From contig JAETTM010000031.1 in assembly GCA_021769135.1 (NCBI GenBank), forward strand, positions 1 to 51,309: 51,309 nt of DNA, written 5' to 3'. The stretch comes from Lachnospiraceae bacterium. Lineage in GTDB: Bacteria > Bacillota > Clostridia > Lachnospirales > Lachnospiraceae. This document shows, in pieces, positions 1 through 51,309 of the stretch; positions within the stretch are counted from its first letter, which is position 1, and the number at the start of each line of letters is the position of its first letter. The notes under the pieces were generated by a model. It saw only the letters and a program-made list of their open reading frames with translations. It was not told where the DNA came from and did no database searches. The position numbers and the translations under genes are program-made.

Positions 1-362
1 TTTTTCTTGTTTTCCACATTATAATACATGAATAGGGTCAGCAGGATAAAAGCAAAGCTGTTGCATATGTTGAAAAGCCATTTATCGCCGGATAAAAAAC
101 AACGCAAAATCATATGGTTTACACTTCTGCCGGTCCATGTCATATATTGCGCCTGTTCCTGTCGGATTAAATCCAGAAAAGAGTTGGCTTCCTGTACGGT
201 TTTTTTGTATATGAGGTCGTCAGTCATTGCCGGAGTGAACATATTGTAGATAAGGATGGCGAAGAAGGAGACGGCAATCAGGCCGAAAAATATTATTTTC
301 CTGTGTTTTTCTTCCGCCATATTGACGCTGAATAATTTTCGTTCTGCAAAACGTTCTTTCAT
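1..362 (-). CDS. Partial membrane protein, DUF6056-like, N-terminal part
   Basis: This reading frame starts at ATG 360-362 on the minus strand and stays open to the window edge, so only about the first 120 residues are seen. A charged head (MKERFAERKLFSVNMAEEKH) is followed by a hydrophobic helix near residues 21-40. Next come an extracytoplasmic-looking stretch with TDDLIYKKTVQEANSF and WTGRSVNHMI, and a second helix near residues 95-115. The D-D-Y and W-x-GR layout resembles the DUF6056 family of polytopic membrane proteins with glucosyltransferase-like topology; this is a resemblance only. An AAAGGA lies about 20 bases upstream, rather far, and no other in-frame start precedes this ATG. 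Function unknown. Confidence 0.6.
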   Translation of the reverse strand, partial: MKERFAERKLFSVNMAEEKHRKIIFFGLIAVSFFAILIYNMFTPAMTDDLIYKKTVQEANSFLDLIRQEQAQYMTWTGRSVNHMILRCFLSGDKWLFNICNSFAFILLTLFMYYNVENKK

Positions 363-457
363 AGGATTAACCGCTAAATGCGTCCTTTCTTAAATGTCTT
401 TTATCATTATTACCTGTTTTTATCAATATTTTCGCAGGAATGACAGCAGTTCGGCCT

Positions 458-1840
458 TTACGGTTGATAAAAGGTATAGCCGCACCGCCCGTTTTCCTTT
501 GTTTGGTACAGCGCCTGGTCGGCCTGGCGGAAAAGTTTGTCATTGTAGCCTTTATCTGAAAAGGCTATGCCTGCGCTGATGGAATATTTCGGCAAATCAC
601 CCTGAGGATGCTGCAATATCCAATTGATTTTATCGATTTTGCCGCTGATAATTTCAGGCTTCCCCGGCTGCACTTTTTCCATAACGACGGCAAACTCATC
701 CCCGCCAATCCTCAGCACATAGTCCGCCTTCCGAAAGCTTTCTTTCAGGATATTGGCGGCATTTATCAGTGCTTTATCCCCCATTTCGTGGCCATATGTA
801 TCATTTATGGACTTGAATACGTCTATATCGATAAGCAGGAGGGCAATAGTTGAGGAACTATTCCGCAGCCGCTCTTTCAGCTGTTCGAATGACTGGCGGT
901 TCAGCAGTCCCGTCAGGGCGTCATATTCGGCCTTATGGCGCAGAATGTCCCGTTGGGCCATGGTCATCTCATATACGTTATTATAAGTAACAGCCAGATA
1001 TTTGAATTCATACGCGCCTGTAATTTCCAGGAAATTATTATTTTTTATGCAGTTTACATAAATCCGTATGGGCCTTAAAATCAAGACGGCAATCATAATA
1101 TAGGAAAAGATGACGAGCAACACCACTAAAATAGTATAAATACTTTGGCGCTTTAAGGCGTTTTGCATGGCGGCTTCGCTGCTGGCCTGTTCCAGTTCGC
1201 AGATTGAAGTCACGCTTTGCGTAACGCTGGTCAGCTTTTCGTCTATCCGCTGCTTCATCAAACGGTATTCCTCTCCGAAGACCAGACGGCTGGCCGCATC
1301 CGATTGTTCCTGAGGAGTATATTGGATTTCCGCTTCCGGTAAAGGATAATCCCGTATCTGAGGAGGAAAGCTGTCCATAGTTTCGCCTGCGGACAAGGCG
1401 GCCAATTTCATGGAATGGATTTCCAGATCCATCAGTTCGTTGGACAATTCCAACGCTTCTTTGGAATGCTGCAGGGCACTTTTATCCCTGCCCTGGAGAT
1501 GCTTCTCGATTTCCTGAAGTGCTTTATCCCTTCTTTGGATTACATTTACTTCCTGAAAATAAGCTTCCGCATAGCTGTAATCTTTCGTGATGGCATACAA
1601 ACGCGCCTGCTCCGTCAAATAGTCGGAACCCCGCGACATATTCGTTACGTTATCCTTAATCAAAAGATATTCCTGGGTCATGTGGGCCAATTCCTTATGT
1701 TGGTTCATGACATTGATGATTCCGTCTCCTATTAATATGGATACTAAGATTGTTCCGGCCACAATCCATAGGCTAAGAGTGCGGATGCGCACCCCCCTTA
1801 ACACGCTCATCTTATTTTTGGCGCCTTCTTTCCCGTTCAT
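458..1840 (-). CDS. Membrane-anchored diguanylate cyclase (GGDEF domain)
   Basis: Predicted to make cyclic di-GMP from two GTP at the inner face of the membrane. The 460-residue protein has a transmembrane helix near residues 23-44, an external helical sensor region of about 190 residues, a second helix near 234-255, and a C-terminal GGDEF domain. The signature GGDEF is intact at 379-383. An RKAD lies five residues upstream at 370-373, matching the RxxD inhibitory site through which product feedback usually acts. An AAGGAGG site lies just before the ATG, and a good minus-strand promoter lies at 1894-1922. No EAL or HD-GYP domain is attached. What the external region senses is unknown; it looks like an all-helical four-helix type. 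Confidence 0.93.
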   Translation of the reverse strand: MNGKEGAKNKMSVLRGVRIRTLSLWIVAGTILVSILIGDGIINVMNQHKELAHMTQEYLLIKDNVTNMSRGSDYLTEQARLYAITKDYSYAEAYFQEVNVIQRRDKALQEIEKHLQGRDKSALQHSKEALELSNELMDLEIHSMKLAALSAGETMDSFPPQIRDYPLPEAEIQYTPQEQSDAASRLVFGEEYRLMKQRIDEKLTSVTQSVTSICELEQASSEAAMQNALKRQSIYTILVVLLVIFSYIMIAVLILRPIRIYVNCIKNNNFLEITGAYEFKYLAVTYNNVYEMTMAQRDILRHKAEYDALTGLLNRQSFEQLKERLRNSSSTIALLLIDIDVFKSINDTYGHEMGDKALINAANILKESFRKADYVLRIGGDEFAVVMEKVQPGKPEIISGKIDKINWILQHPQGDLPKYSISAGIAFSDKGYNDKLFRQADQALYQTKENGRCGYTFYQP

Positions 1841-1893
1841 AGAACCCCTCCTTGGCCTGCATCGGATTTATCTGTCACGCGGCGGCTGCAATT

Positions 1894-1922
1894 AGTATAG
1901 CATTGCAAAAATGTTTTGGCAA
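1894..1922 (-). promoter_or_regulatory. Promoter for the diguanylate cyclase
   Basis: Read on the minus strand, TTGCCA (1917-1922) is separated by 17 bases from TATACT (1894-1899). It sits about 55 bases before the GGDEF gene start and is back-to-back with the folT promoter, 10 bases away. Confidence 0.6.
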
Positions 1923-1931
1923 GCAAACCAG

Positions 1932-1960
1932 TTTACAAACCCGCCATTATATGCTATAAC
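1932..1960 (+). promoter_or_regulatory. Promoter for the folT riboswitch transcript
   Basis: TTTACA (1932-1937), a 17-base spacer and TATAAC (1955-1960) place the likely transcript start near 1967, some 20 bases before the riboswitch. Confidence 0.6.
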
Positions 1961-1989
1961 AAACTTGTTCCTAAAAACAAAATGAGTTA

Positions 1990-2097
1990 GCAGAGTAGAA
2001 ATCTGTGCGTCAAGTGCTGCGTGAACGGGGAGTTGTCATGCGGACGAAAAGCCGGTTGCATGGCTTGCGGTACAGAATTCGCATCCCGCTGCTGCAT
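1990..2097 (+). promoter_or_regulatory. Tetrahydrofolate (THF) riboswitch
   Basis: The leader carries the conserved blocks of the THF riboswitch in order: AGAGTAGA at the 5' side, GCGTCAAGTG, CGTGAACGGG, then GGTTGCATGGC, GCGGTAC, and a closing CGCATCCCGCT. Blocks and spacing match my memory of the family consensus well, and the downstream gene is a folate importer component, the classic THF-riboswitch target in Firmicutes. Output is probably at translation, through the helix at 2112-2149. Confidence 0.9.
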
Positions 2098-2111
2098 ATG
2101 GAGCGCTTTGT

Positions 2112-2149
2112 CCTCCTTTATGCGGTCAGGAAAACTGCTATAAAGGAGG
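2112..2149 (+). promoter_or_regulatory. Helix sequestering the folT ribosome binding site
   Basis: CCTCCTTTAT (2112-2121) is the exact reverse complement of ATAAAGGAGG (2140-2149), the ribosome binding site of folT, whose ATG is at 2157. The 18-base loop leaves a stable 10-bp hairpin that would hide the site. No U-tract follows, so this is a translational switch and not a terminator. It lies directly after the THF aptamer and is most simply its expression platform. Confidence 0.8.
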
Positions 2150-2156
2150 TATTTTT

Positions 2157-2750
2157 ATGAAGAAATTAAGAGAAGTGAAAGAAATGTTTCAAAGTTCCTT
2201 GCAGGAGCTGCTGGTTACGAGGAATATGGTATTGTGCGGCCTGATGGCGGCGCTGTCGGTTGTGCTGAGTATGACAGCGTCCATAGAAGCGGGGCCCTAT
2301 ATTCGAATCGGATTTTCGGGAATTCCCAATCGGATTGTGGAATGCCTTTTTGGGCCGGCAGCGGGATGCCTTTTTGGCGGTGCGCTGGATATTTTGAAAT
2401 ACGCGTTAAAACCCAGCGGCCCGTTTTTTTTCGGTTTTACTTTTAACGTGATGCTGGCGGGAGTCATATATGGCTCCATTCTCTATAAAAAGCCGGTAAG
2501 CATTAAACGGATTGCGGCAGCAGAATTATTGGTTAAGGTTTTGGTGAACTGTATTTTGAATACCCTTTGGATTTCCATGCTGTACGGGAAAGGCTTTTTC
2601 GTTTTGCTTCCTGCGAGGATGGTAAAAAATGCGGTTATGCTGCCTATTGACAGCGCAATCCTGTATTTTTCCCTTACTTATGTGAGGAAGCTTTTGAACC
2701 GGATAGGGTATGGGGAAGAAATAAGGCATGGGCAGGCGGCCCGGAAATGA
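2157..2750 (+). CDS. folT: Folate ECF transporter S component (FolT)
   Basis: Substrate-binding membrane subunit of an energy-coupling factor importer for folate. The 197-residue protein has about six hydrophobic helices. After the first helix come RIGFSGIPNRIVECLFGP and then GGALDILKYALKPSGPFF, hallmarks of the folate-specific S family; the length is usual. The EcfA/A'/T energising module is not in this window, as expected for group II ECF systems where S components sit apart. Expression is predicted to fall when tetrahydrofolate is high, through the riboswitch and SD-sequestering helix just upstream. The stop is 8 bases before prmA, so they are probably co-transcribed. Confidence 0.92.
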   Translation: MKKLREVKEMFQSSLQELLVTRNMVLCGLMAALSVVLSMTASIEAGPYIRIGFSGIPNRIVECLFGPAAGCLFGGALDILKYALKPSGPFFFGFTFNVMLAGVIYGSILYKKPVSIKRIAAAELLVKVLVNCILNTLWISMLYGKGFFVLLPARMVKNAVMLPIDSAILYFSLTYVRKLLNRIGYGEEIRHGQAARK

Positions 2751-2757
2751 GGAAAAT

Positions 2758-3741
2758 ATGAAGTGGACGAAATTTAAGGTTAAGACATTGACGGAAGCGG
2801 AAGACATTGTAATCAGCACATTGTACGATATCGGCCTGGAAGGCGCACAGATTGAGGATAAAGTGCCCTTAACTGCGGCGGAAAAGGAGCAGATGTTCGT
2901 GGATATCCTGCCGGAAAGCGGGGAAGATGACGGGATTGCCTACCTTAGCTTTTTTGTGGAAGAAAAAGAGGGCGGTATGCTGGAGGTGAATGGGGAAAGG
3001 GTTACAACGGAAGAACTTTTGAAAAAGGTGGAAGGGGAATTGGAAGAACTTCGCATGTTTATGGACATTGGAGAAGGTTCGGTTCAGGTGGATGAAACGG
3101 AGGATATCGACTGGATTAACAATTGGAAACAATATTTTCATCAATTTTACATTGATGATATTTTGGTTATACCTTCCTGGGAGGAAGTGAAGGCGGAGGA
3201 TAATGATAAAATGGTGCTCCATATTGACCCAGGAACGGCTTTCGGCACAGGGATGCACGAAACGACCCAACTGTGTATCCGTCAATTGAGGAAACACATC
3301 ACGGCGGAGACAAAGCTATTGGATGTGGGAACAGGGAGCGGCATATTATCCATACTTTCCCTGATGTTCGGCGCAAAGGAAGCGCTGGGAACGGATTTGG
3401 ACCCGTGCGCAATCGAAGCGGTGGAGGAAAATAAGCGGGCGAATGGCATTTCCGGGGAGAAATTCCGGGTGCTCACAGGGAATATCATTACGGAGAAGGA
3501 AGTTCAGGATGAGGTGGGTTACGAATGTTATGATATTGTGGTGGCCAATATCCTGGCGGACGTATTGGCGGACCTGACGCCGGTCATTGTGAAGAGCTTA
3601 AAGCCCGGAGGCGTTTATATCACTTCGGGGATTATCGACGATAAGGAAAGCCTGGTGGCGGATGCTGTGCGCGCGGCGGGGATGGAGATTTTGGAGATAA
3701 CCTATCAAGGGGAGTGGGTGTCGATAACGGGAAGGAAATAG
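2758..3741 (+). CDS. prmA: Ribosomal protein L11 methyltransferase
   Basis: Uses S-adenosylmethionine to methylate amino groups of ribosomal protein L11. I place the start at ATG 2758 (MKWTKFKVKTLTEAE), which has GAGG seven bases upstream; an ATG ten codons earlier lacks a site. The 327-residue product is of usual length. The N-terminal substrate-recognition domain is followed by the SAM-binding core: DPGTAFGTGMHETTQLC, LLDVGTGSGILSI (motif I) and VVANILADVL (the NPPY-equivalent of PrmA). rsmE follows, so folT-prmA-rsmE looks like one transcript with translation-related members. Confidence 0.95.
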   Translation: MKWTKFKVKTLTEAEDIVISTLYDIGLEGAQIEDKVPLTAAEKEQMFVDILPESGEDDGIAYLSFFVEEKEGGMLEVNGERVTTEELLKKVEGELEELRMFMDIGEGSVQVDETEDIDWINNWKQYFHQFYIDDILVIPSWEEVKAEDNDKMVLHIDPGTAFGTGMHETTQLCIRQLRKHITAETKLLDVGTGSGILSILSLMFGAKEALGTDLDPCAIEAVEENKRANGISGEKFRVLTGNIITEKEVQDEVGYECYDIVVANILADVLADLTPVIVKSLKPGGVYITSGIIDDKESLVADAVRAAGMEILEITYQGEWVSITGRK

Positions 3742-3796
3742 GGATATCGGCTTCGCAATGGCCTGGGGATGGAAGGAAAGGATGGCAGGCGGAAGG

Positions 3797-4546
3797 ATGT
3801 ATCATTTTTTTGTGGAAGAGCATCAGATACAGGGGGATGCGGTCAGGATAGAGGGGAACGATGTGAAGCATATTAAAAATGTGCTTCGGATGAAGGCTGG
3901 GGAGGAACTGGCGGTAGGCAATGGGGTGGATAGGAAGGAATATCGTTGCCGTATAGAAGAACTTCTGGCGGACAGCGTTGTTTGCCGGGTTTTGGCGGTG
4001 GAAGAGGCGGATACGGAGCTGCCGGCCCGGATATTTCTTTTTCAGGGGCTGCCGAAAGGGGATAAGATGGAAACGATTGTCCAGAAAGCGGTGGAACTGG
4101 GGGCTTATGAAGTCATACCTGTGGCGGCAAGGCGCTGTGTGGTGAAGCTGGACGAGAAGAAGGCGAAAAGCAAAATGGCCCGATGGCAGGCGATTTCCGA
4201 AGCGGCGGCCAAACAGAGCGGACGGCGGATAATCCCAGAGGTGAAAGGCGTGATGACGATGAAGGAGGCCATGGCTTATGCGGCGGATATGGATGTGCGT
4301 CTGATTCCTTATGAGAGGGCGGAGGGCATGGAAAAGACGAGGGATATTATCCGGTCTTTAAGACCGGGGCAGGATATAGCGGTTTTTATCGGGCCGGAGG
4401 GCGGTTTTGAAGAAGATGAGGTGGACATGGCGGCGGAGGCTGGAATTTGCCCTGTTACTATGGGGAAACGCATTCTGCGTACGGAGACGGCGGGGCTTGC
4501 CATGCTGGCATGGATGGTGTATCAGCTGGAAGAAAGCAGCATATAG
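3797..4546 (+). CDS. rsmE: 16S rRNA (uracil(1498)-N(3))-methyltransferase
   Basis: SPOUT-class methyltransferase modifying U1498 of 16S rRNA. I choose ATG 3797 (MYHFFVEEHQI), where family similarity begins, giving 249 residues; ATGs at 3758 and 3782 are possible but add non-family residues. Family features are visible: NDVKHIKNVLRMKAGEE near the start, the LPKGDKMETIVQKAVELG segment, and the C-terminal knot with IGPEGGFEEDEV, MGKRILRTETAGL. The pairing prmA-rsmE is common in Clostridia and Bacilli. The ribosome site is crowded (GGCGGAAGG abuts the ATG), which leaves some doubt about the exact start. Confidence 0.95.
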   Translation: MYHFFVEEHQIQGDAVRIEGNDVKHIKNVLRMKAGEELAVGNGVDRKEYRCRIEELLADSVVCRVLAVEEADTELPARIFLFQGLPKGDKMETIVQKAVELGAYEVIPVAARRCVVKLDEKKAKSKMARWQAISEAAAKQSGRRIIPEVKGVMTMKEAMAYAADMDVRLIPYERAEGMEKTRDIIRSLRPGQDIAVFIGPEGGFEEDEVDMAAEAGICPVTMGKRILRTETAGLAMLAWMVYQLEESSI

Positions 4547-4609
4547 TATAATAGATATGCGCCCTATCTATGGAAAATGCGCAGAAGAAGTACAGAAATG
4601 AGGTTGAAA

Positions 4610-5764
4610 ATGGAAGTATATTTGGATAATTCAGCTACTACAAGATGCTTTCAGGACGTGGCAGCTTTTATGACACATATCATGTGCAGCGATTACGGCA
4701 ATCCGTCCAGCCTGCATCTGAAAGGCGTTCAGGCGGAAAATTATATCCGCTATGCCAAAGAGACTATAGCTAAACTGTTAAAGGTAAATGAGAAAGAAAT
4801 TCTTTTCACATCGGGGGGAACGGAAGCGGACAATATCGCGCTGATTGGCTGCGCCCTTGCCAACCACAGGGCAGGAAAGCACCTGATTACTACGATGATT
4901 GAACATCCGGCGGTATTGCAGACAATGAAATATCTGGTGGAACAAGGCTTTCGTGTGACCTATCTGCCCGTGGACGGCAAAGGGCGTATCCGGCTGGAAG
5001 ATTTGCAGAGGGCTATGGGAAAAGATACTATTTTAGTATCCATTATGCATACCAATAACGAAATAGGCTCCCTGCAGCCAATAGCGGAGGCAGGGGCTCT
5101 GATTAAGAAGATGAACCCCCGCACCCTCTTCCATGTGGACGCAGTGCAGGGCTTTGGCAAATTCCGGATTTACCCTAAGAAGATGAACATCGATTTGCTT
5201 TCCGTCAGCGGCCATAAGATACATGGACCCAAAGGCGTTGGATTTTTGTATATTAACGAAAAAGTGAAAATAAAACCCATTATTTACGGCGGAGGCCAGC
5301 AGAATAATCTCCGCTCCGGCACGGAAAACGTACCTGGAATTGCCGGGCTGGCAAAAGCGGCGGAAATCGTATATGGGGATTTGGATGGGGATGTGGAGAG
5401 GCTATATGCTCTCAAGCAAAGGTTCATTGACGGCGTAACCCGTATAGACCATGTAAAAATCAACGGCTATACAGGAAGGGAATCCGCACCTCATGTAATC
5501 AGCGTATCGGTAAGGGGAGTGCGCAGCGAAGTCCTGCTTCACGCGCTGGAGGACAGGGGGATATATGTATCCGCCGGAAGCGCCTGCTCCGCCCGCAAGC
5601 CGCAGCCTTCGGCCACGCTGAAAGCAATTGGGGTGGAAAAGGAACTGCTGGAATCCACCATTCGGTTCAGCCTTTCGGTGTTTACGACGGAAGAGGAAAT
5701 CGATTATACGCTGCAGGCGCTGTATGATATTATACCGATGCTGCGCAAGTATGCCAGGCATTGA
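4610..5764 (+). CDS. Cysteine desulfurase, probable sulfur donor to ThiI
   Basis: PLP enzyme that takes sulfur from cysteine as a protein persulfide. The start at ATG 4610 (MEVYLDNSATTRC) has GAGG six bases upstream; 384 residues. Seen directly: the DNSATT start, the PLP-lysine motif SGHKIHGPKG, RSGTENVPGIAG, and the catalytic loop AGSACSARKP with Cys about residue 326. The extended active-site loop and the neighbour thiI suggest the NifZ/IscS role in 4-thiouridine formation, as in Bacillus where a desulfurase gene pairs with thiI. No iscU-like scaffold gene is nearby, which argues against a dedicated Fe-S operon. A MITE copy separates it from thiI. Confidence 0.93.
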   Translation: MEVYLDNSATTRCFQDVAAFMTHIMCSDYGNPSSLHLKGVQAENYIRYAKETIAKLLKVNEKEILFTSGGTEADNIALIGCALANHRAGKHLITTMIEHPAVLQTMKYLVEQGFRVTYLPVDGKGRIRLEDLQRAMGKDTILVSIMHTNNEIGSLQPIAEAGALIKKMNPRTLFHVDAVQGFGKFRIYPKKMNIDLLSVSGHKIHGPKGVGFLYINEKVKIKPIIYGGGQQNNLRSGTENVPGIAGLAKAAEIVYGDLDGDVERLYALKQRFIDGVTRIDHVKINGYTGRESAPHVISVSVRGVRSEVLLHALEDRGIYVSAGSACSARKPQPSATLKAIGVEKELLESTIRFSLSVFTTEEEIDYTLQALYDIIPMLRKYARH

Positions 5765-5780
5765 CAGGAAAGCTGCTGCC

Positions 5781-5933
5781 GACGGACGCTGCGAGAAGGA
5801 TAAAATCCTCCGTCGCCACGCCCTCGCTCTGTGAAAAACGCAGCGGGCACATAAGGCGCTAAAACACGGCGCCTAAGTGCCGGCGCTTTTCAAAGGGCTC
5901 CTTAAGGATTTTATCCTTTTCGCAGCGTCCGCC
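5781..5933 (+). repeat. MITE-like palindromic element, copy 1 (core only)
   Basis: A 153-bp imperfect palindrome whose ends read GACGGACGCTGCGAGAAGG and CTTTTCGCAGCGTCCGCC. Its interior (CCGTCGCCACGC, ACATAAGGCGCTAAAACAC, GCGCCTAAGTGCCGGCG) matches copy 3 at 17804-17996 in reverse orientation, and its flanks match copy 2 at 15122-15287. It lacks the outer GTAACAGTTCAGCC ends. It fills the gap between the desulfurase and thiI; no coding content. Confidence 0.8.
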
Positions 5934-6055
5934 TAAAATATACGCCCTTCCTCAAAAAAATATTAGGAATCTTCCCGGCCATATGCTATACTACATATAA
6001 ATTGTTCCGGTCGATGATATTGTAAAAAATCAGCAGATGACAGAAAGGCGGCAGA

Positions 6056-7237
6056 ATGTTTACAGCATTTTTGATAAAATATGCGGAAATAGGCGTAAAA
6101 GGAAAAAACAGATATATTTTTGAAGATGCTCTCGTGCAGCAAATTAAATATGCGGTGAAGCGTTGCGATGGGGAATTCAAAGTGACGCGTACCCAAGGAA
6201 GAATCTATGTGGAAGCTTTGACGGATTTCGACTTCGACGAGACGGTGGAGAGCCTGAAATGCGTGTTCGGGATTTCCGGCATTTGCCCTGTGGTTTACGT
6301 GGAAGACGAAGGATTTGAAAAATTAGGACAGGCTATTGTGGATTATATCGGAGAAGTCTATCCCGACAGGAACAAGAGCTTTAAAGTGAACGCAAGAAGG
6401 GCCAGGAAAAACTATCCGCTGAATTCTATGGAGATTAACAGTGAAATCGGCAGCGTCCTTTTGGAGGCATATCCGGAAATGCGGGTGGATGTGCACAAGC
6501 CGGATATTACGCTAAGCATAGAAATCCGTGAAAAAATATATATTTATTCCCAGATGATTCCGGGTCCGGGAGGCATGCCTGTGGGAACCGGCGGGAAGGC
6601 GATGCTCCTTTTGTCGGGAGGGATTGATTCTCCGGTAGCGGGTTATATGATAGCCAAGCGGGGGGTGAAAATCGACGCGGTATATTTCCATGCCCCTCCG
6701 TATACAAGCGAAAGGGCGAAACAAAAAGTCGTGGATTTGGCAAGGCTGGTATCCCGCTATACAGGGCCGATTTATCTTCACGTAATAAATTTCACCGATA
6801 TACAGCTGTATATTTATGAGAAATGCCCCCATGACGAGCTGACGATTATAATGCGCCGGTATATGATGCGGATTGCGGAGCGGATTGCAAAAGATACGGA
6901 GTGCCTGGGGCTGATTACCGGGGAAAGCATCGGGCAGGTGGCTTCCCAGACAATGCACAGCCTGGCGGCAACCAACGAAGCATGCACTTTGCCCGTATAC
7001 CGCCCTTTGATCGGGTTCGATAAAATGGAAATCGTGGATGTGGCGGAGAAAATCAATACTTATGAAACCTCAATTCTTCCTTACGAGGACTGCTGTACCA
7101 TTTTTGTGGCCAAGCATCCGGTGACAAAGCCGAATCTGAATATTATCCGCCGCCATGAGCAAAACCTGGGGGAAAAAATAGAGGAAATGGTGGAAACGGC
7201 GCTAAAGAATGATGAGTTGATTATTGTCCATCAATGA
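6056..7237 (+). CDS. thiI: tRNA 4-thiouridine synthase ThiI
   Basis: Transfers persulfide sulfur to U8 of tRNA, and may also feed thiazole synthesis. The 393-residue protein has an N-terminal ferredoxin-like and THUMP region (roughly residues 1-165) and a PP-loop adenylation domain with LLSGGIDSPVAG, SGGIDS at 187-192. A conserved Cys pair sits in LPYEDCCTIFVAKHP near the end. There is no C-terminal rhodanese domain; that is normal for the Firmicute form and not a truncation. AAAGGCGG precedes the ATG. The desulfurase gene upstream is the likely sulfur supplier. Confidence 0.95.
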   Translation: MFTAFLIKYAEIGVKGKNRYIFEDALVQQIKYAVKRCDGEFKVTRTQGRIYVEALTDFDFDETVESLKCVFGISGICPVVYVEDEGFEKLGQAIVDYIGEVYPDRNKSFKVNARRARKNYPLNSMEINSEIGSVLLEAYPEMRVDVHKPDITLSIEIREKIYIYSQMIPGPGGMPVGTGGKAMLLLSGGIDSPVAGYMIAKRGVKIDAVYFHAPPYTSERAKQKVVDLARLVSRYTGPIYLHVINFTDIQLYIYEKCPHDELTIIMRRYMMRIAERIAKDTECLGLITGESIGQVASQTMHSLAATNEACTLPVYRPLIGFDKMEIVDVAEKINTYETSILPYEDCCTIFVAKHPVTKPNLNIIRRHEQNLGEKIEEMVETALKNDELIIVHQ

Positions 7238-7283
7238 GGGGGATGGCTGTACCATGCCTGAAAATATATTTTTAATTTGTGGA

Positions 7284-7314
7284 AGGAAAAAGAGCCCGGT
7301 TTCCCGGACTCTTT
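7284..7314 (-). terminator. Terminator after the HPr-like gene
   Basis: AAAGAGCCCGG (7288-7298) and CCGGACTCTTT (7303-7313) form a stem with one mismatch and a TTTC loop. Read on the minus strand the stem runs into TTTTTCC, so it ends the HPr-like transcript. On the plus strand it could weakly stop thiI as well. Confidence 0.75.
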
Positions 7315-7347
7315 CGATAGCTTATATGTACAGCGTCAATTCCCGTC

Positions 7348-7578
7348 TCAGATAATATAAGGTTCCAAAGTCTTAAGAACTTCATCCGCATTATCTTCCG
7401 CATGGATGTTCAAATCAATGGGTTTCGACAAATCTAAGCTGAAGATGCCCATAATAGATTTCGCATCAATAACGTACCTTCCGGACACTAAATCGAAATC
7501 GTAATCGAACTTTGTAATATCGTTTACAAAAGATTTTACTTTATCAATGGAATTTAATGAAATCTGAACTGTTTTCAT
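7348..7578 (-). CDS. HPr-family small protein lacking the phosphorylatable histidine
   Basis: A 76-residue protein whose size and pattern follow the HPr fold: MKTVQISLNSIDKVKSFVN, a middle VIDAKSIMGIFSLDLSKPI strand-helix resembling the region around HPr Ser46, and a C-terminal EVLKTLEPYI helix. The GLHARPA active-site loop with His15 is absent, so it cannot carry phosphate as a PTS carrier does. An AGGAGG site precedes the ATG and a promoter lies at 7614-7645. It stands alone on the minus strand with its own terminator. The role is unknown; regulatory paralogues of HPr without His15 exist, and this could be one. Confidence 0.75.
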   Translation of the reverse strand: MKTVQISLNSIDKVKSFVNDITKFDYDFDLVSGRYVIDAKSIMGIFSLDLSKPIDLNIHAEDNADEVLKTLEPYII

Positions 7579-7613
7579 CGGCTTTTACCTCCTTGTTTAT
7601 AATACCTTCTGCT

Positions 7614-7645
7614 ATTATACTAAATGGTAAAGGGGTAAAAGTCAA
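7614..7645 (-). promoter_or_regulatory. Promoter for the HPr-like gene
   Basis: On the minus strand, TTGACT (7640-7645) is followed after 17 bases by TAGTAT (7617-7622), overlapping a TATAAT (7614-7619) at 20 bases. The gene's ATG is at 7576-7578. Confidence 0.6.
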
Positions 7646-7678
7646 TGCCTAAACACAACAAAAAAAGTGAGGAATATC

Positions 7679-9061
7679 ATGAAAAGTGTGGCATTACATA
7701 ATTTGGGCTGCAAGGTCAATGGATATGAAATGGACGTAATGCAACAAATGTTACAAGAAAAGGGTTATAAAATTGTACCATTTGATGAACAAGCGGATAT
7801 ATATATCGTAAATACGTGTACTGTGACGAATATCGCGGATAGAAAAAGCAGACAGATGCTTCATCGGGCGAAGAAAAGGAATCCCGGTTCCGTTGTCGTG
7901 GCCGTAGGATGCTATGTGCAAGCCGGAGGCGAAGAGGCGCTGAAGGACGAGGGGATAGATTTGGCAATCGGAAATAACAAAAAGAAGGATTTGGTGGAAA
8001 TCCTTGAGAAGTATTTAGCAGGGAAAGAAGAAAGCGGAATCGAGGGGAAAAGGGCGGATGGAAAGGACGGGCAGGAAAAAGCGGAGTGCGCCTACAGCCG
8101 AAAAACGATGCAGCATACGACAATAATCGATATCGGAAAAACATCCGAATTTGAAGAAATGCAATTGACGGAGACTTCCGGGCACACCCGGGCATATATT
8201 AAAATACAGGATGGCTGTAATCAGTTTTGCTCCTATTGCATAATCCCCTATGCCAGAGGGCGGGTACGGAGCCGGAAGCAGGAAGATATCCTGGAAGAAG
8301 TGAGAGGGCTGGCCGCGAAAGGATATAAAGAAGTGGTCCTGACGGGAATCCATATCAGTTCTTACGGTGCGGATAAAGGGGAGCCGGCTTTGCTGGGGCT
8401 GCTCAAAGAAATCCATGGGGTAGAGGGGGTGGAAAGAATCCGCCTGGGGTCCCTGGAGCCGAGGATTGTGACCCAGGAGTTTGCCCTTGAACTGAGAAAA
8501 CTGCCGAAGCTTTGCCCTCATTTTCATTTATCCCTGCAAAGCGGCTGCGATGCCACGTTAAAACGGATGAATAGGCATTATACCACAGGGGAATACTATG
8601 AAAAAGTGAAGATTCTGCGGAAAGTTTTTGAAAACCCGGCCATTACAGCTGACATTATCGTGGGATTTCCCGGGGAAACGGAAGAGGAATTCCAGGAGAC
8701 GAAAGATTTTCTGGAAAAAATAAAATTTTATGAAATGCACGTATTCAAATATTCCAGAAGGAAAGGAACGCCTGCCGCCGTTATGGAACATCAGGTGCCG
8801 GAGGAAACCAAAACCTCCAGGAGCAATCTTCTTCTTTCCATGGAAAAAATACATTCCAAAGAATACAGGGAGACCTTCCTTGGGCAGGAAGAAGAGGTTT
8901 TGTTTGAAGATGAAAAAGAAATTTGCGGAGAGAATTATCAGGTCGGCCATACGAGACAGTATGTGAAGGCGGCAAAAATGTCGGAAAAACCGCTGTCAAA
9001 TACGATAGCTGCTGGAAAAATCGCTAAATTTTTACTGGATGATATTATGTTGATCCAGTAG
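7679..9061 (+). CDS. mtaB: tRNA t6A37 methylthiotransferase MtaB
   Basis: Radical-SAM enzyme that turns t6A into ms2t6A at tRNA position 37. The start at ATG 7679 (MKSVALHNLGCKVNGYEMD) has a GTGAGGA site; 460 residues. The UPF0004 domain carries cluster cysteines in LGCKVN, NTCTVTN and VGCYVQ. The radical SAM motif CNQFCSYC begins at Cys180, followed by IIPYARGR. The LGCKVN start and IGNNKK favour MtaB over MiaB or RimO. The C-terminal end is the expected TRAM region. Between about residues 118 and 145 is a charged, poorly conserved linker, common in this group. Confidence 0.93.
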   Translation: MKSVALHNLGCKVNGYEMDVMQQMLQEKGYKIVPFDEQADIYIVNTCTVTNIADRKSRQMLHRAKKRNPGSVVVAVGCYVQAGGEEALKDEGIDLAIGNNKKKDLVEILEKYLAGKEESGIEGKRADGKDGQEKAECAYSRKTMQHTTIIDIGKTSEFEEMQLTETSGHTRAYIKIQDGCNQFCSYCIIPYARGRVRSRKQEDILEEVRGLAAKGYKEVVLTGIHISSYGADKGEPALLGLLKEIHGVEGVERIRLGSLEPRIVTQEFALELRKLPKLCPHFHLSLQSGCDATLKRMNRHYTTGEYYEKVKILRKVFENPAITADIIVGFPGETEEEFQETKDFLEKIKFYEMHVFKYSRRKGTPAAVMEHQVPEETKTSRSNLLLSMEKIHSKEYRETFLGQEEEVLFEDEKEICGENYQVGHTRQYVKAAKMSEKPLSNTIAAGKIAKFLLDDIMLIQ

Positions 9062-9065
9062 TCAC

Positions 9066-9094
9066 TTGAAATTTTTGTTTAAATGGGGTAAGAT
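9066..9094 (+). promoter_or_regulatory. Promoter for ireB-ruvX-DUF1292
   Basis: TTGAAA (9066-9071), 17 bases, TAAGAT (9089-9094); about 40 bases before ireB. Confidence 0.5.
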
Positions 9095-9136
9095 GGGAAT
9101 AAGTATAAAGATTTACAAAGATAAGGGCGTGATGAT

Positions 9137-9400
9137 ATGCGGGATATAGAAAGCACACAATTTTTCAGCGTGGAAACCGAACCGGAAACAGGGGTGGAAG
9201 TGGTTTTGACGACGGTATATGAAGCTTTAACGGAAAAGGGGTACAATCCGGTGAACCAGATTGTAGGATATATTATGTCCGGCGACCCTACTTATATTAC
9301 GAGCCATAAGAGTGCCAGAAGCCTGATTATGAAGGTGGAGAGGGATGAACTGGTAGAAGAGCTTCTGACGAAATATATTGCGTCCAAGCACTGGAAATAG
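9137..9400 (+). CDS. ireB: IreB family regulatory phosphoprotein (UPF0297)
   Basis: An 87-residue protein covering the whole UPF0297 family, with the typical N-terminal [29 protein letters not shown] and the C-terminal [10 protein letters not shown]. In Enterococcus the homologue is phosphorylated by the PASTA kinase IreK on N-terminal threonines and dampens cephalosporin resistance; the same role here is inference. The order IreB, RuvX, DUF1292 is highly conserved in Firmicutes and all three are in place, with 22 bases to ruvX. Confidence 0.93.
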
Positions 9401-9422
9401 AAAAGCGGCGGGGAGAACATCC

Positions 9423-9857
9423 ATGCGTATAATGGGACTGGATTTTGGCTCAAAGACGGTGGGAGTGGCCATCAGCGATTCGCTTTTGATTACTGCCCAG
9501 GGTATTGAAACCATAGAGAGAAAAGAAGAGAATAAGCTAAGAAGAACATTGGCCCGGATAGAAGAGCTGATTGTGGAATACGAAGTGCAAGAGATTGTGT
9601 TGGGGCTGCCGAAGAATATGAATGATTCCATAGGGGGGCAGGCGCAGCTTGTTATGGAGTTTAAAGATAAACTGGAGCGCAGGACAGGCATTCCCGTTAC
9701 ATTGTGGGATGAAAGGCTGACGACCGTCGCGGCAAATAAGGTTATGATGGAAGCCGGTATCCGGCGGGAACACAGGAAAGAGCAGATTGATAAGATTGCC
9801 GCGTGCCTTATTCTGCAGGGGTATTTAGATTACAGGAAAAATAAGGAGAGCATTTAG
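9423..9857 (+). CDS. ruvX: RuvX/YqgF, RNase H-fold nuclease for pre-16S rRNA
   Basis: A 144-residue YqgF-family protein with an RNase H-like fold, linked in E. coli to 16S rRNA 5' maturation and earlier called a putative Holliday junction resolvase. Start ATG 9423 ([19 protein letters not shown]) follows GGGGAGAA. Visible family motifs: [12 protein letters not shown], the [11 protein letters not shown] strand, LWDERLTT, and a C-terminal [13 protein letters not shown] helix. Its stop overlaps the GTG start of the next gene, so the two are translationally coupled. Confidence 0.93.
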
Positions 9858-10111
9858 TGGAGAAGATAGTTTTTGAACCGGAGGAGGGGAATCCGGTCGA
9901 ATTTTATGTGCTGGAACAGACAAAATTGGGAGGGATTTCCTATATCCTTGTTACGGACGAAGAACAGGGGGATGGGGATGCCTGGATATTGAAAGATATG
10001 TCTTCGCCGGAGGATGAAGAGGCAGTTTACGAAATGGTGGAGGACGAGACGGAACTGGATGCAGTGGGGGCCGTGTTTGAAAGTATGTTGGATGACGTGG
10101 AGTTTTCCTGA
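9857..10111 (+). CDS. DUF1292 family acidic protein
   Basis: An 84-residue, very acidic protein (EKIVFEPEEGNPVEFYVLEQTKLGG) matching DUF1292 (YrzB). The GTG start at 9857 overlaps the ruvX stop. Known members are small cytoplasmic proteins of undefined function, nearly always found in this operon. It ends with DELDAVG-type acidic repeats. No terminator is obvious in the 259 bases before rnj, and no other gene is seen there. Confidence 0.88.
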   Translation: MEKIVFEPEEGNPVEFYVLEQTKLGGISYILVTDEEQGDGDAWILKDMSSPEDEEAVYEMVEDETELDAVGAVFESMLDDVEFS

Positions 10112-10370
10112 AACTGGGAAAGCTGCTGTTTATGCACACGGGCACCCAAAGGAAAAATGTCAGCATCAAAAGGAAATTTAAAATAATACAGACTCTTTTG
10201 AGGCTATCGTATCCATTGGTTAAGGTTTAGCTTGTTACGGAACAGGAAATGTGGGCGGGGTACGGCAAAACACCGCCGGCGCAATCGGATTCCGTATGTC
10301 ATGGGGAACAGGCAAGCCACCGGGGAGGGAAAGCCTTAGAGGTGCTGTACAGGATATGGAGGAAAATTGA

Positions 10371-12044
10371 TTGAAGAAAAAAGAAATTGAAAATGCGTCC
10401 AAGCTGAAGATTATTCCGTTAGGCGGCTTGGAGCAGATTGGTATGAACATTACTGCCTTCGAATATGAAGACAGTATTGTTGTGGTTGATTGCGGATTGT
10501 CCTTTCCCGATGACGATATGCTGGGGATTGACCTGGTCATCCCGGATGTTACCTATTTGAAGGAAAATGTGGAAAAGGTGAAAGGATTTGTCATTACCCA
10601 TGGGCATGAGGATCATATTGGCGCCCTCCCTTATGTTTTGCGGGATATCAATGTGCCTATTTATGCCACGAAGCTTACCATGGGGATTATCGAAAATAAG
10701 CTGAAAGAGCATAATTTAACGGGAACTACGAAAAGAAAGGTGATAAAATTCGGCCAGTCCATTAATTTGGGGCATTTTAGGATTGAATTTATCAAAACAA
10801 ACCATAGCATTGTAGATGCCGCTGCGCTTGCTATTTACTCCCCGGCGGGAACGGTAGTGCACACAGGGGATTTTAAGGTGGATTATACGCCGGTGTTCGG
10901 CGATGCCATCGATTTGCAAAGATTTGCTGAAATTGGGAAAAAGGGCGTGCTTGCCTTGATGTGCGATAGCACCAATGCGGAGAGACAGGGATTTACCCAG
11001 TCGGAAAAGACAGTGGGTAAGACTTTCGATACGCTTTTTGCGGAGCATAAGGATACGCGGATTATTATAGCCACTTTTGCCTCAAACGTTGACAGGGTGC
11101 GCCAGATTATCAATTCGGCCTATAAATTCGGGCGGAAGGTAGTGGTGGAAGGGCGCAGCATGGTAAATATTATAGAGACGGCCACTGGGCTGGGATATTT
11201 GAATATCCCGGATAAAACCTTGATCGATATCGAGCAGCTGAAGGATTATCCTGATGAGAAAACGGTGATTATCACCACAGGAAGCCAAGGGGAAAGTATG
11301 GCGGCTTTAAGCCGTATGGCCGGGGATATCCATAAGAAGATTTCCATTGGACCGAGAGACACGGTTATCTTTTCTTCCAACCCTATACCCGGAAATGAGA
11401 AGACGGTGACAAATGTGATTAACAAACTGCTGGTAAAAGGGGCCGATGTTATTTTCCAGGACGTGCATGTGTCAGGACATGCCTGCCAGGAAGAAATTAA
11501 GCTGATTTATTCTTTGCTGCACCCTAAATATTCTATTCCCGTGCATGGAGAATACAAGCATTTAAGGGCGCAGGCGAAGCTGGCCAATGAACTGGGGATC
11601 CCTAAAGAGAATATTTTCATCATGATGTCGGGAGATGTGCTGGAACTGGATAAGGAAGAAGCCAAGGTGACAGGGAAAGTGCCGGTGGGCGGAATCCTTG
11701 TGGACGGCCTGGGCGTAGGCGATGTGGGGAATATCGTTTTAAGGGATAGGCAGCATCTGGCGGAAGACGGTATCCTTATTGTGGTGCTGGCATTGGATGG
11801 ATATTCAGACCAGCTGGTATCCGGGCCGGATATCGTATCCAGGGGATTCGTGTATGTCAGGGAATCGGATGAACTGATGGAGGAAGCCCGCACCATAGTA
11901 AACGAATCCGTCCATAACTGTCTGGACAGGGGAATCAGCGATTGGGGCAAAATTAAAGGAGGCATTAAGGATGTGCTGGGCGAATTTGTCTGGAGGAAGA
12001 CAAAACGCAGGCCGATGATACTCCCGATTATTATGGAAGTGTAA
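10371..12044 (+). CDS. rnj: Ribonuclease J
   Basis: Metallo-beta-lactamase/beta-CASP RNase with 5'-3' exo and endo activity, a main mRNA decay and rRNA maturation enzyme in Firmicutes. It starts at TTG 10371 with GGAGG ten bases before, and is 557 residues long, the usual length. The zinc motif HGHEDH begins at His77, followed by HTGDFKVDYTP and the CDSTNAE motif; beta-CASP motifs (SNVDRV, GRSMVNI, TTGSQGE, HVSGHA) and the C-terminal RNase J domain (VDGLGVGDVGNIVLRDR) are all visible. Whether it is J1 or J2 cannot be settled by eye. It is preceded by a 259-base gap and likely has its own promoter. Confidence 0.95.
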   Translation: MKKKEIENASKLKIIPLGGLEQIGMNITAFEYEDSIVVVDCGLSFPDDDMLGIDLVIPDVTYLKENVEKVKGFVITHGHEDHIGALPYVLRDINVPIYATKLTMGIIENKLKEHNLTGTTKRKVIKFGQSINLGHFRIEFIKTNHSIVDAAALAIYSPAGTVVHTGDFKVDYTPVFGDAIDLQRFAEIGKKGVLALMCDSTNAERQGFTQSEKTVGKTFDTLFAEHKDTRIIIATFASNVDRVRQIINSAYKFGRKVVVEGRSMVNIIETATGLGYLNIPDKTLIDIEQLKDYPDEKTVIITTGSQGESMAALSRMAGDIHKKISIGPRDTVIFSSNPIPGNEKTVTNVINKLLVKGADVIFQDVHVSGHACQEEIKLIYSLLHPKYSIPVHGEYKHLRAQAKLANELGIPKENIFIMMSGDVLELDKEEAKVTGKVPVGGILVDGLGVGDVGNIVLRDRQHLAEDGILIVVLALDGYSDQLVSGPDIVSRGFVYVRESDELMEEARTIVNESVHNCLDRGISDWGKIKGGIKDVLGEFVWRKTKRRPMILPIIMEV

Positions 12045-12166
12045 ATCAGGGTTATGGCATAATGATATGTAATATGGCAGCAAGAGGAATGCAGCAAGCG
12101 AAGTATTTGACGTAAAATGGATTAAGAACATGTGTCCGCGCTTGCTGTGGGACTGGAGGAAATGCG

Positions 12167-12499
12167 ATGACAGACGGACATTTGCGCAAAATAGTGATGG
12201 ACTTTGTCCGCGCTATCAAGGGAAGGCAGGAGTATAAGGATTATAAGGAACTGCTGGAAAGGATTAAAGAACAGCCGGAGCTTTATGATAAAACCAATGC
12301 ATTCCGGCAGAAAAATTTTGCGATACAGAGCAGTGAAAGCGGCGAGAGGCTGCTGGAATGCATGGAAGAACTGGAGAAAGAATTTGAAGAGGTCAGGGCG
12401 ATTCCGCTGGTGGATAATTTTTTGGCTGCGGAACTGTGCTTCTGCAAAATGATGCAGGAGATTAACGAACTGATTTGGGATGAGATTGATTTTCAGTAG
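12167..12499 (+). CDS. YlbF family protein
   Basis: A 110-residue, all-helical protein of the YlbF/YmcA (DUF964) family. Members in Bacillus form a complex that stimulates RNase Y-dependent mRNA processing and affects competence and biofilm. Helices with FVRAIKGRQEYKDYKEL and a C-terminal FLAAELCFCKMMQEINELI are typical; two cysteines in CFC are interesting because the Bacillus Y-complex binds Fe-S clusters through cysteines in this region. GGAGGAA precedes the ATG. Adjacency to RNase J fits an RNA-decay link, which is inference. Confidence 0.85.
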   Translation: MTDGHLRKIVMDFVRAIKGRQEYKDYKELLERIKEQPELYDKTNAFRQKNFAIQSSESGERLLECMEELEKEFEEVRAIPLVDNFLAAELCFCKMMQEINELIWDEIDFQ

Positions 12500-12527
12500 A
12501 AATACAAAATGTGGGGAGCATTATCGG

Positions 12528-13067
12528 ATGAATGCAAAACAATTGGTTGGAACTATCCTGGATACAGTGATAAAAATCGCGATTATTGCAGTGATAGTAA
12601 CATATACTTACAAATATGCCATGCAAGTTTATGAGTTTGGATACCGTATTTCCGCAGAAGAACCTGTTTCTTCTGCAGAAACGGCCAGGCTTATCAGCAT
12701 TTCCGTAACGGAGGAAGCTACGGTTATGGATATCGGGGAAGTGCTGGAAGAAAAAGGGATGATTCGTGATGCCCGGCTGTTCTACATACAGGAACTGCTT
12801 TCTGTTTATCATGGCAAGCTAAAACCAGGAGTATATGAACTGAGCAGCGATATGACGGCGAAAGAGATGCTGGCCGTTATGTCTGCAGAACCGGCGGAAG
12901 GGGAAGAGGAAACCGAAGAGGAGGATGGAGCATCCTCAAAAGACGGCGGAAGCACGGAGGATGAAGCTTTGCAGGAAGACGGAGAAAGTACAGGGGATGG
13001 AATTACCCCGGAAGGCGGTGAAGGCGCAGAGGGTAATGTGCCGGAGGAAAGCGATGGAGCAGAGTAA
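12528..13067 (+). CDS. MltG-like membrane protein without the catalytic domain
   Basis: Start ATG 12528 with GGGGAG upstream; 179 residues. An N-terminal membrane helix (about residues 10-30) is followed by a LysM-like part of the YceG/MltG family: VTEEATVMDIGEVLEEKG, ARLFYIQELLSVYHGKLKPG, YELSSDMTAKEMLAVMS. The transglycosylase core with its catalytic Glu is missing. In its place is a 60-residue tail of Glu, Gly, Asp and Ser. The frame ends cleanly two bases before trmR, so this looks like a designed short form and not a broken gene. In B. subtilis, full-length mltG (yrrL) occupies this same place before trmR. Confidence 0.8.
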   Translation: MNAKQLVGTILDTVIKIAIIAVIVTYTYKYAMQVYEFGYRISAEEPVSSAETARLISISVTEEATVMDIGEVLEEKGMIRDARLFYIQELLSVYHGKLKPGVYELSSDMTAKEMLAVMSAEPAEGEEETEEEDGASSKDGGSTEDEALQEDGESTGDGITPEGGEGAEGNVPEESDGAE

Positions 13068-13069
13068 GT

Positions 13070-13711
13070 ATGATTACGGATGAGAGGGTCAGCGCTTTTA
13101 TTGATTCCCTGGATAGAGGGAATACGGAGTTTTTAGATGAAATAGAAGATTTGTGCAGAAAGACGAACGTGCCCGTAATACGTCCTCAAATGCAGAGCCT
13201 GTTAAAAATGCTATTGGCGGCAAACAGGCCGGGAAAGATTTTGGAGGTAGGTACGGCAATCGGTTTTTCTGCACTTTTTATGAGCCAATATGGGCCGGAA
13301 GGATGCAGGGTTACTACAATAGAAAAGTACGAAAAGCGAATTCCTCTGGCTAAAGAAAATTTCCGCAGGGCTGGGAAGGAAAATGCCATTGTCCTGCTGG
13401 AAGGCGATGCGGCGGAGATTTTGCCGGGGCTTAAGGAAGAATATGATTTTATATTTATGGATGCGGCGAAGGGGCAGTACCTGGGCTTTCTGCCGGATGT
13501 GCTGCGCCTGCTTAGGCCGGGAGGGATTCTGGTATCGGATAATGTGCTGCAGGATGGGGATATTATAGAATCCAGGTTCGCGGTAACAAGGCGAAACCGT
13601 ACGATACACTCGCGGATGCGGGAATATTTATATGAGCTAAAGCATAATGAAAGGCTGGAAACGGCTATTCTGCAGATAGGAGACGGGGCGGCGGTAAGCG
13701 TAAAGATATAG
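13070..13711 (+). CDS. trmR: tRNA 5-hydroxyuridine methyltransferase TrmR (O-methyltransferase)
   Basis: Class I SAM-dependent methyltransferase of 213 residues in the O-methyltransferase family 3. Visible: ILEVGTAIGFSALFMS (motif I), TIEKYEKRIPLAKENF, DFIFMDAAKGQY (metal-binding Asp) and VSDNVLQDGDI. The order MltG-like, methyltransferase, U32 protein matches Bacillus yrrL-yrrM-yrrN/O, where YrrM is TrmR and makes 5-methoxyuridine at tRNA position 34. This context is what makes the TrmR call stronger than a generic methyltransferase. Confidence 0.85.
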   Translation: MITDERVSAFIDSLDRGNTEFLDEIEDLCRKTNVPVIRPQMQSLLKMLLAANRPGKILEVGTAIGFSALFMSQYGPEGCRVTTIEKYEKRIPLAKENFRRAGKENAIVLLEGDAAEILPGLKEEYDFIFMDAAKGQYLGFLPDVLRLLRPGGILVSDNVLQDGDIIESRFAVTRRNRTIHSRMREYLYELKHNERLETAILQIGDGAAVSVKI

Positions 13712-13722
13712 CGGTAATCGCG

Positions 13723-13837
13723 TTTCGCACTAAAGTCTTCGGACTTTGAAAGGAGTATGGTTTGAAAGATTGAAAATTGGAAATTTTCAATCCCAAGTTT
13801 GTGTCTGCGCGGCATCCACAAACTTGACTATGCGAAA
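13723..13837. repeat. Nested inverted-repeat cluster between trmR and the U32 gene
   Basis: An outer TTTCGCA/TGCGAAA pair (13723-13729, 13831-13837) encloses three hairpins in a row. These are AAAGTCTTCGGACTTT (13732-13747), an 11-bp arm pair GATTGAAAATT/AATTTTCAATC (13768-13792) and AAGTTTGTG/CACAAACTT (13795-13825). A fourth small hairpin with CTTCGGCGAAG follows. No coding capacity. It could be a repetitive palindromic element or a structured RNA spacer within the operon. Confidence 0.55.
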
Positions 13838-13886
13838 AGCTTCGGCGAAGCCGAACCACAAAAGACGCGCAGAAATGGGGTAAAAT

Positions 13887-15119
13887 ATGAGAAAACCTGA
13901 ACTATTGATCCCGGCGGGAAGCCTGGAGGTGCTGAAAACGGCAGTGGCTTTTGGGGCGGATGCGGTATATATAGGGGGAGAGGCTTTCGGGCTCCGGGCG
14001 AAAGCGAAGAATTTTGAAAGGGATGAGATGGAAGAGGGAATCCGCTTCGCTCATGCCCATGGAGTAGAAGTCCATGTAACGGCGAATATACTGGCGCACA
14101 ACAATGATTTGCCGGGGGCGGAAGAATATTTTATGGAATTGAAAGCGCTAAAGCCGGATGCCCTCATTATCGCCGATCCGGGTATGTTTCTGATGGCCAA
14201 AAGAATCTGCCCGGAGATTGACATTCACATTTCCACTCAGGCGAATAATACCAATTATGAGACTTTTAGATTCTGGTATGAACAGGGGGCAAAACGGGTG
14301 GTTTCCGCAAGGGAGCTTTCGCTGAAGGAGATAAAGGAAATCCGGAAAAATGTTCCCCAGGATTTGGAAATCGAAAGCTTTATCCATGGCGCCATGTGCA
14401 TTTCCTATTCCGGGAGATGTTTGCTCAGCAGCTATTTTACAGGGAGGGATGCCAATCAAGGGGCTTGTACCCATCCTTGCCGTTGGAAATATGCGGTGAT
14501 GGAAGAAAGCCGTCCGGGGGAATATTTTCCCGTGTTTGAAAACGACAGGGGAACTTATATTTTTAATTCCAAGGATTTATGCATGATAGAACATATACCG
14601 GAAATGATAGAGGCGGGCATAGACAGCTTTAAAATTGAGGGCCGGATGAAAACGGTATTATATGTGGCCACGGTGGCCCGGACCTATCGGAAAGCGATTG
14701 ACGATTATCTGGAATCGGAGGAAAAGTACCGCGCCAATATGGAATGGTATCGGGCGGAGGTGGCCAAATGCACCCACAGGCATTTTACTACGGGATTTTA
14801 CTTTGGCAAGCCGGATAGCGGAACGCAGATTTATGACGCCAGCACCTATGTGAACGAATATACTTATCTTGGCACGGTGGAGGCGGTGGATGAAAAAGGC
14901 AGGGCGAGAATCAGCCAGAGAAATAAATTCTGTGTGGGCGACTGGATTGAAATCATGAAGCCCGACGGGAGGAACCTGGAAACGGAAGTGCTTTCTATGA
15001 TGACGGAGAACGGAGAAACGGTGGAATCCGCGCCCCATCCCAAGCAGATATTGTTTGTGGAGACGGATAAGCGGGCGGATTGCGGCGACATTTTGCGGGC
15101 GCAGGCATCGGAAGGATAA
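13887..15119 (+). CDS. trhP: U32 peptidase family protein, TrhP-type tRNA hydroxylation protein
   Basis: A 410-residue U32 family protein. Despite the name, Bacillus and E. coli relatives in this position (TrhP/YegQ group) are needed to hydroxylate tRNA U34, the substrate of TrmR next door. Seen: the N-terminal barrel start ELLIPAGSLEVLKTAVAFGADAVYIGG, VHVTANILAHNNDL, STQANNTN, and the U32 signature around ESFIHGAMCISYSGRCLLSSY. Cysteines in GACTHPCRW and KCTHRHFTTGFY are typical of the iron-sulfur type. Bacillus has two copies (TrhP1/P2); only one is here. The start has a GGGG site before ATG 13887. Confidence 0.85.
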   Translation: MRKPELLIPAGSLEVLKTAVAFGADAVYIGGEAFGLRAKAKNFERDEMEEGIRFAHAHGVEVHVTANILAHNNDLPGAEEYFMELKALKPDALIIADPGMFLMAKRICPEIDIHISTQANNTNYETFRFWYEQGAKRVVSARELSLKEIKEIRKNVPQDLEIESFIHGAMCISYSGRCLLSSYFTGRDANQGACTHPCRWKYAVMEESRPGEYFPVFENDRGTYIFNSKDLCMIEHIPEMIEAGIDSFKIEGRMKTVLYVATVARTYRKAIDDYLESEEKYRANMEWYRAEVAKCTHRHFTTGFYFGKPDSGTQIYDASTYVNEYTYLGTVEAVDEKGRARISQRNKFCVGDWIEIMKPDGRNLETEVLSMMTENGETVESAPHPKQILFVETDKRADCGDILRAQASEG

Positions 15120-15121
15120 AA

Positions 15122-15287
15122 GTAACAGTTCGGCTGCCGATGTTATTGGGGTAATGGCGGCGGACGCTGCGAGAATGATAAATTCCTCCGTCGCCACGCT
15201 CTCGCTCTGGGAAAAACGCAGAGGATTTTATCATTCTCGCAGTTGGCTAAGGTGTTAGCTTAATGACATTGCTGGCTGAACTGTATC
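15122..15287 (+). repeat. MITE-like element, copy 2 (with outer ends)
   Basis: The left end GTAACAGTTCGGC and right end GGCTGAACTGTATC are near-perfect inverted repeats. Inside them lie a second inverted pair (GATGTTATTGGGG versus the reverse of AATGACATT) and then the same core ends as copy 1 (GGCGGACGCTGCGAGAATG, TTATCATTCTCGCAG). The middle is shortened relative to copies 1 and 3. It begins three bases after the U32 stop and ends 24 bases before the glnN promoter. Confidence 0.8.
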
Positions 15288-15310
15288 AAATAAAAAAATA
15301 AAATTAGGGG

Positions 15311-15339
15311 TTGCAATTTTAGAAAAAGTAGAGTATCTT
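15311..15339 (+). promoter_or_regulatory. Promoter for the glnN leader
   Basis: TTGCAA (15311-15316), 17 bases, TATCTT (15334-15339). The transcript would start near 15346 and include the leader terminator at 15394-15424. Confidence 0.5.
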
Positions 15340-15393
15340 AATAAAAGACGAAGGGTTACCTTTCAAAATGAAATAAGCAATTCAGAACAAAGA

Positions 15394-15424
15394 TGTTCCA
15401 AAGGTTTTTTTGGGACATTTTTTT
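15394..15424 (+). terminator. Terminator hairpin inside the glnN leader
   Basis: TGTTCCAAA (15394-15402) pairs with TTTGGGACA (15409-15417) with one G-U, followed by seven Ts. It lies between the only clear promoter and the glnN start 130 bases on. ACCTTT (15359-15364) can pair with AAAGGT (15400-15405), which would compete with the stem. Either an attenuator, or the terminator beside which a group II intron once inserted. Confidence 0.6.
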
Positions 15425-15485
15425 ATGCGCAGGCCCGCATAGGGAAGTTTGGCGCCAAGGCAGTATGGGGGACGCGCGGCGGGCA

Positions 15486-15513
15486 GGGGAGAAGGACATT
15501 CCCCTACTCGATT
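15486..15513 (+). mobile_element. Possible group II intron 3'-end remnant (domain VI)
   Basis: GGGGA/TCCCC hairpin followed by TACTCGATTGC. The same CCCCTACTCGATTGC ends the clearer intron remnant at 21098-21166. No domain V is visible here. The remnant lies about 60 bases after a terminator hairpin. Confidence 0.4.
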
Positions 15514-15554
15514 GCACAGGGAGAATAAGGAAATCAAGAAAGGAAATGAAAACC

Positions 15555-17675
15555 ATGGGCGAAGTTTTTAATGTAGAAGAGATTTTTGCTAAAAATGTAT
15601 TTACGGTGGGAAAGATGAAACAGCGCCTGCCGAAGGGGATATTTAAAGAGGTAAAGAAAGCGATGGAAGAGGGGAAAGAGCTTTCTTTGGCAACGGCTGA
15701 CGTGGTGGCAAAGGCTATGAAGGATTGGGCGGTGGAGAATGGGGCAACCCATTATACCCATTGGTTCCAGCCGCTGACGGGGATTACGGCGGAGAAGCAT
15801 GATTCCTTCGTCACCCATCCGGACGAAGAGGGCAAGACCATTATGGAATTTTCCGGCAAAGAGTTGATTAAGGGCGAGCCGGATGCATCTTCCTTCCCTT
15901 CCGGCGGGTTGAGGAGTACCTTTGAAGCCAGGGGCTATACGGTGTGGGATATGACTTCCCCGGCATTCCTGAAGGAGGCGGGAACAGGGGTAATCCTTTG
16001 TATTCCTACAGCTTTCTGCTCTTATACGGGAGAGGTGCTGGATAAAAAGACCCCGTTGCTGCGTTCCATGGAAGCGGTAAGCGAACAGGCCATGCGGATT
16101 ATACGTTTATTTAACCAGAATACGGGGGCCACTAAGGTGGTTGCCAGCGTAGGCCCTGAACAGGAATATTTCCTTGTGGATAAAGATAAATATTTGAAGA
16201 GGCCGGACCTTATTTTTGCAGGGCGTACTTTATTCGGCGCTCCGGCTCCGAAAGGGCAGGAGATGGAGGACCATTATTTTGGAGTCATCCGCGAGCGCAT
16301 CGGGGAATATATGAAGGATTTGAACAAGGAGTTGTGGAAGCTGGGGGTTACGGCGAAAACACAGCATAACGAAGTGGCCCCGGCCCAGCACGAATTGGCG
16401 CCCATTTACGAAACGGCCAACATTGCGGTGGACCATAACCAGATTGTTATGGAGACGATGAAAAGGGTGGCGGTACACCATGATATGAGGTGCCTGCTTC
16501 ATGAAAAGCCTTTTGCCGGCGTAAATGGCTCCGGGAAACATAATAACTGGTCTTTGGGAACGGATAATGGAATCAATTTGTTAGACCCGGGCGAAACGCC
16601 CAATGAAAATGTGCAGTTCCTGCTGGTGCTGGCCTGCATCATGAAGGCGGTGGATACCCATGCGGATTTGCTGCGTCAGAGCGCTTCCGATGTGGGAAAT
16701 GACCACAGGCTTGGGGCTAACGAGGCTCCCCCGGCCATCATTTCCATGTTCCTCGGCGAACAGCTGGAAGATGTGGTAAAGCAGCTGGTAGAGACAGGCG
16801 TTGCGCAGACCTGCAAGGAAGGCGGGGTGCTGGAAACGGGCGTTTCCACATTGCCGAACCTGGCAAAAGATGCAACGGACAGGAACAGGACTTCGCCGTT
16901 TGCGTTTACGGGCAACAAATTTGAATTCCGTATGGTTGGTTCCGCAGATTCCATCGCCAGCCCAAACACAATTTTGAACGCAATCGTGGCGGAAGCTTTC
17001 TGTGAGGCGGCGGATGTGTTGGAAAAAGCGGACGAAGGAAAGTTCGAACTGGCAGTGCATGACCTGATAAAAGAATATATGACGAAACATCAGAGGATTA
17101 TTTTCAACGGCAACGGCTATTCTGATGAATGGGTGGAGGAAGCGGCCAGGAGAGGCCTTCCAAACATTAAATCTATGGTGGAAGCGGTAGAAACCCTTAC
17201 CACGGACAAAGCTGTGAGGCTGTTCGAAAAGTTCCATATTTTCACGAAGGCAGAATTGGAATCCAGGCAGGAAGTGCTGTATGAAACATATGCAAAGACG
17301 ATTAATATCGAAGCGCTGACTATGATTGATATGGCCTCCAAACAGATTATCCCTGCGGTAGTCAAGTATACGAAGAGCCTTGCGGACACGGTGATTGCAG
17401 TAAAAGCAGCTGGTGCTGACGCTTCGGTACAGATGGAAATCCTGGAAGCTGTATCTTCCCGCCTTGCACAGGCAAAAGCGGCCCTGGCAAGGCTGCAGGA
17501 AGTGGAGGCCAAAGCCAATGGGATGGAGGAAGGAAAGGCACAGGCCTTCTTCTATAAAGATGAAGTGAAGGCGGCAATGGATGAATTGCGTAAGCCAGTG
17601 GATGAGCTGGAAATGCTGGTGGATAAAGAAATCTGGCCATATCCTACTTATGCGGATTTGATGTTTGAAGTATAA
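15555..17675 (+). CDS. glnN: Glutamine synthetase, type III
   Basis: Makes glutamine from glutamate, ammonia and ATP. I place the start at ATG 15555 ([21 protein letters not shown]) with AAGG eleven bases before; 706 residues, normal for the long GSIII form. The upstream-extended frame adds 54 residues of non-family sequence. Visible GSIII features: [60 protein letters not shown] (metal and ATP binding), [14 protein letters not shown] and [19 protein letters not shown] strong terminator follows at 17721-17772. The leader hairpin suggests regulated transcription, perhaps by nitrogen status; this is inference. Confidence 0.95.
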
Positions 17676-17720
17676 GGAAAAAGGAAGAAAGAACCTTTCG
17701 GGAATGGCTTATAAGTGAAG

Positions 17721-17772
17721 TGCCCTCTTCTGTTAGATAAAATGAATGTCTAATGGAAGGGGGCATTTTTTT
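17721..17772 (+). terminator. Terminator after glnN
   Basis: TGCCCTCTTCTGTTAGA pairs with TCTAATGGAAGGGGGCA across an 11-base loop and runs into seven Ts. The position, 45 bases after the stop, fits. Confidence 0.85.
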
Positions 17773-17803
17773 AACATAAGGATGGCTGGCGAAAGGCTGA
17801 ACC

Positions 17804-17996
17804 AATGTCATTTAGTTAACACCTTAGCCAGCTGCGAGAATGATAAAATCCTCAAGGAGCCCTTCGAAAAACGCCGGCACTTAGGCGCTGTGTTTTAGCG
17901 CCTTATGTGTCCGCTGCGTTTTTCCCAGAGCGAGAGCGTGGCGACGGAGGATTTTATCATTCTCGCGGCGTCCGTTGCCATTAACTTAATGACATT
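17804..17996 (-). repeat. MITE-like element, copy 3
   Basis: 193 bp bounded by AATGTCATTTAGTTAA and TTAACTTAATGACATT, near-perfect inverted ends. Reverse-complemented, its interior matches copy 1 nearly throughout (CCTCCGTCGCCACGC, CGCAGCGGACACATAAGGCG, GCGCCTAAGTGCCGGCG). The outermost GTAACAGTTCAGCC ends are not present. It lies between the glnN terminator and cysK. Confidence 0.8.
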
Positions 17997-18126
17997 GATG
18001 TTATGAACTTTTGGGTTTCTATTGAATATTATAATTAAATAGAATAAGGCAATAAAAGAAAGTTTGCATATTCCTCTTCTTGTGATAGAATGGAAAAATA
18101 GTGAGAGGGAAGGGTTGGAAATTATT

Positions 18127-19062
18127 ATGATATATGAAAATGTTTTGGATGCCATAGGGCATACGCCGATGGTGCGGCTGAACCGTATGAATCGAGATGC
18201 AGACAGCGCAGAGGTGTTGGTAAAGTTCGAAGGGCTGAACGTGGGCGGCTCCATTAAAACAAGGACCGCGTATAATATGATACGGCAGGCGGAAAAGGAA
18301 GGCTTAATTCACGAAGATACAGTGATTGTGGAGCCAACCAGCGGGAATCAGGGTATCGGGCTGGCGCTGATAGGGGCTGTCAGGGGATACCGCACAGTAA
18401 TCATTATGCCTGATTCTGTCAGCGAGGAGAGAAGGAAGCTGGTGCGCCATTACGGCGCAGAGGTCATTTTGGTACATGATGCGGGAAATATCGGGGATTG
18501 TATCGATGAATGCCTCGCTATGGCTATGAAAATGGAGAAAGAAAACCCGAACGTATATGTTCCTCAGCAGTTTGAAAATCCTGCCAACCCTTTAGTGCAT
18601 AAGCATCATACGGGGCTGGAAATTATGGAGCAGGTAGCGGGGCCGATTCATGGTTTCTGCTCGGGGATTGGAACGGGAGGAACGATAAGCGGTATCGGGG
18701 AAGTGCTGAAAGCGCAGAACCCGGATATCGAAATATGGGCGGTAGAGCCTGAAAACGCGGCGATTCTGGCCGGAGGAACGATAGGAACCCATCTGCAGAT
18801 GGGAATCGGAGACGGACTGATACCGAAAAATTTGAACCAAAAGATATATGACGATGTCTATATTGTGACGGATGAGGAAGCCATACAGACCGCCAAGGAT
18901 TTGGCAAGGCTGGAAGGCATTATGTGCGGGATTTCCAGCGGAACCAACGTGGCTGCGGCTTTGAAGCTGGCGAAGAAGCTGGGGAAGGGGAAGACCGTGG
19001 TGACGGTGCTCCCGGATACGGCGGAACGGTATTTTTCCACGCCGCTTTTTGAAAATGAATGA
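18127..19062 (+). CDS. cysK: Cysteine synthase (O-acetylserine sulfhydrylase)
   Basis: PLP enzyme making cysteine from O-acetylserine and sulfide. Start ATG 18127 (MIYENVLDAIGHTPMVRLN); the extended frame upstream has no family similarity. 311 residues, usual length. Motifs: GGSIKTRTA with PLP Lys44, EPTSGNQGIGLA (the TSGNTG loop, here NQ), PQQFENPANP, GIGTGGTISG (phosphate loop) and CGISSGTN. The usual KDR after the PLP lysine is KTR, a common variant. The ribosome site is weak: GGAAGGG is 16 bases upstream, and a TTG four codons earlier is a possible alternative start. Confidence 0.93.
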   Translation: MIYENVLDAIGHTPMVRLNRMNRDADSAEVLVKFEGLNVGGSIKTRTAYNMIRQAEKEGLIHEDTVIVEPTSGNQGIGLALIGAVRGYRTVIIMPDSVSEERRKLVRHYGAEVILVHDAGNIGDCIDECLAMAMKMEKENPNVYVPQQFENPANPLVHKHHTGLEIMEQVAGPIHGFCSGIGTGGTISGIGEVLKAQNPDIEIWAVEPENAAILAGGTIGTHLQMGIGDGLIPKNLNQKIYDDVYIVTDEEAIQTAKDLARLEGIMCGISSGTNVAAALKLAKKLGKGKTVVTVLPDTAERYFSTPLFENE

Positions 19063-19285
19063 TGGGGGCGGCAATCGGGGGATGAATGCCCGCGGCCTAT
19101 GGCAAGCGGGCATTGCCCATCAAATTTGTGAGGGGAGGTTTGATAGGCAGGTGCGGACTTGATGAAATGGCTGATACGTGAAATGGCAAAAAGAAAATGG
19201 AAAATGAAAATGACTAAAATGAAAATGTAAAAGGCTATGGAATTTACAAAAGGCTATGGAAAATTAAAAAAATTGAAAATAGTAC

Positions 19286-19314
19286 TTGCAATCCGGTGTA
19301 AAACCGTGTATAAT
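19286..19314 (+). promoter_or_regulatory. Promoter for tRNA-Gln
   Basis: TTGCAA (19286-19291), 17 bases, TATAAT (19309-19314), 32 bases before the tRNA. A similar sequence recurs at 21746-21774. Confidence 0.75.
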
Positions 19315-19345
19315 ACCAAACTGTAGCGAGCAAATATTTTAATAT

Positions 19346-19417
19346 TGGGCTATCGCCAAACGGTAAGGCAACGGACTCTGACTCCGTCATTTCAAGGTTC
19401 GAATCCTTGTAGCCCAG
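19346..19417 (+). tRNA. tRNA-Gln (anticodon CUG)
   Basis: The acceptor arms TGGGCTA (19346-19352) and TAGCCCA (19410-19416) pair fully. The anticodon arm ACGGA-CTCTGAC-TCCGT gives anticodon CTG. The T-arm AAGGTTCGAATCCTT is canonical. CCA is not encoded. It stands alone with its own promoter and terminator, and marks the left edge of an accessory island. Confidence 0.96.
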
Positions 19418-19425
19418 CGAATGCG

Positions 19426-19456
19426 ACCCGGCAGAATGAATCTGCCGGGTTTTGTT
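19426..19456 (+). terminator. Terminator after tRNA-Gln
   Basis: ACCCGGCAGA (19426-19435) pairs exactly with TCTGCCGGGT (19441-19450) and is followed by TTTGTT. Confidence 0.85.
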
Positions 19457-19462
19457 ATGCCC

Positions 19463-19618
19463 GGAAATGCAGTGGTTATGTGGGTTTTAAAGAAATGGTG
19501 TTCTGAGGTCTAGAATTTTCCCTTTTGAGAAGAAAAGGCCTGTTTACTGAAAAGTCCTGAATTTTGAGGAGCTTTTCTGATGGATAGGTCAATTAAAAAT
19601 GCCGGGAGGCGGCATAAA
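19463..19618 (+). repeat. Diverged direct repeat, copy A
   Basis: About 155 bp sharing ordered blocks with 21171-21338: GGAAATG, TATGTGGGTTT, CTGTTTACTGAAAA, ATTTTGAGGAG, TTTTCTGAT, AGGTCAATT, AATGCC and GCATAAA. No coding content seen. It sits between the tRNA terminator and the DUF4258 gene. Confidence 0.75.
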
Positions 19619-19719
19619 CAGCGGATTTGTGTATGATATAGAGGTGGAAATCTCAAAAACAATTAAGTTTGCTATTATGGAAAAATCATATTATAATATC
19701 TACAGAAGGTGGTGGTAAA

Positions 19720-20037
19720 GTGGCATTTCAAATAGAAAATTTAAGAAAACTATGTACAGATGATACCATTATAATGACAGCACATGTAATAAAGCGGTGT
19801 AAGGAAAGGGATATTGATTCAGAAAGCATAATCAGCGTTATTATGCACGGCGAGATTATAAAACAGTATGAAGATGATAAACCGTTTCCCAGTTGTTTAT
19901 TGTTAGGAATGTCAGTACAAGGCAGATACTTACACGTGGTAATTGCAAGTGATAATATTAATTTGCATATAATAACAGCATATTATCCAAGTTCTGATGA
20001 ATGGGAACCTGATTTCAAAACCAGAAAGGGGCGTTGA
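19720..20037 (+). CDS. DUF4258 protein, likely toxin partner of the YgiT-type gene
   Basis: I place the start at GTG 19720 (AFQIENLRKL) because AAGGTGGTGG lies just before; a TTG start at 19669 lacks a site. 105 residues. The sequence AHVIKRCKERDIDSESIISVIMHGEIIKQYEDDKPFPSCLLLG, then LHVVIASDNINLHIITAYYPS, is the DUF4258 pattern, a small fold similar to RelE/MqsR-like interferases. The stop is 2 bases before the YgiT-type zinc-finger gene. DUF4258 genes often pair with such a zinc-finger antitoxin. A ribonuclease role is inferred from that pairing and not shown. Confidence 0.8.
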   Translation: MAFQIENLRKLCTDDTIIMTAHVIKRCKERDIDSESIISVIMHGEIIKQYEDDKPFPSCLLLGMSVQGRYLHVVIASDNINLHIITAYYPSSDEWEPDFKTRKGR

Positions 20038-20039
20038 AT

Positions 20040-20270
20040 ATGAATTGTTTTACTTGTGGTAGTAGCAATATGGCGGATGCGATAACAATCTACGTTGAGA
20101 AATTACAAAATGGTATTTTGATTATTAAAAATGTGCCATGCAAAAAATGTGTCCAATGTGGTGAGGAATTTTTTTCAATGACTATTATGAAGGAAATTGA
20201 AAAGCTGAGCAGGATGGCTGAAAATATAATCAGTGAAGTTATGATTATAGATTATAATAAGGCGGCATAA
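20040..20270 (+). CDS. YgiT-type zinc-finger protein, likely antitoxin
   Basis: 76 residues from ATG 20040, preceded by AAGGGGCG. The zinc site is CFTCG...CKKCVQCGEEF, two CxxC pairs, typical of the YgiT/MqsA N-terminal domain. The following helix MTIMKEIEKLSRMAENIISEV is likely the partner-binding part. There is no C-terminal HTH DNA-binding domain as in full MqsA, so it may neutralise by contact only. It is directly coupled to the DUF4258 gene. Confidence 0.83.
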   Translation: MNCFTCGSSNMADAITIYVEKLQNGILIIKNVPCKKCVQCGEEFFSMTIMKEIEKLSRMAENIISEVMIIDYNKAA

Positions 20271-20289
20271 AAGATGTTTATTGTCTGTA

Positions 20290-20925
20290 TAAGGGGGTTA
20301 AAACCCTCGCCTTTAGGCGAAACCTTTAGGTAAACCCTATAGCTTCAAGTTTAGAAAGAATAAAAACAGAGATACTAAACTTGAGGTGAAGGGAATGGAA
20401 AATTACAGAAAGTCAGCACATTGCACGTATGATATCAAGTACCATTTAGTCTGGATAACAAAATATCGAAAACCAGTGATAACAGGAAAAATAGCACTAA
20501 GAACAAGGGAACTCATCAGAATCATCTGCCAGAGCAATGAAGTAGAAATTTTGGCAGGACATGTTGGGAATGACCATATCCATCTGCTGGTGTCCGTACC
20601 ACCACATTTGTCAGCGAGTAAGTTGGTACAGTATATAAAAGGGGATACGTCGCGGAAATTGCAGATGGAATATAAAGAATTGAATAAGCAATTCTGGGGG
20701 CAGCACTTATAGGCAAGAGGCTATTTTGTAGCAAGCAGTGGAAATGTAACAGATGAAATCATCAAAGAGTATATCAAGAATCAAGATCTGGAAGAGAGGA
20801 GCAATTCTGATAACTTTGAGATAGGATAAAAGTAACGGGATATCAATAACATGCAGTCTGCACAACTTTAGGCTGCTTTAGCAGCATGTTGAACCTACCG
20901 GCTTTAGCCGGTTCTTTCCTGAAAA
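20290..20925 (+). mobile_element. IS200/IS605-family insertion sequence (IS200 type, tnpA only)
   Basis: The left end has small hairpins GGGTTAAAACCC and CGCCTTTAGGCG (20308-20319). The right end has CTGCTTTAGCAG and ACCGGCTTTAGCCGGT (20897-20912). A further pair, TCAAGTTTAG/CTAAACTTGA (20345-20384), lies just before the tnpA start, as in IS200 elements where it represses expression. Exact ends are approximate because this family makes no target duplication. It abuts a group II intron fragment on the right. Confidence 0.8.
20395..20829 (+). pseudogene. tnpA: TnpA Y1 transposase, interrupted by a nonsense codon
   Basis: IS200-type HUH transposase. Starts at ATG 20395 (MENYRKSAHCTYDIKYHLVW), with the HUH motif in GNDHIHLLVS. 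An in-frame TAG at 20710-20712 stops it after QFWGQHL. The same frame then continues with ARGYFVASSGNVTDEIIKEY to TAA 20827-20829. The family reads HLWARGYF here, so the TAG is a single change from TGG (Trp). The catalytic tyrosine lies in the lost GYFVASSG part, so the product ending at the TAG is inactive. Confidence 0.9.
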
Positions 20926-20926
20926 A

Positions 20927-21100
20927 CTAGGAGTAGATAAAGACCTTGCACGGCTCACAGCTTATTGCGGCGACCGATACTACTGGGTTGCCACAAAGAC
21001 ATGTGTGGTTAGATCAATCTCCAAAGATGTATTTGCCAAAGCAGGACTTATAAGCTGTGTTGACTATTATAATGAGCGTCATGCTTTGAAGTTATGTTGA
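20927..21100 (+). pseudogene. Group II intron-encoded protein, C-terminal fragment
   Basis: An open frame without start joins the IS200 right end: LGVDKDLARLTAYCGDRYYW, VATKTCVVRSISKDVFAKAG, LISCVDYYNERHALKLC, then TGA. It ends exactly where the intron domain V begins, as the ORFs of bacterial group II introns do in domain IV. The reverse transcriptase and maturase parts and the intron 5' end are missing. The family call rests mostly on the domain V-VI sequence that follows. Confidence 0.6.
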
Positions 21101-21166
21101 ACCGCCGTATGCCGAACGGCATGTACGGTGGTGTGTGAGGGGAGATTTAATCTCCCCTACTCGATT
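21098..21166 (+). mobile_element. Group II intron 3' end (domains V and VI)
   Basis: Domain V: ACCGCCGTA/TACGGTGGT outer stem with the inner TGCCG-AAC-GGCA hairpin, 34 nt as usual. Domain VI: GGGGAGATT/AATCTCCCC, then CTACTCGATT. This is the catalytic end of a bacterial group II intron. The upstream intron is deleted, with an IS200 in its place. Confidence 0.8.
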
Positions 21167-21170
21167 GCCT

Positions 21171-21338
21171 GGAAATGAAGTGTCTATGTGGGTTTCACAA
21201 AAATATCATCTTTGAGTTCCCAATTTTTCTTTTTAAGCTATAGAAAGCTGTTTACTGAAAAATTTAAATTTTGAGGAGTTTTTCTGATTGAGAGGTCAAT
21301 TCGCAGGTCAATTTAAGAATGCCCTCAAGACGCATAAA
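21171..21338 (+). repeat. Diverged direct repeat, copy B
   Basis: Second copy of the 19463-19618 segment, starting five bases after the intron 3' end. Shared blocks are in the same order, with scattered substitutions and a 10-base insertion near AGGTCAATT. The two copies bracket the DUF4258/YgiT pair, the IS200 and the intron fragment. Confidence 0.75.
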
Positions 21339-21395
21339 TTTAGGAATTTTAGGGTATTGGGATGATTAAAACAGAAAATTTACAGAGGGTGGATT

Positions 21396-21745
21396 ATGGA
21401 GTTAAATAATTTGGATAAACTGTATCAGGCAGAGAAACTAATAAATGGGTTGATCGATACCATGGCTAAAAACAGGAGTAAGGAAAGGGAGAATGAGAAG
21501 AGTTATACAATGGTTAGGAGCGGTATTATATTGCTGTGCATAAAAAGATTTTGGAAGATGGCATGGCGAAACAGGTGGTGATGGTTCCAGTACAGATGAA
21601 GAAAGAGGAAAAAGAAGTGAAAAAAGAAAGTGAAGTGGCACAACCACAAGAATGTATGAGGGGAAGACATACGTTAACAATGTTATCCCCAAAGCGACAT
21701 ATTATACGAATGGTTGGAAAGAGTAAGCAGAGAAAGTTATTTTAA
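21396..21745 (+). pseudogene. Unrecognised degraded coding region
   Basis: An initial frame from ATG 21396 (MELNNLDKLYQAEKLINGLI) has a GGGTGG site and reads plausibly for about 40 residues, then turns to implausible sequence. A second frame from about 21536 (HKKILEDGMAKQVVMVPVQM, then KKEEKEVKKESEVAQPQEC) runs to 21745. This suggests a frameshift within one former gene. I recognise no family. The surroundings are decayed toxin-antitoxin and mobile sequences. Confidence 0.35.
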
Positions 21746-21774
21746 TTGTATTTCGGTCTAAAACTGTATATAAT
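21746..21774 (+). promoter_or_regulatory. Promoter-like sequence, similar to the tRNA-Gln promoter
   Basis: TTGTAT (21746-21751), 17 bases, TATAAT (21769-21774). The spacer resembles that of the tRNA promoter (CGGTnTAAAACnGT in both), so the two may share descent. It would serve the decayed antitoxin gene at 21813. Confidence 0.5.
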
Positions 21775-21812
21775 GAAAGAAAAGCAGGATAATGAAGAGA
21801 TATGGAAATGGC

Positions 21813-22199
21813 ATGGAGAATAATAAAATTCAAGTAGAGATGATTATGAGTGTAGCTGAATTGACCGTAAAACTGGAAGCGTTATAGCCGGAAGATTATA
21901 ATATGATTGTAAAGTTGGTTGACCGTTTATCAGATAAGCCATCTAATATTTTACCATATTTGCAAGTAATAAATGATGGCGATGATTTTGCTGATAAGGC
22001 AAATTTTTCAATAGTTATCGGATTATTTGCTGCTAAAATGATAACCTTGGAAAAGGCAGCAGAGCTTGCTGGAAAAAGTATATGGAATTTTATTGATACT
22101 TTAAAAGAACATCAGATTCCCTGGGGAGAATATACGGAAGAGGATATGCAGATGGATGAACTTGCATTAAAGAAACTTGCAGGGGGCATGTATGTCTAA
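21813..22199 (+). pseudogene. UPF0175-like antitoxin with in-frame stop
   Basis: From ATG 21813 the frame reads MENNKIQVEMIMSVAELTVK, LEAL, then TAG (21885-21887), and goes on as PEDYNMIVKLVDRLSDKPSN. The C-terminal half, IGLFAAKMITLEKAAELAGK, FIDTLKEHQIPWGEYTEED, is the UPF0175 pattern. A downstream ATG at 21903 could still give a 98-residue product. The stop overlaps the start of a decayed PIN gene, the same layout as the intact pair at 23319-24097. Confidence 0.7.
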
Positions 22200-22330
22200 A
22201 GTGAGAGTGATTTGTAATACCAGCCTGATTATTGGACTTTTAACCATCAACCGTTTGTAATTGCTTGAGAAGCTGTTTGATGAGATTTATATTCTGGAAT
22301 CGGTATAAAGGGAATTTTGGTAAAATCGGA
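22192..22330 (+). pseudogene. DUF3368/PIN-like toxin remnant
   Basis: ATG 22192 overlaps the antitoxin stop by the usual few bases. It reads MSKVRVICNTSLIIGLLTIN, RL, stop, LLEKLFDEIYILESV, stop, REFW, stop: the start of a PIN-like toxin (compare IISDTTPILSLLKAGRLELL in the intact copy) with three in-frame stops and the rest deleted. The remaining bases to 22393 show no recognisable gene. Confidence 0.65.
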
Positions 22331-22393
22331 TATGATAGAAACGGAAGAATAGAAGGTTATGAAGTGAAGGTTGATGAAGCGGAGATATAAATA

Positions 22394-22750
22394 ATGGATA
22401 ATGGTTTGGCTTTAAATTATAAAGTTATAGAAAATGTTAAGCAAGAAGCGACGGAAATGGTAAAAACGCTTATGGGCACTGATTTGGTAGAGGTTATTTT
22501 ATACGGTTCCTGTGCGAGAGGCGACTATACGGACGATTCAGATATAGATATTGCGCTTCTTGTGAAATGTAATCGTTTGGAAGCAAAAAAATATGATGAT
22601 GTCTTGGCAGATATTTCTACGGAATTGGCTATGAAATATTTTGCGGTTGTCAATTTTGTGAGTTTGCCATATGGCGAATATGTTGAGAAAAAAAAGTGGT
22701 ATGGATATTTCAAGAATATTGATATGGAAGGGGAGGTGTTATATGGATAG
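22394..22750 (+). CDS. MNT-type nucleotidyltransferase antitoxin
   Basis: 118 residues with the minimal nucleotidyltransferase signature GSCARGDYTDDSDIDIALLV (GS x10 DxD). In MNT/HEPN pairs this protein adds AMP to the HEPN toxin near its active site and silences it. CGGAG precedes the ATG. The last bases overlap the HEPN start by eight. The HEPN partner directly follows, which makes the assignment firm at the system level. Confidence 0.88.
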   Translation: MDNGLALNYKVIENVKQEATEMVKTLMGTDLVEVILYGSCARGDYTDDSDIDIALLVKCNRLEAKKYDDVLADISTELAMKYFAVVNFVSLPYGEYVEKKKWYGYFKNIDMEGEVLYG

Positions 22751-23165
22751 GGAATACTATATGGAACTTGCCAAGGTTCGGCTGGAAAGGGCAAAGGAAC
22801 TATTGGAGGAATCACAAGAACTTTTAGCCATAAAATCTTATAAATCGGCAAATAACAGTGCATTTTACGCCATGGAAAAAAGCATTAAGGCATTGCTGGC
22901 AATCCAGGAAATAGAAGTGGCCACACATAATGGAGGATTAAAGCAGTTTAACTATATTTTTATCCATAAGGGTGATGGGAGTTTTACCGTAGAGGATTAT
23001 CAGAAGATAGCGAAAGCAGAGCAGATAAGAAATGTATCTGACTATGACGATTTTTATATAGCAGGCAGAGAAGAAACGGAACAGCAGATTGCTAATGCAA
23101 AATATTTTGTAGATAAAGTAGAGAAATATTTAAAGAATGAAGCAGCAAAAGAGGCGGAGCGATAG
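22743..23165 (+). CDS. HEPN-domain toxin of the MNT/HEPN pair
   Basis: 140 residues from ATG 22743, which has GGGGAGG seven bases upstream; the longer upstream frame overlaps MNT and is discarded. The helical HEPN fold is visible: YYMELAKVRLERAKELLEE, SYKSANNSAFYAMEKSIKAL, and the motif IRNVSDYDDFY, an R-x4-Y variant of the R-x4-6-H RNase motif that MNT-linked HEPN proteins use. Probably an RNase toxin acting on tRNA or mRNA. Its first 80 bases are duplicated at 24164-24224. Confidence 0.85.
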   Translation: MDREYYMELAKVRLERAKELLEESQELLAIKSYKSANNSAFYAMEKSIKALLAIQEIEVATHNGGLKQFNYIFIHKGDGSFTVEDYQKIAKAEQIRNVSDYDDFYIAGREETEQQIANAKYFVDKVEKYLKNEAAKEAER

Positions 23166-23294
23166 ATGAGCAGTCTACTGGCCAGAGCACAGGCTGATAT
23201 AGATATAGCGAAGCTTTTGCCTAGTTCGGAAGGCAGGTACTGTATGGAGTATAAATATAGAGATAAAAAAGGAACATGTCATGAGAAAATATGA
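23166..23294 (+). CDS. Short ORF, possible HEPN-type remnant
   Basis: A 42-codon frame starting one base after the HEPN stop: MSSLLARAQADIDIAKLL then PSSEGRYCMEYKYRDKK. The first 18 residues resemble the starts of HEPN proteins (RAxxDIxIAKLL), so it may be the relic of another such gene. No ribosome site of its own; could be translated by reinitiation. Confidence 0.3.
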   Translation: MSSLLARAQADIDIAKLLPSSEGRYCMEYKYRDKKGTCHEKI

Positions 23295-23318
23295 AAATCT
23301 TGGGGAAGGAGCGGTTTT

Positions 23319-23594
23319 ATGAATATGATAAGCATGGAAATAAAGATTCCGGCATCTGCAAAGGAGTATATATTGGATGATACAACAGAAGAAATGCGAA
23401 AAGCCCTTTTGCTATATCCAAGTATTGCTAACAACACAATATCGCATGGGAGGGCAGCAGAACTGCTGGGGATGAATAAGATGAATCTCATTGAGATGTA
23501 TAGCAGACTGGGAATCCCTTATTTGGATATGACAGACGAAGAATTTGAGGAGGAAATCCAGACCGTAAAAAGGCTGGCTGCTATAGAGGCATGA
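23319..23594 (+). CDS. UPF0175 family antitoxin
   Basis: 91 residues with AAGGAG before ATG 23319. The UPF0175 pattern is clear: IPASAKEYILDDTTEEMRKA, LLLYPSIANNTISHGRAAEL, LGMNKMNLIEMYSRLGIPYL. These form a ribbon or winged-helix-like protein usually coupled to a PIN-like DUF3368 toxin. The stop TGA overlaps the toxin's ATG (ATGATAA-type junction). Intact counterpart of the decayed gene at 21813. Confidence 0.85.
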   Translation: MNMISMEIKIPASAKEYILDDTTEEMRKALLLYPSIANNTISHGRAAELLGMNKMNLIEMYSRLGIPYLDMTDEEFEEEIQTVKRLAAIEA

Positions 23595-24097
23595 TAATAA
23601 TATCAGATACAACTCCGATTTTATCATTGTTAAAGGCTGGAAGACTGGAATTGCTTGAAATGTTGTACCATACAGTTGTGGTGCCAGAAGCGGTTTACAA
23701 TGAGCTGACAAGCAATGACGATTATGAAGAAGAACGAAGGGAAATTGAGAAGTGTACGTTCCTTTCGGTTGAGAAAGTACGTAATATAGAATCGGTGCGT
23801 ATTTTAAGAGTTGTTACAGGATTGGATGCAGGAGAAAGCGAATCACTGGTTTTATATGGAGAGATGGGAGCAGAGCTGCTTCTTATAGATGAGCATAAGG
23901 GTAGAAATGTGGCTAAGAAGATGGCTGTTGAATATGTAGGAACAGTAGGTATCTTAATGCTGGCTTTTGATGAGGGAATTATATCGGCTGAAGAGATTCG
24001 GGAAACATTGGAAATTTTGCTCAGATGTGATATTAGGTTGAGCCGGAAACTCTGCAATAAGGTTTTAAGATATGTTGGTTTGGAGGACTATTTCTAA
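23591..24097 (+). CDS. DUF3368 (PIN-like) toxin
   Basis: 168 residues starting MIIISDTTPILSLLKAGRLE with the first acidic PIN residue (Asp6), then VVPEAVYNEL (Glu), and GLDAGESESLVLYGEMGAEL plus LLIDEHKGRNVAKKMAV carrying the later acidic residues. C-terminal helix RLSRKLCNKVLRYVGL. DUF3368 proteins resemble PIN ribonucleases and travel with UPF0175 proteins. RNase activity is inferred. Translation is coupled to the antitoxin by the overlap. Confidence 0.83.
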   Translation: MIIISDTTPILSLLKAGRLELLEMLYHTVVVPEAVYNELTSNDDYEEERREIEKCTFLSVEKVRNIESVRILRVVTGLDAGESESLVLYGEMGAELLLIDEHKGRNVAKKMAVEYVGTVGILMLAFDEGIISAEEIRETLEILLRCDIRLSRKLCNKVLRYVGLEDYF

Positions 24098-24116
24098 TTT
24101 GTATCAGGAAAATAAG

Positions 24117-24224
24117 GGATATTTTAAGAATGTTGATATTGACGGGGAGGTGTTATATGGATAGGGAATACTATATGGAACTTGCCAAGGTTCGGCTGGA
24201 AAGGGCAACGGAACTATTGGAGGG
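24117..24224 (+). repeat. Duplicated fragment of the MNT 3' end and HEPN 5' end
   Basis: About 105 bp nearly identical to 22703-22805, including the GGGGAGGTGTTATATGG ribosome site and the first 20 or so HEPN codons. The frame then runs out after GCAACGGAACTATTGG. With the original it forms direct repeats bracketing the rest of HEPN and the UPF0175/PIN pair. Confidence 0.85.
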
Positions 24225-24241
24225 AGCTTCCCTTAAAAGAT

Positions 24242-24295
24242 ATATCCCGCAGGATGCCGTGCTATCCAGCAAGCATCCTGTGGGATATGTTTTTT
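24242..24295 (+). terminator. Strong terminator at the end of the accessory island
   Basis: ATATCCCGCAGGATGC (24242-24257) pairs with GCATCCTGTGGGATAT (24273-24288), one G-U, then GTTTTTT. On the minus strand it is followed by TCTTTT and may also end the LacI-family gene. Confidence 0.85.
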
Positions 24296-24345
24296 AGGAT
24301 ATAGACTGGATTGTCATTAAATAAATCCAGTTTCCGGCAGCCCTT

Positions 24346-25428
24346 TTATGAATGCACAGATTGCAACGGCATATTTTCTGGGGCAGGCCCTACCGAATTC
24401 CTTTCGATTATTTTTGTAGAAAATTTAATGTTTTTGGTGAAACCGGCATCAATGCTTTCAGGGTGCTTCATCCTGTTAAGCAGTATCCGGATAGCTTCTT
24501 TGCCAAGTTCATCCCTGGGATAGGAAATGGTGGTTAAAGGGGGAGTGACATATTGGGAAAACTCTATATTGTCGCAACCTACAACGGATATATCCGAAGG
24601 AATGGAATACCCCAGTTCCTGAATGGCCCGCATAGCGCCTATAGCCATTCGGTCATTGGCTCCAAAGACGGCGGTAATGGAATGGCTGCCCTGAAGGATT
24701 TTCTTTGTTTCGGTGTATGAAGTTTCCATATCCCAATTTATATTTCTAATCAGTGCGGGGGAAATATCAATATGATTGGCAAGATGGGCCATGACATATC
24801 CCCGCAGGCGTTCTTCATAATCAAACAAGTGGAACGAACCTGATGCGAATCCGGAAGTATCGCCAAGATACAATATTTGTTTATGGCCCATCCCAATTAA
24901 CTGGTTTACAAGCTGATAGGATGAGTGTTCAAAATTTATTGAAATCCTGTCGTTTTTGAATTGCTCAAATCCTTTGAAGATATTTACGGCAGGTATTTTG
25001 TTTTCCGCAAAATATTGGTTGATATGAAAGGGAATATCTCCAATTAATATAACGCCGTCGCATATAAACGGTTCCAATTTTTCATGTAGACTATCAATAT
25101 CAATTTCATTTACGGAAAGAGCAAAACTTAAGTTGCACTTATGGGATATCAATTCGGACTCGATTCCCCTTATGATGTCCGAAAAATAAGAATCCTCAAA
25201 AGAGTATTCGTCCTTAGTCAATACATAGCCGATATTTTTTGTTTTGGAATTAACAGCGCTTTTTGTATTCTTTTTTTTAATTTGATATCCAAGCTCTTTT
25301 ACACTTTGCCATATTTTTTCTTCCGTTTCTTTTGAAACATTCATAGTTTTGTCATGGTTTATGACTCTGGATACGGTAGTCATAGATACGCCGGCTTTTT
25401 CTGCCACATCAATCAATTTGGTTGCCAT
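24346..25428 (-). CDS. LacI-family transcriptional regulator of the glycan locus
   Basis: 360 residues. The N-terminal HTH is textbook: KLIDVAEKAGVSMTTVSRVI, then NHDKTMNVSKETEEKIWQSV. The periplasmic-binding-like sensor follows (GVILIGDIPFHINQYF; AVFGANDRMAIGAMRAIQEL; DISVVGCDNIEFSQYVTPPL), ending with the usual TTISYPRDELGKEAIRILLNR. AAAGGA precedes the ATG. It diverges from the GH29-importer-GH28 operon across a 329-base AT-rich gap containing a palindrome in the operon promoter. Likely a repressor released by an imported sugar. Confidence 0.93.
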   Translation of the reverse strand: MATKLIDVAEKAGVSMTTVSRVINHDKTMNVSKETEEKIWQSVKELGYQIKKKNTKSAVNSKTKNIGYVLTKDEYSFEDSYFSDIIRGIESELISHKCNLSFALSVNEIDIDSLHEKLEPFICDGVILIGDIPFHINQYFAENKIPAVNIFKGFEQFKNDRISINFEHSSYQLVNQLIGMGHKQILYLGDTSGFASGSFHLFDYEERLRGYVMAHLANHIDISPALIRNINWDMETSYTETKKILQGSHSITAVFGANDRMAIGAMRAIQELGYSIPSDISVVGCDNIEFSQYVTPPLTTISYPRDELGKEAIRILLNRMKHPESIDAGFTKNIKFSTKIIERNSVGPAPENMPLQSVHS

Positions 25429-25463
25429 AATATTATCCTTTGCAGATAAAATAATTTTTTACT

Positions 25464-25474
25464 TTACTAAAATT
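25464..25474. promoter_or_regulatory. Second candidate LacI-family half operator
   Basis: TTTACTAAAAT, the reverse complement of ATTTTAGTAAA in the main palindrome at 25631. It lies 35 bases before the regulator's own ATG, fitting autoregulation. Further GTAAAATA motifs occur at about 25570 and 25608. Confidence 0.4.
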
Positions 25475-25625
25475 ATATTATCATGATAAACAAATAAATG
25501 CAATAAAAAAGTGATTAACAGTATAGAATTCTACAATTTGAGCAGTATTTGCTCATTTTGTAAAATAATACTAGTAAAATAGTAAGATAAATAGAAATAA
25601 ATTTCAGTAAAATATAAAAAATATA

Positions 25626-25654
25626 TTGACTATTTTAGTAAAATATTGTATTTT
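25626..25654 (+). promoter_or_regulatory. Promoter of the GH29 operon with embedded palindromic operator
   Basis: TTGACT (25626-25631), 17 bases, TATTTT (25649-25654). The perfect palindrome TATTTTAGTAAAATA occupies 25631-25645, entirely within the spacer. A repressor bound there would exclude polymerase. The remaining 100 bases to the GH29 start hold no second promoter that I can see, only a good AGGAGG site. Confidence 0.65.
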
Positions 25655-25757
25655 GATATCAAGGGGATTGTTAACGGAAATGTTCGGCTGTTAATTTATG
25701 TCTAATTGACGAAAAACTTCGGGCGAAACCTAATTTTAGTGAATCAGGAGGTATAAG

Positions 25758-27179
25758 ATGGAAGAAAATAAGAAACTGTATGAAGCAAATTGGGAATCAT
25801 TGAAACAGCATAAGCCTGCGCAATGGTTTAAAGACGCAAAGTTTGGAATCTTCGTTCATTGGGGCGTGTATTCCGTGCCCGCATGGGCTCCTACTGCTGG
25901 ATGCGAATTGGACCAGAATACGAAGCTGCACGGTACGCATCCATACGCGGAGATTTATCTTTACTGTATGAGGTTCAGAAACAGCCCTTTCTGGAAACAT
26001 CATGTGGAAACATATGGAAGCAATTTTCATTACGATGATTTTATCCCTATGTTTCGGGCGGAAAATTATAATCCGGATGAATGGGCAAAGCTTTTTAAAG
26101 AAGCCGGGGCAAAATATTCTGTTATGGTGACAAAACATAGCGATGATTTTGCCATGTGGCCTACGGCATATTCCGATAGGAATGCTGTTCAGATGGGCCC
26201 CCATAAAGATTTAGTAAAAGGCTTTGCGGATGCAATGAGGTCCAATGACCTTAAGCTGGGATTATATTTTACGTGGTGCTTTAACGTATATTATTCCCAT
26301 TATCCCAGTTATCCCTATACGGATTATATCCATGCGCAGGCAAAGGAATTGATAGATACTTATCATCCGGATTTATTCTGGCCGGATGCTGAATATGCAG
26401 TACCCCGTCAGAGAGTTCCGGCTTCCCTGTGGAGAAGTGAAGAGATGATAGCATATTTTTATAATCAAGCAAAAAATCCGGAGGAAGTGCTTGTAAACGA
26501 CAGATGGGGAAAGGTGGATAATGCAAGGCTGCTGGGGGACTATATGACCCCTGAATATGCCAGCATGAAAGGAATACCTGAATTTTACTGGGAGACGACG
26601 AGGGGTATCGGGCGTTCATTCGGCTATAATCAGATGGAAGGGGAAAATGATTATACCAGCGTAAAAGAGCTTGTCCATATTTTAGTAGATAATGTTAGTA
26701 AAAATGGAAATCTTTTGCTGAACGTAGGCCCTAAAGCGGACGGAACGATTCCGGAAATCCAGAAACAGCGGTTGTTGGGCATTGGCAAATGGCTGAGAAT
26801 AAACGGAGAAGCCATTTACGGAACGCGCCACTGGGTGCACTACGGAACGGAAACGGAGGATGGGAATGTCATAAGGTATACGAAGAAAGGAAATACTGTA
26901 TATGCCATGGCTCTGGAAAGGCCGGGGAAGGAATTGAAGATTCCGTACTTAATGGCGAAAGAAGGGACGCGAATTCGGCTTCTTGGCAGGGAGCAGGAAC
27001 TGGAATGGCATCAGGACGGGAGGGAATTGGTCATTCATATTCCTGAAAACATAGATGATTCGGAAGCATATGCATTTGCCATTTCACCGGAACCATATTG
27101 TTTAATAGAAGAAAAAAATAAACCTAAAATTTTGACTGTGGATGACCTTCAGGTAATGGGATTGGATAAGCATTGGTAA
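25758..27179 (+). CDS. Alpha-L-fucosidase, GH29
   Basis: 473 residues, cytoplasmic (no signal peptide). The N-terminal catalytic barrel shows WFKDAKFGIFVHWGVYSVPA, EWAKLFKEAGAKYSVMVTKH, SDDFAMW and, for the nucleophile, DLFWPDAEY with Asp210. WETTRGIGRSFGYN and NGNLLLNVGPKADGTIP are standard GH29 blocks. A small beta-rich C-terminal domain follows. GH29 enzymes release alpha-L-fucose with retention. AGGAGG lies before the ATG. First gene of the operon; the SBP gene starts 17 bases after its stop. Linkage preference cannot be told from sequence. Confidence 0.93.
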   Translation: MEENKKLYEANWESLKQHKPAQWFKDAKFGIFVHWGVYSVPAWAPTAGCELDQNTKLHGTHPYAEIYLYCMRFRNSPFWKHHVETYGSNFHYDDFIPMFRAENYNPDEWAKLFKEAGAKYSVMVTKHSDDFAMWPTAYSDRNAVQMGPHKDLVKGFADAMRSNDLKLGLYFTWCFNVYYSHYPSYPYTDYIHAQAKELIDTYHPDLFWPDAEYAVPRQRVPASLWRSEEMIAYFYNQAKNPEEVLVNDRWGKVDNARLLGDYMTPEYASMKGIPEFYWETTRGIGRSFGYNQMEGENDYTSVKELVHILVDNVSKNGNLLLNVGPKADGTIPEIQKQRLLGIGKWLRINGEAIYGTRHWVHYGTETEDGNVIRYTKKGNTVYAMALERPGKELKIPYLMAKEGTRIRLLGREQELEWHQDGRELVIHIPENIDDSEAYAFAISPEPYCLIEEKNKPKILTVDDLQVMGLDKHW

Positions 27180-27196
27180 ATAGGAGGAAATATTGT

Positions 27197-28624
27197 ATGA
27201 GAAAGAGCAGATGGTTAGCATTAATTATGTGCATTGTATTGATGGCAGCAATGCTATATGGTTGCGGAGCAGGAGAAGCAGCGGAGCAAAAGAACAGCGG
27301 TTCGGAAGCGGGCGGTGAAAACAGTGCGGAAGATGACACGAAAAATAACGGGGAAGATGGCGCACAGGACGGCGGGGAAAGCAATCAGGATAATAGCGGC
27401 AGCGAAATGGTTACATTAAAATTTATGGGATGGCAGCCTGAACTTCAGATTATGAACGAGAAAATGCTTCCAATTATTAAGGAAAAATATCCCAATATTA
27501 ATGTTGAAGTAGAAATACTTGAATGGTTTGACTATTGGGATAAACTGACGATTAGTTCTGCAGCAGGGGATTCGGCGGATATTGTAGCCATGGATGTGGA
27601 CCATATTCCCACATTCCAGGAGTATTATATGGGGCTTGATGAATTGGCGGCAGATACCTATGGAAATGAATGGGAAAGCCAGTATAATGACGGGGTTCTG
27701 GATGGCTTGCGGAACGTATCGGAGGATGGCTCATTAAAAATGATGCCTTCGGATGTAACAGGGCTATGGTATATTTTTTATAACAAGTCCATTTGCGATA
27801 AGCTGGGAGTTGCGGTGCCCAGCGGAGAATATGAGGATCTTGCCCGGTTTGTAAAAGAAATTAAAGCGAAAGATGCAAATGTTTTACCGGTGGCTTTTGC
27901 GGCAAAGGAAGATGTAAATCTCGGATATTTTTACCTTTGGCTTGCTTCAAATATAGATAATGGAATAGTGGAAAGGGCTGTAAAGGGAGAAGCCTCTTTT
28001 ATGGATGAAGCGTTTGTGCAGGCGTTTGCCCAATTGAAAGATATGTATGAAAAAGGTATTCTTGCAGAAGAAAATTTTGGCCTGGATGCCTATCCGGGCT
28101 GTGATGAAGCTTTTAAAAACGGGAAGGCCGCAGCTTATCTGACAGGAGAATGGTATTTAGGAAACTATCTGATGGGAACATCTTTGGCGGGAACCCCAAC
28201 CGAGAATGATGAATTTGGCATTGTTACCATGCAGAATGTAGAGGGAGGCACCACATGCATGCAGAAATATGCTTCTTTCGGATATTCGGTCAGCAATGAG
28301 TGCGAGCATAAAGAAGAAGCTATGAAAGTAATAGAAGAGTGGACGCAGGGCGAAGCAGCAGGGGAATGGATGAATTATATGGCATGTGTTCCTGCGGCCA
28401 AAGCTGTAACAGTTGATATGGAAAATATGAAATCGGATGAAGCAAAAGCGACATACCAAAAAGCATTTGACGATTTGAATGTTAATCCGTCCGTGCTTCG
28501 TTCCACGTTGAATGTAGAGTTGGATAATAAAATTGGCGAGGCTGTTGTATCGGTCGTTCGTTCAGGATTAGATGTGGAGGATGCGCTGCAGCAGATTCAG
28601 CAGACGGCGGATTCGGTAAGATAA
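27197..28624 (+). CDS. ABC sugar transporter substrate-binding lipoprotein
   Basis: 475 residues from ATG 27197 with TAGGAGG upstream. Signal peptide with lipobox LYGC (Cys about residue 23), then a 45-residue Gly/Asn/Glu-rich spacer, then a family 1 extracellular solute-binding fold: VTLKFMGWQPELQIMNEKML, GDSADIVAMDVDHIPTFQEY, GLWYIFYNKSICDKLG, GKAAAYLTGEWYLGNYL. It would capture an oligosaccharide at the outer face for the two permeases downstream. No ATPase gene is in the locus, so a shared MsmX-type ATPase elsewhere is implied. Confidence 0.92.
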   Translation: MRKSRWLALIMCIVLMAAMLYGCGAGEAAEQKNSGSEAGGENSAEDDTKNNGEDGAQDGGESNQDNSGSEMVTLKFMGWQPELQIMNEKMLPIIKEKYPNINVEVEILEWFDYWDKLTISSAAGDSADIVAMDVDHIPTFQEYYMGLDELAADTYGNEWESQYNDGVLDGLRNVSEDGSLKMMPSDVTGLWYIFYNKSICDKLGVAVPSGEYEDLARFVKEIKAKDANVLPVAFAAKEDVNLGYFYLWLASNIDNGIVERAVKGEASFMDEAFVQAFAQLKDMYEKGILAEENFGLDAYPGCDEAFKNGKAAAYLTGEWYLGNYLMGTSLAGTPTENDEFGIVTMQNVEGGTTCMQKYASFGYSVSNECEHKEEAMKVIEEWTQGEAAGEWMNYMACVPAAKAVTVDMENMKSDEAKATYQKAFDDLNVNPSVLRSTLNVELDNKIGEAVVSVVRSGLDVEDALQQIQQTADSVR

Positions 28625-28632
28625 GTGAAAAG

Positions 28633-28656
28633 AAAGGGGCTTTATAGCCCCTTTTT
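28633..28656 (+). terminator. Intercistronic hairpin after the binding-protein gene
   Basis: AAAGGGGCT/AGCCCCTTT with a TTAT loop and five Ts, between the SBP stop and the first permease. Probably a partial terminator giving more binding protein than permease. Confidence 0.7.
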
Positions 28657-28708
28657 GAATAAAGGCGTTATACAAATAGAACAATGGAAATAAGTAAGGG
28701 AGGAAGAA

Positions 28709-29611
28709 ATGAAAAAAAGAATTACTCCATATTTATATATATTGCCGGCAGTATTATTGGTAGGTATATTTTTGATTTACCCTATAATATTCAATTTGTT
28801 GTCAAGTTTTACAAAATGGAAAGGATTTAATTTCGGCAAAGCAGAGTTTGTCGGAATAAAAAATTATATTACTTTAATAAAAGACCCTGTATTTTTACGA
28901 GATTTGCGCAACTGCCTGCTTTTTATGGTATTGACCATTTTTTTTCAGATGAGCATAGGGTTGATATTGACTGTGTTTTTAAACTTAAAATTATTTGGGT
29001 ACAGATTGATGGAAACCATCTATTTTTTCCCGGTTGTCCTTTCGTCGGTGGTGGTAGGATATACCTTTTTGCAAATTTTTGAACCTAATTTTGGCACTTT
29101 GAATACCTTTTTGCAGTCAGTAGGGTTGGAGGGCTGGAAAAGAATGTGGATAGGTGATGCCAAGTATGCCCTTATAGCCATATTGATTGCCAATATTTAT
29201 CAGTGGTCAGGTATGGGAATTATATATTACAGGGCCGGGCTGGCCAATATTTCAAAAGAATTGTATGATGCTGCAAAAATCGACGGCGCGGGGTTTTGGC
29301 AGACTTTTTTTAGAATCACTATCCCGTTATTGAAAAACACCCATGTGACTATTCTGCTTCTGGGGACAATTGGCTGTTTGAAATTTTTTGATCTGGCATA
29401 TATCATGACCAGCGGAGGGCCTGCTAATTCTACGGAATTTCCGCTGCTCTACCTGTATAGGAAATTCATGAGAGAGTCTAACAGCGGGCTTGCGAGCGCA
29501 GCGGCTATTGTAATTATTTTACTGGCGACTATTTTGTCTATAGGGATATTAAAAGTAACAGGTAATGACAGAGAGGCGGGGGAAAATAAATATGACAAAA
29601 AGAAGAAATAG
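28709..29611 (+). CDS. ABC sugar permease, first subunit (MalF/UgpA type)
   Basis: 300 residues, six predicted helices, starting KKRITPYLYILPAVLLVGIF. The EAA-like loop that meets the ATPase is ELYDAAKIDGAGFWQTFFRI followed by TIPLL. GGAGG precedes the ATG. It overlaps the second permease start by 20 bases. Together they form the membrane channel for the lipoprotein upstream. Family members import oligosaccharides, often from pectin or hemicellulose when next to YesMN-type systems. Confidence 0.92.
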   Translation: MKKRITPYLYILPAVLLVGIFLIYPIIFNLLSSFTKWKGFNFGKAEFVGIKNYITLIKDPVFLRDLRNCLLFMVLTIFFQMSIGLILTVFLNLKLFGYRLMETIYFFPVVLSSVVVGYTFLQIFEPNFGTLNTFLQSVGLEGWKRMWIGDAKYALIAILIANIYQWSGMGIIYYRAGLANISKELYDAAKIDGAGFWQTFFRITIPLLKNTHVTILLLGTIGCLKFFDLAYIMTSGGPANSTEFPLLYLYRKFMRESNSGLASAAAIVIILLATILSIGILKVTGNDREAGENKYDKKKK

Positions 29612-30389
29612 GATTATACAGTTATGCCTTACTATTGGCGCTGTAATTTGGATTATACCTGTAATTGCGGCAATACGGGTATCTTTTAAAAATGGGGGAT
29701 TTAAAAATTATACTGATGTATTTGATACGAAAATCAATAATATTTTAATTCTGCCTAAAATGATTTCCAACAGTTTTGCTGTGACGGGGGGGACCATTTT
29801 CATTGTAATGGTGTCGGCCACCCTTGCTGCATATGCTTTTTCAAAATTAAAATTTAAAGGAAGAAAAATATTTTTCGTACTGCTGCTATCTTGTTATGCG
29901 ATTCCTATGCTGTGTACGCTGATTCCTAATTCCCTGCTTATTAAAGCTCTTGGTTTGAGAGGATCATATCTGTCCATGATACTTCTTTTGGCTACGGCAA
30001 ATATTCCATTGGCGATTCTTATATTTAAGGGGAATTTTGATTCCATTCCATCATCATATTTGGAAGCTGCCAGAATGGACGGATGTACTGATTTGAAAGG
30101 ATTTTTGTATGTTATACTCCCGATGTCTAAGCCGGCAATCGTTAATGTGTTGGTGGTTCTATTTATTCAGGTATGGAATGATTTTCAGATTCCGCTGGTG
30201 TTTTCCACGAATCCTGAGAAATATACCTTGACACTGGCGCCTACATTTTTCGGTTTGACTCAAAACAGACTGGATCTTCCCCATTTGTATGCGTCTATTG
30301 TTATTATTGCTATTCCTGTTGTTGTTTTTTATATACTGATGCAGGATAAAATAGTGGAAGGAATGAGTATTGGAGGGCTAAAAGAGTGA
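29592..30389 (+). CDS. ABC sugar permease, second subunit (MalG/UgpE type)
   Basis: I set the start at ATG 29592 (MTKRRNRIIQLCLTIGAVIW), with GGGGGAA upstream; 265 residues, six helices. The EAA loop is SYLEAARMDGCTDLKGFLYV then ILPMSKPA. The C-terminal end DKIVEGMSIGGLKE is typical of carbohydrate permeases of this class. Its TGA overlaps the GTG start of the first GH28 gene, so import and degradation are translationally coupled. Confidence 0.92.
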   Translation: MTKRRNRIIQLCLTIGAVIWIIPVIAAIRVSFKNGGFKNYTDVFDTKINNILILPKMISNSFAVTGGTIFIVMVSATLAAYAFSKLKFKGRKIFFVLLLSCYAIPMLCTLIPNSLLIKALGLRGSYLSMILLLATANIPLAILIFKGNFDSIPSSYLEAARMDGCTDLKGFLYVILPMSKPAIVNVLVVLFIQVWNDFQIPLVFSTNPEKYTLTLAPTFFGLTQNRLDLPHLYASIVIIAIPVVVFYILMQDKIVEGMSIGGLKE

Positions 30390-31747
30390 AAAATAATGTG
30401 GAAGATATACAGTTATATCCCTGCAAGGAGGTGAACGATGACACGGAACGGATTCAGAGAGCGGTTAAAACAGCCTGTTACAGGGGATGTAGAGTGATAT
30501 TCCATCAAGGGAAATATCGTATTGGAACGGTATACCTTTATAGCGGAACACAATTAGTGCTTTTGAAAGGATGCAGAATTATCGGGAGCGAGAAACTGGA
30601 GAAATATACAGTAAAGGAGTATTGCCATCAATCGAAAAAGAACTATTGGCAAAGTATTTTTTTTGCCAAGCAGGCGAATGGGATATCGGTGATAGGAGAA
30701 GGGCAGATTGAAGGGCAGGGGGAATGTTTCCCGTATGGTTTGGAAGCGTTCAGTGTAGATGACAAGGAAAAATGTCCAGTAAAAGAATATAAAATCAGGC
30801 CAAGTTTATTTTATTTTAAAAATTGCAGCCATATTGAAATGAAAGGCATTATTCTTCGGGATGCGGCTCAGTTTGCGGTATTGGTTGAAGAGTGTGAGGA
30901 TATCAATATCAATGGGGTGGAGATTTACAACCGTAAAAATTATAATACGGATGGTTTGCATTTTTCAGGAAATAAAAGGGTACATATTGATGGCTGCAGA
31001 CTGGATTGCGGGGATGATGCTATTGTTTTGAACCGGCATGCCGAAGATATAAAAATTAACCGCTGTGAGATATCATCCCGTTGGGCGGGAGTGCGCATTG
31101 GCCCTTTTTCGGACGGGAGATTTGAAAATATAGAAATTAGCAATTGCAGAATTCATCACACATATGGCTGCGGCATAAAAATCCAGATGGGGCAAGGGGG
31201 TATTATCCGCAATGTGTGGATACATCATATCCATATGGAAAAGGTAACAGGGCCTGTCCATGTCAGCCTTTGCCATTTCCCGGGGTGGGAAAAACATGGT
31301 GAGAGAAAATCCCCGGGAAAGATTGAAGAGATTGTTTTGGAAGATATCATGGCTGAAGTAGTAAGCAGCTTCAAACCTGGGAGCCGGGAAGTACCTATAG
31401 AGGAAGGGGAACATTATTCCTGTATTCACATACGGGGAACAGGGGGGCAGAAAATACATAAAATACGATGGGCAAACTGTAGCATCATATATGAAGGCGG
31501 GTATTTGGAAGCAGCTTATAAACCGCATTTAACAACAGAAATTGATGACAGATATCCTGAATATTTTCTTTATGGAATAATGCCATGTTATGGTATGTAT
31601 GCATCATATATAGAAGAACTGGAAATGGAGAATATCCAGATATCTTTAAAAAAGGAGGATGTTCGCGTGCCATTCATTATGGATCATGTAGATATGTCAA
31701 AATGGAATCATGTTTGTGTGAAGGGAGTGCAGAATGAAACAGTATGA
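30386..31747 (+). CDS. GH28-family right-handed beta-helix glycosidase, first copy
   Basis: 453 residues, GTG start at 30386 overlapping the permease stop, GGAGGG just upstream. A parallel beta-helix with GH28 motifs: YNTDGLHFSGNKRVHIDGC (NTD), LDCGDDAIVL (the Asp pair), SSRWAGVRIG and GCGIKIQ in place of the usual RIK. GH28 includes polygalacturonases, rhamnogalacturonases and xylogalacturonases. The His of the usual GHG motif is not evident, so activity or specificity may differ. No signal peptide, hence intracellular action on imported oligosaccharides. Confidence 0.85.
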   Translation: MKNNVEDIQLYPCKEVNDDTERIQRAVKTACYRGCRVIFHQGKYRIGTVYLYSGTQLVLLKGCRIIGSEKLEKYTVKEYCHQSKKNYWQSIFFAKQANGISVIGEGQIEGQGECFPYGLEAFSVDDKEKCPVKEYKIRPSLFYFKNCSHIEMKGIILRDAAQFAVLVEECEDININGVEIYNRKNYNTDGLHFSGNKRVHIDGCRLDCGDDAIVLNRHAEDIKINRCEISSRWAGVRIGPFSDGRFENIEISNCRIHHTYGCGIKIQMGQGGIIRNVWIHHIHMEKVTGPVHVSLCHFPGWEKHGERKSPGKIEEIVLEDIMAEVVSSFKPGSREVPIEEGEHYSCIHIRGTGGQKIHKIRWANCSIIYEGGYLEAAYKPHLTTEIDDRYPEYFLYGIMPCYGMYASYIEELEMENIQISLKKEDVRVPFIMDHVDMSKWNHVCVKGVQNETV

Positions 31748-33017
31748 AACAAAAGAAGTCATAAACGTATGTGCCCTGGGGGCGGTAGGGGATGGGAAAA
31801 AAGATGATACAATCCCTATGCAAAAGGCGATAGATATGGCGGCAGAAAGAAAGTGTACCTTGTATGTTCCAGAAGGAATCTATCTTATTGGAACTATATA
31901 TCTAAAAAGCAATTTGAAATTATTTTTAGATGAACAGGCGGTTTTGCTGGGAAGCCCGGATATCAGCCAATATGGAGAAAATACACATTTTAACCGATAC
32001 CGCAATGAACAATATATGGATAAATGTTTAATCTATGCGGAAGACTGCAAAAATATTAGTCTTTTTGGAGGAACTTATAATGGAAACGGTGAGGCCTTTT
32101 ATCGGGAAGGAAAACCGGATACGGTTCACCCTATGTTATTCAGGTTCCTGCGGACAAAAAATATACGAATGGAAAATATAAATATCCGTATGCCGGCAGG
32201 ATGGAGCACGGCTTTTATTGAATGTGAAAATATACATATTAGGGAAATGGATATTGTCAGCCGGCATTTTAACGGAGATGGGCTTGATTTTGACAGCTGC
32301 CGAAATGTTTTTGTATCAGAATGCCGGATGGATACGAGCGATGACTGCCTCTGTATCCAAAATTCGGTGGCTGACAGAAAAAGTTATCATATTATGGTGC
32401 GGAACTGCGTAATGAGCAGCCGGTGGGCAGCTGTCCGTATAGGGCTTCTTAACAGCGGGGATATAGAAGATGTGATGATTTCTGAATGCATCTTTCATGA
32501 TGTAGTTTGCAGCGGATTTAAGATACAGGCAACGGAAACGGGGGAGATACGCAATATTATGATTAACAATATTTTGATGAAAAATGTTGCAAGGCCACTG
32601 TTTATTACATCAAATTACTATAGGATGGGCGTGCTTCCGGATGGCCAAAAAGATGGTGAAAAGAGTATAGATGGCATTTTTGTAAGTAATGTAAGGATAG
32701 AAAACGGGGAAAGAAAAGCCGGAGAAAAGATGGATGGTATTTTCTTGCTTGGTATTCCTGAAAGGAAAATAAAGCATATATGTTTACATGGCATATCCTA
32801 TCATTTGCCCGGAGGGAATAATTGTGAAAGAACCGGGGAAGTGCCAGAGTTAACAAATTATAGGCCGGAATATTATGTGATTAACACGAGCCCTGCCGCC
32901 GCCTTGTATGCCAGACATATAGAATGGCTGGAGTTAAAAGATTTCAGTTATAGGCTGGACAAAGAGGATGTAAGGGAAGAAGTCATTTTGGACGATGTTT
33001 CCACATTATTCAGATGA
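31734..33017 (+). CDS. GH28-family glycosidase, second copy
   Basis: 427 residues, starting 14 bases before the end of the first GH28 gene, preceded by GGAG. It begins INVCALGAVGDGKKDDTIPM, the usual GH28 start. Catalytic region: HFNGDGLDFDSCRNV (NGDG), MDTSDDCLCIQ (Asp pair), SSRWAAVRIG, CSGFKIQA. Clearly related to the first copy but diverged throughout, so an old duplication or two specificities. No signal peptide. It ends one base from the convergent response-regulator gene, with no terminator between. Confidence 0.87.
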   Translation: MKQYETKEVINVCALGAVGDGKKDDTIPMQKAIDMAAERKCTLYVPEGIYLIGTIYLKSNLKLFLDEQAVLLGSPDISQYGENTHFNRYRNEQYMDKCLIYAEDCKNISLFGGTYNGNGEAFYREGKPDTVHPMLFRFLRTKNIRMENINIRMPAGWSTAFIECENIHIREMDIVSRHFNGDGLDFDSCRNVFVSECRMDTSDDCLCIQNSVADRKSYHIMVRNCVMSSRWAAVRIGLLNSGDIEDVMISECIFHDVVCSGFKIQATETGEIRNIMINNILMKNVARPLFITSNYYRMGVLPDGQKDGEKSIDGIFVSNVRIENGERKAGEKMDGIFLLGIPERKIKHICLHGISYHLPGGNNCERTGEVPELTNYRPEYYVINTSPAAALYARHIEWLELKDFSYRLDKEDVREEVILDDVSTLFR

Positions 33018-33018
33018 A

Positions 33019-34650
33019 TTACCTCCCCTCCCCCAAAAATTCCTGCCGGTATTTGCTGGGCTGCATGCCGGTGAGGCGGATAAAGCTGCGGCTGAAATAG
33101 CTTTGGTTGGGAATGCCTACCTGTTCGGCAATTTCACCGATAGGAAGGGATGTGGTAGCGAGCAGCAGCATGGCCCGTTTCAGCCTGGCCTGCACTAAAA
33201 AATCGGAAAAGTTCATATGGACTTCCTTTTTAAAAACCTGGGATAAATAGGTGGGATTACAATATATTTCCCTGGCGATTAGCTGCAGCGTAATTTCCTC
33301 ATTCAAATGCTTATGGATATATTGAATTGCCTGTTTGACGATGGGATGGCATGGATATAGCCCCCGTTCAATCAGCTGCGTAAGCGAGGATTCGTATTCA
33401 TGGTAATTTTCCAGCAGGGCAGACAGCTTTTTGTGTTTGAAAAGGCTTTTCCTGATAGATTCGTTTTGGGCAGATGATTCTTGGAATTTGGGAAATGGAC
33501 TGCTGGAAAAAATATCATGGGATGCCTCTACGCTTGCCGCTTTTTCTTCTAAAATGGAGCAGCTTAAAGCAAGCAGCTCTTTCACATCATCAGGAAAGTA
33601 CATATGGAGCGGGAGCGATGCGCAGACTTCGTGAATGATGTCAGCCGCGGACGATAACTGGCCGCACTCCACAAACTGGATATACTTGGTGATAATAGGC
33701 ATAACGGAAAGCGGATTCCCTGGGAAGGCGGAAGCATCGCAAAGATAGATACCAGGCTTTTCATAAAACAAGTATGTTTGACTGTATTTCCGTATGGCTT
33801 CGTTATTTTGGAAAACATTTTCAAATCCGGTAAAGACAGGGCTGTAAAAAATACTATAACGGCCCTGATGGATAGCCGGGAGTTTTTTGCCAAATGATTG
33901 TATTTCCTGGCAAAGGCTGGAAGCCGCCTGGCCGGAAGCTGCCAAATTCCCGATAAAAATATAGTGGTTGGCGCTGGAGGACAGCCAATAACCGGATGGG
34001 ATTAGTTGTGGATGAAAGCGGGGCATTTCAGAAATGCCGGATTCAGGGGATTTTTCTGCAGGCTTATCATTTTCCATATAGACATGGACTAAAAAGAGCT
34101 TGTCTTCCCGTAAATCCATGGATAGCCGAGAGATTTCTTCTTTGATTTCCCGGGGATATTGAGGGGAAATCAGCAGATTCCAGCAAAGGTTACTCTGCAA
34201 TTCGACAAGATGTCTGGCAAACTGCTGTTTATACTGTTCGGATTCCAGTTGCAATTTCCTTTCTGAAAAAATATTTTCCGCAGCTTTTAAAGCTAACATT
34301 AATAAATGCTCGCATTCCAGTTCGGATTTCAGTAAATATTCGCTTGCTCCATAGGAAATTGCCTTTTGGGCATATTTGAAGTCATCGTAGGCGGATAATA
34401 TAATAATTTTGATTTTAGGATAACGTGCAATCAATTCTTTTGTCAATTCCAGGCCATCCATAACGGGCATGCGGATATCTGTGATTACCAGGTCAGGGGT
34501 TTGCTCTTCGCATAAATGGAGTGCTTTTTCTCCGTTGGAAGTGGCGCCGATAACGGTAAACCCATATTTTTCCCAATCAATGGTCAAACGCAGTCCTTCC
34601 CGGATTATTTGTTCGTCATCTACAATTAAAACTTTAATTTGTTGATTCAT
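33019..34650 (-). CDS. YesN-type response regulator with AraC DNA-binding domain
   Basis: 543 residues from ATG 34650 (MNQQIKVLIVDDEQIIREGL), with GAGG upstream. The receiver domain has the DD pair in VDDE, phospho-acceptor Asp in DLVITDIRMPVMDG, and the Lys in LLKSELE. A long middle region of unknown fold follows. The C-terminal two-helix AraC domain is clear: NEEITLQLIAREIYCNPTYL, SQVFKKEVHMNFSDFL, LPIGEIAEQVGIPNQSYFSR, GMQPSKYRQEF. It overlaps the kinase gene by 17 bases. Partners of this type control sugar importers and pectinases; the adjacent importer is the likely target. Confidence 0.92.
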   Translation of the reverse strand: MNQQIKVLIVDDEQIIREGLRLTIDWEKYGFTVIGATSNGEKALHLCEEQTPDLVITDIRMPVMDGLELTKELIARYPKIKIIILSAYDDFKYAQKAISYGASEYLLKSELECEHLLMLALKAAENIFSERKLQLESEQYKQQFARHLVELQSNLCWNLLISPQYPREIKEEISRLSMDLREDKLFLVHVYMENDKPAEKSPESGISEMPRFHPQLIPSGYWLSSSANHYIFIGNLAASGQAASSLCQEIQSFGKKLPAIHQGRYSIFYSPVFTGFENVFQNNEAIRKYSQTYLFYEKPGIYLCDASAFPGNPLSVMPIITKYIQFVECGQLSSAADIIHEVCASLPLHMYFPDDVKELLALSCSILEEKAASVEASHDIFSSSPFPKFQESSAQNESIRKSLFKHKKLSALLENYHEYESSLTQLIERGLYPCHPIVKQAIQYIHKHLNEEITLQLIAREIYCNPTYLSQVFKKEVHMNFSDFLVQARLKRAMLLLATTSLPIGEIAEQVGIPNQSYFSRSFIRLTGMQPSKYRQEFLGEGR

Positions 34651-35629
34651 AAGCGGTATCCTCATCTTTCCCGGTTAATAAAGGAAGTATCAGTACAATA
34701 GTAGTTCCTTGGCAGGGGCTGCTTTGGAACTGGACAGAATATGGGCTGCCATAATTGAGCCGGATTCGCTCCATAATATTTTTGATGCCAATTCCATTTA
34801 AGCCCCTTGTTTTCTGGGGCATCGTCAGGATTTCCTGTAATTTTTCCGGCGTTATGCCGCATCCGTTGTCCTGGATGGTAACATTTAAAATACGGTTAGG
34901 ATAATCGGCGGAAAAGACAACGGATATTTTTGTATTATGGCTGATTTCCTCGTATCCATGCCGCAGGCTGTTTTCAATCAGCGGTTGGATAAGGAAACGC
35001 ATAATATGGTATCTTTTCAGCGGCTCCGGAAGCGTGACCTCAAATTGAAATTCGGAATAACGGCGTTGTTGGATATAAATATAACTTTTCAAAATATTCA
35101 GTTCTTCTTCCAGCGGTATCGTCTTGTCCGAACGGGAAATTGTATTTTTCAGCACATCCACAAGGGCGGACAAGGAGGATATGGCCTGTTCGCTTCGGCC
35201 CAGGCGCAGCAGCATTTTAATGGAGCCGATGGTGTTATACATAAAATGAGGGTTAATCTGCGCCTGCAGGGCTTCGATTTCCAAATCCCTTTTTTGCTTT
35301 TCTTTTAACAGCATTTGCTGCTGGAGGACATGCAATTGCTGCATCATATCATAAAATTCTATGCCTAATCTGCTTATTTCATTATTGGCCTGGATCTGAG
35401 GGGGCAAAAGGTTTGTTTCACCGGCTTTTACTTTTTGGATATTCCTATCCAGCTGCCGGATAGGGTAAATAATACTTCGGTTTAGATAAATGCATACGCC
35501 GATGAGCCCGGCAGCCAAAAAACCAAGCCCCAGAACGATAATAAGGGACCAATGGTTCAAGTCGCTTAATATCGTCCGAATGGGAAGAAGATGGATAAGC
35601 GTCCAGCCGACAGCACCGATGGGAATGCG
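34634..35629 (-). pseudogene. YesM-type sensor histidine kinase, N-terminal ectodomain deleted
   Basis: The retained part holds the last membrane helix (HWSLIIVLGLGFLAAGLIGV), a HAMP domain, the His-kinase domain with phospho-acceptor His in INPHFMYNTIGSIKMLL, and the ATPase with IQDNGCGI and RGLNGIGIKNI. Upstream the frame stays open through RIPIGAVGWTLIHLLPIRTI, which is the end of an extracellular dCache sensor, and then meets a stop at 35642-35644. Full-length YesM proteins are about 570-600 residues; about 250-300 are lost, including the first helix. Only a TTG at 35558 could start a short form. The truncation coincides with that of the sulfatase. Confidence 0.8.
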
Positions 35630-36860
35630 TTTTACCGATTTTTATGCGGCTTCGCCGGTATGTTCCCCTTCGAGGGGAGGGATGCTGACGGGATGTTATC
35701 CGCCCAGAATCGGTTTTGGAACTTTCGATGGGGAATGGGTGCTGTTTCCGGGGCAGGGCGTTGGGCTGAACCCGGATGAAGTGACGATGGCGGATGTCTT
35801 ACGCGCAGCGGGATACCGGACAAAAATCATAGGGAAATGGCATTGCGGAGATCAGGAAGAGTTTCTGCCTCTGAATCATGGATTTGACGAATATTATGGG
35901 CTGCCTTACAGCAATGACATGGGGCGGCAGGTGACCAGGGAAAATAATCCTCCGCTGCCGTTAATGGACGGGAAAGAAGTAATAGAAGAACAGCCCGACC
36001 AGCGCTCCCTGACGGAAAGATATGTGGAGCAGGCCGTAAAGTTCATCCGGGCCAATGGGGAAGAGCCTTTCTTTTTGTATTTTGCCCATATGCATGTGCA
36101 TCTGCCCCTTTATACATCGGAAGAATTTGTGAAGCAATCCGGGAACGGGGATTATGGCGCCTGTGTGGCCTGCATTGATTGGGCGGCAAACTGCGTATTG
36201 GAGGAATTGCGCCGCAGGAATTTGGAAAAGGATACGCTGTTTCTTTTTACTTCCGATAATGGAGGCAGGGGAGACCATGGCGGCAGCAACAGGCCGTTAA
36301 AGGGGAAGAAAGGAACGACATGGGAAGGGGGGCAAAGGGTTCCGTGCATTGCTTATTGGCCGGGGCATATTCCGGCGCACAGCATTTGCGGCGGGGTAGC
36401 ATCGAACATAGATTTTATGCCGACCATTATGTCATTGTGCGGTATCCGTCAGCCGCTGCCTAATCCGATAGATGGAGTGGATTTGAGCGGCGCGCTGCTT
36501 CGCCGGGAAGAATCGCCCAGAAAGGAATTCTTTTATTATATAAAGGAAAATCTGGAGGCAGTGCGGGCGGGGGGTTGGAAGCTGCATGTAGCCAAGGACG
36601 GGCAGCCGGTACAATTGCTATATCATTTGTCGGAAGATGAAGGGGAGGAAAATAATCTGTATGGCGAATACCCGGAAATCGTGGAAAGGCTTTCGGAAAG
36701 GATAAAGAAATGCAGGGAAGATTTGGGGGATGCGGTAACCGGTACGAAAGGAGAAAATGTGCGTCCAATCGGAAGGGTAGAAAATCCCCGGCCGCTGACG
36801 GAATACTGCGAGGGGCATCCTTATATGGTGGCAATGTATGACAGGGACGAAATCGGCTGA
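35622..36860 (+). pseudogene. Sulfatase (S1 family), 5' truncated
   Basis: Family similarity begins abruptly at GMRFTDFYAASPVCSPSRGG (ATG 35625) and runs to the end: formylglycine motif CSPSR, GKWHCGDQEEFLPLNHGFDE, FFLYFAHMHVHLPLY, FTSDNGGRGDHGGSNRPLKG, KGTTWEGGQRVPCIAYWPG. Missing are the first 45-55 residues with the metal-binding Asp-Asp (FADDLG-type) motif. An open frame extends 45 codons further upstream but is the antisense of the kinase, not sulfatase. Without the metal site the enzyme should be inactive. The GH31 gene follows after 41 bases. Confidence 0.82.
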
Positions 36861-36901
36861 TGGAAAATGACGGCTATGGAAGATAAAGGAGAGGATGATA
36901 T

Positions 36902-38989
36902 ATGGCAAATGAAGTGGCAATACAGGGAAAAATAATTAATGACAAAAGGCCTGACAGTGAAAAAATTTGTTTTACACAAGAAGGAAACCGGCTGGTTTAC
37001 CGCTATGACGGGGAGGAATTGTGGGTAGAGCCCTGGGGAGAAAACAGCCTGCGTGTCCGGGGTTCCAAAATGGCAAAAATGCCCTTGGAAGACTGGGCTT
37101 TAAGCGAAAAAGTGAAGGAATGTGTGCCGGAAATACATATTTATGAGGACGGAAGGGCCGAAATCCGTAACGGAAAGCTGGCCGCCCGTTTTTCGGCAAC
37201 AGGAAAGCTTTCCTTTTATAATCAGGACGGGAAGCTGCTGTTGAATGAGTATGTAAGAAACCGGCGCGATATTAAGGTGGATTATTGTTCGACATTGGAA
37301 GTGGATGCCAGGGAATTTTGTCCAATCCTGGGCGGGGATTATCGGATTTTTATGCGTTTCGAGTCATTGGACGAGAAAGAGCATCTGTTCGGAATGGGGC
37401 AGTACCAGCAGCCGTATGTGGACTTGAAAGGAACGGATTTGGAGCTGGCGCACCGGAATTCCCAGGCAAGCGTTCCGTTCGTATTGTCCTCTTTGGGCTA
37501 TGGATTTCTTTGGAATAATCCGGCAGTGGGGCGGGTAACCTTTGGAAAAAATATAACCACATGGGAGGCTGTTTCCACAAAGCTATTGGATTATTGGGTA
37601 ACCGCAGGGGATACCCCGGCTGAGATTGAGGAAGCCTATGCCAATGTGGCCGGGAAAGTGCCCATGATGCCGGAGTATGGGATGGGCTTCTGGCAATGTA
37701 AACTGCGTTACCAGACCCAGGATGAACTGTTGGAGGTGGCAAGGGGCTATAAAAAAAGAGGGCTGCCCATTTCCGTTATTGTGGTTGACTTTTTCCACTG
37801 GCCTATGCAGGGGGAATGGAAATTCGACCCCGTCTATTGGCCGGATCCGGATGCTATGATTAAGGAACTGCAGCAAATGGGCATTGAACTGATGGTATCA
37901 ATTTGGCCTACGGTGGATTATCGGAGCGAAAATTTTGAAGAGATGAAACAGAAGGGATATCTAATCCGTACGGACCGGGGATTCCGGATTAGCATGGATT
38001 ATCAGGGGAATACCATCCATTATGATGCCACCAATCCGAAAGCAAGGGAATATGTCTGGGAAAAGGCGAAGAAAAATTATTATGAAAAGGGCATTCGGAT
38101 TTTTTGGCTGGATGAGGCGGAACCGGAATATACGGTGTATGATTTTGATAATTACCGGTATTATTTGGGGCCTAATGTGCAAATCGGGAATATCTATCCG
38201 GTCATGTACGCCAAAACTTTCTTCGACGGGATGAAAGGGGAAGGACAGGAAAATATTGTAAACCTGCTGCGGTGCGCATGGGCAGGGAGCCAGAAATACG
38301 GCGCGTTGGTATGGAGCGGCGATATCCATTCCGACTTTAAGACTTTACGAAACCAATATGCGGCGGGTTTAAATATGGGAATCGCGGGGATACCATGGTG
38401 GACAACGGATATCGGAGGATTTCATGGAGGATGGGTGGATGATTTGAAATTCCATGAATTGCTGATAAGATGGTTTGAATACGGAACATTTTGTCCGGTT
38501 ATGAGGCTGCACGGAGACAGGGAACCCCATAAACCCCAATACGGTACAACGGGAGGGGCTGCGTGTCTGTCCGGGGCGGATAATGAAGTATGGTCTTACG
38601 GGCCGGAGGTGGAGAAAATTTGTACAAAGTATTTGCTTATAAGGGAACGTATGAAGCCATATATTGCCGGATTAATGAAGGAAGCCCATGGAAAAGGAAC
38701 GCCGGTTATGCGGACGCTGTTTTATGAATTCCCGGAGGATGAAATGTGCTGGAGCGATTTTGAAGAATACATGTTTGGGCCGGATATTCTTGTGGCACCG
38801 GTTATGTATGAGGGGATGAGGGAGAGGGAGGTTTATCTTCCTGATTTGCCGGGGGAAGAACAATGGACCAATGCCTGGACCGGAGAAAAATATCGGGGAG
38901 GGGAGAGGGTGAAAGTGCCAGCCCCTATAGATGAAATCCCGCTATTTATCAGGAATGGAGCGGCGCATACAAAATTTCTTGACTTTTGA
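36902..38989 (+). CDS. GH31 glycosidase, probable alpha-xylosidase
   Basis: 695 residues, cytoplasmic, with AAAGGAGAGG before ATG 36902. An N-terminal beta domain is followed by the barrel: GFWQCKLRYQTQDELLEVAR, VIVVDFFHWPMQGEWKFDP, the nucleophile region FWLDEAEPEY with Asp404, LLRCAWAGSQKYGALVWSGD (acid/base Asp) and WWTTDIGGF. The YicI-like FWQCKLRYQ and LDEAEPE patterns favour alpha-xylosidase over alpha-glucosidase, but this is not decisive. With GH29 and GH28 it would remove alpha-xylose or a similar side group from an imported oligosaccharide. Confidence 0.9.
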   Translation: MANEVAIQGKIINDKRPDSEKICFTQEGNRLVYRYDGEELWVEPWGENSLRVRGSKMAKMPLEDWALSEKVKECVPEIHIYEDGRAEIRNGKLAARFSATGKLSFYNQDGKLLLNEYVRNRRDIKVDYCSTLEVDAREFCPILGGDYRIFMRFESLDEKEHLFGMGQYQQPYVDLKGTDLELAHRNSQASVPFVLSSLGYGFLWNNPAVGRVTFGKNITTWEAVSTKLLDYWVTAGDTPAEIEEAYANVAGKVPMMPEYGMGFWQCKLRYQTQDELLEVARGYKKRGLPISVIVVDFFHWPMQGEWKFDPVYWPDPDAMIKELQQMGIELMVSIWPTVDYRSENFEEMKQKGYLIRTDRGFRISMDYQGNTIHYDATNPKAREYVWEKAKKNYYEKGIRIFWLDEAEPEYTVYDFDNYRYYLGPNVQIGNIYPVMYAKTFFDGMKGEGQENIVNLLRCAWAGSQKYGALVWSGDIHSDFKTLRNQYAAGLNMGIAGIPWWTTDIGGFHGGWVDDLKFHELLIRWFEYGTFCPVMRLHGDREPHKPQYGTTGGAACLSGADNEVWSYGPEVEKICTKYLLIRERMKPYIAGLMKEAHGKGTPVMRTLFYEFPEDEMCWSDFEEYMFGPDILVAPVMYEGMREREVYLPDLPGEEQWTNAWTGEKYRGGERVKVPAPIDEIPLFIRNGAAHTKFLDF

Positions 38990-39039
38990 AAGTTGATTTT
39001 GATATAATCATTAATGCAAAAAATGAATACAGTCATTCA

Positions 39040-39109
39040 ACGACACATGTAGGGCTTTAGCCCGTAAATCTGATTACGGTACAGAAAGCGATTGCATGTG
39101 TCGTTTTTG
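39040..39109 (+). terminator. Terminator with a branched loop after the GH31 gene
   Basis: ACGACACATG (39040-39049) pairs perfectly with CATGTGTCGT (39095-39104), then TTTTT. The 45-base loop itself contains two hairpins, GGGCTTTAGCCC and CGTAA/TTACG, making a three-way junction. It works as a terminator for the GH31 transcript; the elaborate loop is unusual. Confidence 0.7.
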
Positions 39110-39125
39110 TCTGCAAAAAACAGGT

Positions 39126-39147
39126 ACCCGTTAGATAACCCGTTAGA
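39126..39147 (+). promoter_or_regulatory. Tandem 10-bp direct repeat upstream of the thioesterase promoter
   Basis: ACCCGTTAGA occurs at 39126-39135 and again at 39138-39147, 12 bases apart and 17 bases before the -35. Possible regulator site; the binding protein is unknown. Confidence 0.35.
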
Positions 39148-39163
39148 AACAAGTGAAAAATAA

Positions 39164-39193
39164 TTGCAGTTGCCCATCCACATGTGTTATAAT
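39164..39193 (+). promoter_or_regulatory. Promoter for the acyl-ACP thioesterase
   Basis: TTGCAG (39164-39169), 18 bases, TATAAT (39188-39193). Confidence 0.6.
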
Positions 39194-39239
39194 CAATTTT
39201 TAGGCAAACATATTATTTTAGGAAAGAAGTGATTGTGGG

Positions 39240-39959
39240 ATGTACCAATTCAACAGCCGTATCCGTTACAGCGAAGTGGACAGCAGCGGCAGCTTATCCT
39301 TGGAATCGCTGTTGGATTATTTCCAGGATTGTTCCACTTTCCATTCGGAAGACCTTGGAGTGGGCGTGGAGTATTTGCGGAAACGGCATATGGCCTGGGT
39401 GATGAGCGCATGGCAGATTGTGGCGGAACGTTATCCCTGTCTTGGAGAAAGGGTTGTAATCGGCACAGCCCCCTATGAATTCAAGGGGTTTTTCGGATAT
39501 CGCAATTTCCTTATGGAAACGGAAGGCGGGGAAAGGCTGGCATGTGCCAATACGCTTTGGACACTGATGGATATGGAGAATATGCGCCCGGCGAAACCTA
39601 CGGCAAAAATGTTGGAGGCATATGAATTGGAGGAGAAGCTTCCGATGGACTATGCGCCAAGGAAGATTGCCCTTCCCGGGGAAGGCGGCGTCCGGACGGG
39701 GACCATAGAGATAAGGCCCCATCATCTGGATACGAATCAGCATGTGAACAACGGCCAATATATCCGCATCGCAATGGAAAGCCTTCCGTCCGATTTGCAG
39801 GGGAGTGCCGTTCGCCAGATGCGGGCGGAATATAAAAAACAGGCATACATTGGAGATAAAATTTATCCCACAATTTACCGCGAAGGGGAGGGGATGGTGG
39901 TAGTTTCTTTGAACAATCAAGAGGGGCAGCCATATTGCGTTGTGGAACTCAAGCATTAG
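39240..39959 (+). CDS. Acyl-[acyl carrier protein] thioesterase
   Basis: 239 residues with two hot-dog domains, the PF01643 layout. First: YQFNSRIRYSEVDSSGSLSL, LLDYFQDCSTFHSEDLGVGV, AWVMSAWQIVAERYP. Second: IRPHHLDTNQHVNNGQYIRI, which holds the Asn/His catalytic region. Releases free fatty acids from acyl-ACP; in gut Clostridia this may tune membrane lipid or export fatty acids. It has its own promoter and a tandem repeat upstream. GAAAGAAGTG is the weak ribosome site. Confidence 0.9.
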   Translation: MYQFNSRIRYSEVDSSGSLSLESLLDYFQDCSTFHSEDLGVGVEYLRKRHMAWVMSAWQIVAERYPCLGERVVIGTAPYEFKGFFGYRNFLMETEGGERLACANTLWTLMDMENMRPAKPTAKMLEAYELEEKLPMDYAPRKIALPGEGGVRTGTIEIRPHHLDTNQHVNNGQYIRIAMESLPSDLQGSAVRQMRAEYKKQAYIGDKIYPTIYREGEGMVVVSLNNQEGQPYCVVELKH

Positions 39960-40075
39960 ATTGGCCCGGGATTGTGTACTTTGCAGGAAAAAATATTAAA
40001 AACGCACAGGTCTATAACCCGCCGCTTGGTTCGTTGCCCGCGGGAGTAAAATGCAGCGCAGAAATGAGGGAGATT

Positions 40076-40912
40076 ATGATTAAATTAGGTGAAAAACAGA
40101 AGATGACAGTGGTAAAAAGCGTGGATTTTGGGGTGTATGTTGCTCCGGAAGGGGCAGAAAAGGAGGAAAGGGTGCTTCTTCCCAAAAAGCAGGTGCCGGA
40201 AGGAACGGGAATCGGCGATGAATTGGAAGTGTTTATTTACAGGGATTCCAACGACCGGCTTATTGCGACTACCCATGACGTGAAGCTTACCTTAGGGGAA
40301 GTGGCGCTTCTGCGCGTATCCCAGGTGGGAAAGATAGGCGCTTTCTTGGACTGGGGACTGGAAAAGGATTTGTTCCTGCCTTTCAGGGAGCAGACAAAAC
40401 CGGTGAACGCGGGAGATGAGTGCCTGGTGGCCCTTTATATTGACAAAAGCGACCGGCTGTGCGCTACCATGAAGGTGTACACTTATCTGCATACGGACAG
40501 CGGCTATAAAAAGGATGACAGGGTGGAAGGCCGCATATACGAAATCAGTAAGAATTTCGGAGCATTTGTAGCTGTGGAGGATAAGTTTTCCGGGTTAATC
40601 CCCGCTAAAGAGATTTACGGCGATTTGCAGGTAGGCGATTTGGTTTCCGCCAGGGTTACAGGGGTCAAGGAAGACGGGAAGCTGGACTTGAGCATCCGGG
40701 AGAAAGCGTATTTGCAGATAGGGAAGGACGCGGCTAGGATTTTGGATGTTTTGAACGAATATGACGGCGTGCTGCCATTCAATGACAAAGCCTCGCCGGA
40801 AACGATTAAGCGGGAGATGCAGATGAGCAAAAATGAGTTTAAACGCGCTGTAGGACATTTGCTGAAAACCGGGAAAATCACCATAACGGAAAAAAGTATT
40901 CGTTTGAATTAG
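40076..40912 (+). CDS. cvfB: S1-domain RNA-binding protein, CvfB family
   Basis: I place the start at ATG 40076 (MIKLGEKQKMTVVKSVDFGV) with GAGGGAG four bases before; 278 residues. The earlier in-frame ATG at 39935 overlaps the thioesterase and has no similarity. Tandem S1-like OB folds are visible: VKSVDFGVYVAPEG, LRVSQVGKIGAFLDWGLEKD, VEGRIYEISKNFGAFVAVED, then a C-terminal winged-helix with FNDKASPETIKREMQMSKNE, GHLLKTGKITI. CvfB relatives affect virulence regulation in Staphylococcus; the role here is unknown. Confidence 0.9.
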   Translation: MIKLGEKQKMTVVKSVDFGVYVAPEGAEKEERVLLPKKQVPEGTGIGDELEVFIYRDSNDRLIATTHDVKLTLGEVALLRVSQVGKIGAFLDWGLEKDLFLPFREQTKPVNAGDECLVALYIDKSDRLCATMKVYTYLHTDSGYKKDDRVEGRIYEISKNFGAFVAVEDKFSGLIPAKEIYGDLQVGDLVSARVTGVKEDGKLDLSIREKAYLQIGKDAARILDVLNEYDGVLPFNDKASPETIKREMQMSKNEFKRAVGHLLKTGKITITEKSIRLN

Positions 40913-40935
40913 GCGGACGGCTTTGAAAAATATTG

Positions 40936-40963
40936 TTGCATTCGTTTAAGGATGTAGTATAAT
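40936..40963 (+). promoter_or_regulatory. Promoter before the 80-residue hypothetical gene
   Basis: TTGCAT (40936-40941), 16 bases, TATAAT (40958-40963), 24 bases before the ATG. Confidence 0.55.
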
Positions 40964-40987
40964 CAATGAAGAAAGGAGTGATATATT

Positions 40988-41230
40988 ATGAAAGTAGAAA
41001 ATATAACTGATATTGACAAGTTCTTTAAAGTAATCGACAGCTGCGTCGGCAAGGTGGAACTGGTAACCGGGGAAGGCGACAGGCTGAATCTGAAGTCAAA
41101 GCTTTCCCAGTATGTTTCCATGGCGAACATTTTTTCTGACGGAACCATTTCGGAACTGGAAATAATTGCGTACGAGCCGGAAGACATTGGCAAGTTGGTT
41201 AACTTCATGATGGAAAACCAGGGCAAATGA
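40988..41230 (+). CDS. Conserved small hypothetical protein, HPr-sized
   Basis: 80 residues with AAAGGAG upstream of ATG 40988. MKVENITDIDKFFKVIDSCV, GKVELVTGEGDRLNLKSKLS, then ELEIIAYEPEDIGKLVNFMM. Alternating strands and helices and the closing helix give an HPr-like size and pattern, with no histidine at all. In this it recalls the HPr-like protein at 7348. I recognise it only as a type of short protein common in Lachnospiraceae; function unknown. Its stop overlaps the next gene's start. Confidence 0.75.
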   Translation: MKVENITDIDKFFKVIDSCVGKVELVTGEGDRLNLKSKLSQYVSMANIFSDGTISELEIIAYEPEDIGKLVNFMMENQGK

Positions 41231-42141
41231 TGAATGCTAAGAAGATAAACTGGATATTCCTGGCAGTAATACTCCTGGACATCTCATTGGTGGTATTAAT
41301 GCTGGTAGTATATCCAGTATTTGAATTAGGAATTGTTTCTAATTTAATAGTAAGCCAGCTGGTTATTTTAGTGCCCTCCTTAATAGGCGTTTTGGCTGCG
41401 CGGGAAAATTTGATTGAGCTTGCGGGTTTCCGCAAATTCAAAATATCGTCGGCACTTATGACGGTGCTTTTTACTTTTCTGTTTATGCCGCTGGTAAGCT
41501 TGATTAATATGATATCCATGTGCTTTGTGGACAATGCGGTAGCGGCGGTAAGTGGCGAAATATTGGAGACCCCTTTTCTGGTTATGCTGGTTTTGATGGG
41601 CATCCTGGGGCCGATGAGCGAAGAACTGGTATGCAGGGGCATTGTTTACCATGGCTATAAGAGGACCGGCACTATGATGCAGGCCATGCTGCTGTCATCT
41701 ATGATTTTTGCGTTGATTCACATGAACTTTAACCAAGCGGCCTATGCCTTCGTAATAGGGATTGCCATGGTTCTTTTGGTGGAAGCCACAGGAAGCATAT
41801 GGAGTTCCATACTGGTTCATATCACTTTCAATACCCAGCAAGTGTGCTTAATGTATCTAATGGATTATGGGGAGCAGCAGCTTATGGAAGCGCAGGAGGC
41901 GCTGACGACGGATATGATGATTCTGGCTATCAGCGTTTATCTGATTATAGCGGCTGTGACCACTTCTCTTGCGGGGTGCGTCCTTGCGTGGATTGCAAAA
42001 AATGAAAAGCGCGAAGACAACCTTCGCGCCATCTGGCGAACAAGAAAATTCAGAAAAGAAGGAAAGGTAATTACCGTTCCCCTTTTAATCGCAATTGTAA
42101 TTGTATTTTTCTTTATGGGCCTGGAATTGCTGCTCAGTTAA
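41227..42141 (+). CDS. CPBP-family intramembrane metalloprotease
   Basis: 304 residues, about eight membrane helices, starting at ATG 41227 inside the previous stop (ATGA overlap). The CPBP (Abi/Rce1-like) motifs are MSEELVCRGIVYHGY (EExxxR), FALIHMNFNQAAYAF (HxxxN-type second motif) and SSILVHITFNTQQ (third His). Members cleave membrane substrates or protect against bacteriocins; the target is unknown. The two-gene operon with the small hypothetical protein is notable. Confidence 0.9.
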   Translation: MMNAKKINWIFLAVILLDISLVVLMLVVYPVFELGIVSNLIVSQLVILVPSLIGVLAARENLIELAGFRKFKISSALMTVLFTFLFMPLVSLINMISMCFVDNAVAAVSGEILETPFLVMLVLMGILGPMSEELVCRGIVYHGYKRTGTMMQAMLLSSMIFALIHMNFNQAAYAFVIGIAMVLLVEATGSIWSSILVHITFNTQQVCLMYLMDYGEQQLMEAQEALTTDMMILAISVYLIIAAVTTSLAGCVLAWIAKNEKREDNLRAIWRTRKFRKEGKVITVPLLIAIVIVFFFMGLELLLS

Positions 42142-42161
42142 AACTGGCAGCCTTTCGCAAG

Positions 42162-42350
42162 CTACACGTAGAGATTGATGTTGGCTCCCACAGCCGGATT
42201 GACGGAAAGCTCCATAGAAGCAGCCATCATGTCTACCATTTGTTCGCCGGTCGCTTCCAAAGTATCCAAGGATTTAGCAAGTACTGCAGTTCCTACAGCG
42301 TTCATCGTCCGTGTCTGGGAAAGAGCCATTGATAATCCAGGTATATCCAC
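42162..42350 (-). CDS. YjfB-family protein (putative motility protein)
   Basis: 62 residues with GTG start at 42350, preceded by AGGAGGTGATAAAA; the longer frame has no site. DIPGLSMALSQTRTMNAVGT then AVLAKSLDTLEATGEQMVDM and ELSVNPAVGANINLYV is the YjfB_motility pattern (PF14070), ending in the typical GxxIDxx-like tail. No flagellar genes are in this window. It is driven by the minus-strand half of a two-way promoter at 42424-42458. Confidence 0.88.
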   Translation of the reverse strand: MDIPGLSMALSQTRTMNAVGTAVLAKSLDTLEATGEQMVDMMAASMELSVNPAVGANINLYV

Positions 42351-42423
42351 TTTTATCACCTCCTGTTTACAGATGCGGTTGTCATGCAGCGGCTGAATTT
42401 GTAATGCCGTTGTCATTGTTCTA

Positions 42424-42458
42424 TTGCAATTATACCATATTTTTGTTATAATTGGCAA
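42424..42458. promoter_or_regulatory. Overlapping two-way promoter
   Basis: Plus strand: TTGCAA (42424-42429), 17 bases, TATAAT (42447-42452). Minus strand: TTGCCA (42453-42458), 18 bases, TATAAT (42429-42434). Both sets share 35 bases, each -10 touching the other's -35. They serve the glycosyltransferase and the YjfB gene. Confidence 0.7.
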
Positions 42459-42476
42459 GTTAGGAAATGGTGGGTT

Positions 42477-43151
42477 ATGCAGAAATTAAATATATTGGGG
42501 GTGGCGCTTACCGATTATTCCCTGAAGGAATCCCTGTTTATGCTGGACGGATTTGTGGGGGGCGGTGGGCTTAAAACCATCTTATACATTACGACTCCCA
42601 TGCTGATTATGGCAGGGGAGGATGAAGAGGAAAAAAATACAATAGAAGCTATGGATATGACCTTGTGCGGGGATGCGGATATTTTAAGGGTGGCAGGAAT
42701 TAAGTCGGCGAGCAGACAGTATGAGGTGGATAATCTTGTTTTCCTGAAGGAATTTTTGCGCAGGATGGCGCGGAATGACGGGAAGGTATATCTTTTGGCG
42801 GAGTCGGAAGAAGAAATCATGCAGCTGCGCGAAGATTTGGAGGCGCTTCAGAATGGGATTTTGATTGGCGGCAGCAGCGTGGCGGTCGATGAAGCGGATG
42901 AAATTATTAATCGGATTAATGATGTTGCGCCTATGGCAGTGATATCCCGGATGTCATATGGAAGACAGGAAAAATGGATGATGGGGGCGAAGCTATTAGT
43001 TAACGCGGAAGTTTGGCTGGGCATTTCAAAAGACATGATACTTGACAGGACAAAGGAGCCATTAAGCAAAAAAGTTATGGATAAGGTTTATAAAAAGATG
43101 TTTCAAAGACGGATGAACCGATTTAATGACGAAAATGAAAAAGGAGAGTAA
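42477..43151 (+). CDS. WecG/TagA/CpsF-family glycosyltransferase
   Basis: 224 residues. The GT26 pattern is visible although diverged: LNILGVALTDYSLKESLFML, TPMLIMAGEDEE, LCGDADILRVAGIKSASRQY (the usual DG-x-G region), VYLLAESEEEIMQLREDLEA and SYGRQEKWMMGAKLLVN near the end. Family members add N-acetylmannosamine or a related sugar to a lipid-linked primer in wall teichoic acid or capsule synthesis. No other surface-polymer genes are adjacent, so the product pathway is unknown. Confidence 0.75.
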   Translation: MQKLNILGVALTDYSLKESLFMLDGFVGGGGLKTILYITTPMLIMAGEDEEEKNTIEAMDMTLCGDADILRVAGIKSASRQYEVDNLVFLKEFLRRMARNDGKVYLLAESEEEIMQLREDLEALQNGILIGGSSVAVDEADEIINRINDVAPMAVISRMSYGRQEKWMMGAKLLVNAEVWLGISKDMILDRTKEPLSKKVMDKVYKKMFQRRMNRFNDENEKGE

Positions 43152-43454
43152 GCAGATTTGAGGTGTGCCACATTTCAGGTTTGCTTGCTTTTGGTTTTAG
43201 ACATGTTTTTGGATATTTTTGGCATGGCTGGAAAGTTGTGAAACTTGTATAGGGGAAGAAAATATTAAATTTCTATTAATACATAAAAAATACACAAATT
43301 TCTATAAGGAAAGTATAGATTTTTTTGTATTTTTAAATTAAAATGGAAAATGGGTATAGAAAAAACGGTTATTTATCTCCGGTATGCATTGTAAATGTTG
43401 CATAAAGAATGGAAAATACAGGGATATGGCGGGGATAAGAGAAGGAGTGGGGAA
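43152..43454. other. AT-rich intergenic region before the CdaR-type gene
   Basis: No gene seen. AAATTTCTAT is repeated exactly at 43267-43276 and 43296-43305, and T-rich tracts follow. Likely promoter and regulator region for the next gene; I cannot pick a convincing -35/-10 pair. Confidence 0.4.
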
Positions 43455-44543
43455 ATGATTTCTAATCAAATTTTGCAGAACACAATTGACGGCCTCAAAT
43501 CCATAGCGAGGGTAGAACTATGCGTTATGGATGTGGACGGGAAAGAAGTGGCTTCTACGACGCCGGATATGGAAAGCTGCGCGGGCGCGGCTGCCGGTTT
43601 TGCGGGGTCGCCGGCGGATTCCCAGGAGATTCAGGGATATCAGTATTTTAAGATATTCGATGAACAGCAGCTGGAGTATATCCTGATAGCAGGCGGCGCC
43701 GGGGAGGACGTTTATACTATCGGAAAGATGGTGGCATTTCAGATTCAGAGCCTGCTGGTGGCATATAAGGAGCGGTTTGACAAAGACAACTTTGTAAAAA
43801 ACCTGCTGTTGGATAACCTTCTTCTGGTGGATATTTACAGCAGGGCTAAGAAGCTGCATATCCAGACGGACGTAAAACGTGTGGTTATGATTATTGAGAC
43901 GGATAACAGCAAGGACAGCAATGTGCTGGAAATGGTCAGGGCTAATTTTGGCGGAAACAGCAAAGATTTTATTACGGCTGTGGATGAAAACAACGTGATT
44001 GTGGTGAAGGACCTTTCGGAAGGGGAGCCGAACAAAGAAATTGAAAAGTCGGCGAAAACCATGGAAAATGTGCTGATAAAAGAAGGGCTGGAAGGAATCC
44101 GCATTTCTTACGGCACTATTGTGGGTGAAATTAAAGATGTAAGCCGTTCCTACAAAGAGGCGAAGATGGCTTTGGATGTGGGGAAAATTTTCTTTGGGGA
44201 GAGGGATATTGTGGCCTATAGCGAGCTGGGCATCGGACGCTTGATTTACCAGCTGCCCATACCTCTTTGCAAGATGTTTATCAAGGAAATCTTCGGCGGG
44301 AAAAGCCCGGACGATTTTGACGAAGAGACTTTGACGACAATCAATAAGTTCTTTGAGAACAGCTTGAATGTTTCGGAGACTTCCAGGCAGCTGTTTATAC
44401 ATAGGAATACTTTGGTGTACCGCCTGGATAAGCTGCAGAAAAGCACAGGGCTGGATTTGAGGGTCTTCGAGGATGCGATTACTTTTAAGATTGCCTTGAT
44501 GGTAGTAAGGTATATGAAGTATATGGAGACCTTGGAGTATTAA
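43455..44543 (+). CDS. CdaR/PucR-type transcriptional regulator
   Basis: 362 residues from ATG 43455 (MISNQILQNTIDGLKSIARV), with AAGGAG upstream. The N-terminal sugar-diacid-recognition-like sensor (VMDVDGKEVASTTPDM, GEDVYTIGKMVAFQIQSLL) is followed by a GGDEF-like linker domain (VVMIIETDNSKDSNVLEMVR; ISYGTIVGEIKDVSRSYKEA). The C-terminal PucR-type HTH is SLNVSETSRQLFIHRNTLVY then RLDKLQKSTGLDLRVFEDAI. Ligand unknown. It precedes ftsEX, but a transposable element copy separates them. Confidence 0.88.
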   Translation: MISNQILQNTIDGLKSIARVELCVMDVDGKEVASTTPDMESCAGAAAGFAGSPADSQEIQGYQYFKIFDEQQLEYILIAGGAGEDVYTIGKMVAFQIQSLLVAYKERFDKDNFVKNLLLDNLLLVDIYSRAKKLHIQTDVKRVVMIIETDNSKDSNVLEMVRANFGGNSKDFITAVDENNVIVVKDLSEGEPNKEIEKSAKTMENVLIKEGLEGIRISYGTIVGEIKDVSRSYKEAKMALDVGKIFFGERDIVAYSELGIGRLIYQLPIPLCKMFIKEIFGGKSPDDFDEETLTTINKFFENSLNVSETSRQLFIHRNTLVYRLDKLQKSTGLDLRVFEDAITFKIALMVVRYMKYMETLEY

Positions 44544-44545
44544 TA

Positions 44546-44620
44546 GAGGATAAGTAACAGTTCAGCCCAGGCTTTGTGCCTGCAACAGGAAAGCCGTAGG
44601 CTGAACTGTTACGAGGATAA
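44546..44620. repeat. 59-bp MITE with perfect 14-bp ends and 8-bp target duplication
   Basis: GTAACAGTTCAGCC (44554-44567) and its exact reverse complement GGCTGAACTGTTAC (44599-44612) flank 31 bases. GAGGATAA occurs directly before (44546-44553) and directly after (44613-44620), a clear 8-bp target-site duplication. The ends match the outer ends of MITE copy 2. It lies between the CdaR-type gene and ftsE and may also fold in the transcript. Confidence 0.85.
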
Positions 44621-44643
44621 AATAATTAGGCGGGTGAAATACA

Positions 44644-45390
44644 TTGATAGAAAAGGACAGGAAGAAGAGAAGAGGAAAGAGGCAGGCGGTTGTCGGAAAC
44701 GAGATTATCACGCTTGAGAATGTAAGCAAGGCTTATGCTACGGGGGCGCCGGCATTAAACGGTGTGGATTTACATATTAATAAAGGGGAGTTTGTTTTTA
44801 TTGTAGGAGACAGCGGCTCCGGCAAATCTACAATGATTAAGCTGCTTCTTCGGGAATTGACGCCTACTTCCGGGAATATCAATGTGATGGGCTATGATTT
44901 GGTGAAAATCAAACATAGGAAGATACCCAAGTTCAGAAGAAATCTGGGAATCGTCTTTCAGGACTTCCGTTTGCTGAAGGACAGGAATGTTTATGAGAAC
45001 GTGGCATTTGCCCAGCGCATTATCCAGGTTTCCAATAAAGAAATAAAGAGAAATGTTCCCAGCATCCTTGCTACTGTCGGACTGGCCGGAAAGTATAAGG
45101 CGAAGCCAAGACAGCTTTCCGGAGGGGAACAACAGAGGGTGGCGTTAGCGAGGGCGTTGGTCAACCGTCCGACTATCCTGCTTGCGGATGAGCCTACGGG
45201 GAATTTGGATCCTAAGAATTCATGGGAAATCATGAAGCTGTTAGAGCAGATTAATGAGAATGGCACTACGGTCTTAGTAGTAACGCATAACAGGGAAATC
45301 GTAAATTCCATGCAGAAAAGAGTCGTCACAATGAAGCGGGGCGTCATTGTAAGCGATGAGGAAAAAGGCGGTTATATCGATGAGGATTAG
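44644..45390 (+). CDS. ftsE: Cell-division ATP-binding protein FtsE
   Basis: ATPase of the FtsEX complex. 248 residues from TTG 44644, with GGCGGGTG upstream; a basic 20-residue head precedes the family start IITLENVSKAYATGAPALNG. Walker A GDSGSGKST at 55-63, FQDFRLLKDRNVYENVAF (typical FtsE), signature LSGGEQQR, Walker B ILLADEPTGNLDP, and switch His in VVTHNREIV. It overlaps ftsX by 11 bases. FtsEX converts ATP turnover into activation of a periplasmic wall hydrolase, here probably the M23 protein at 46345. Confidence 0.95.
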   Translation: MIEKDRKKRRGKRQAVVGNEIITLENVSKAYATGAPALNGVDLHINKGEFVFIVGDSGSGKSTMIKLLLRELTPTSGNINVMGYDLVKIKHRKIPKFRRNLGIVFQDFRLLKDRNVYENVAFAQRIIQVSNKEIKRNVPSILATVGLAGKYKAKPRQLSGGEQQRVALARALVNRPTILLADEPTGNLDPKNSWEIMKLLEQINENGTTVLVVTHNREIVNSMQKRVVTMKRGVIVSDEEKGGYIDED

Positions 45391-46276
45391 CACATTTTTT
45401 TATACCATAGGGCAGGGATTCCGGAATATAGTGAGAAATAAGCTTTTTACGCTGGCGTCTCTTGCAACGATAGGCGCGTGCCTGTTTTTGTTCGGCATAT
45501 TCTATGCGATTTTGACCAATTTCGAACATATTGTTAAAACGGCGGAGGAAGGGATATCGGTTACCGTTTTTTTTAACGAAGGGGTAAGCGACACCCGGAT
45601 AGCGGAAATCGGCGACATGATTTCCAGAAGGGTGGAGGTTTCCAATGTGGAATTCGTTTCGGCGGAAGAAGCATGGGAAAGCTTTAAGGATGATTACCTG
45701 GGGGAATACGTGGATGGTTTCACGGAAAATCCGCTGTCCTCATCCGCCCATTACGTAATTTATTTAAGCGATGTATCCCTGCAGCCGGCTTTGGTTACTT
45801 ATCTGGAATCGATTGAGGATATCAGGAGGATTAACAAATCGGAGATTACGGCTACCACATTGAGCGGCGTTAATGCCTTGATTGCGTATGTGTCCCTGGG
45901 GATTATAGCCATTTTGTTTGCCGTTTCGATTTTCCTAATCAGCAATACGGTTACCATCGGCATATCCGTGCGGAAAGAAGAAATAAACATAATGAAGTAT
46001 ATCGGCGCCACGGACTTTTTTGTCCGGTCCCCTTTTGTAATCGAGGGGATGATGATTGGGCTTATCGGTTCGCTTTTGCCATTGGGTATCATTTATTTTA
46101 TTTACAATCATATGATTTTATATGTGACGGAGAGGTTTGCGATGTTGACCAAGGTATTGAATTTCCTGCCGGTGGAGACGATTTTCCAAACGCTGTTTCC
46201 GGTATCCGTTGCGATGGGGGTAGGGATTGGTTTTATCGGAAGTATAGTGACAGTCAGGAAGCACTTAAGGGTATAA
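45380..46276 (+). CDS. ftsX: Cell-division membrane protein FtsX
   Basis: 298 residues from ATG 45380, inside the end of ftsE. It has the N-terminal helix LFTLASLATIGACLFLFGIF, an external loop of about 110 residues (VTVFFNEGVSDTRIAEIGDM, LSSSAHYVIYLSDVSLQPAL), then three helices with VRKEEINIMKYIGATDFFVR between them, a strong FtsX block. The external loop is what contacts the hydrolase in Streptococcus and Bacillus. 68 bases separate it from the M23 gene. Confidence 0.95.
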   Translation: MRISTFFYTIGQGFRNIVRNKLFTLASLATIGACLFLFGIFYAILTNFEHIVKTAEEGISVTVFFNEGVSDTRIAEIGDMISRRVEVSNVEFVSAEEAWESFKDDYLGEYVDGFTENPLSSSAHYVIYLSDVSLQPALVTYLESIEDIRRINKSEITATTLSGVNALIAYVSLGIIAILFAVSIFLISNTVTIGISVRKEEINIMKYIGATDFFVRSPFVIEGMMIGLIGSLLPLGIIYFIYNHMILYVTERFAMLTKVLNFLPVETIFQTLFPVSVAMGVGIGFIGSIVTVRKHLRV

Positions 46277-46344
46277 GCGGACGCTGCAGGGCAAAGATAT
46301 AAAACGGGAATGGTTTTTAAACACGCTCTAGGAAGGATACTGCC

Positions 46345-47559
46345 ATGAAAGGATGGAAAAGAGCCTTGTGTGCGGCCTTGTGTATTCCGGCAGCGGTCTT
46401 GCTGTCGGGGATATGGAATGTACGGGCCTCCGGGTTGACGAATGACCTGATTAAGGAAAAGGAACAGGAAATCCAAGATGCAAAGGAATTAAAAAAGGAA
46501 CTTCAGTCAAACCTCACGGATGTGAAAAAAGTAAAAGAAGGGCTGGAGGCATCAAAACAGGATTTGGCTGAATACGTGGAGCGGCTGGATGGAGAGCTGG
46601 CAACGGTACAGGCCAAAATCGAGGATTTAAAGGGAAAAATAGAGGTAAAGGAGACTGAAATCCAACAGACCCAGGAAGAACTGGAGGCAGCGATTGAGGA
46701 TCAGGAGAACCAGTACGCGGCCATGAAGAAGCGGATTAAATTCATGTACGAAAAAGGGGATAACCTGTACATGGAATTGATTTTCTCATCGGAAAGCTTC
46801 AGCGAGATGCTGAATAAGGCGGAATATATAGAGATGCTGTCCGCTTATGACAGGAAGATGCTGGATAAATATGTGGAAACAAGGGAACTGATTGAGTTGT
46901 ACAAGGAACAGCTTGAAGAGGAACAGGCTTATTTGGAAGAGGCAAAGGCGGGGGTGGAAAACGAAGAGGCTTCTTTGAATTCGTTGATTGATGAAAAGAA
47001 GGAAACCATCGAAAAGGTGAGCGATGACATCGAAGCAAAGGAAGCGGCCATAGCGGAGTACGAAGCCTATATCAAAGAGCAGAATGAAACGATTGCCGTG
47101 CTTGAAAAGGTGGTGGCTGAGGAAAAGGCGAAGCTGGCGGAAGAAAACAAGATAAAATATGACGGGGGGATGTTTAAATGGCCTGCTCCATCTTATACGA
47201 TGATTACCAGCGAATTCGGCAACAGGATACATCCTACGCTGGGGGTGGAGAAGTTTCATAACGGTATTGATATGGCAGCGCCGGGCGGTTCGCCTATTTT
47301 GGCGGCATATGACGGCAATGTGGTGGCGGCGGATTATAGCAATTCCATGGGAAATTATATAATGATAGACCATGGGGACGGGTTGTACACAATTTACATG
47401 CATGCATCGGCATTGTATGTTTCAAAAGGGAGTTTTGTTTCAAAGGGCCAGACTATTGCAGCGGTGGGAACGACAGGTAGGTCTACGGGGAACCATTTGC
47501 ATTTTAGCGTAAGGCTGAACGGAAGTTATGTTAATCCCAGGAATTATTTTGGAAGCTAA
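46345..47559 (+). CDS. Coiled-coil M23 murein hydrolase or activator (EnvC/PcsB-like role)
   Basis: 404 residues with a signal peptide (RALCAALCIPAAVLLSGIWN). A long coiled coil spans about residues 35-265 (KEQEIQDAKELKKELQSNL and similar), then an M23/LytM domain: FHNGIDMAAPGGSPILAAYD with zinc ligands H and D, MIDHGDGLYTIYMHA, and GNHLHFSVRLNG for the HxH. All zinc ligands look present, so it may itself cut peptidoglycan cross-links. Its place directly after ftsEX and the coiled coil point to the FtsX-regulated hydrolase of division, the role of EnvC, PcsB and CwlO elsewhere. Confidence 0.92.
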   Translation: MKGWKRALCAALCIPAAVLLSGIWNVRASGLTNDLIKEKEQEIQDAKELKKELQSNLTDVKKVKEGLEASKQDLAEYVERLDGELATVQAKIEDLKGKIEVKETEIQQTQEELEAAIEDQENQYAAMKKRIKFMYEKGDNLYMELIFSSESFSEMLNKAEYIEMLSAYDRKMLDKYVETRELIELYKEQLEEEQAYLEEAKAGVENEEASLNSLIDEKKETIEKVSDDIEAKEAAIAEYEAYIKEQNETIAVLEKVVAEEKAKLAEENKIKYDGGMFKWPAPSYTMITSEFGNRIHPTLGVEKFHNGIDMAAPGGSPILAAYDGNVVAADYSNSMGNYIMIDHGDGLYTIYMHASALYVSKGSFVSKGQTIAAVGTTGRSTGNHLHFSVRLNGSYVNPRNYFGS

Positions 47560-47576
47560 TATGGAGATGAAGGACA

Positions 47577-48881
47577 GTGGAATATAATTTAAATGGATAT
47601 TTGGGCGGCGCTGAGAGCGGCGGAAGTTCAGGGAAAAAGGAGAATGGGAGAAAGGAAAGGAAGAGCTTCCGCAACGGGATGTTTACAGGGGTGATTTTGT
47701 GCCTTCTCCTTGTATGCTGCATTTATACGGTGAAGCAGCTTTATGGGTTCCATAAAATGAGGATGGACAGCATTATGGGCCAGACGGCGGAGGAAGCCCC
47801 CAAAGGACTTGTAAACGACCAGACGATGAGCAAGCTGGAAGTATTGGAGCAGGCCGTTAAAGAATATTATTATCAGGAAGATGTGGATACATCGGAGATG
47901 ATCAACGGGATGTATGAGGGGGTGATTAATTCCCTGGGAGACCCTTATTCTACCTATTATACGGAAGAAGATTTGGAAGAACTGATGGACCAGACGGAGG
48001 GGATTTATTACGGAATCGGCGCTTATGTGGGAATGGATGCCCAGACCGGGATGGCTTACATCAGCGGCGTTTTCGAAGGTACACCGGCGGAAGAAGCGGG
48101 GCTGCGTGACGGGGATGTGATTTATATGGTGAATCAGAATCCCATGCAAGGTTTGGAACTGTCGGAAATAGTAGCCCAGATTAAAGGGGAAGAAGGCACA
48201 AAGGTACATCTGACAATTTTCAGGGACGGAGAAAAGGATTACCTGGAAATGGACGTGGAGCGCAGGAAAATAGAGAGCCCTACAGTGAAATGTGAGATGT
48301 ATGACAACAAAGTAGGGTATATTCAAATTACGGAATTCGACGATGTGACTGTGGATCAGTTTACCGAGGCCATGGCCGCGTTGAACAGCCAGGGGATGGA
48401 AGGGCTGGTGCTGGATTTGCGCGCTAATCCCGGAGGAAATCTGGGGGCGGTAGTAGAAATCGCCAGACAGCTTCTGCCGAAGGGGTTGATTGTATATACG
48501 GAGGACAGAGACGGCAACCGTACGGAATATTCCTGCGACGGGGAAAGCGTATTCCAAAAGCCGCTGGCGGTGTTGATTAATGGATATTCAGCCAGCGCAT
48601 CGGAAATTCTGGCCGGCGCCATTAAGGATTATGGAATCGGGGAACTGATAGGGACGACTACTTTTGGGAAAGGTATTGTTCAAAGGGTAATTTCCCTGTC
48701 GGACGGAACGGCCATCAAACTGACGGTGAGCACTTATTTTACTCCCAATGGAAATAATATTCACGGAATCGGCGTGGAGCCGGACGAAGTCTACGAGTTT
48801 GACAGCGAGAAATATTATGAGGAAGGGTATGATAATCAACTGGAGCATGCGAAAGAGGTTGTGGCCGGGAAAATCGGATAG
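47577..48881 (+). CDS. S41 C-terminal processing peptidase (CtpA-like)
   Basis: 434 residues from GTG 47577, with GGAGATGAAGG upstream. Cytoplasmic head, one membrane helix near 38-58, a PDZ domain (YYGIGAYVGMDAQTGMAYIS, GTPAEEAGLRDGDVIYMVNQ), then the S41 protease core with the catalytic Ser in GYSASASEILAGAIKDYG and Lys365 in TFGKGIVQ. CtpA enzymes trim or degrade wall-associated proteins, including M23 hydrolases and their activators. Seventeen bases after the M23 gene, so control of that hydrolase is a fair inference. Confidence 0.93.
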   Translation: MEYNLNGYLGGAESGGSSGKKENGRKERKSFRNGMFTGVILCLLLVCCIYTVKQLYGFHKMRMDSIMGQTAEEAPKGLVNDQTMSKLEVLEQAVKEYYYQEDVDTSEMINGMYEGVINSLGDPYSTYYTEEDLEELMDQTEGIYYGIGAYVGMDAQTGMAYISGVFEGTPAEEAGLRDGDVIYMVNQNPMQGLELSEIVAQIKGEEGTKVHLTIFRDGEKDYLEMDVERRKIESPTVKCEMYDNKVGYIQITEFDDVTVDQFTEAMAALNSQGMEGLVLDLRANPGGNLGAVVEIARQLLPKGLIVYTEDRDGNRTEYSCDGESVFQKPLAVLINGYSASASEILAGAIKDYGIGELIGTTTFGKGIVQRVISLSDGTAIKLTVSTYFTPNGNNIHGIGVEPDEVYEFDSEKYYEEGYDNQLEHAKEVVAGKIG

Positions 48882-48908
48882 AAGAGAGAGGGAAAAGGAG
48901 AAGGACGA

Positions 48909-49490
48909 ATGAGGAAAGCATTGCGGAAAAGGATGGCGGTTGTTGCCGTCGGCCTGGTGCTGCTGGCGTTGGCGGCGGGCTGCGGCGGTGCTAAGGAAGG
49001 GGAAATATATCCCTTAACGGTGGATGGAACGGATATTACGCTGGATGTGACAACGATGCAGGCAATTTACGATGCGGGATTTGAGGTGACCGTTCTCGAT
49101 ACTTCTACGATGGACCGATACGAAATCGCCGCGGATACGCCGCTGGATGCGGACAGCGTGTATACAGGGGTGAATATTGGGAAAGACGGGGATATTTATG
49201 CTTCCCTCAGCGTGGTGACCGAGGATGCCTGTGCTATAAGCGAGTCGGTAATTTACAGTTTTACCGGATTTGGAGGGTTTGGGGATAAAATTGCTATTGC
49301 TTCAATACCATTGACGGAACTGACCGAGGAGAAAGCGAAGGAAATCGAGAAAAAGCTGGAGGATGGCGAATATTTCCAGAGCTATGTATCGGATTCCAGG
49401 ATATTGCGGATTACACGTGAAAACGGGGCGACAGGTGCGGTGACGCAGCTGGAGGTGGAAGTAAGGTATGAAATTGACTATACGGGCTGA
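48909..49490 (+). CDS. Hypothetical lipoprotein
   Basis: 193 residues with AGAAGGA upstream of ATG 48909. Signal with lipobox LAAGC, Cys about residue 25. The mature part has MQAIYDAGFEVTVLDTSTMD, VYTGVNIGKDGDIYASLSVV and IASIPLTELTEEKAKEIEKK. No family recognised. As the last gene of the ftsEX-M23-S41 cluster (28 bases after the S41 stop) it may be a wall-associated partner or sensor, but nothing in the sequence proves it. Confidence 0.8.
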   Translation: MRKALRKRMAVVAVGLVLLALAAGCGGAKEGEIYPLTVDGTDITLDVTTMQAIYDAGFEVTVLDTSTMDRYEIAADTPLDADSVYTGVNIGKDGDIYASLSVVTEDACAISESVIYSFTGFGGFGDKIAIASIPLTELTEEKAKEIEKKLEDGEYFQSYVSDSRILRITRENGATGAVTQLEVEVRYEIDYTG

Positions 49491-49493
49491 TTT

Positions 49494-49640
49494 TTACTTT
49501 ATAAAATCATAGAAATTGCAGATCTGGCTGTATCCAAGCCGAACCGAGATTTCGTTGATGGGATGATAATGGAAATACTCTGCCGTAGATGGCAGGGTGG
49601 CCTCTGCGTAGTGGATGGCTTTTAAGAATGCGAGGTGAAA
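49494..49640 (-). pseudogene. AraC-family regulator, C-terminal fragment with internal deletion
   Basis: On the minus strand: AIHYAEATLPSTAEYFHYHP joined directly to INEISVRLGYSQICNFYDFI, then stop. These are the first and second helix-turn-helix parts of an AraC DNA-binding domain, but the roughly 35 residues that normally lie between (KKETGxSF...) are missing. No start is seen. It abuts the lipoprotein gene tail-to-tail. Confidence 0.65.
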
Positions 49641-50420
49641 CAGAATAATTTTAAGTTAGACAGATGCAGCTATTTTATTGCAGTATGAGGACTATTCAGG
49701 TGTATGTGCTTGGATAGCCCTTATTTTATTCCCGCGAGCAATGAGCCAAGTGCCGTGCTTGCACGAGCATTTGGCGAATGCCGCGAGGGTCAATACCCCG
49801 CTGCTCTGCAGCGCTGCAAATTTGATGCCCCGTTGCTAGAAGATTGCAATGTGGAAAAAGCAGGAAGATGCGCCTGCGAGCCCTCTATGGATTGACACAA
49901 TGCGCCACTTGCGTGACAAATAGATTTCTGCTATAATTGCGTTGATATACTTTTGCAAATTTATAGAAAGAGAGCTTGACAAACATGATAACCTGTGCCA
50001 TTCGCAAGCAAGCTGGGCGGTACTATAACTATATAGCTCCGAAAGTTTGTCATGCTCAATTTTATACCGTCAAAAGTGGCGCTCTTATGTTCGCAGGAAA
50101 CTGTGCGGCGGGGAGCGCCTTTTTGCTTTAAAAACCAGCGGCGTTCCATCCGCTTATTGCCTGCCCTGTGATGAGTTTTCCCAGACGGAGTTGGAAGAAT
50201 ATACAGTGAACACCTGGCTTTGGACCCCGAAGCCCAGTGTCCGGCAAGGAGAGGAAATTTTGCCACCGGAGCTGTTTACAGGCATCGGCCTGGAAATCGT
50301 TTGGAGAGAGCCGCCCTGGGGGGTTCATTTCTGATGGGCTGACAAATATTCTTATAAAGGCTTAGGTAAAATGCCCCAAAGCAGGTGGCAAAAAATAATT
50401 ACAGTTAGGAGCGTAGAACT
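49641..50420. other. Region with little recognisable content
   Basis: I see no secure gene. A plus-strand frame at 50047-50334 ends EEYTVNTWLWTPKPSVRQG, IGLEIVWREPPWGVHF, which looks protein-like, but it has no ribosome site and its first half is not convincing; it may be the tail of a broken gene. GAGCTTGACAAAC (49972-49984) is an inverted partner, one mismatch, of GTTTGTCATGCTC (50045-50057). Composition is more GC-rich between 49730 and 49900, unlike its neighbours. Confidence 0.4.
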
Positions 50421-50747
50421 ATGGCAAAATTTCAACTGAATCCCGGAGAGACACTGATCGGCAGCGGGATGATGTCAATCTATTTGAAACAGGGACTGAA
50501 CAAAAAGCCGTTTCAGGGGAACATCTATATCACTAATCAGCGGGCGTGCTTCAAAATCAGCATGATGCCCGGCGCATTGGATATGGATTTACCGTTGGAA
50601 GACATCAGGGGATTTTCGGTGAGCGGTGTGGCGATATTTACCCAGGTAACAATCCACAGCAGAACAGGAGAAAACTACTCCTTTACGGGTTTTCCGGCAA
50701 AAAAGCTGCAGGGCTGGCTGGCGCAGTTAGGCGTGCAGAAGTTATAA
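50421..50747 (+). CDS. GRAM/PH-like domain protein
   Basis: 108 residues, start ATG 50421 with TTAGGAGCG upstream. KFQLNPGETLIGSGMMSIYL, FQGNIYITNQRACFKISMMP, MDLPLEDIRGFSVSGVAIFT is the beta-strand series of bacterial GRAM or PH-like domains: a GExh start, GxLYLTNxRL-like centre, and a closing helix PAKKLQGWLAQLG. Such domains bind lipids or proteins; partner unknown. Likely one transcript with the small membrane protein 27 bases later. Confidence 0.75.
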   Translation: MAKFQLNPGETLIGSGMMSIYLKQGLNKKPFQGNIYITNQRACFKISMMPGALDMDLPLEDIRGFSVSGVAIFTQVTIHSRTGENYSFTGFPAKKLQGWLAQLGVQKL

Positions 50748-50774
50748 GGCAAAATCGGAATTGGGAGGAATATT

Positions 50775-50933
50775 ATGGTTCGCGCAATTTTAGCATTCGC
50801 TTTTTTAATTGGTATCGTATTGTTGCATATTTTTCTGTCGCAGACAGGACGCAAATGGACTGGACTTATTTTACCTGTTATTTCTTTTTTAGAAAATTGT
50901 GTACCTTTTGAAAATGTGCTTAGCATCATGTAA
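50775..50933 (+). CDS. Small membrane protein, 52 residues
   Basis: ATG 50775 with GGGAGGAA seven bases upstream. Two hydrophobic segments: VRAILAFAFLIGIVLLHIFL, a polar turn SQTGRKW, and TGLILPVISFLEN, ending NVLSIM. Too short for homology by eye. The good ribosome site and the clean fit after the GRAM-like gene support a real gene. Possibly a membrane anchor or short partner protein. Confidence 0.6.
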   Translation: MVRAILAFAFLIGIVLLHIFLSQTGRKWTGLILPVISFLENCVPFENVLSIM

Positions 50934-50962
50934 TATGTAAATCGGGAGTTACAGGAGAAAAT

Positions 50963-51309
50963 ATGTCAAGAATAAGTTCCAGTGAATGTTTTAATATGGA
51001 TATGGAATGGTATGGTGTTGACAGACAAGGTAATATAGCGGTATTTTGCAGTGCAGGAGAAGGTTATTTACCGGAATTTGTTTGTGAAAATATAGAAAGA
51101 GCTGACGAACTAATAGAATATTTTAATGATATTGAAAAAATTACAAGCAGTGTATTGCTTTTTCACCGGATAGAACGTGCGGAACAAGTTGCTAGGAATT
51201 TTTCTGACAAAGGTTTATATTATTTTGATGCAGATGATGGCACAAGGTTAGGGATATGCACACTTCGCAGGTACTATACAAAGCAATCATATCCGCAAAA
51301 GCCATTGAA
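50963..51309 (+). CDS. Hypothetical protein, 3' end outside the window
   Basis: ATG 50963 with AGGAG seven bases upstream; 115 codons seen and open at the edge. MDMEWYGVDRQGNIAVFCSA, GEGYLPEFVCENIERADELI, LLFHRIERAEQVARNFSDKG, LYYFDADDGTRLGICTLRRY. The WYGVDxxGNIAVFxSxGxGxLPEF start resembles small cytoplasmic immunity proteins of polymorphic toxin systems, which would fit a short accessory cluster, but this is only a resemblance. Confidence 0.65.
   Translation, partial: MSRISSSECFNMDMEWYGVDRQGNIAVFCSAGEGYLPEFVCENIERADELIEYFNDIEKITSSVLLFHRIERAEQVARNFSDKGLYYFDADDGTRLGICTLRRYYTKQSYPQKPL

Follow-up and report, generated by a model that had tools for sequence, protein, structure and literature searches.

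The window, which is the whole 51,309 bp of one contig (C152) of a draft genome from a relative of gut Lachnospiraceae (4.43 Mb, 152 contigs, 97.28% complete), contains a gpPUL-like glycan-utilisation cassette that has very probably undergone a single, recent internal deletion of about 4.6 kb. As read from sequence comparison, the deletion joined short matching sequences, one in the kinase gene and one in the sulfatase gene, and it looks like ordinary gene decay. The cassette is now most likely dead, because its cognate importer and divergent region appear to be gone, together with the sensor and the N-terminal metal-binding segment of the sulfatase. The features of the locus are collected in Table 1.

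Table 1 Features of the interrupted cassette and its neighbourhood in the window.
Feature	Position	Strand	Basis or remark
Separate ABC importer made up of a solute-binding protein and two permeases; the cognate importer of the deleted operon was a different one	27173..30389	+	Shares 23-27% identity with the importer encoded in the sister's operon
Intact ORF for a response regulator with an AraC-type DNA-binding domain, located downstream of the kinase remnant	33019..34665	-	Promoter region presumed lost
C-terminal remnant of a YesM-type histidine kinase; sensor part and start lost	34634..35629	-	Corresponds to residues 298-615 of the sister's 616-aa ORF; frame free of internal stops
Junction of the deletion, with GGAATGCG as its ambiguous stretch	35622..35629		Overlap of the sister alignments; each base compared with the two break sites in the sister
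Remnant of an S1-type sulfatase; residues 1-56 of the sister's ORF are missing, DDLGYGD among them; CSPSR kept	35622..36860	+	DNA and protein alignment, Pfam
Intact ORF for a GH31 glycosidase, located downstream of the sulfatase remnant	36902..38989	+	90% identical to sister; dN/dS 0.06

The undeleted locus occurs in a sister genome (G005, contig C74, whose proteins are those of QXWV01000016.1, Lachnospiraceae bacterium 526-35). It comprises a full kinase, a divergent intergenic region, a solute-binding protein (SBP), two permeases, a full sulfatase and GH31, in the same order and orientation as in the window. Two segments of the sister contig, on one strand and about 4.6 kb apart, align to window positions 33032-35628 (81%) and 35622-38965 (84%). 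With the junction placed after 35628, 4,633 bp of sister sequence are absent from the window. They encode kinase residues 1-297, the divergent intergenic region, the SBP (433 aa), the permeases (320 and 319 aa) and sulfatase residues 1-56; residue counts for sister proteins rest on mechanically set ORF starts. In Massiliimalia timonensis (locus L032), six genes follow the same order, from the regulator through the kinase, the SBP and both permeases to the sulfatase, with 37-79% identity depending on the part; the regulator is cut by the end of the locus, and GH31 was not found within it. Because this relative keeps the regulator-to-sulfatase order, the undeleted locus is, judged by synteny, the ancestral form.

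An earlier, sequence-only reading of this DNA had proposed that one deletion truncated both the kinase and the sulfatase, and pointed to sister strains as the place to look for the missing segment. Colinearity with the sister and with M. timonensis supports that proposal well: the sister carries full-length versions of both proteins with the segment between them. The deletion thus stood, and its size grew from 'roughly 1 kb or more' to about 4.6 kb in sister coordinates.

By DNA search, 11 of 16 same-genus genomes gave some match to the window, and long matches were confined to its own genome (G000) and the sister. A plasmid search gave no match. Among 397 genomes drawn from the family, searched with the sister's sulfatase and kinase at E 1e-120 and 1e-80, the own genome was the sole match for each protein at these strict cut-offs. 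Since the queries were the sister's own proteins and the tally is one, the sister is absent from the draw, and this sample says little about the spread of the locus.

At the junction, the two DNA alignments to the sister have 7 nt in common, 35622-35628. GG at 35622-35623 and ATGC at 35625-35628 match both sister break sites; bases 35624 and 35629 match the sulfatase side only. Within the kinase, 35624 is the third, synonymous position of an Ile codon, and 35629 opens the codon that follows; the parent's kinase may also have matched at both positions. Base 35621 (G) matches neither break site (A on the kinase side, T on the sulfatase side) and is tentatively assigned to the kinase, because it is the synonymous third base of a Pro codon. 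Compared with each other, the sister break sites share ATGC as a contiguous block of 4 nt, and 6 of 7 positions are identical over 35622-35628. With the sister as proxy, the shared stretch at the break would be 4 to 8 nt long; up to 8 nt is possible in the true parent, where any microhomology beyond four contiguous bases is one that we infer. Nine shared bases, GGGAATGCG at 35621-35629, had been suggested before. This holds in part, for 4 to 8 nt, and is not supported at base 35621: nine would need a G there in the parent's sulfatase.

Between random pairs of places in the sister sequence, at least 4 contiguous shared nucleotides occur with a frequency of 0.022, at least 7 with 0.0008 and at least 9 with 0.00006; the values are 0.0002 for 8 shared nucleotides and 0.0017 for 6 matches out of 7. 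No longer direct repeat pairs both break sites among the 20 listed of 22 sister families of at least 14 nt.

The kinase frame, on the minus strand, can be followed as far as 35629; four codons further upstream it runs into a stop. The remnant is 89% identical to the corresponding part of the sister's ORF, whose first 297 residues, where the N-terminal transmembrane segment and extracellular sensor region of a YesM-type kinase would lie, have no counterpart in the window. Frame and alignment thus agree with the earlier placement of the kinase boundary at about 35629. Pfam finds His_kinase (PF06580) and HATPase_c (PF02518) in the remnant; a hydrophobic stretch was read by eye as the last transmembrane segment. 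The dCache label given earlier to the sensor was left unconfirmed, as even the full-length kinase of the sister was given no sensor domain by Pfam. The response regulator, described before as intact but left without its input, is indeed whole as an ORF; it is a net 60 nt shorter than the sister's, within the gene and in frame. The divergent intergenic region, which presumably held the promoters of both operons, falls in the deleted segment; both promoters and sensor input may therefore be missing for the regulator and GH31. Promoter-like sites number 8 in window positions 34000-37000 (5.2 expected, sd 2.5) and 4 in the sister's intergenic region (2.1 in shuffled sequence, sd 1.5); these counts lie within the spread of shuffled sequence and are uninformative either way.

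On the plus strand, the sulfatase aligns by DNA from 35622, corresponding to residue 57 of the sister's 468-aa ORF. Protein aligners extend the match to sister residue 50 or 46, into antisense kinase sequence. Within PF00884, the match of the remnant enters the profile at position 34. The genome has 14 matches above the cut-off, this one included, and the remaining 13 all start at positions 1-4; one more lies below cut-off. The remnant keeps CSPSR, GKWH, HMHVH, DNGG and KGTTWEGG, where C-x-P-S-R is taken to be the formylglycine motif of S1 sulfatases. DDLGYGD, at residue 30 in the sister and aligned there with DDLGYGD of arylsulfatase A, is absent; its N-terminal Asp-Asp pair presumably provides metal ligands. 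Both elements of the original description, a sulfatase recognisable from 35622 and lacking its metal-binding start, are borne out, as is the intact GH31 glycosidase.

Of 78 loci retrieved by similarity to the sulfatase, 76 have its N-terminal part, and the sister's own locus (L031) is one of them. In one of the two remaining loci (L096) the match starts at the contig edge; in the other (L097) it starts at sister residue 93, inside the contig (2107-3951), near a minus-strand ORF at 976-1893, and the gene is perhaps another truncated copy, judging by this alignment. In a Clostridia MAG (E13_bin199, L094:5785-7057), the sulfatase appears split over two frames, with about 180 bp missing relative to the window and a 7-nt overlap of the aligned pieces; an independent second deletion may explain this, as may an error of assembly.

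Relative to the sister, dN/dS is 0.07 for the kinase remnant, 0.15 for the regulator and 0.08 for the sulfatase remnant, with GH31 as in Table 1, at dS of 0.7-0.9. Internal stops are absent from all four. Changes were polarised with the M. timonensis locus as outgroup for the kinase, the regulator (N-terminal 178 columns) and the sulfatase; GH31 had no outgroup. These three genes have 97 amino-acid differences, of which 31 were assignable to a branch (14 to the window's and 17 to the sister's); the other 66 agree with neither and are uninformative. Depending on the dN/dS assumed, the upper 95% bound on neutral time is 6-14% of the window branch. The deletion would thus be young, or specific to the strain or the assembly, because the remaining genes carry neither stops nor an excess of amino-acid change and longer neutrality would give more changes.

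The lost segment was not found in the window's own assembly, either by DNA search or by protein searches with the SBP and the kinase N-terminus. Beyond the window's own flanks, DNA matches of 65-67% extend up to about 520 bases on contig C130, and shorter ones reach 91%. The best SBP match in the genome is a 38% paralogue on the same contig, where 82-90% would be expected of the true SBP by analogy with the neighbouring genes. The sensor part of the kinase has one match, of 31% over 65 aa. The assembly being 97.28% complete in 152 contigs, failure to find the segment is not proof of its loss. On C130, a paralogous cassette (L137, 25000-33000) has an SBP at 36-38%, permeases at 49-52% and a distant sulfatase at 26%.

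The importer formerly regarded as the intact partner of the cluster turned out to be a distant paralogue (Table 1): the cognate SBP and both permeases are deleted. The block to which it belongs (23234-33018) borders directly on the response regulator and also holds a LacI regulator, a fucosidase and two GH28 genes; by DNA search, the block has one weak 69-base match in the sister. At 19346-24097, a tRNA gene is followed by DUF4258, HEPN and DUF3368 proteins, with short 90-95% identical pieces common to the sister; this may be the edge of a genomic island. A THF riboswitch is found at 1989-2093 (Rfam RF01831, 90.5 bits).

That an assembler or a chimeric read skipped 4.6 kb still present in the organism is unlikely, but it is the alternative to be taken most seriously. 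The kinase and sulfatase remnants show no decay, and sequence would not tell a very recent deletion from an artefact of assembly or library; the assembly is a 152-contig draft, and the junction is read from its assembled sequence. However, the join preserves the sister's order and orientation, and a random chimera is unlikely to unite two ends of one operon. Assembly overlaps are usually far longer than the 4-8 nt at this junction, and the searches by DNA, SBP and kinase N-terminus did not turn up the lost segment on other contigs.

It is hardly credible that the short forms are natural, functional proteins, with TTG 35560 as the start of a sensorless kinase and ATG 35490 or ATG 35625 as that of a sulfatase. 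Open frames exist for both, and the kinase remnant retains its catalytic core domains; but the near-universal presence of the sulfatase N-terminus among the fetched loci, the missing DDLGYGD and the antisense kinase origin of the upstream part of the window ORF all speak against it. We also regard it as very improbable that a membrane-anchored, sensorless kinase, expressed from a leftover start, provides an always-on input to the intact response regulator, in which case the deletion would rewire the neighbouring glycan cluster rather than kill the cassette.

A genuine deletion, the reading we prefer, would have started from a Firmicutes-type glycan-utilisation cassette, in which the kinase-regulator pair diverges from importer, sulfatase and GH31. 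The 4-8 nt match could then have allowed the removal of about 4.6 kb, by RecA-independent slippage or by end joining, and the promoters were probably lost with it. For annotation, the consequence is that automatic pipelines might report a sensor kinase and a sulfatase at this locus, although both have very probably lost their function, and might link the cluster with the wrong importer. As a case of a glycan cassette broken in one step, the locus is clean and can be roughly dated.

In the report on Roseburia and E. rectale, gpPULs combine an ABC importer and glycosidases with a kinase and an AraC-type regulator; they vary among related strains, one including a mucin desulphatase and one a frameshift (PMC5320581). 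The gene kinds are the same here, but the cassette is broken by an internal deletion and intact in the sister. The linkage of importer, glycosidase and regulator in one locus is present in the sister; the window lacks the cognate importer and has another one nearby. Deinococcus recA isolates are described as undergoing RecA-independent deletions at 4-11 bp repeats (PMC8149714). In both cases a short match would lie where a large deletion has its break; ours is a natural single case, with the parent represented by a sister proxy. Compared with S1-type sulfatases of solved structure (arylsulfatase A, 1auk, and others), the window's protein keeps CSPSR and the downstream motifs and lacks the N-terminal DDLGYGD segment.
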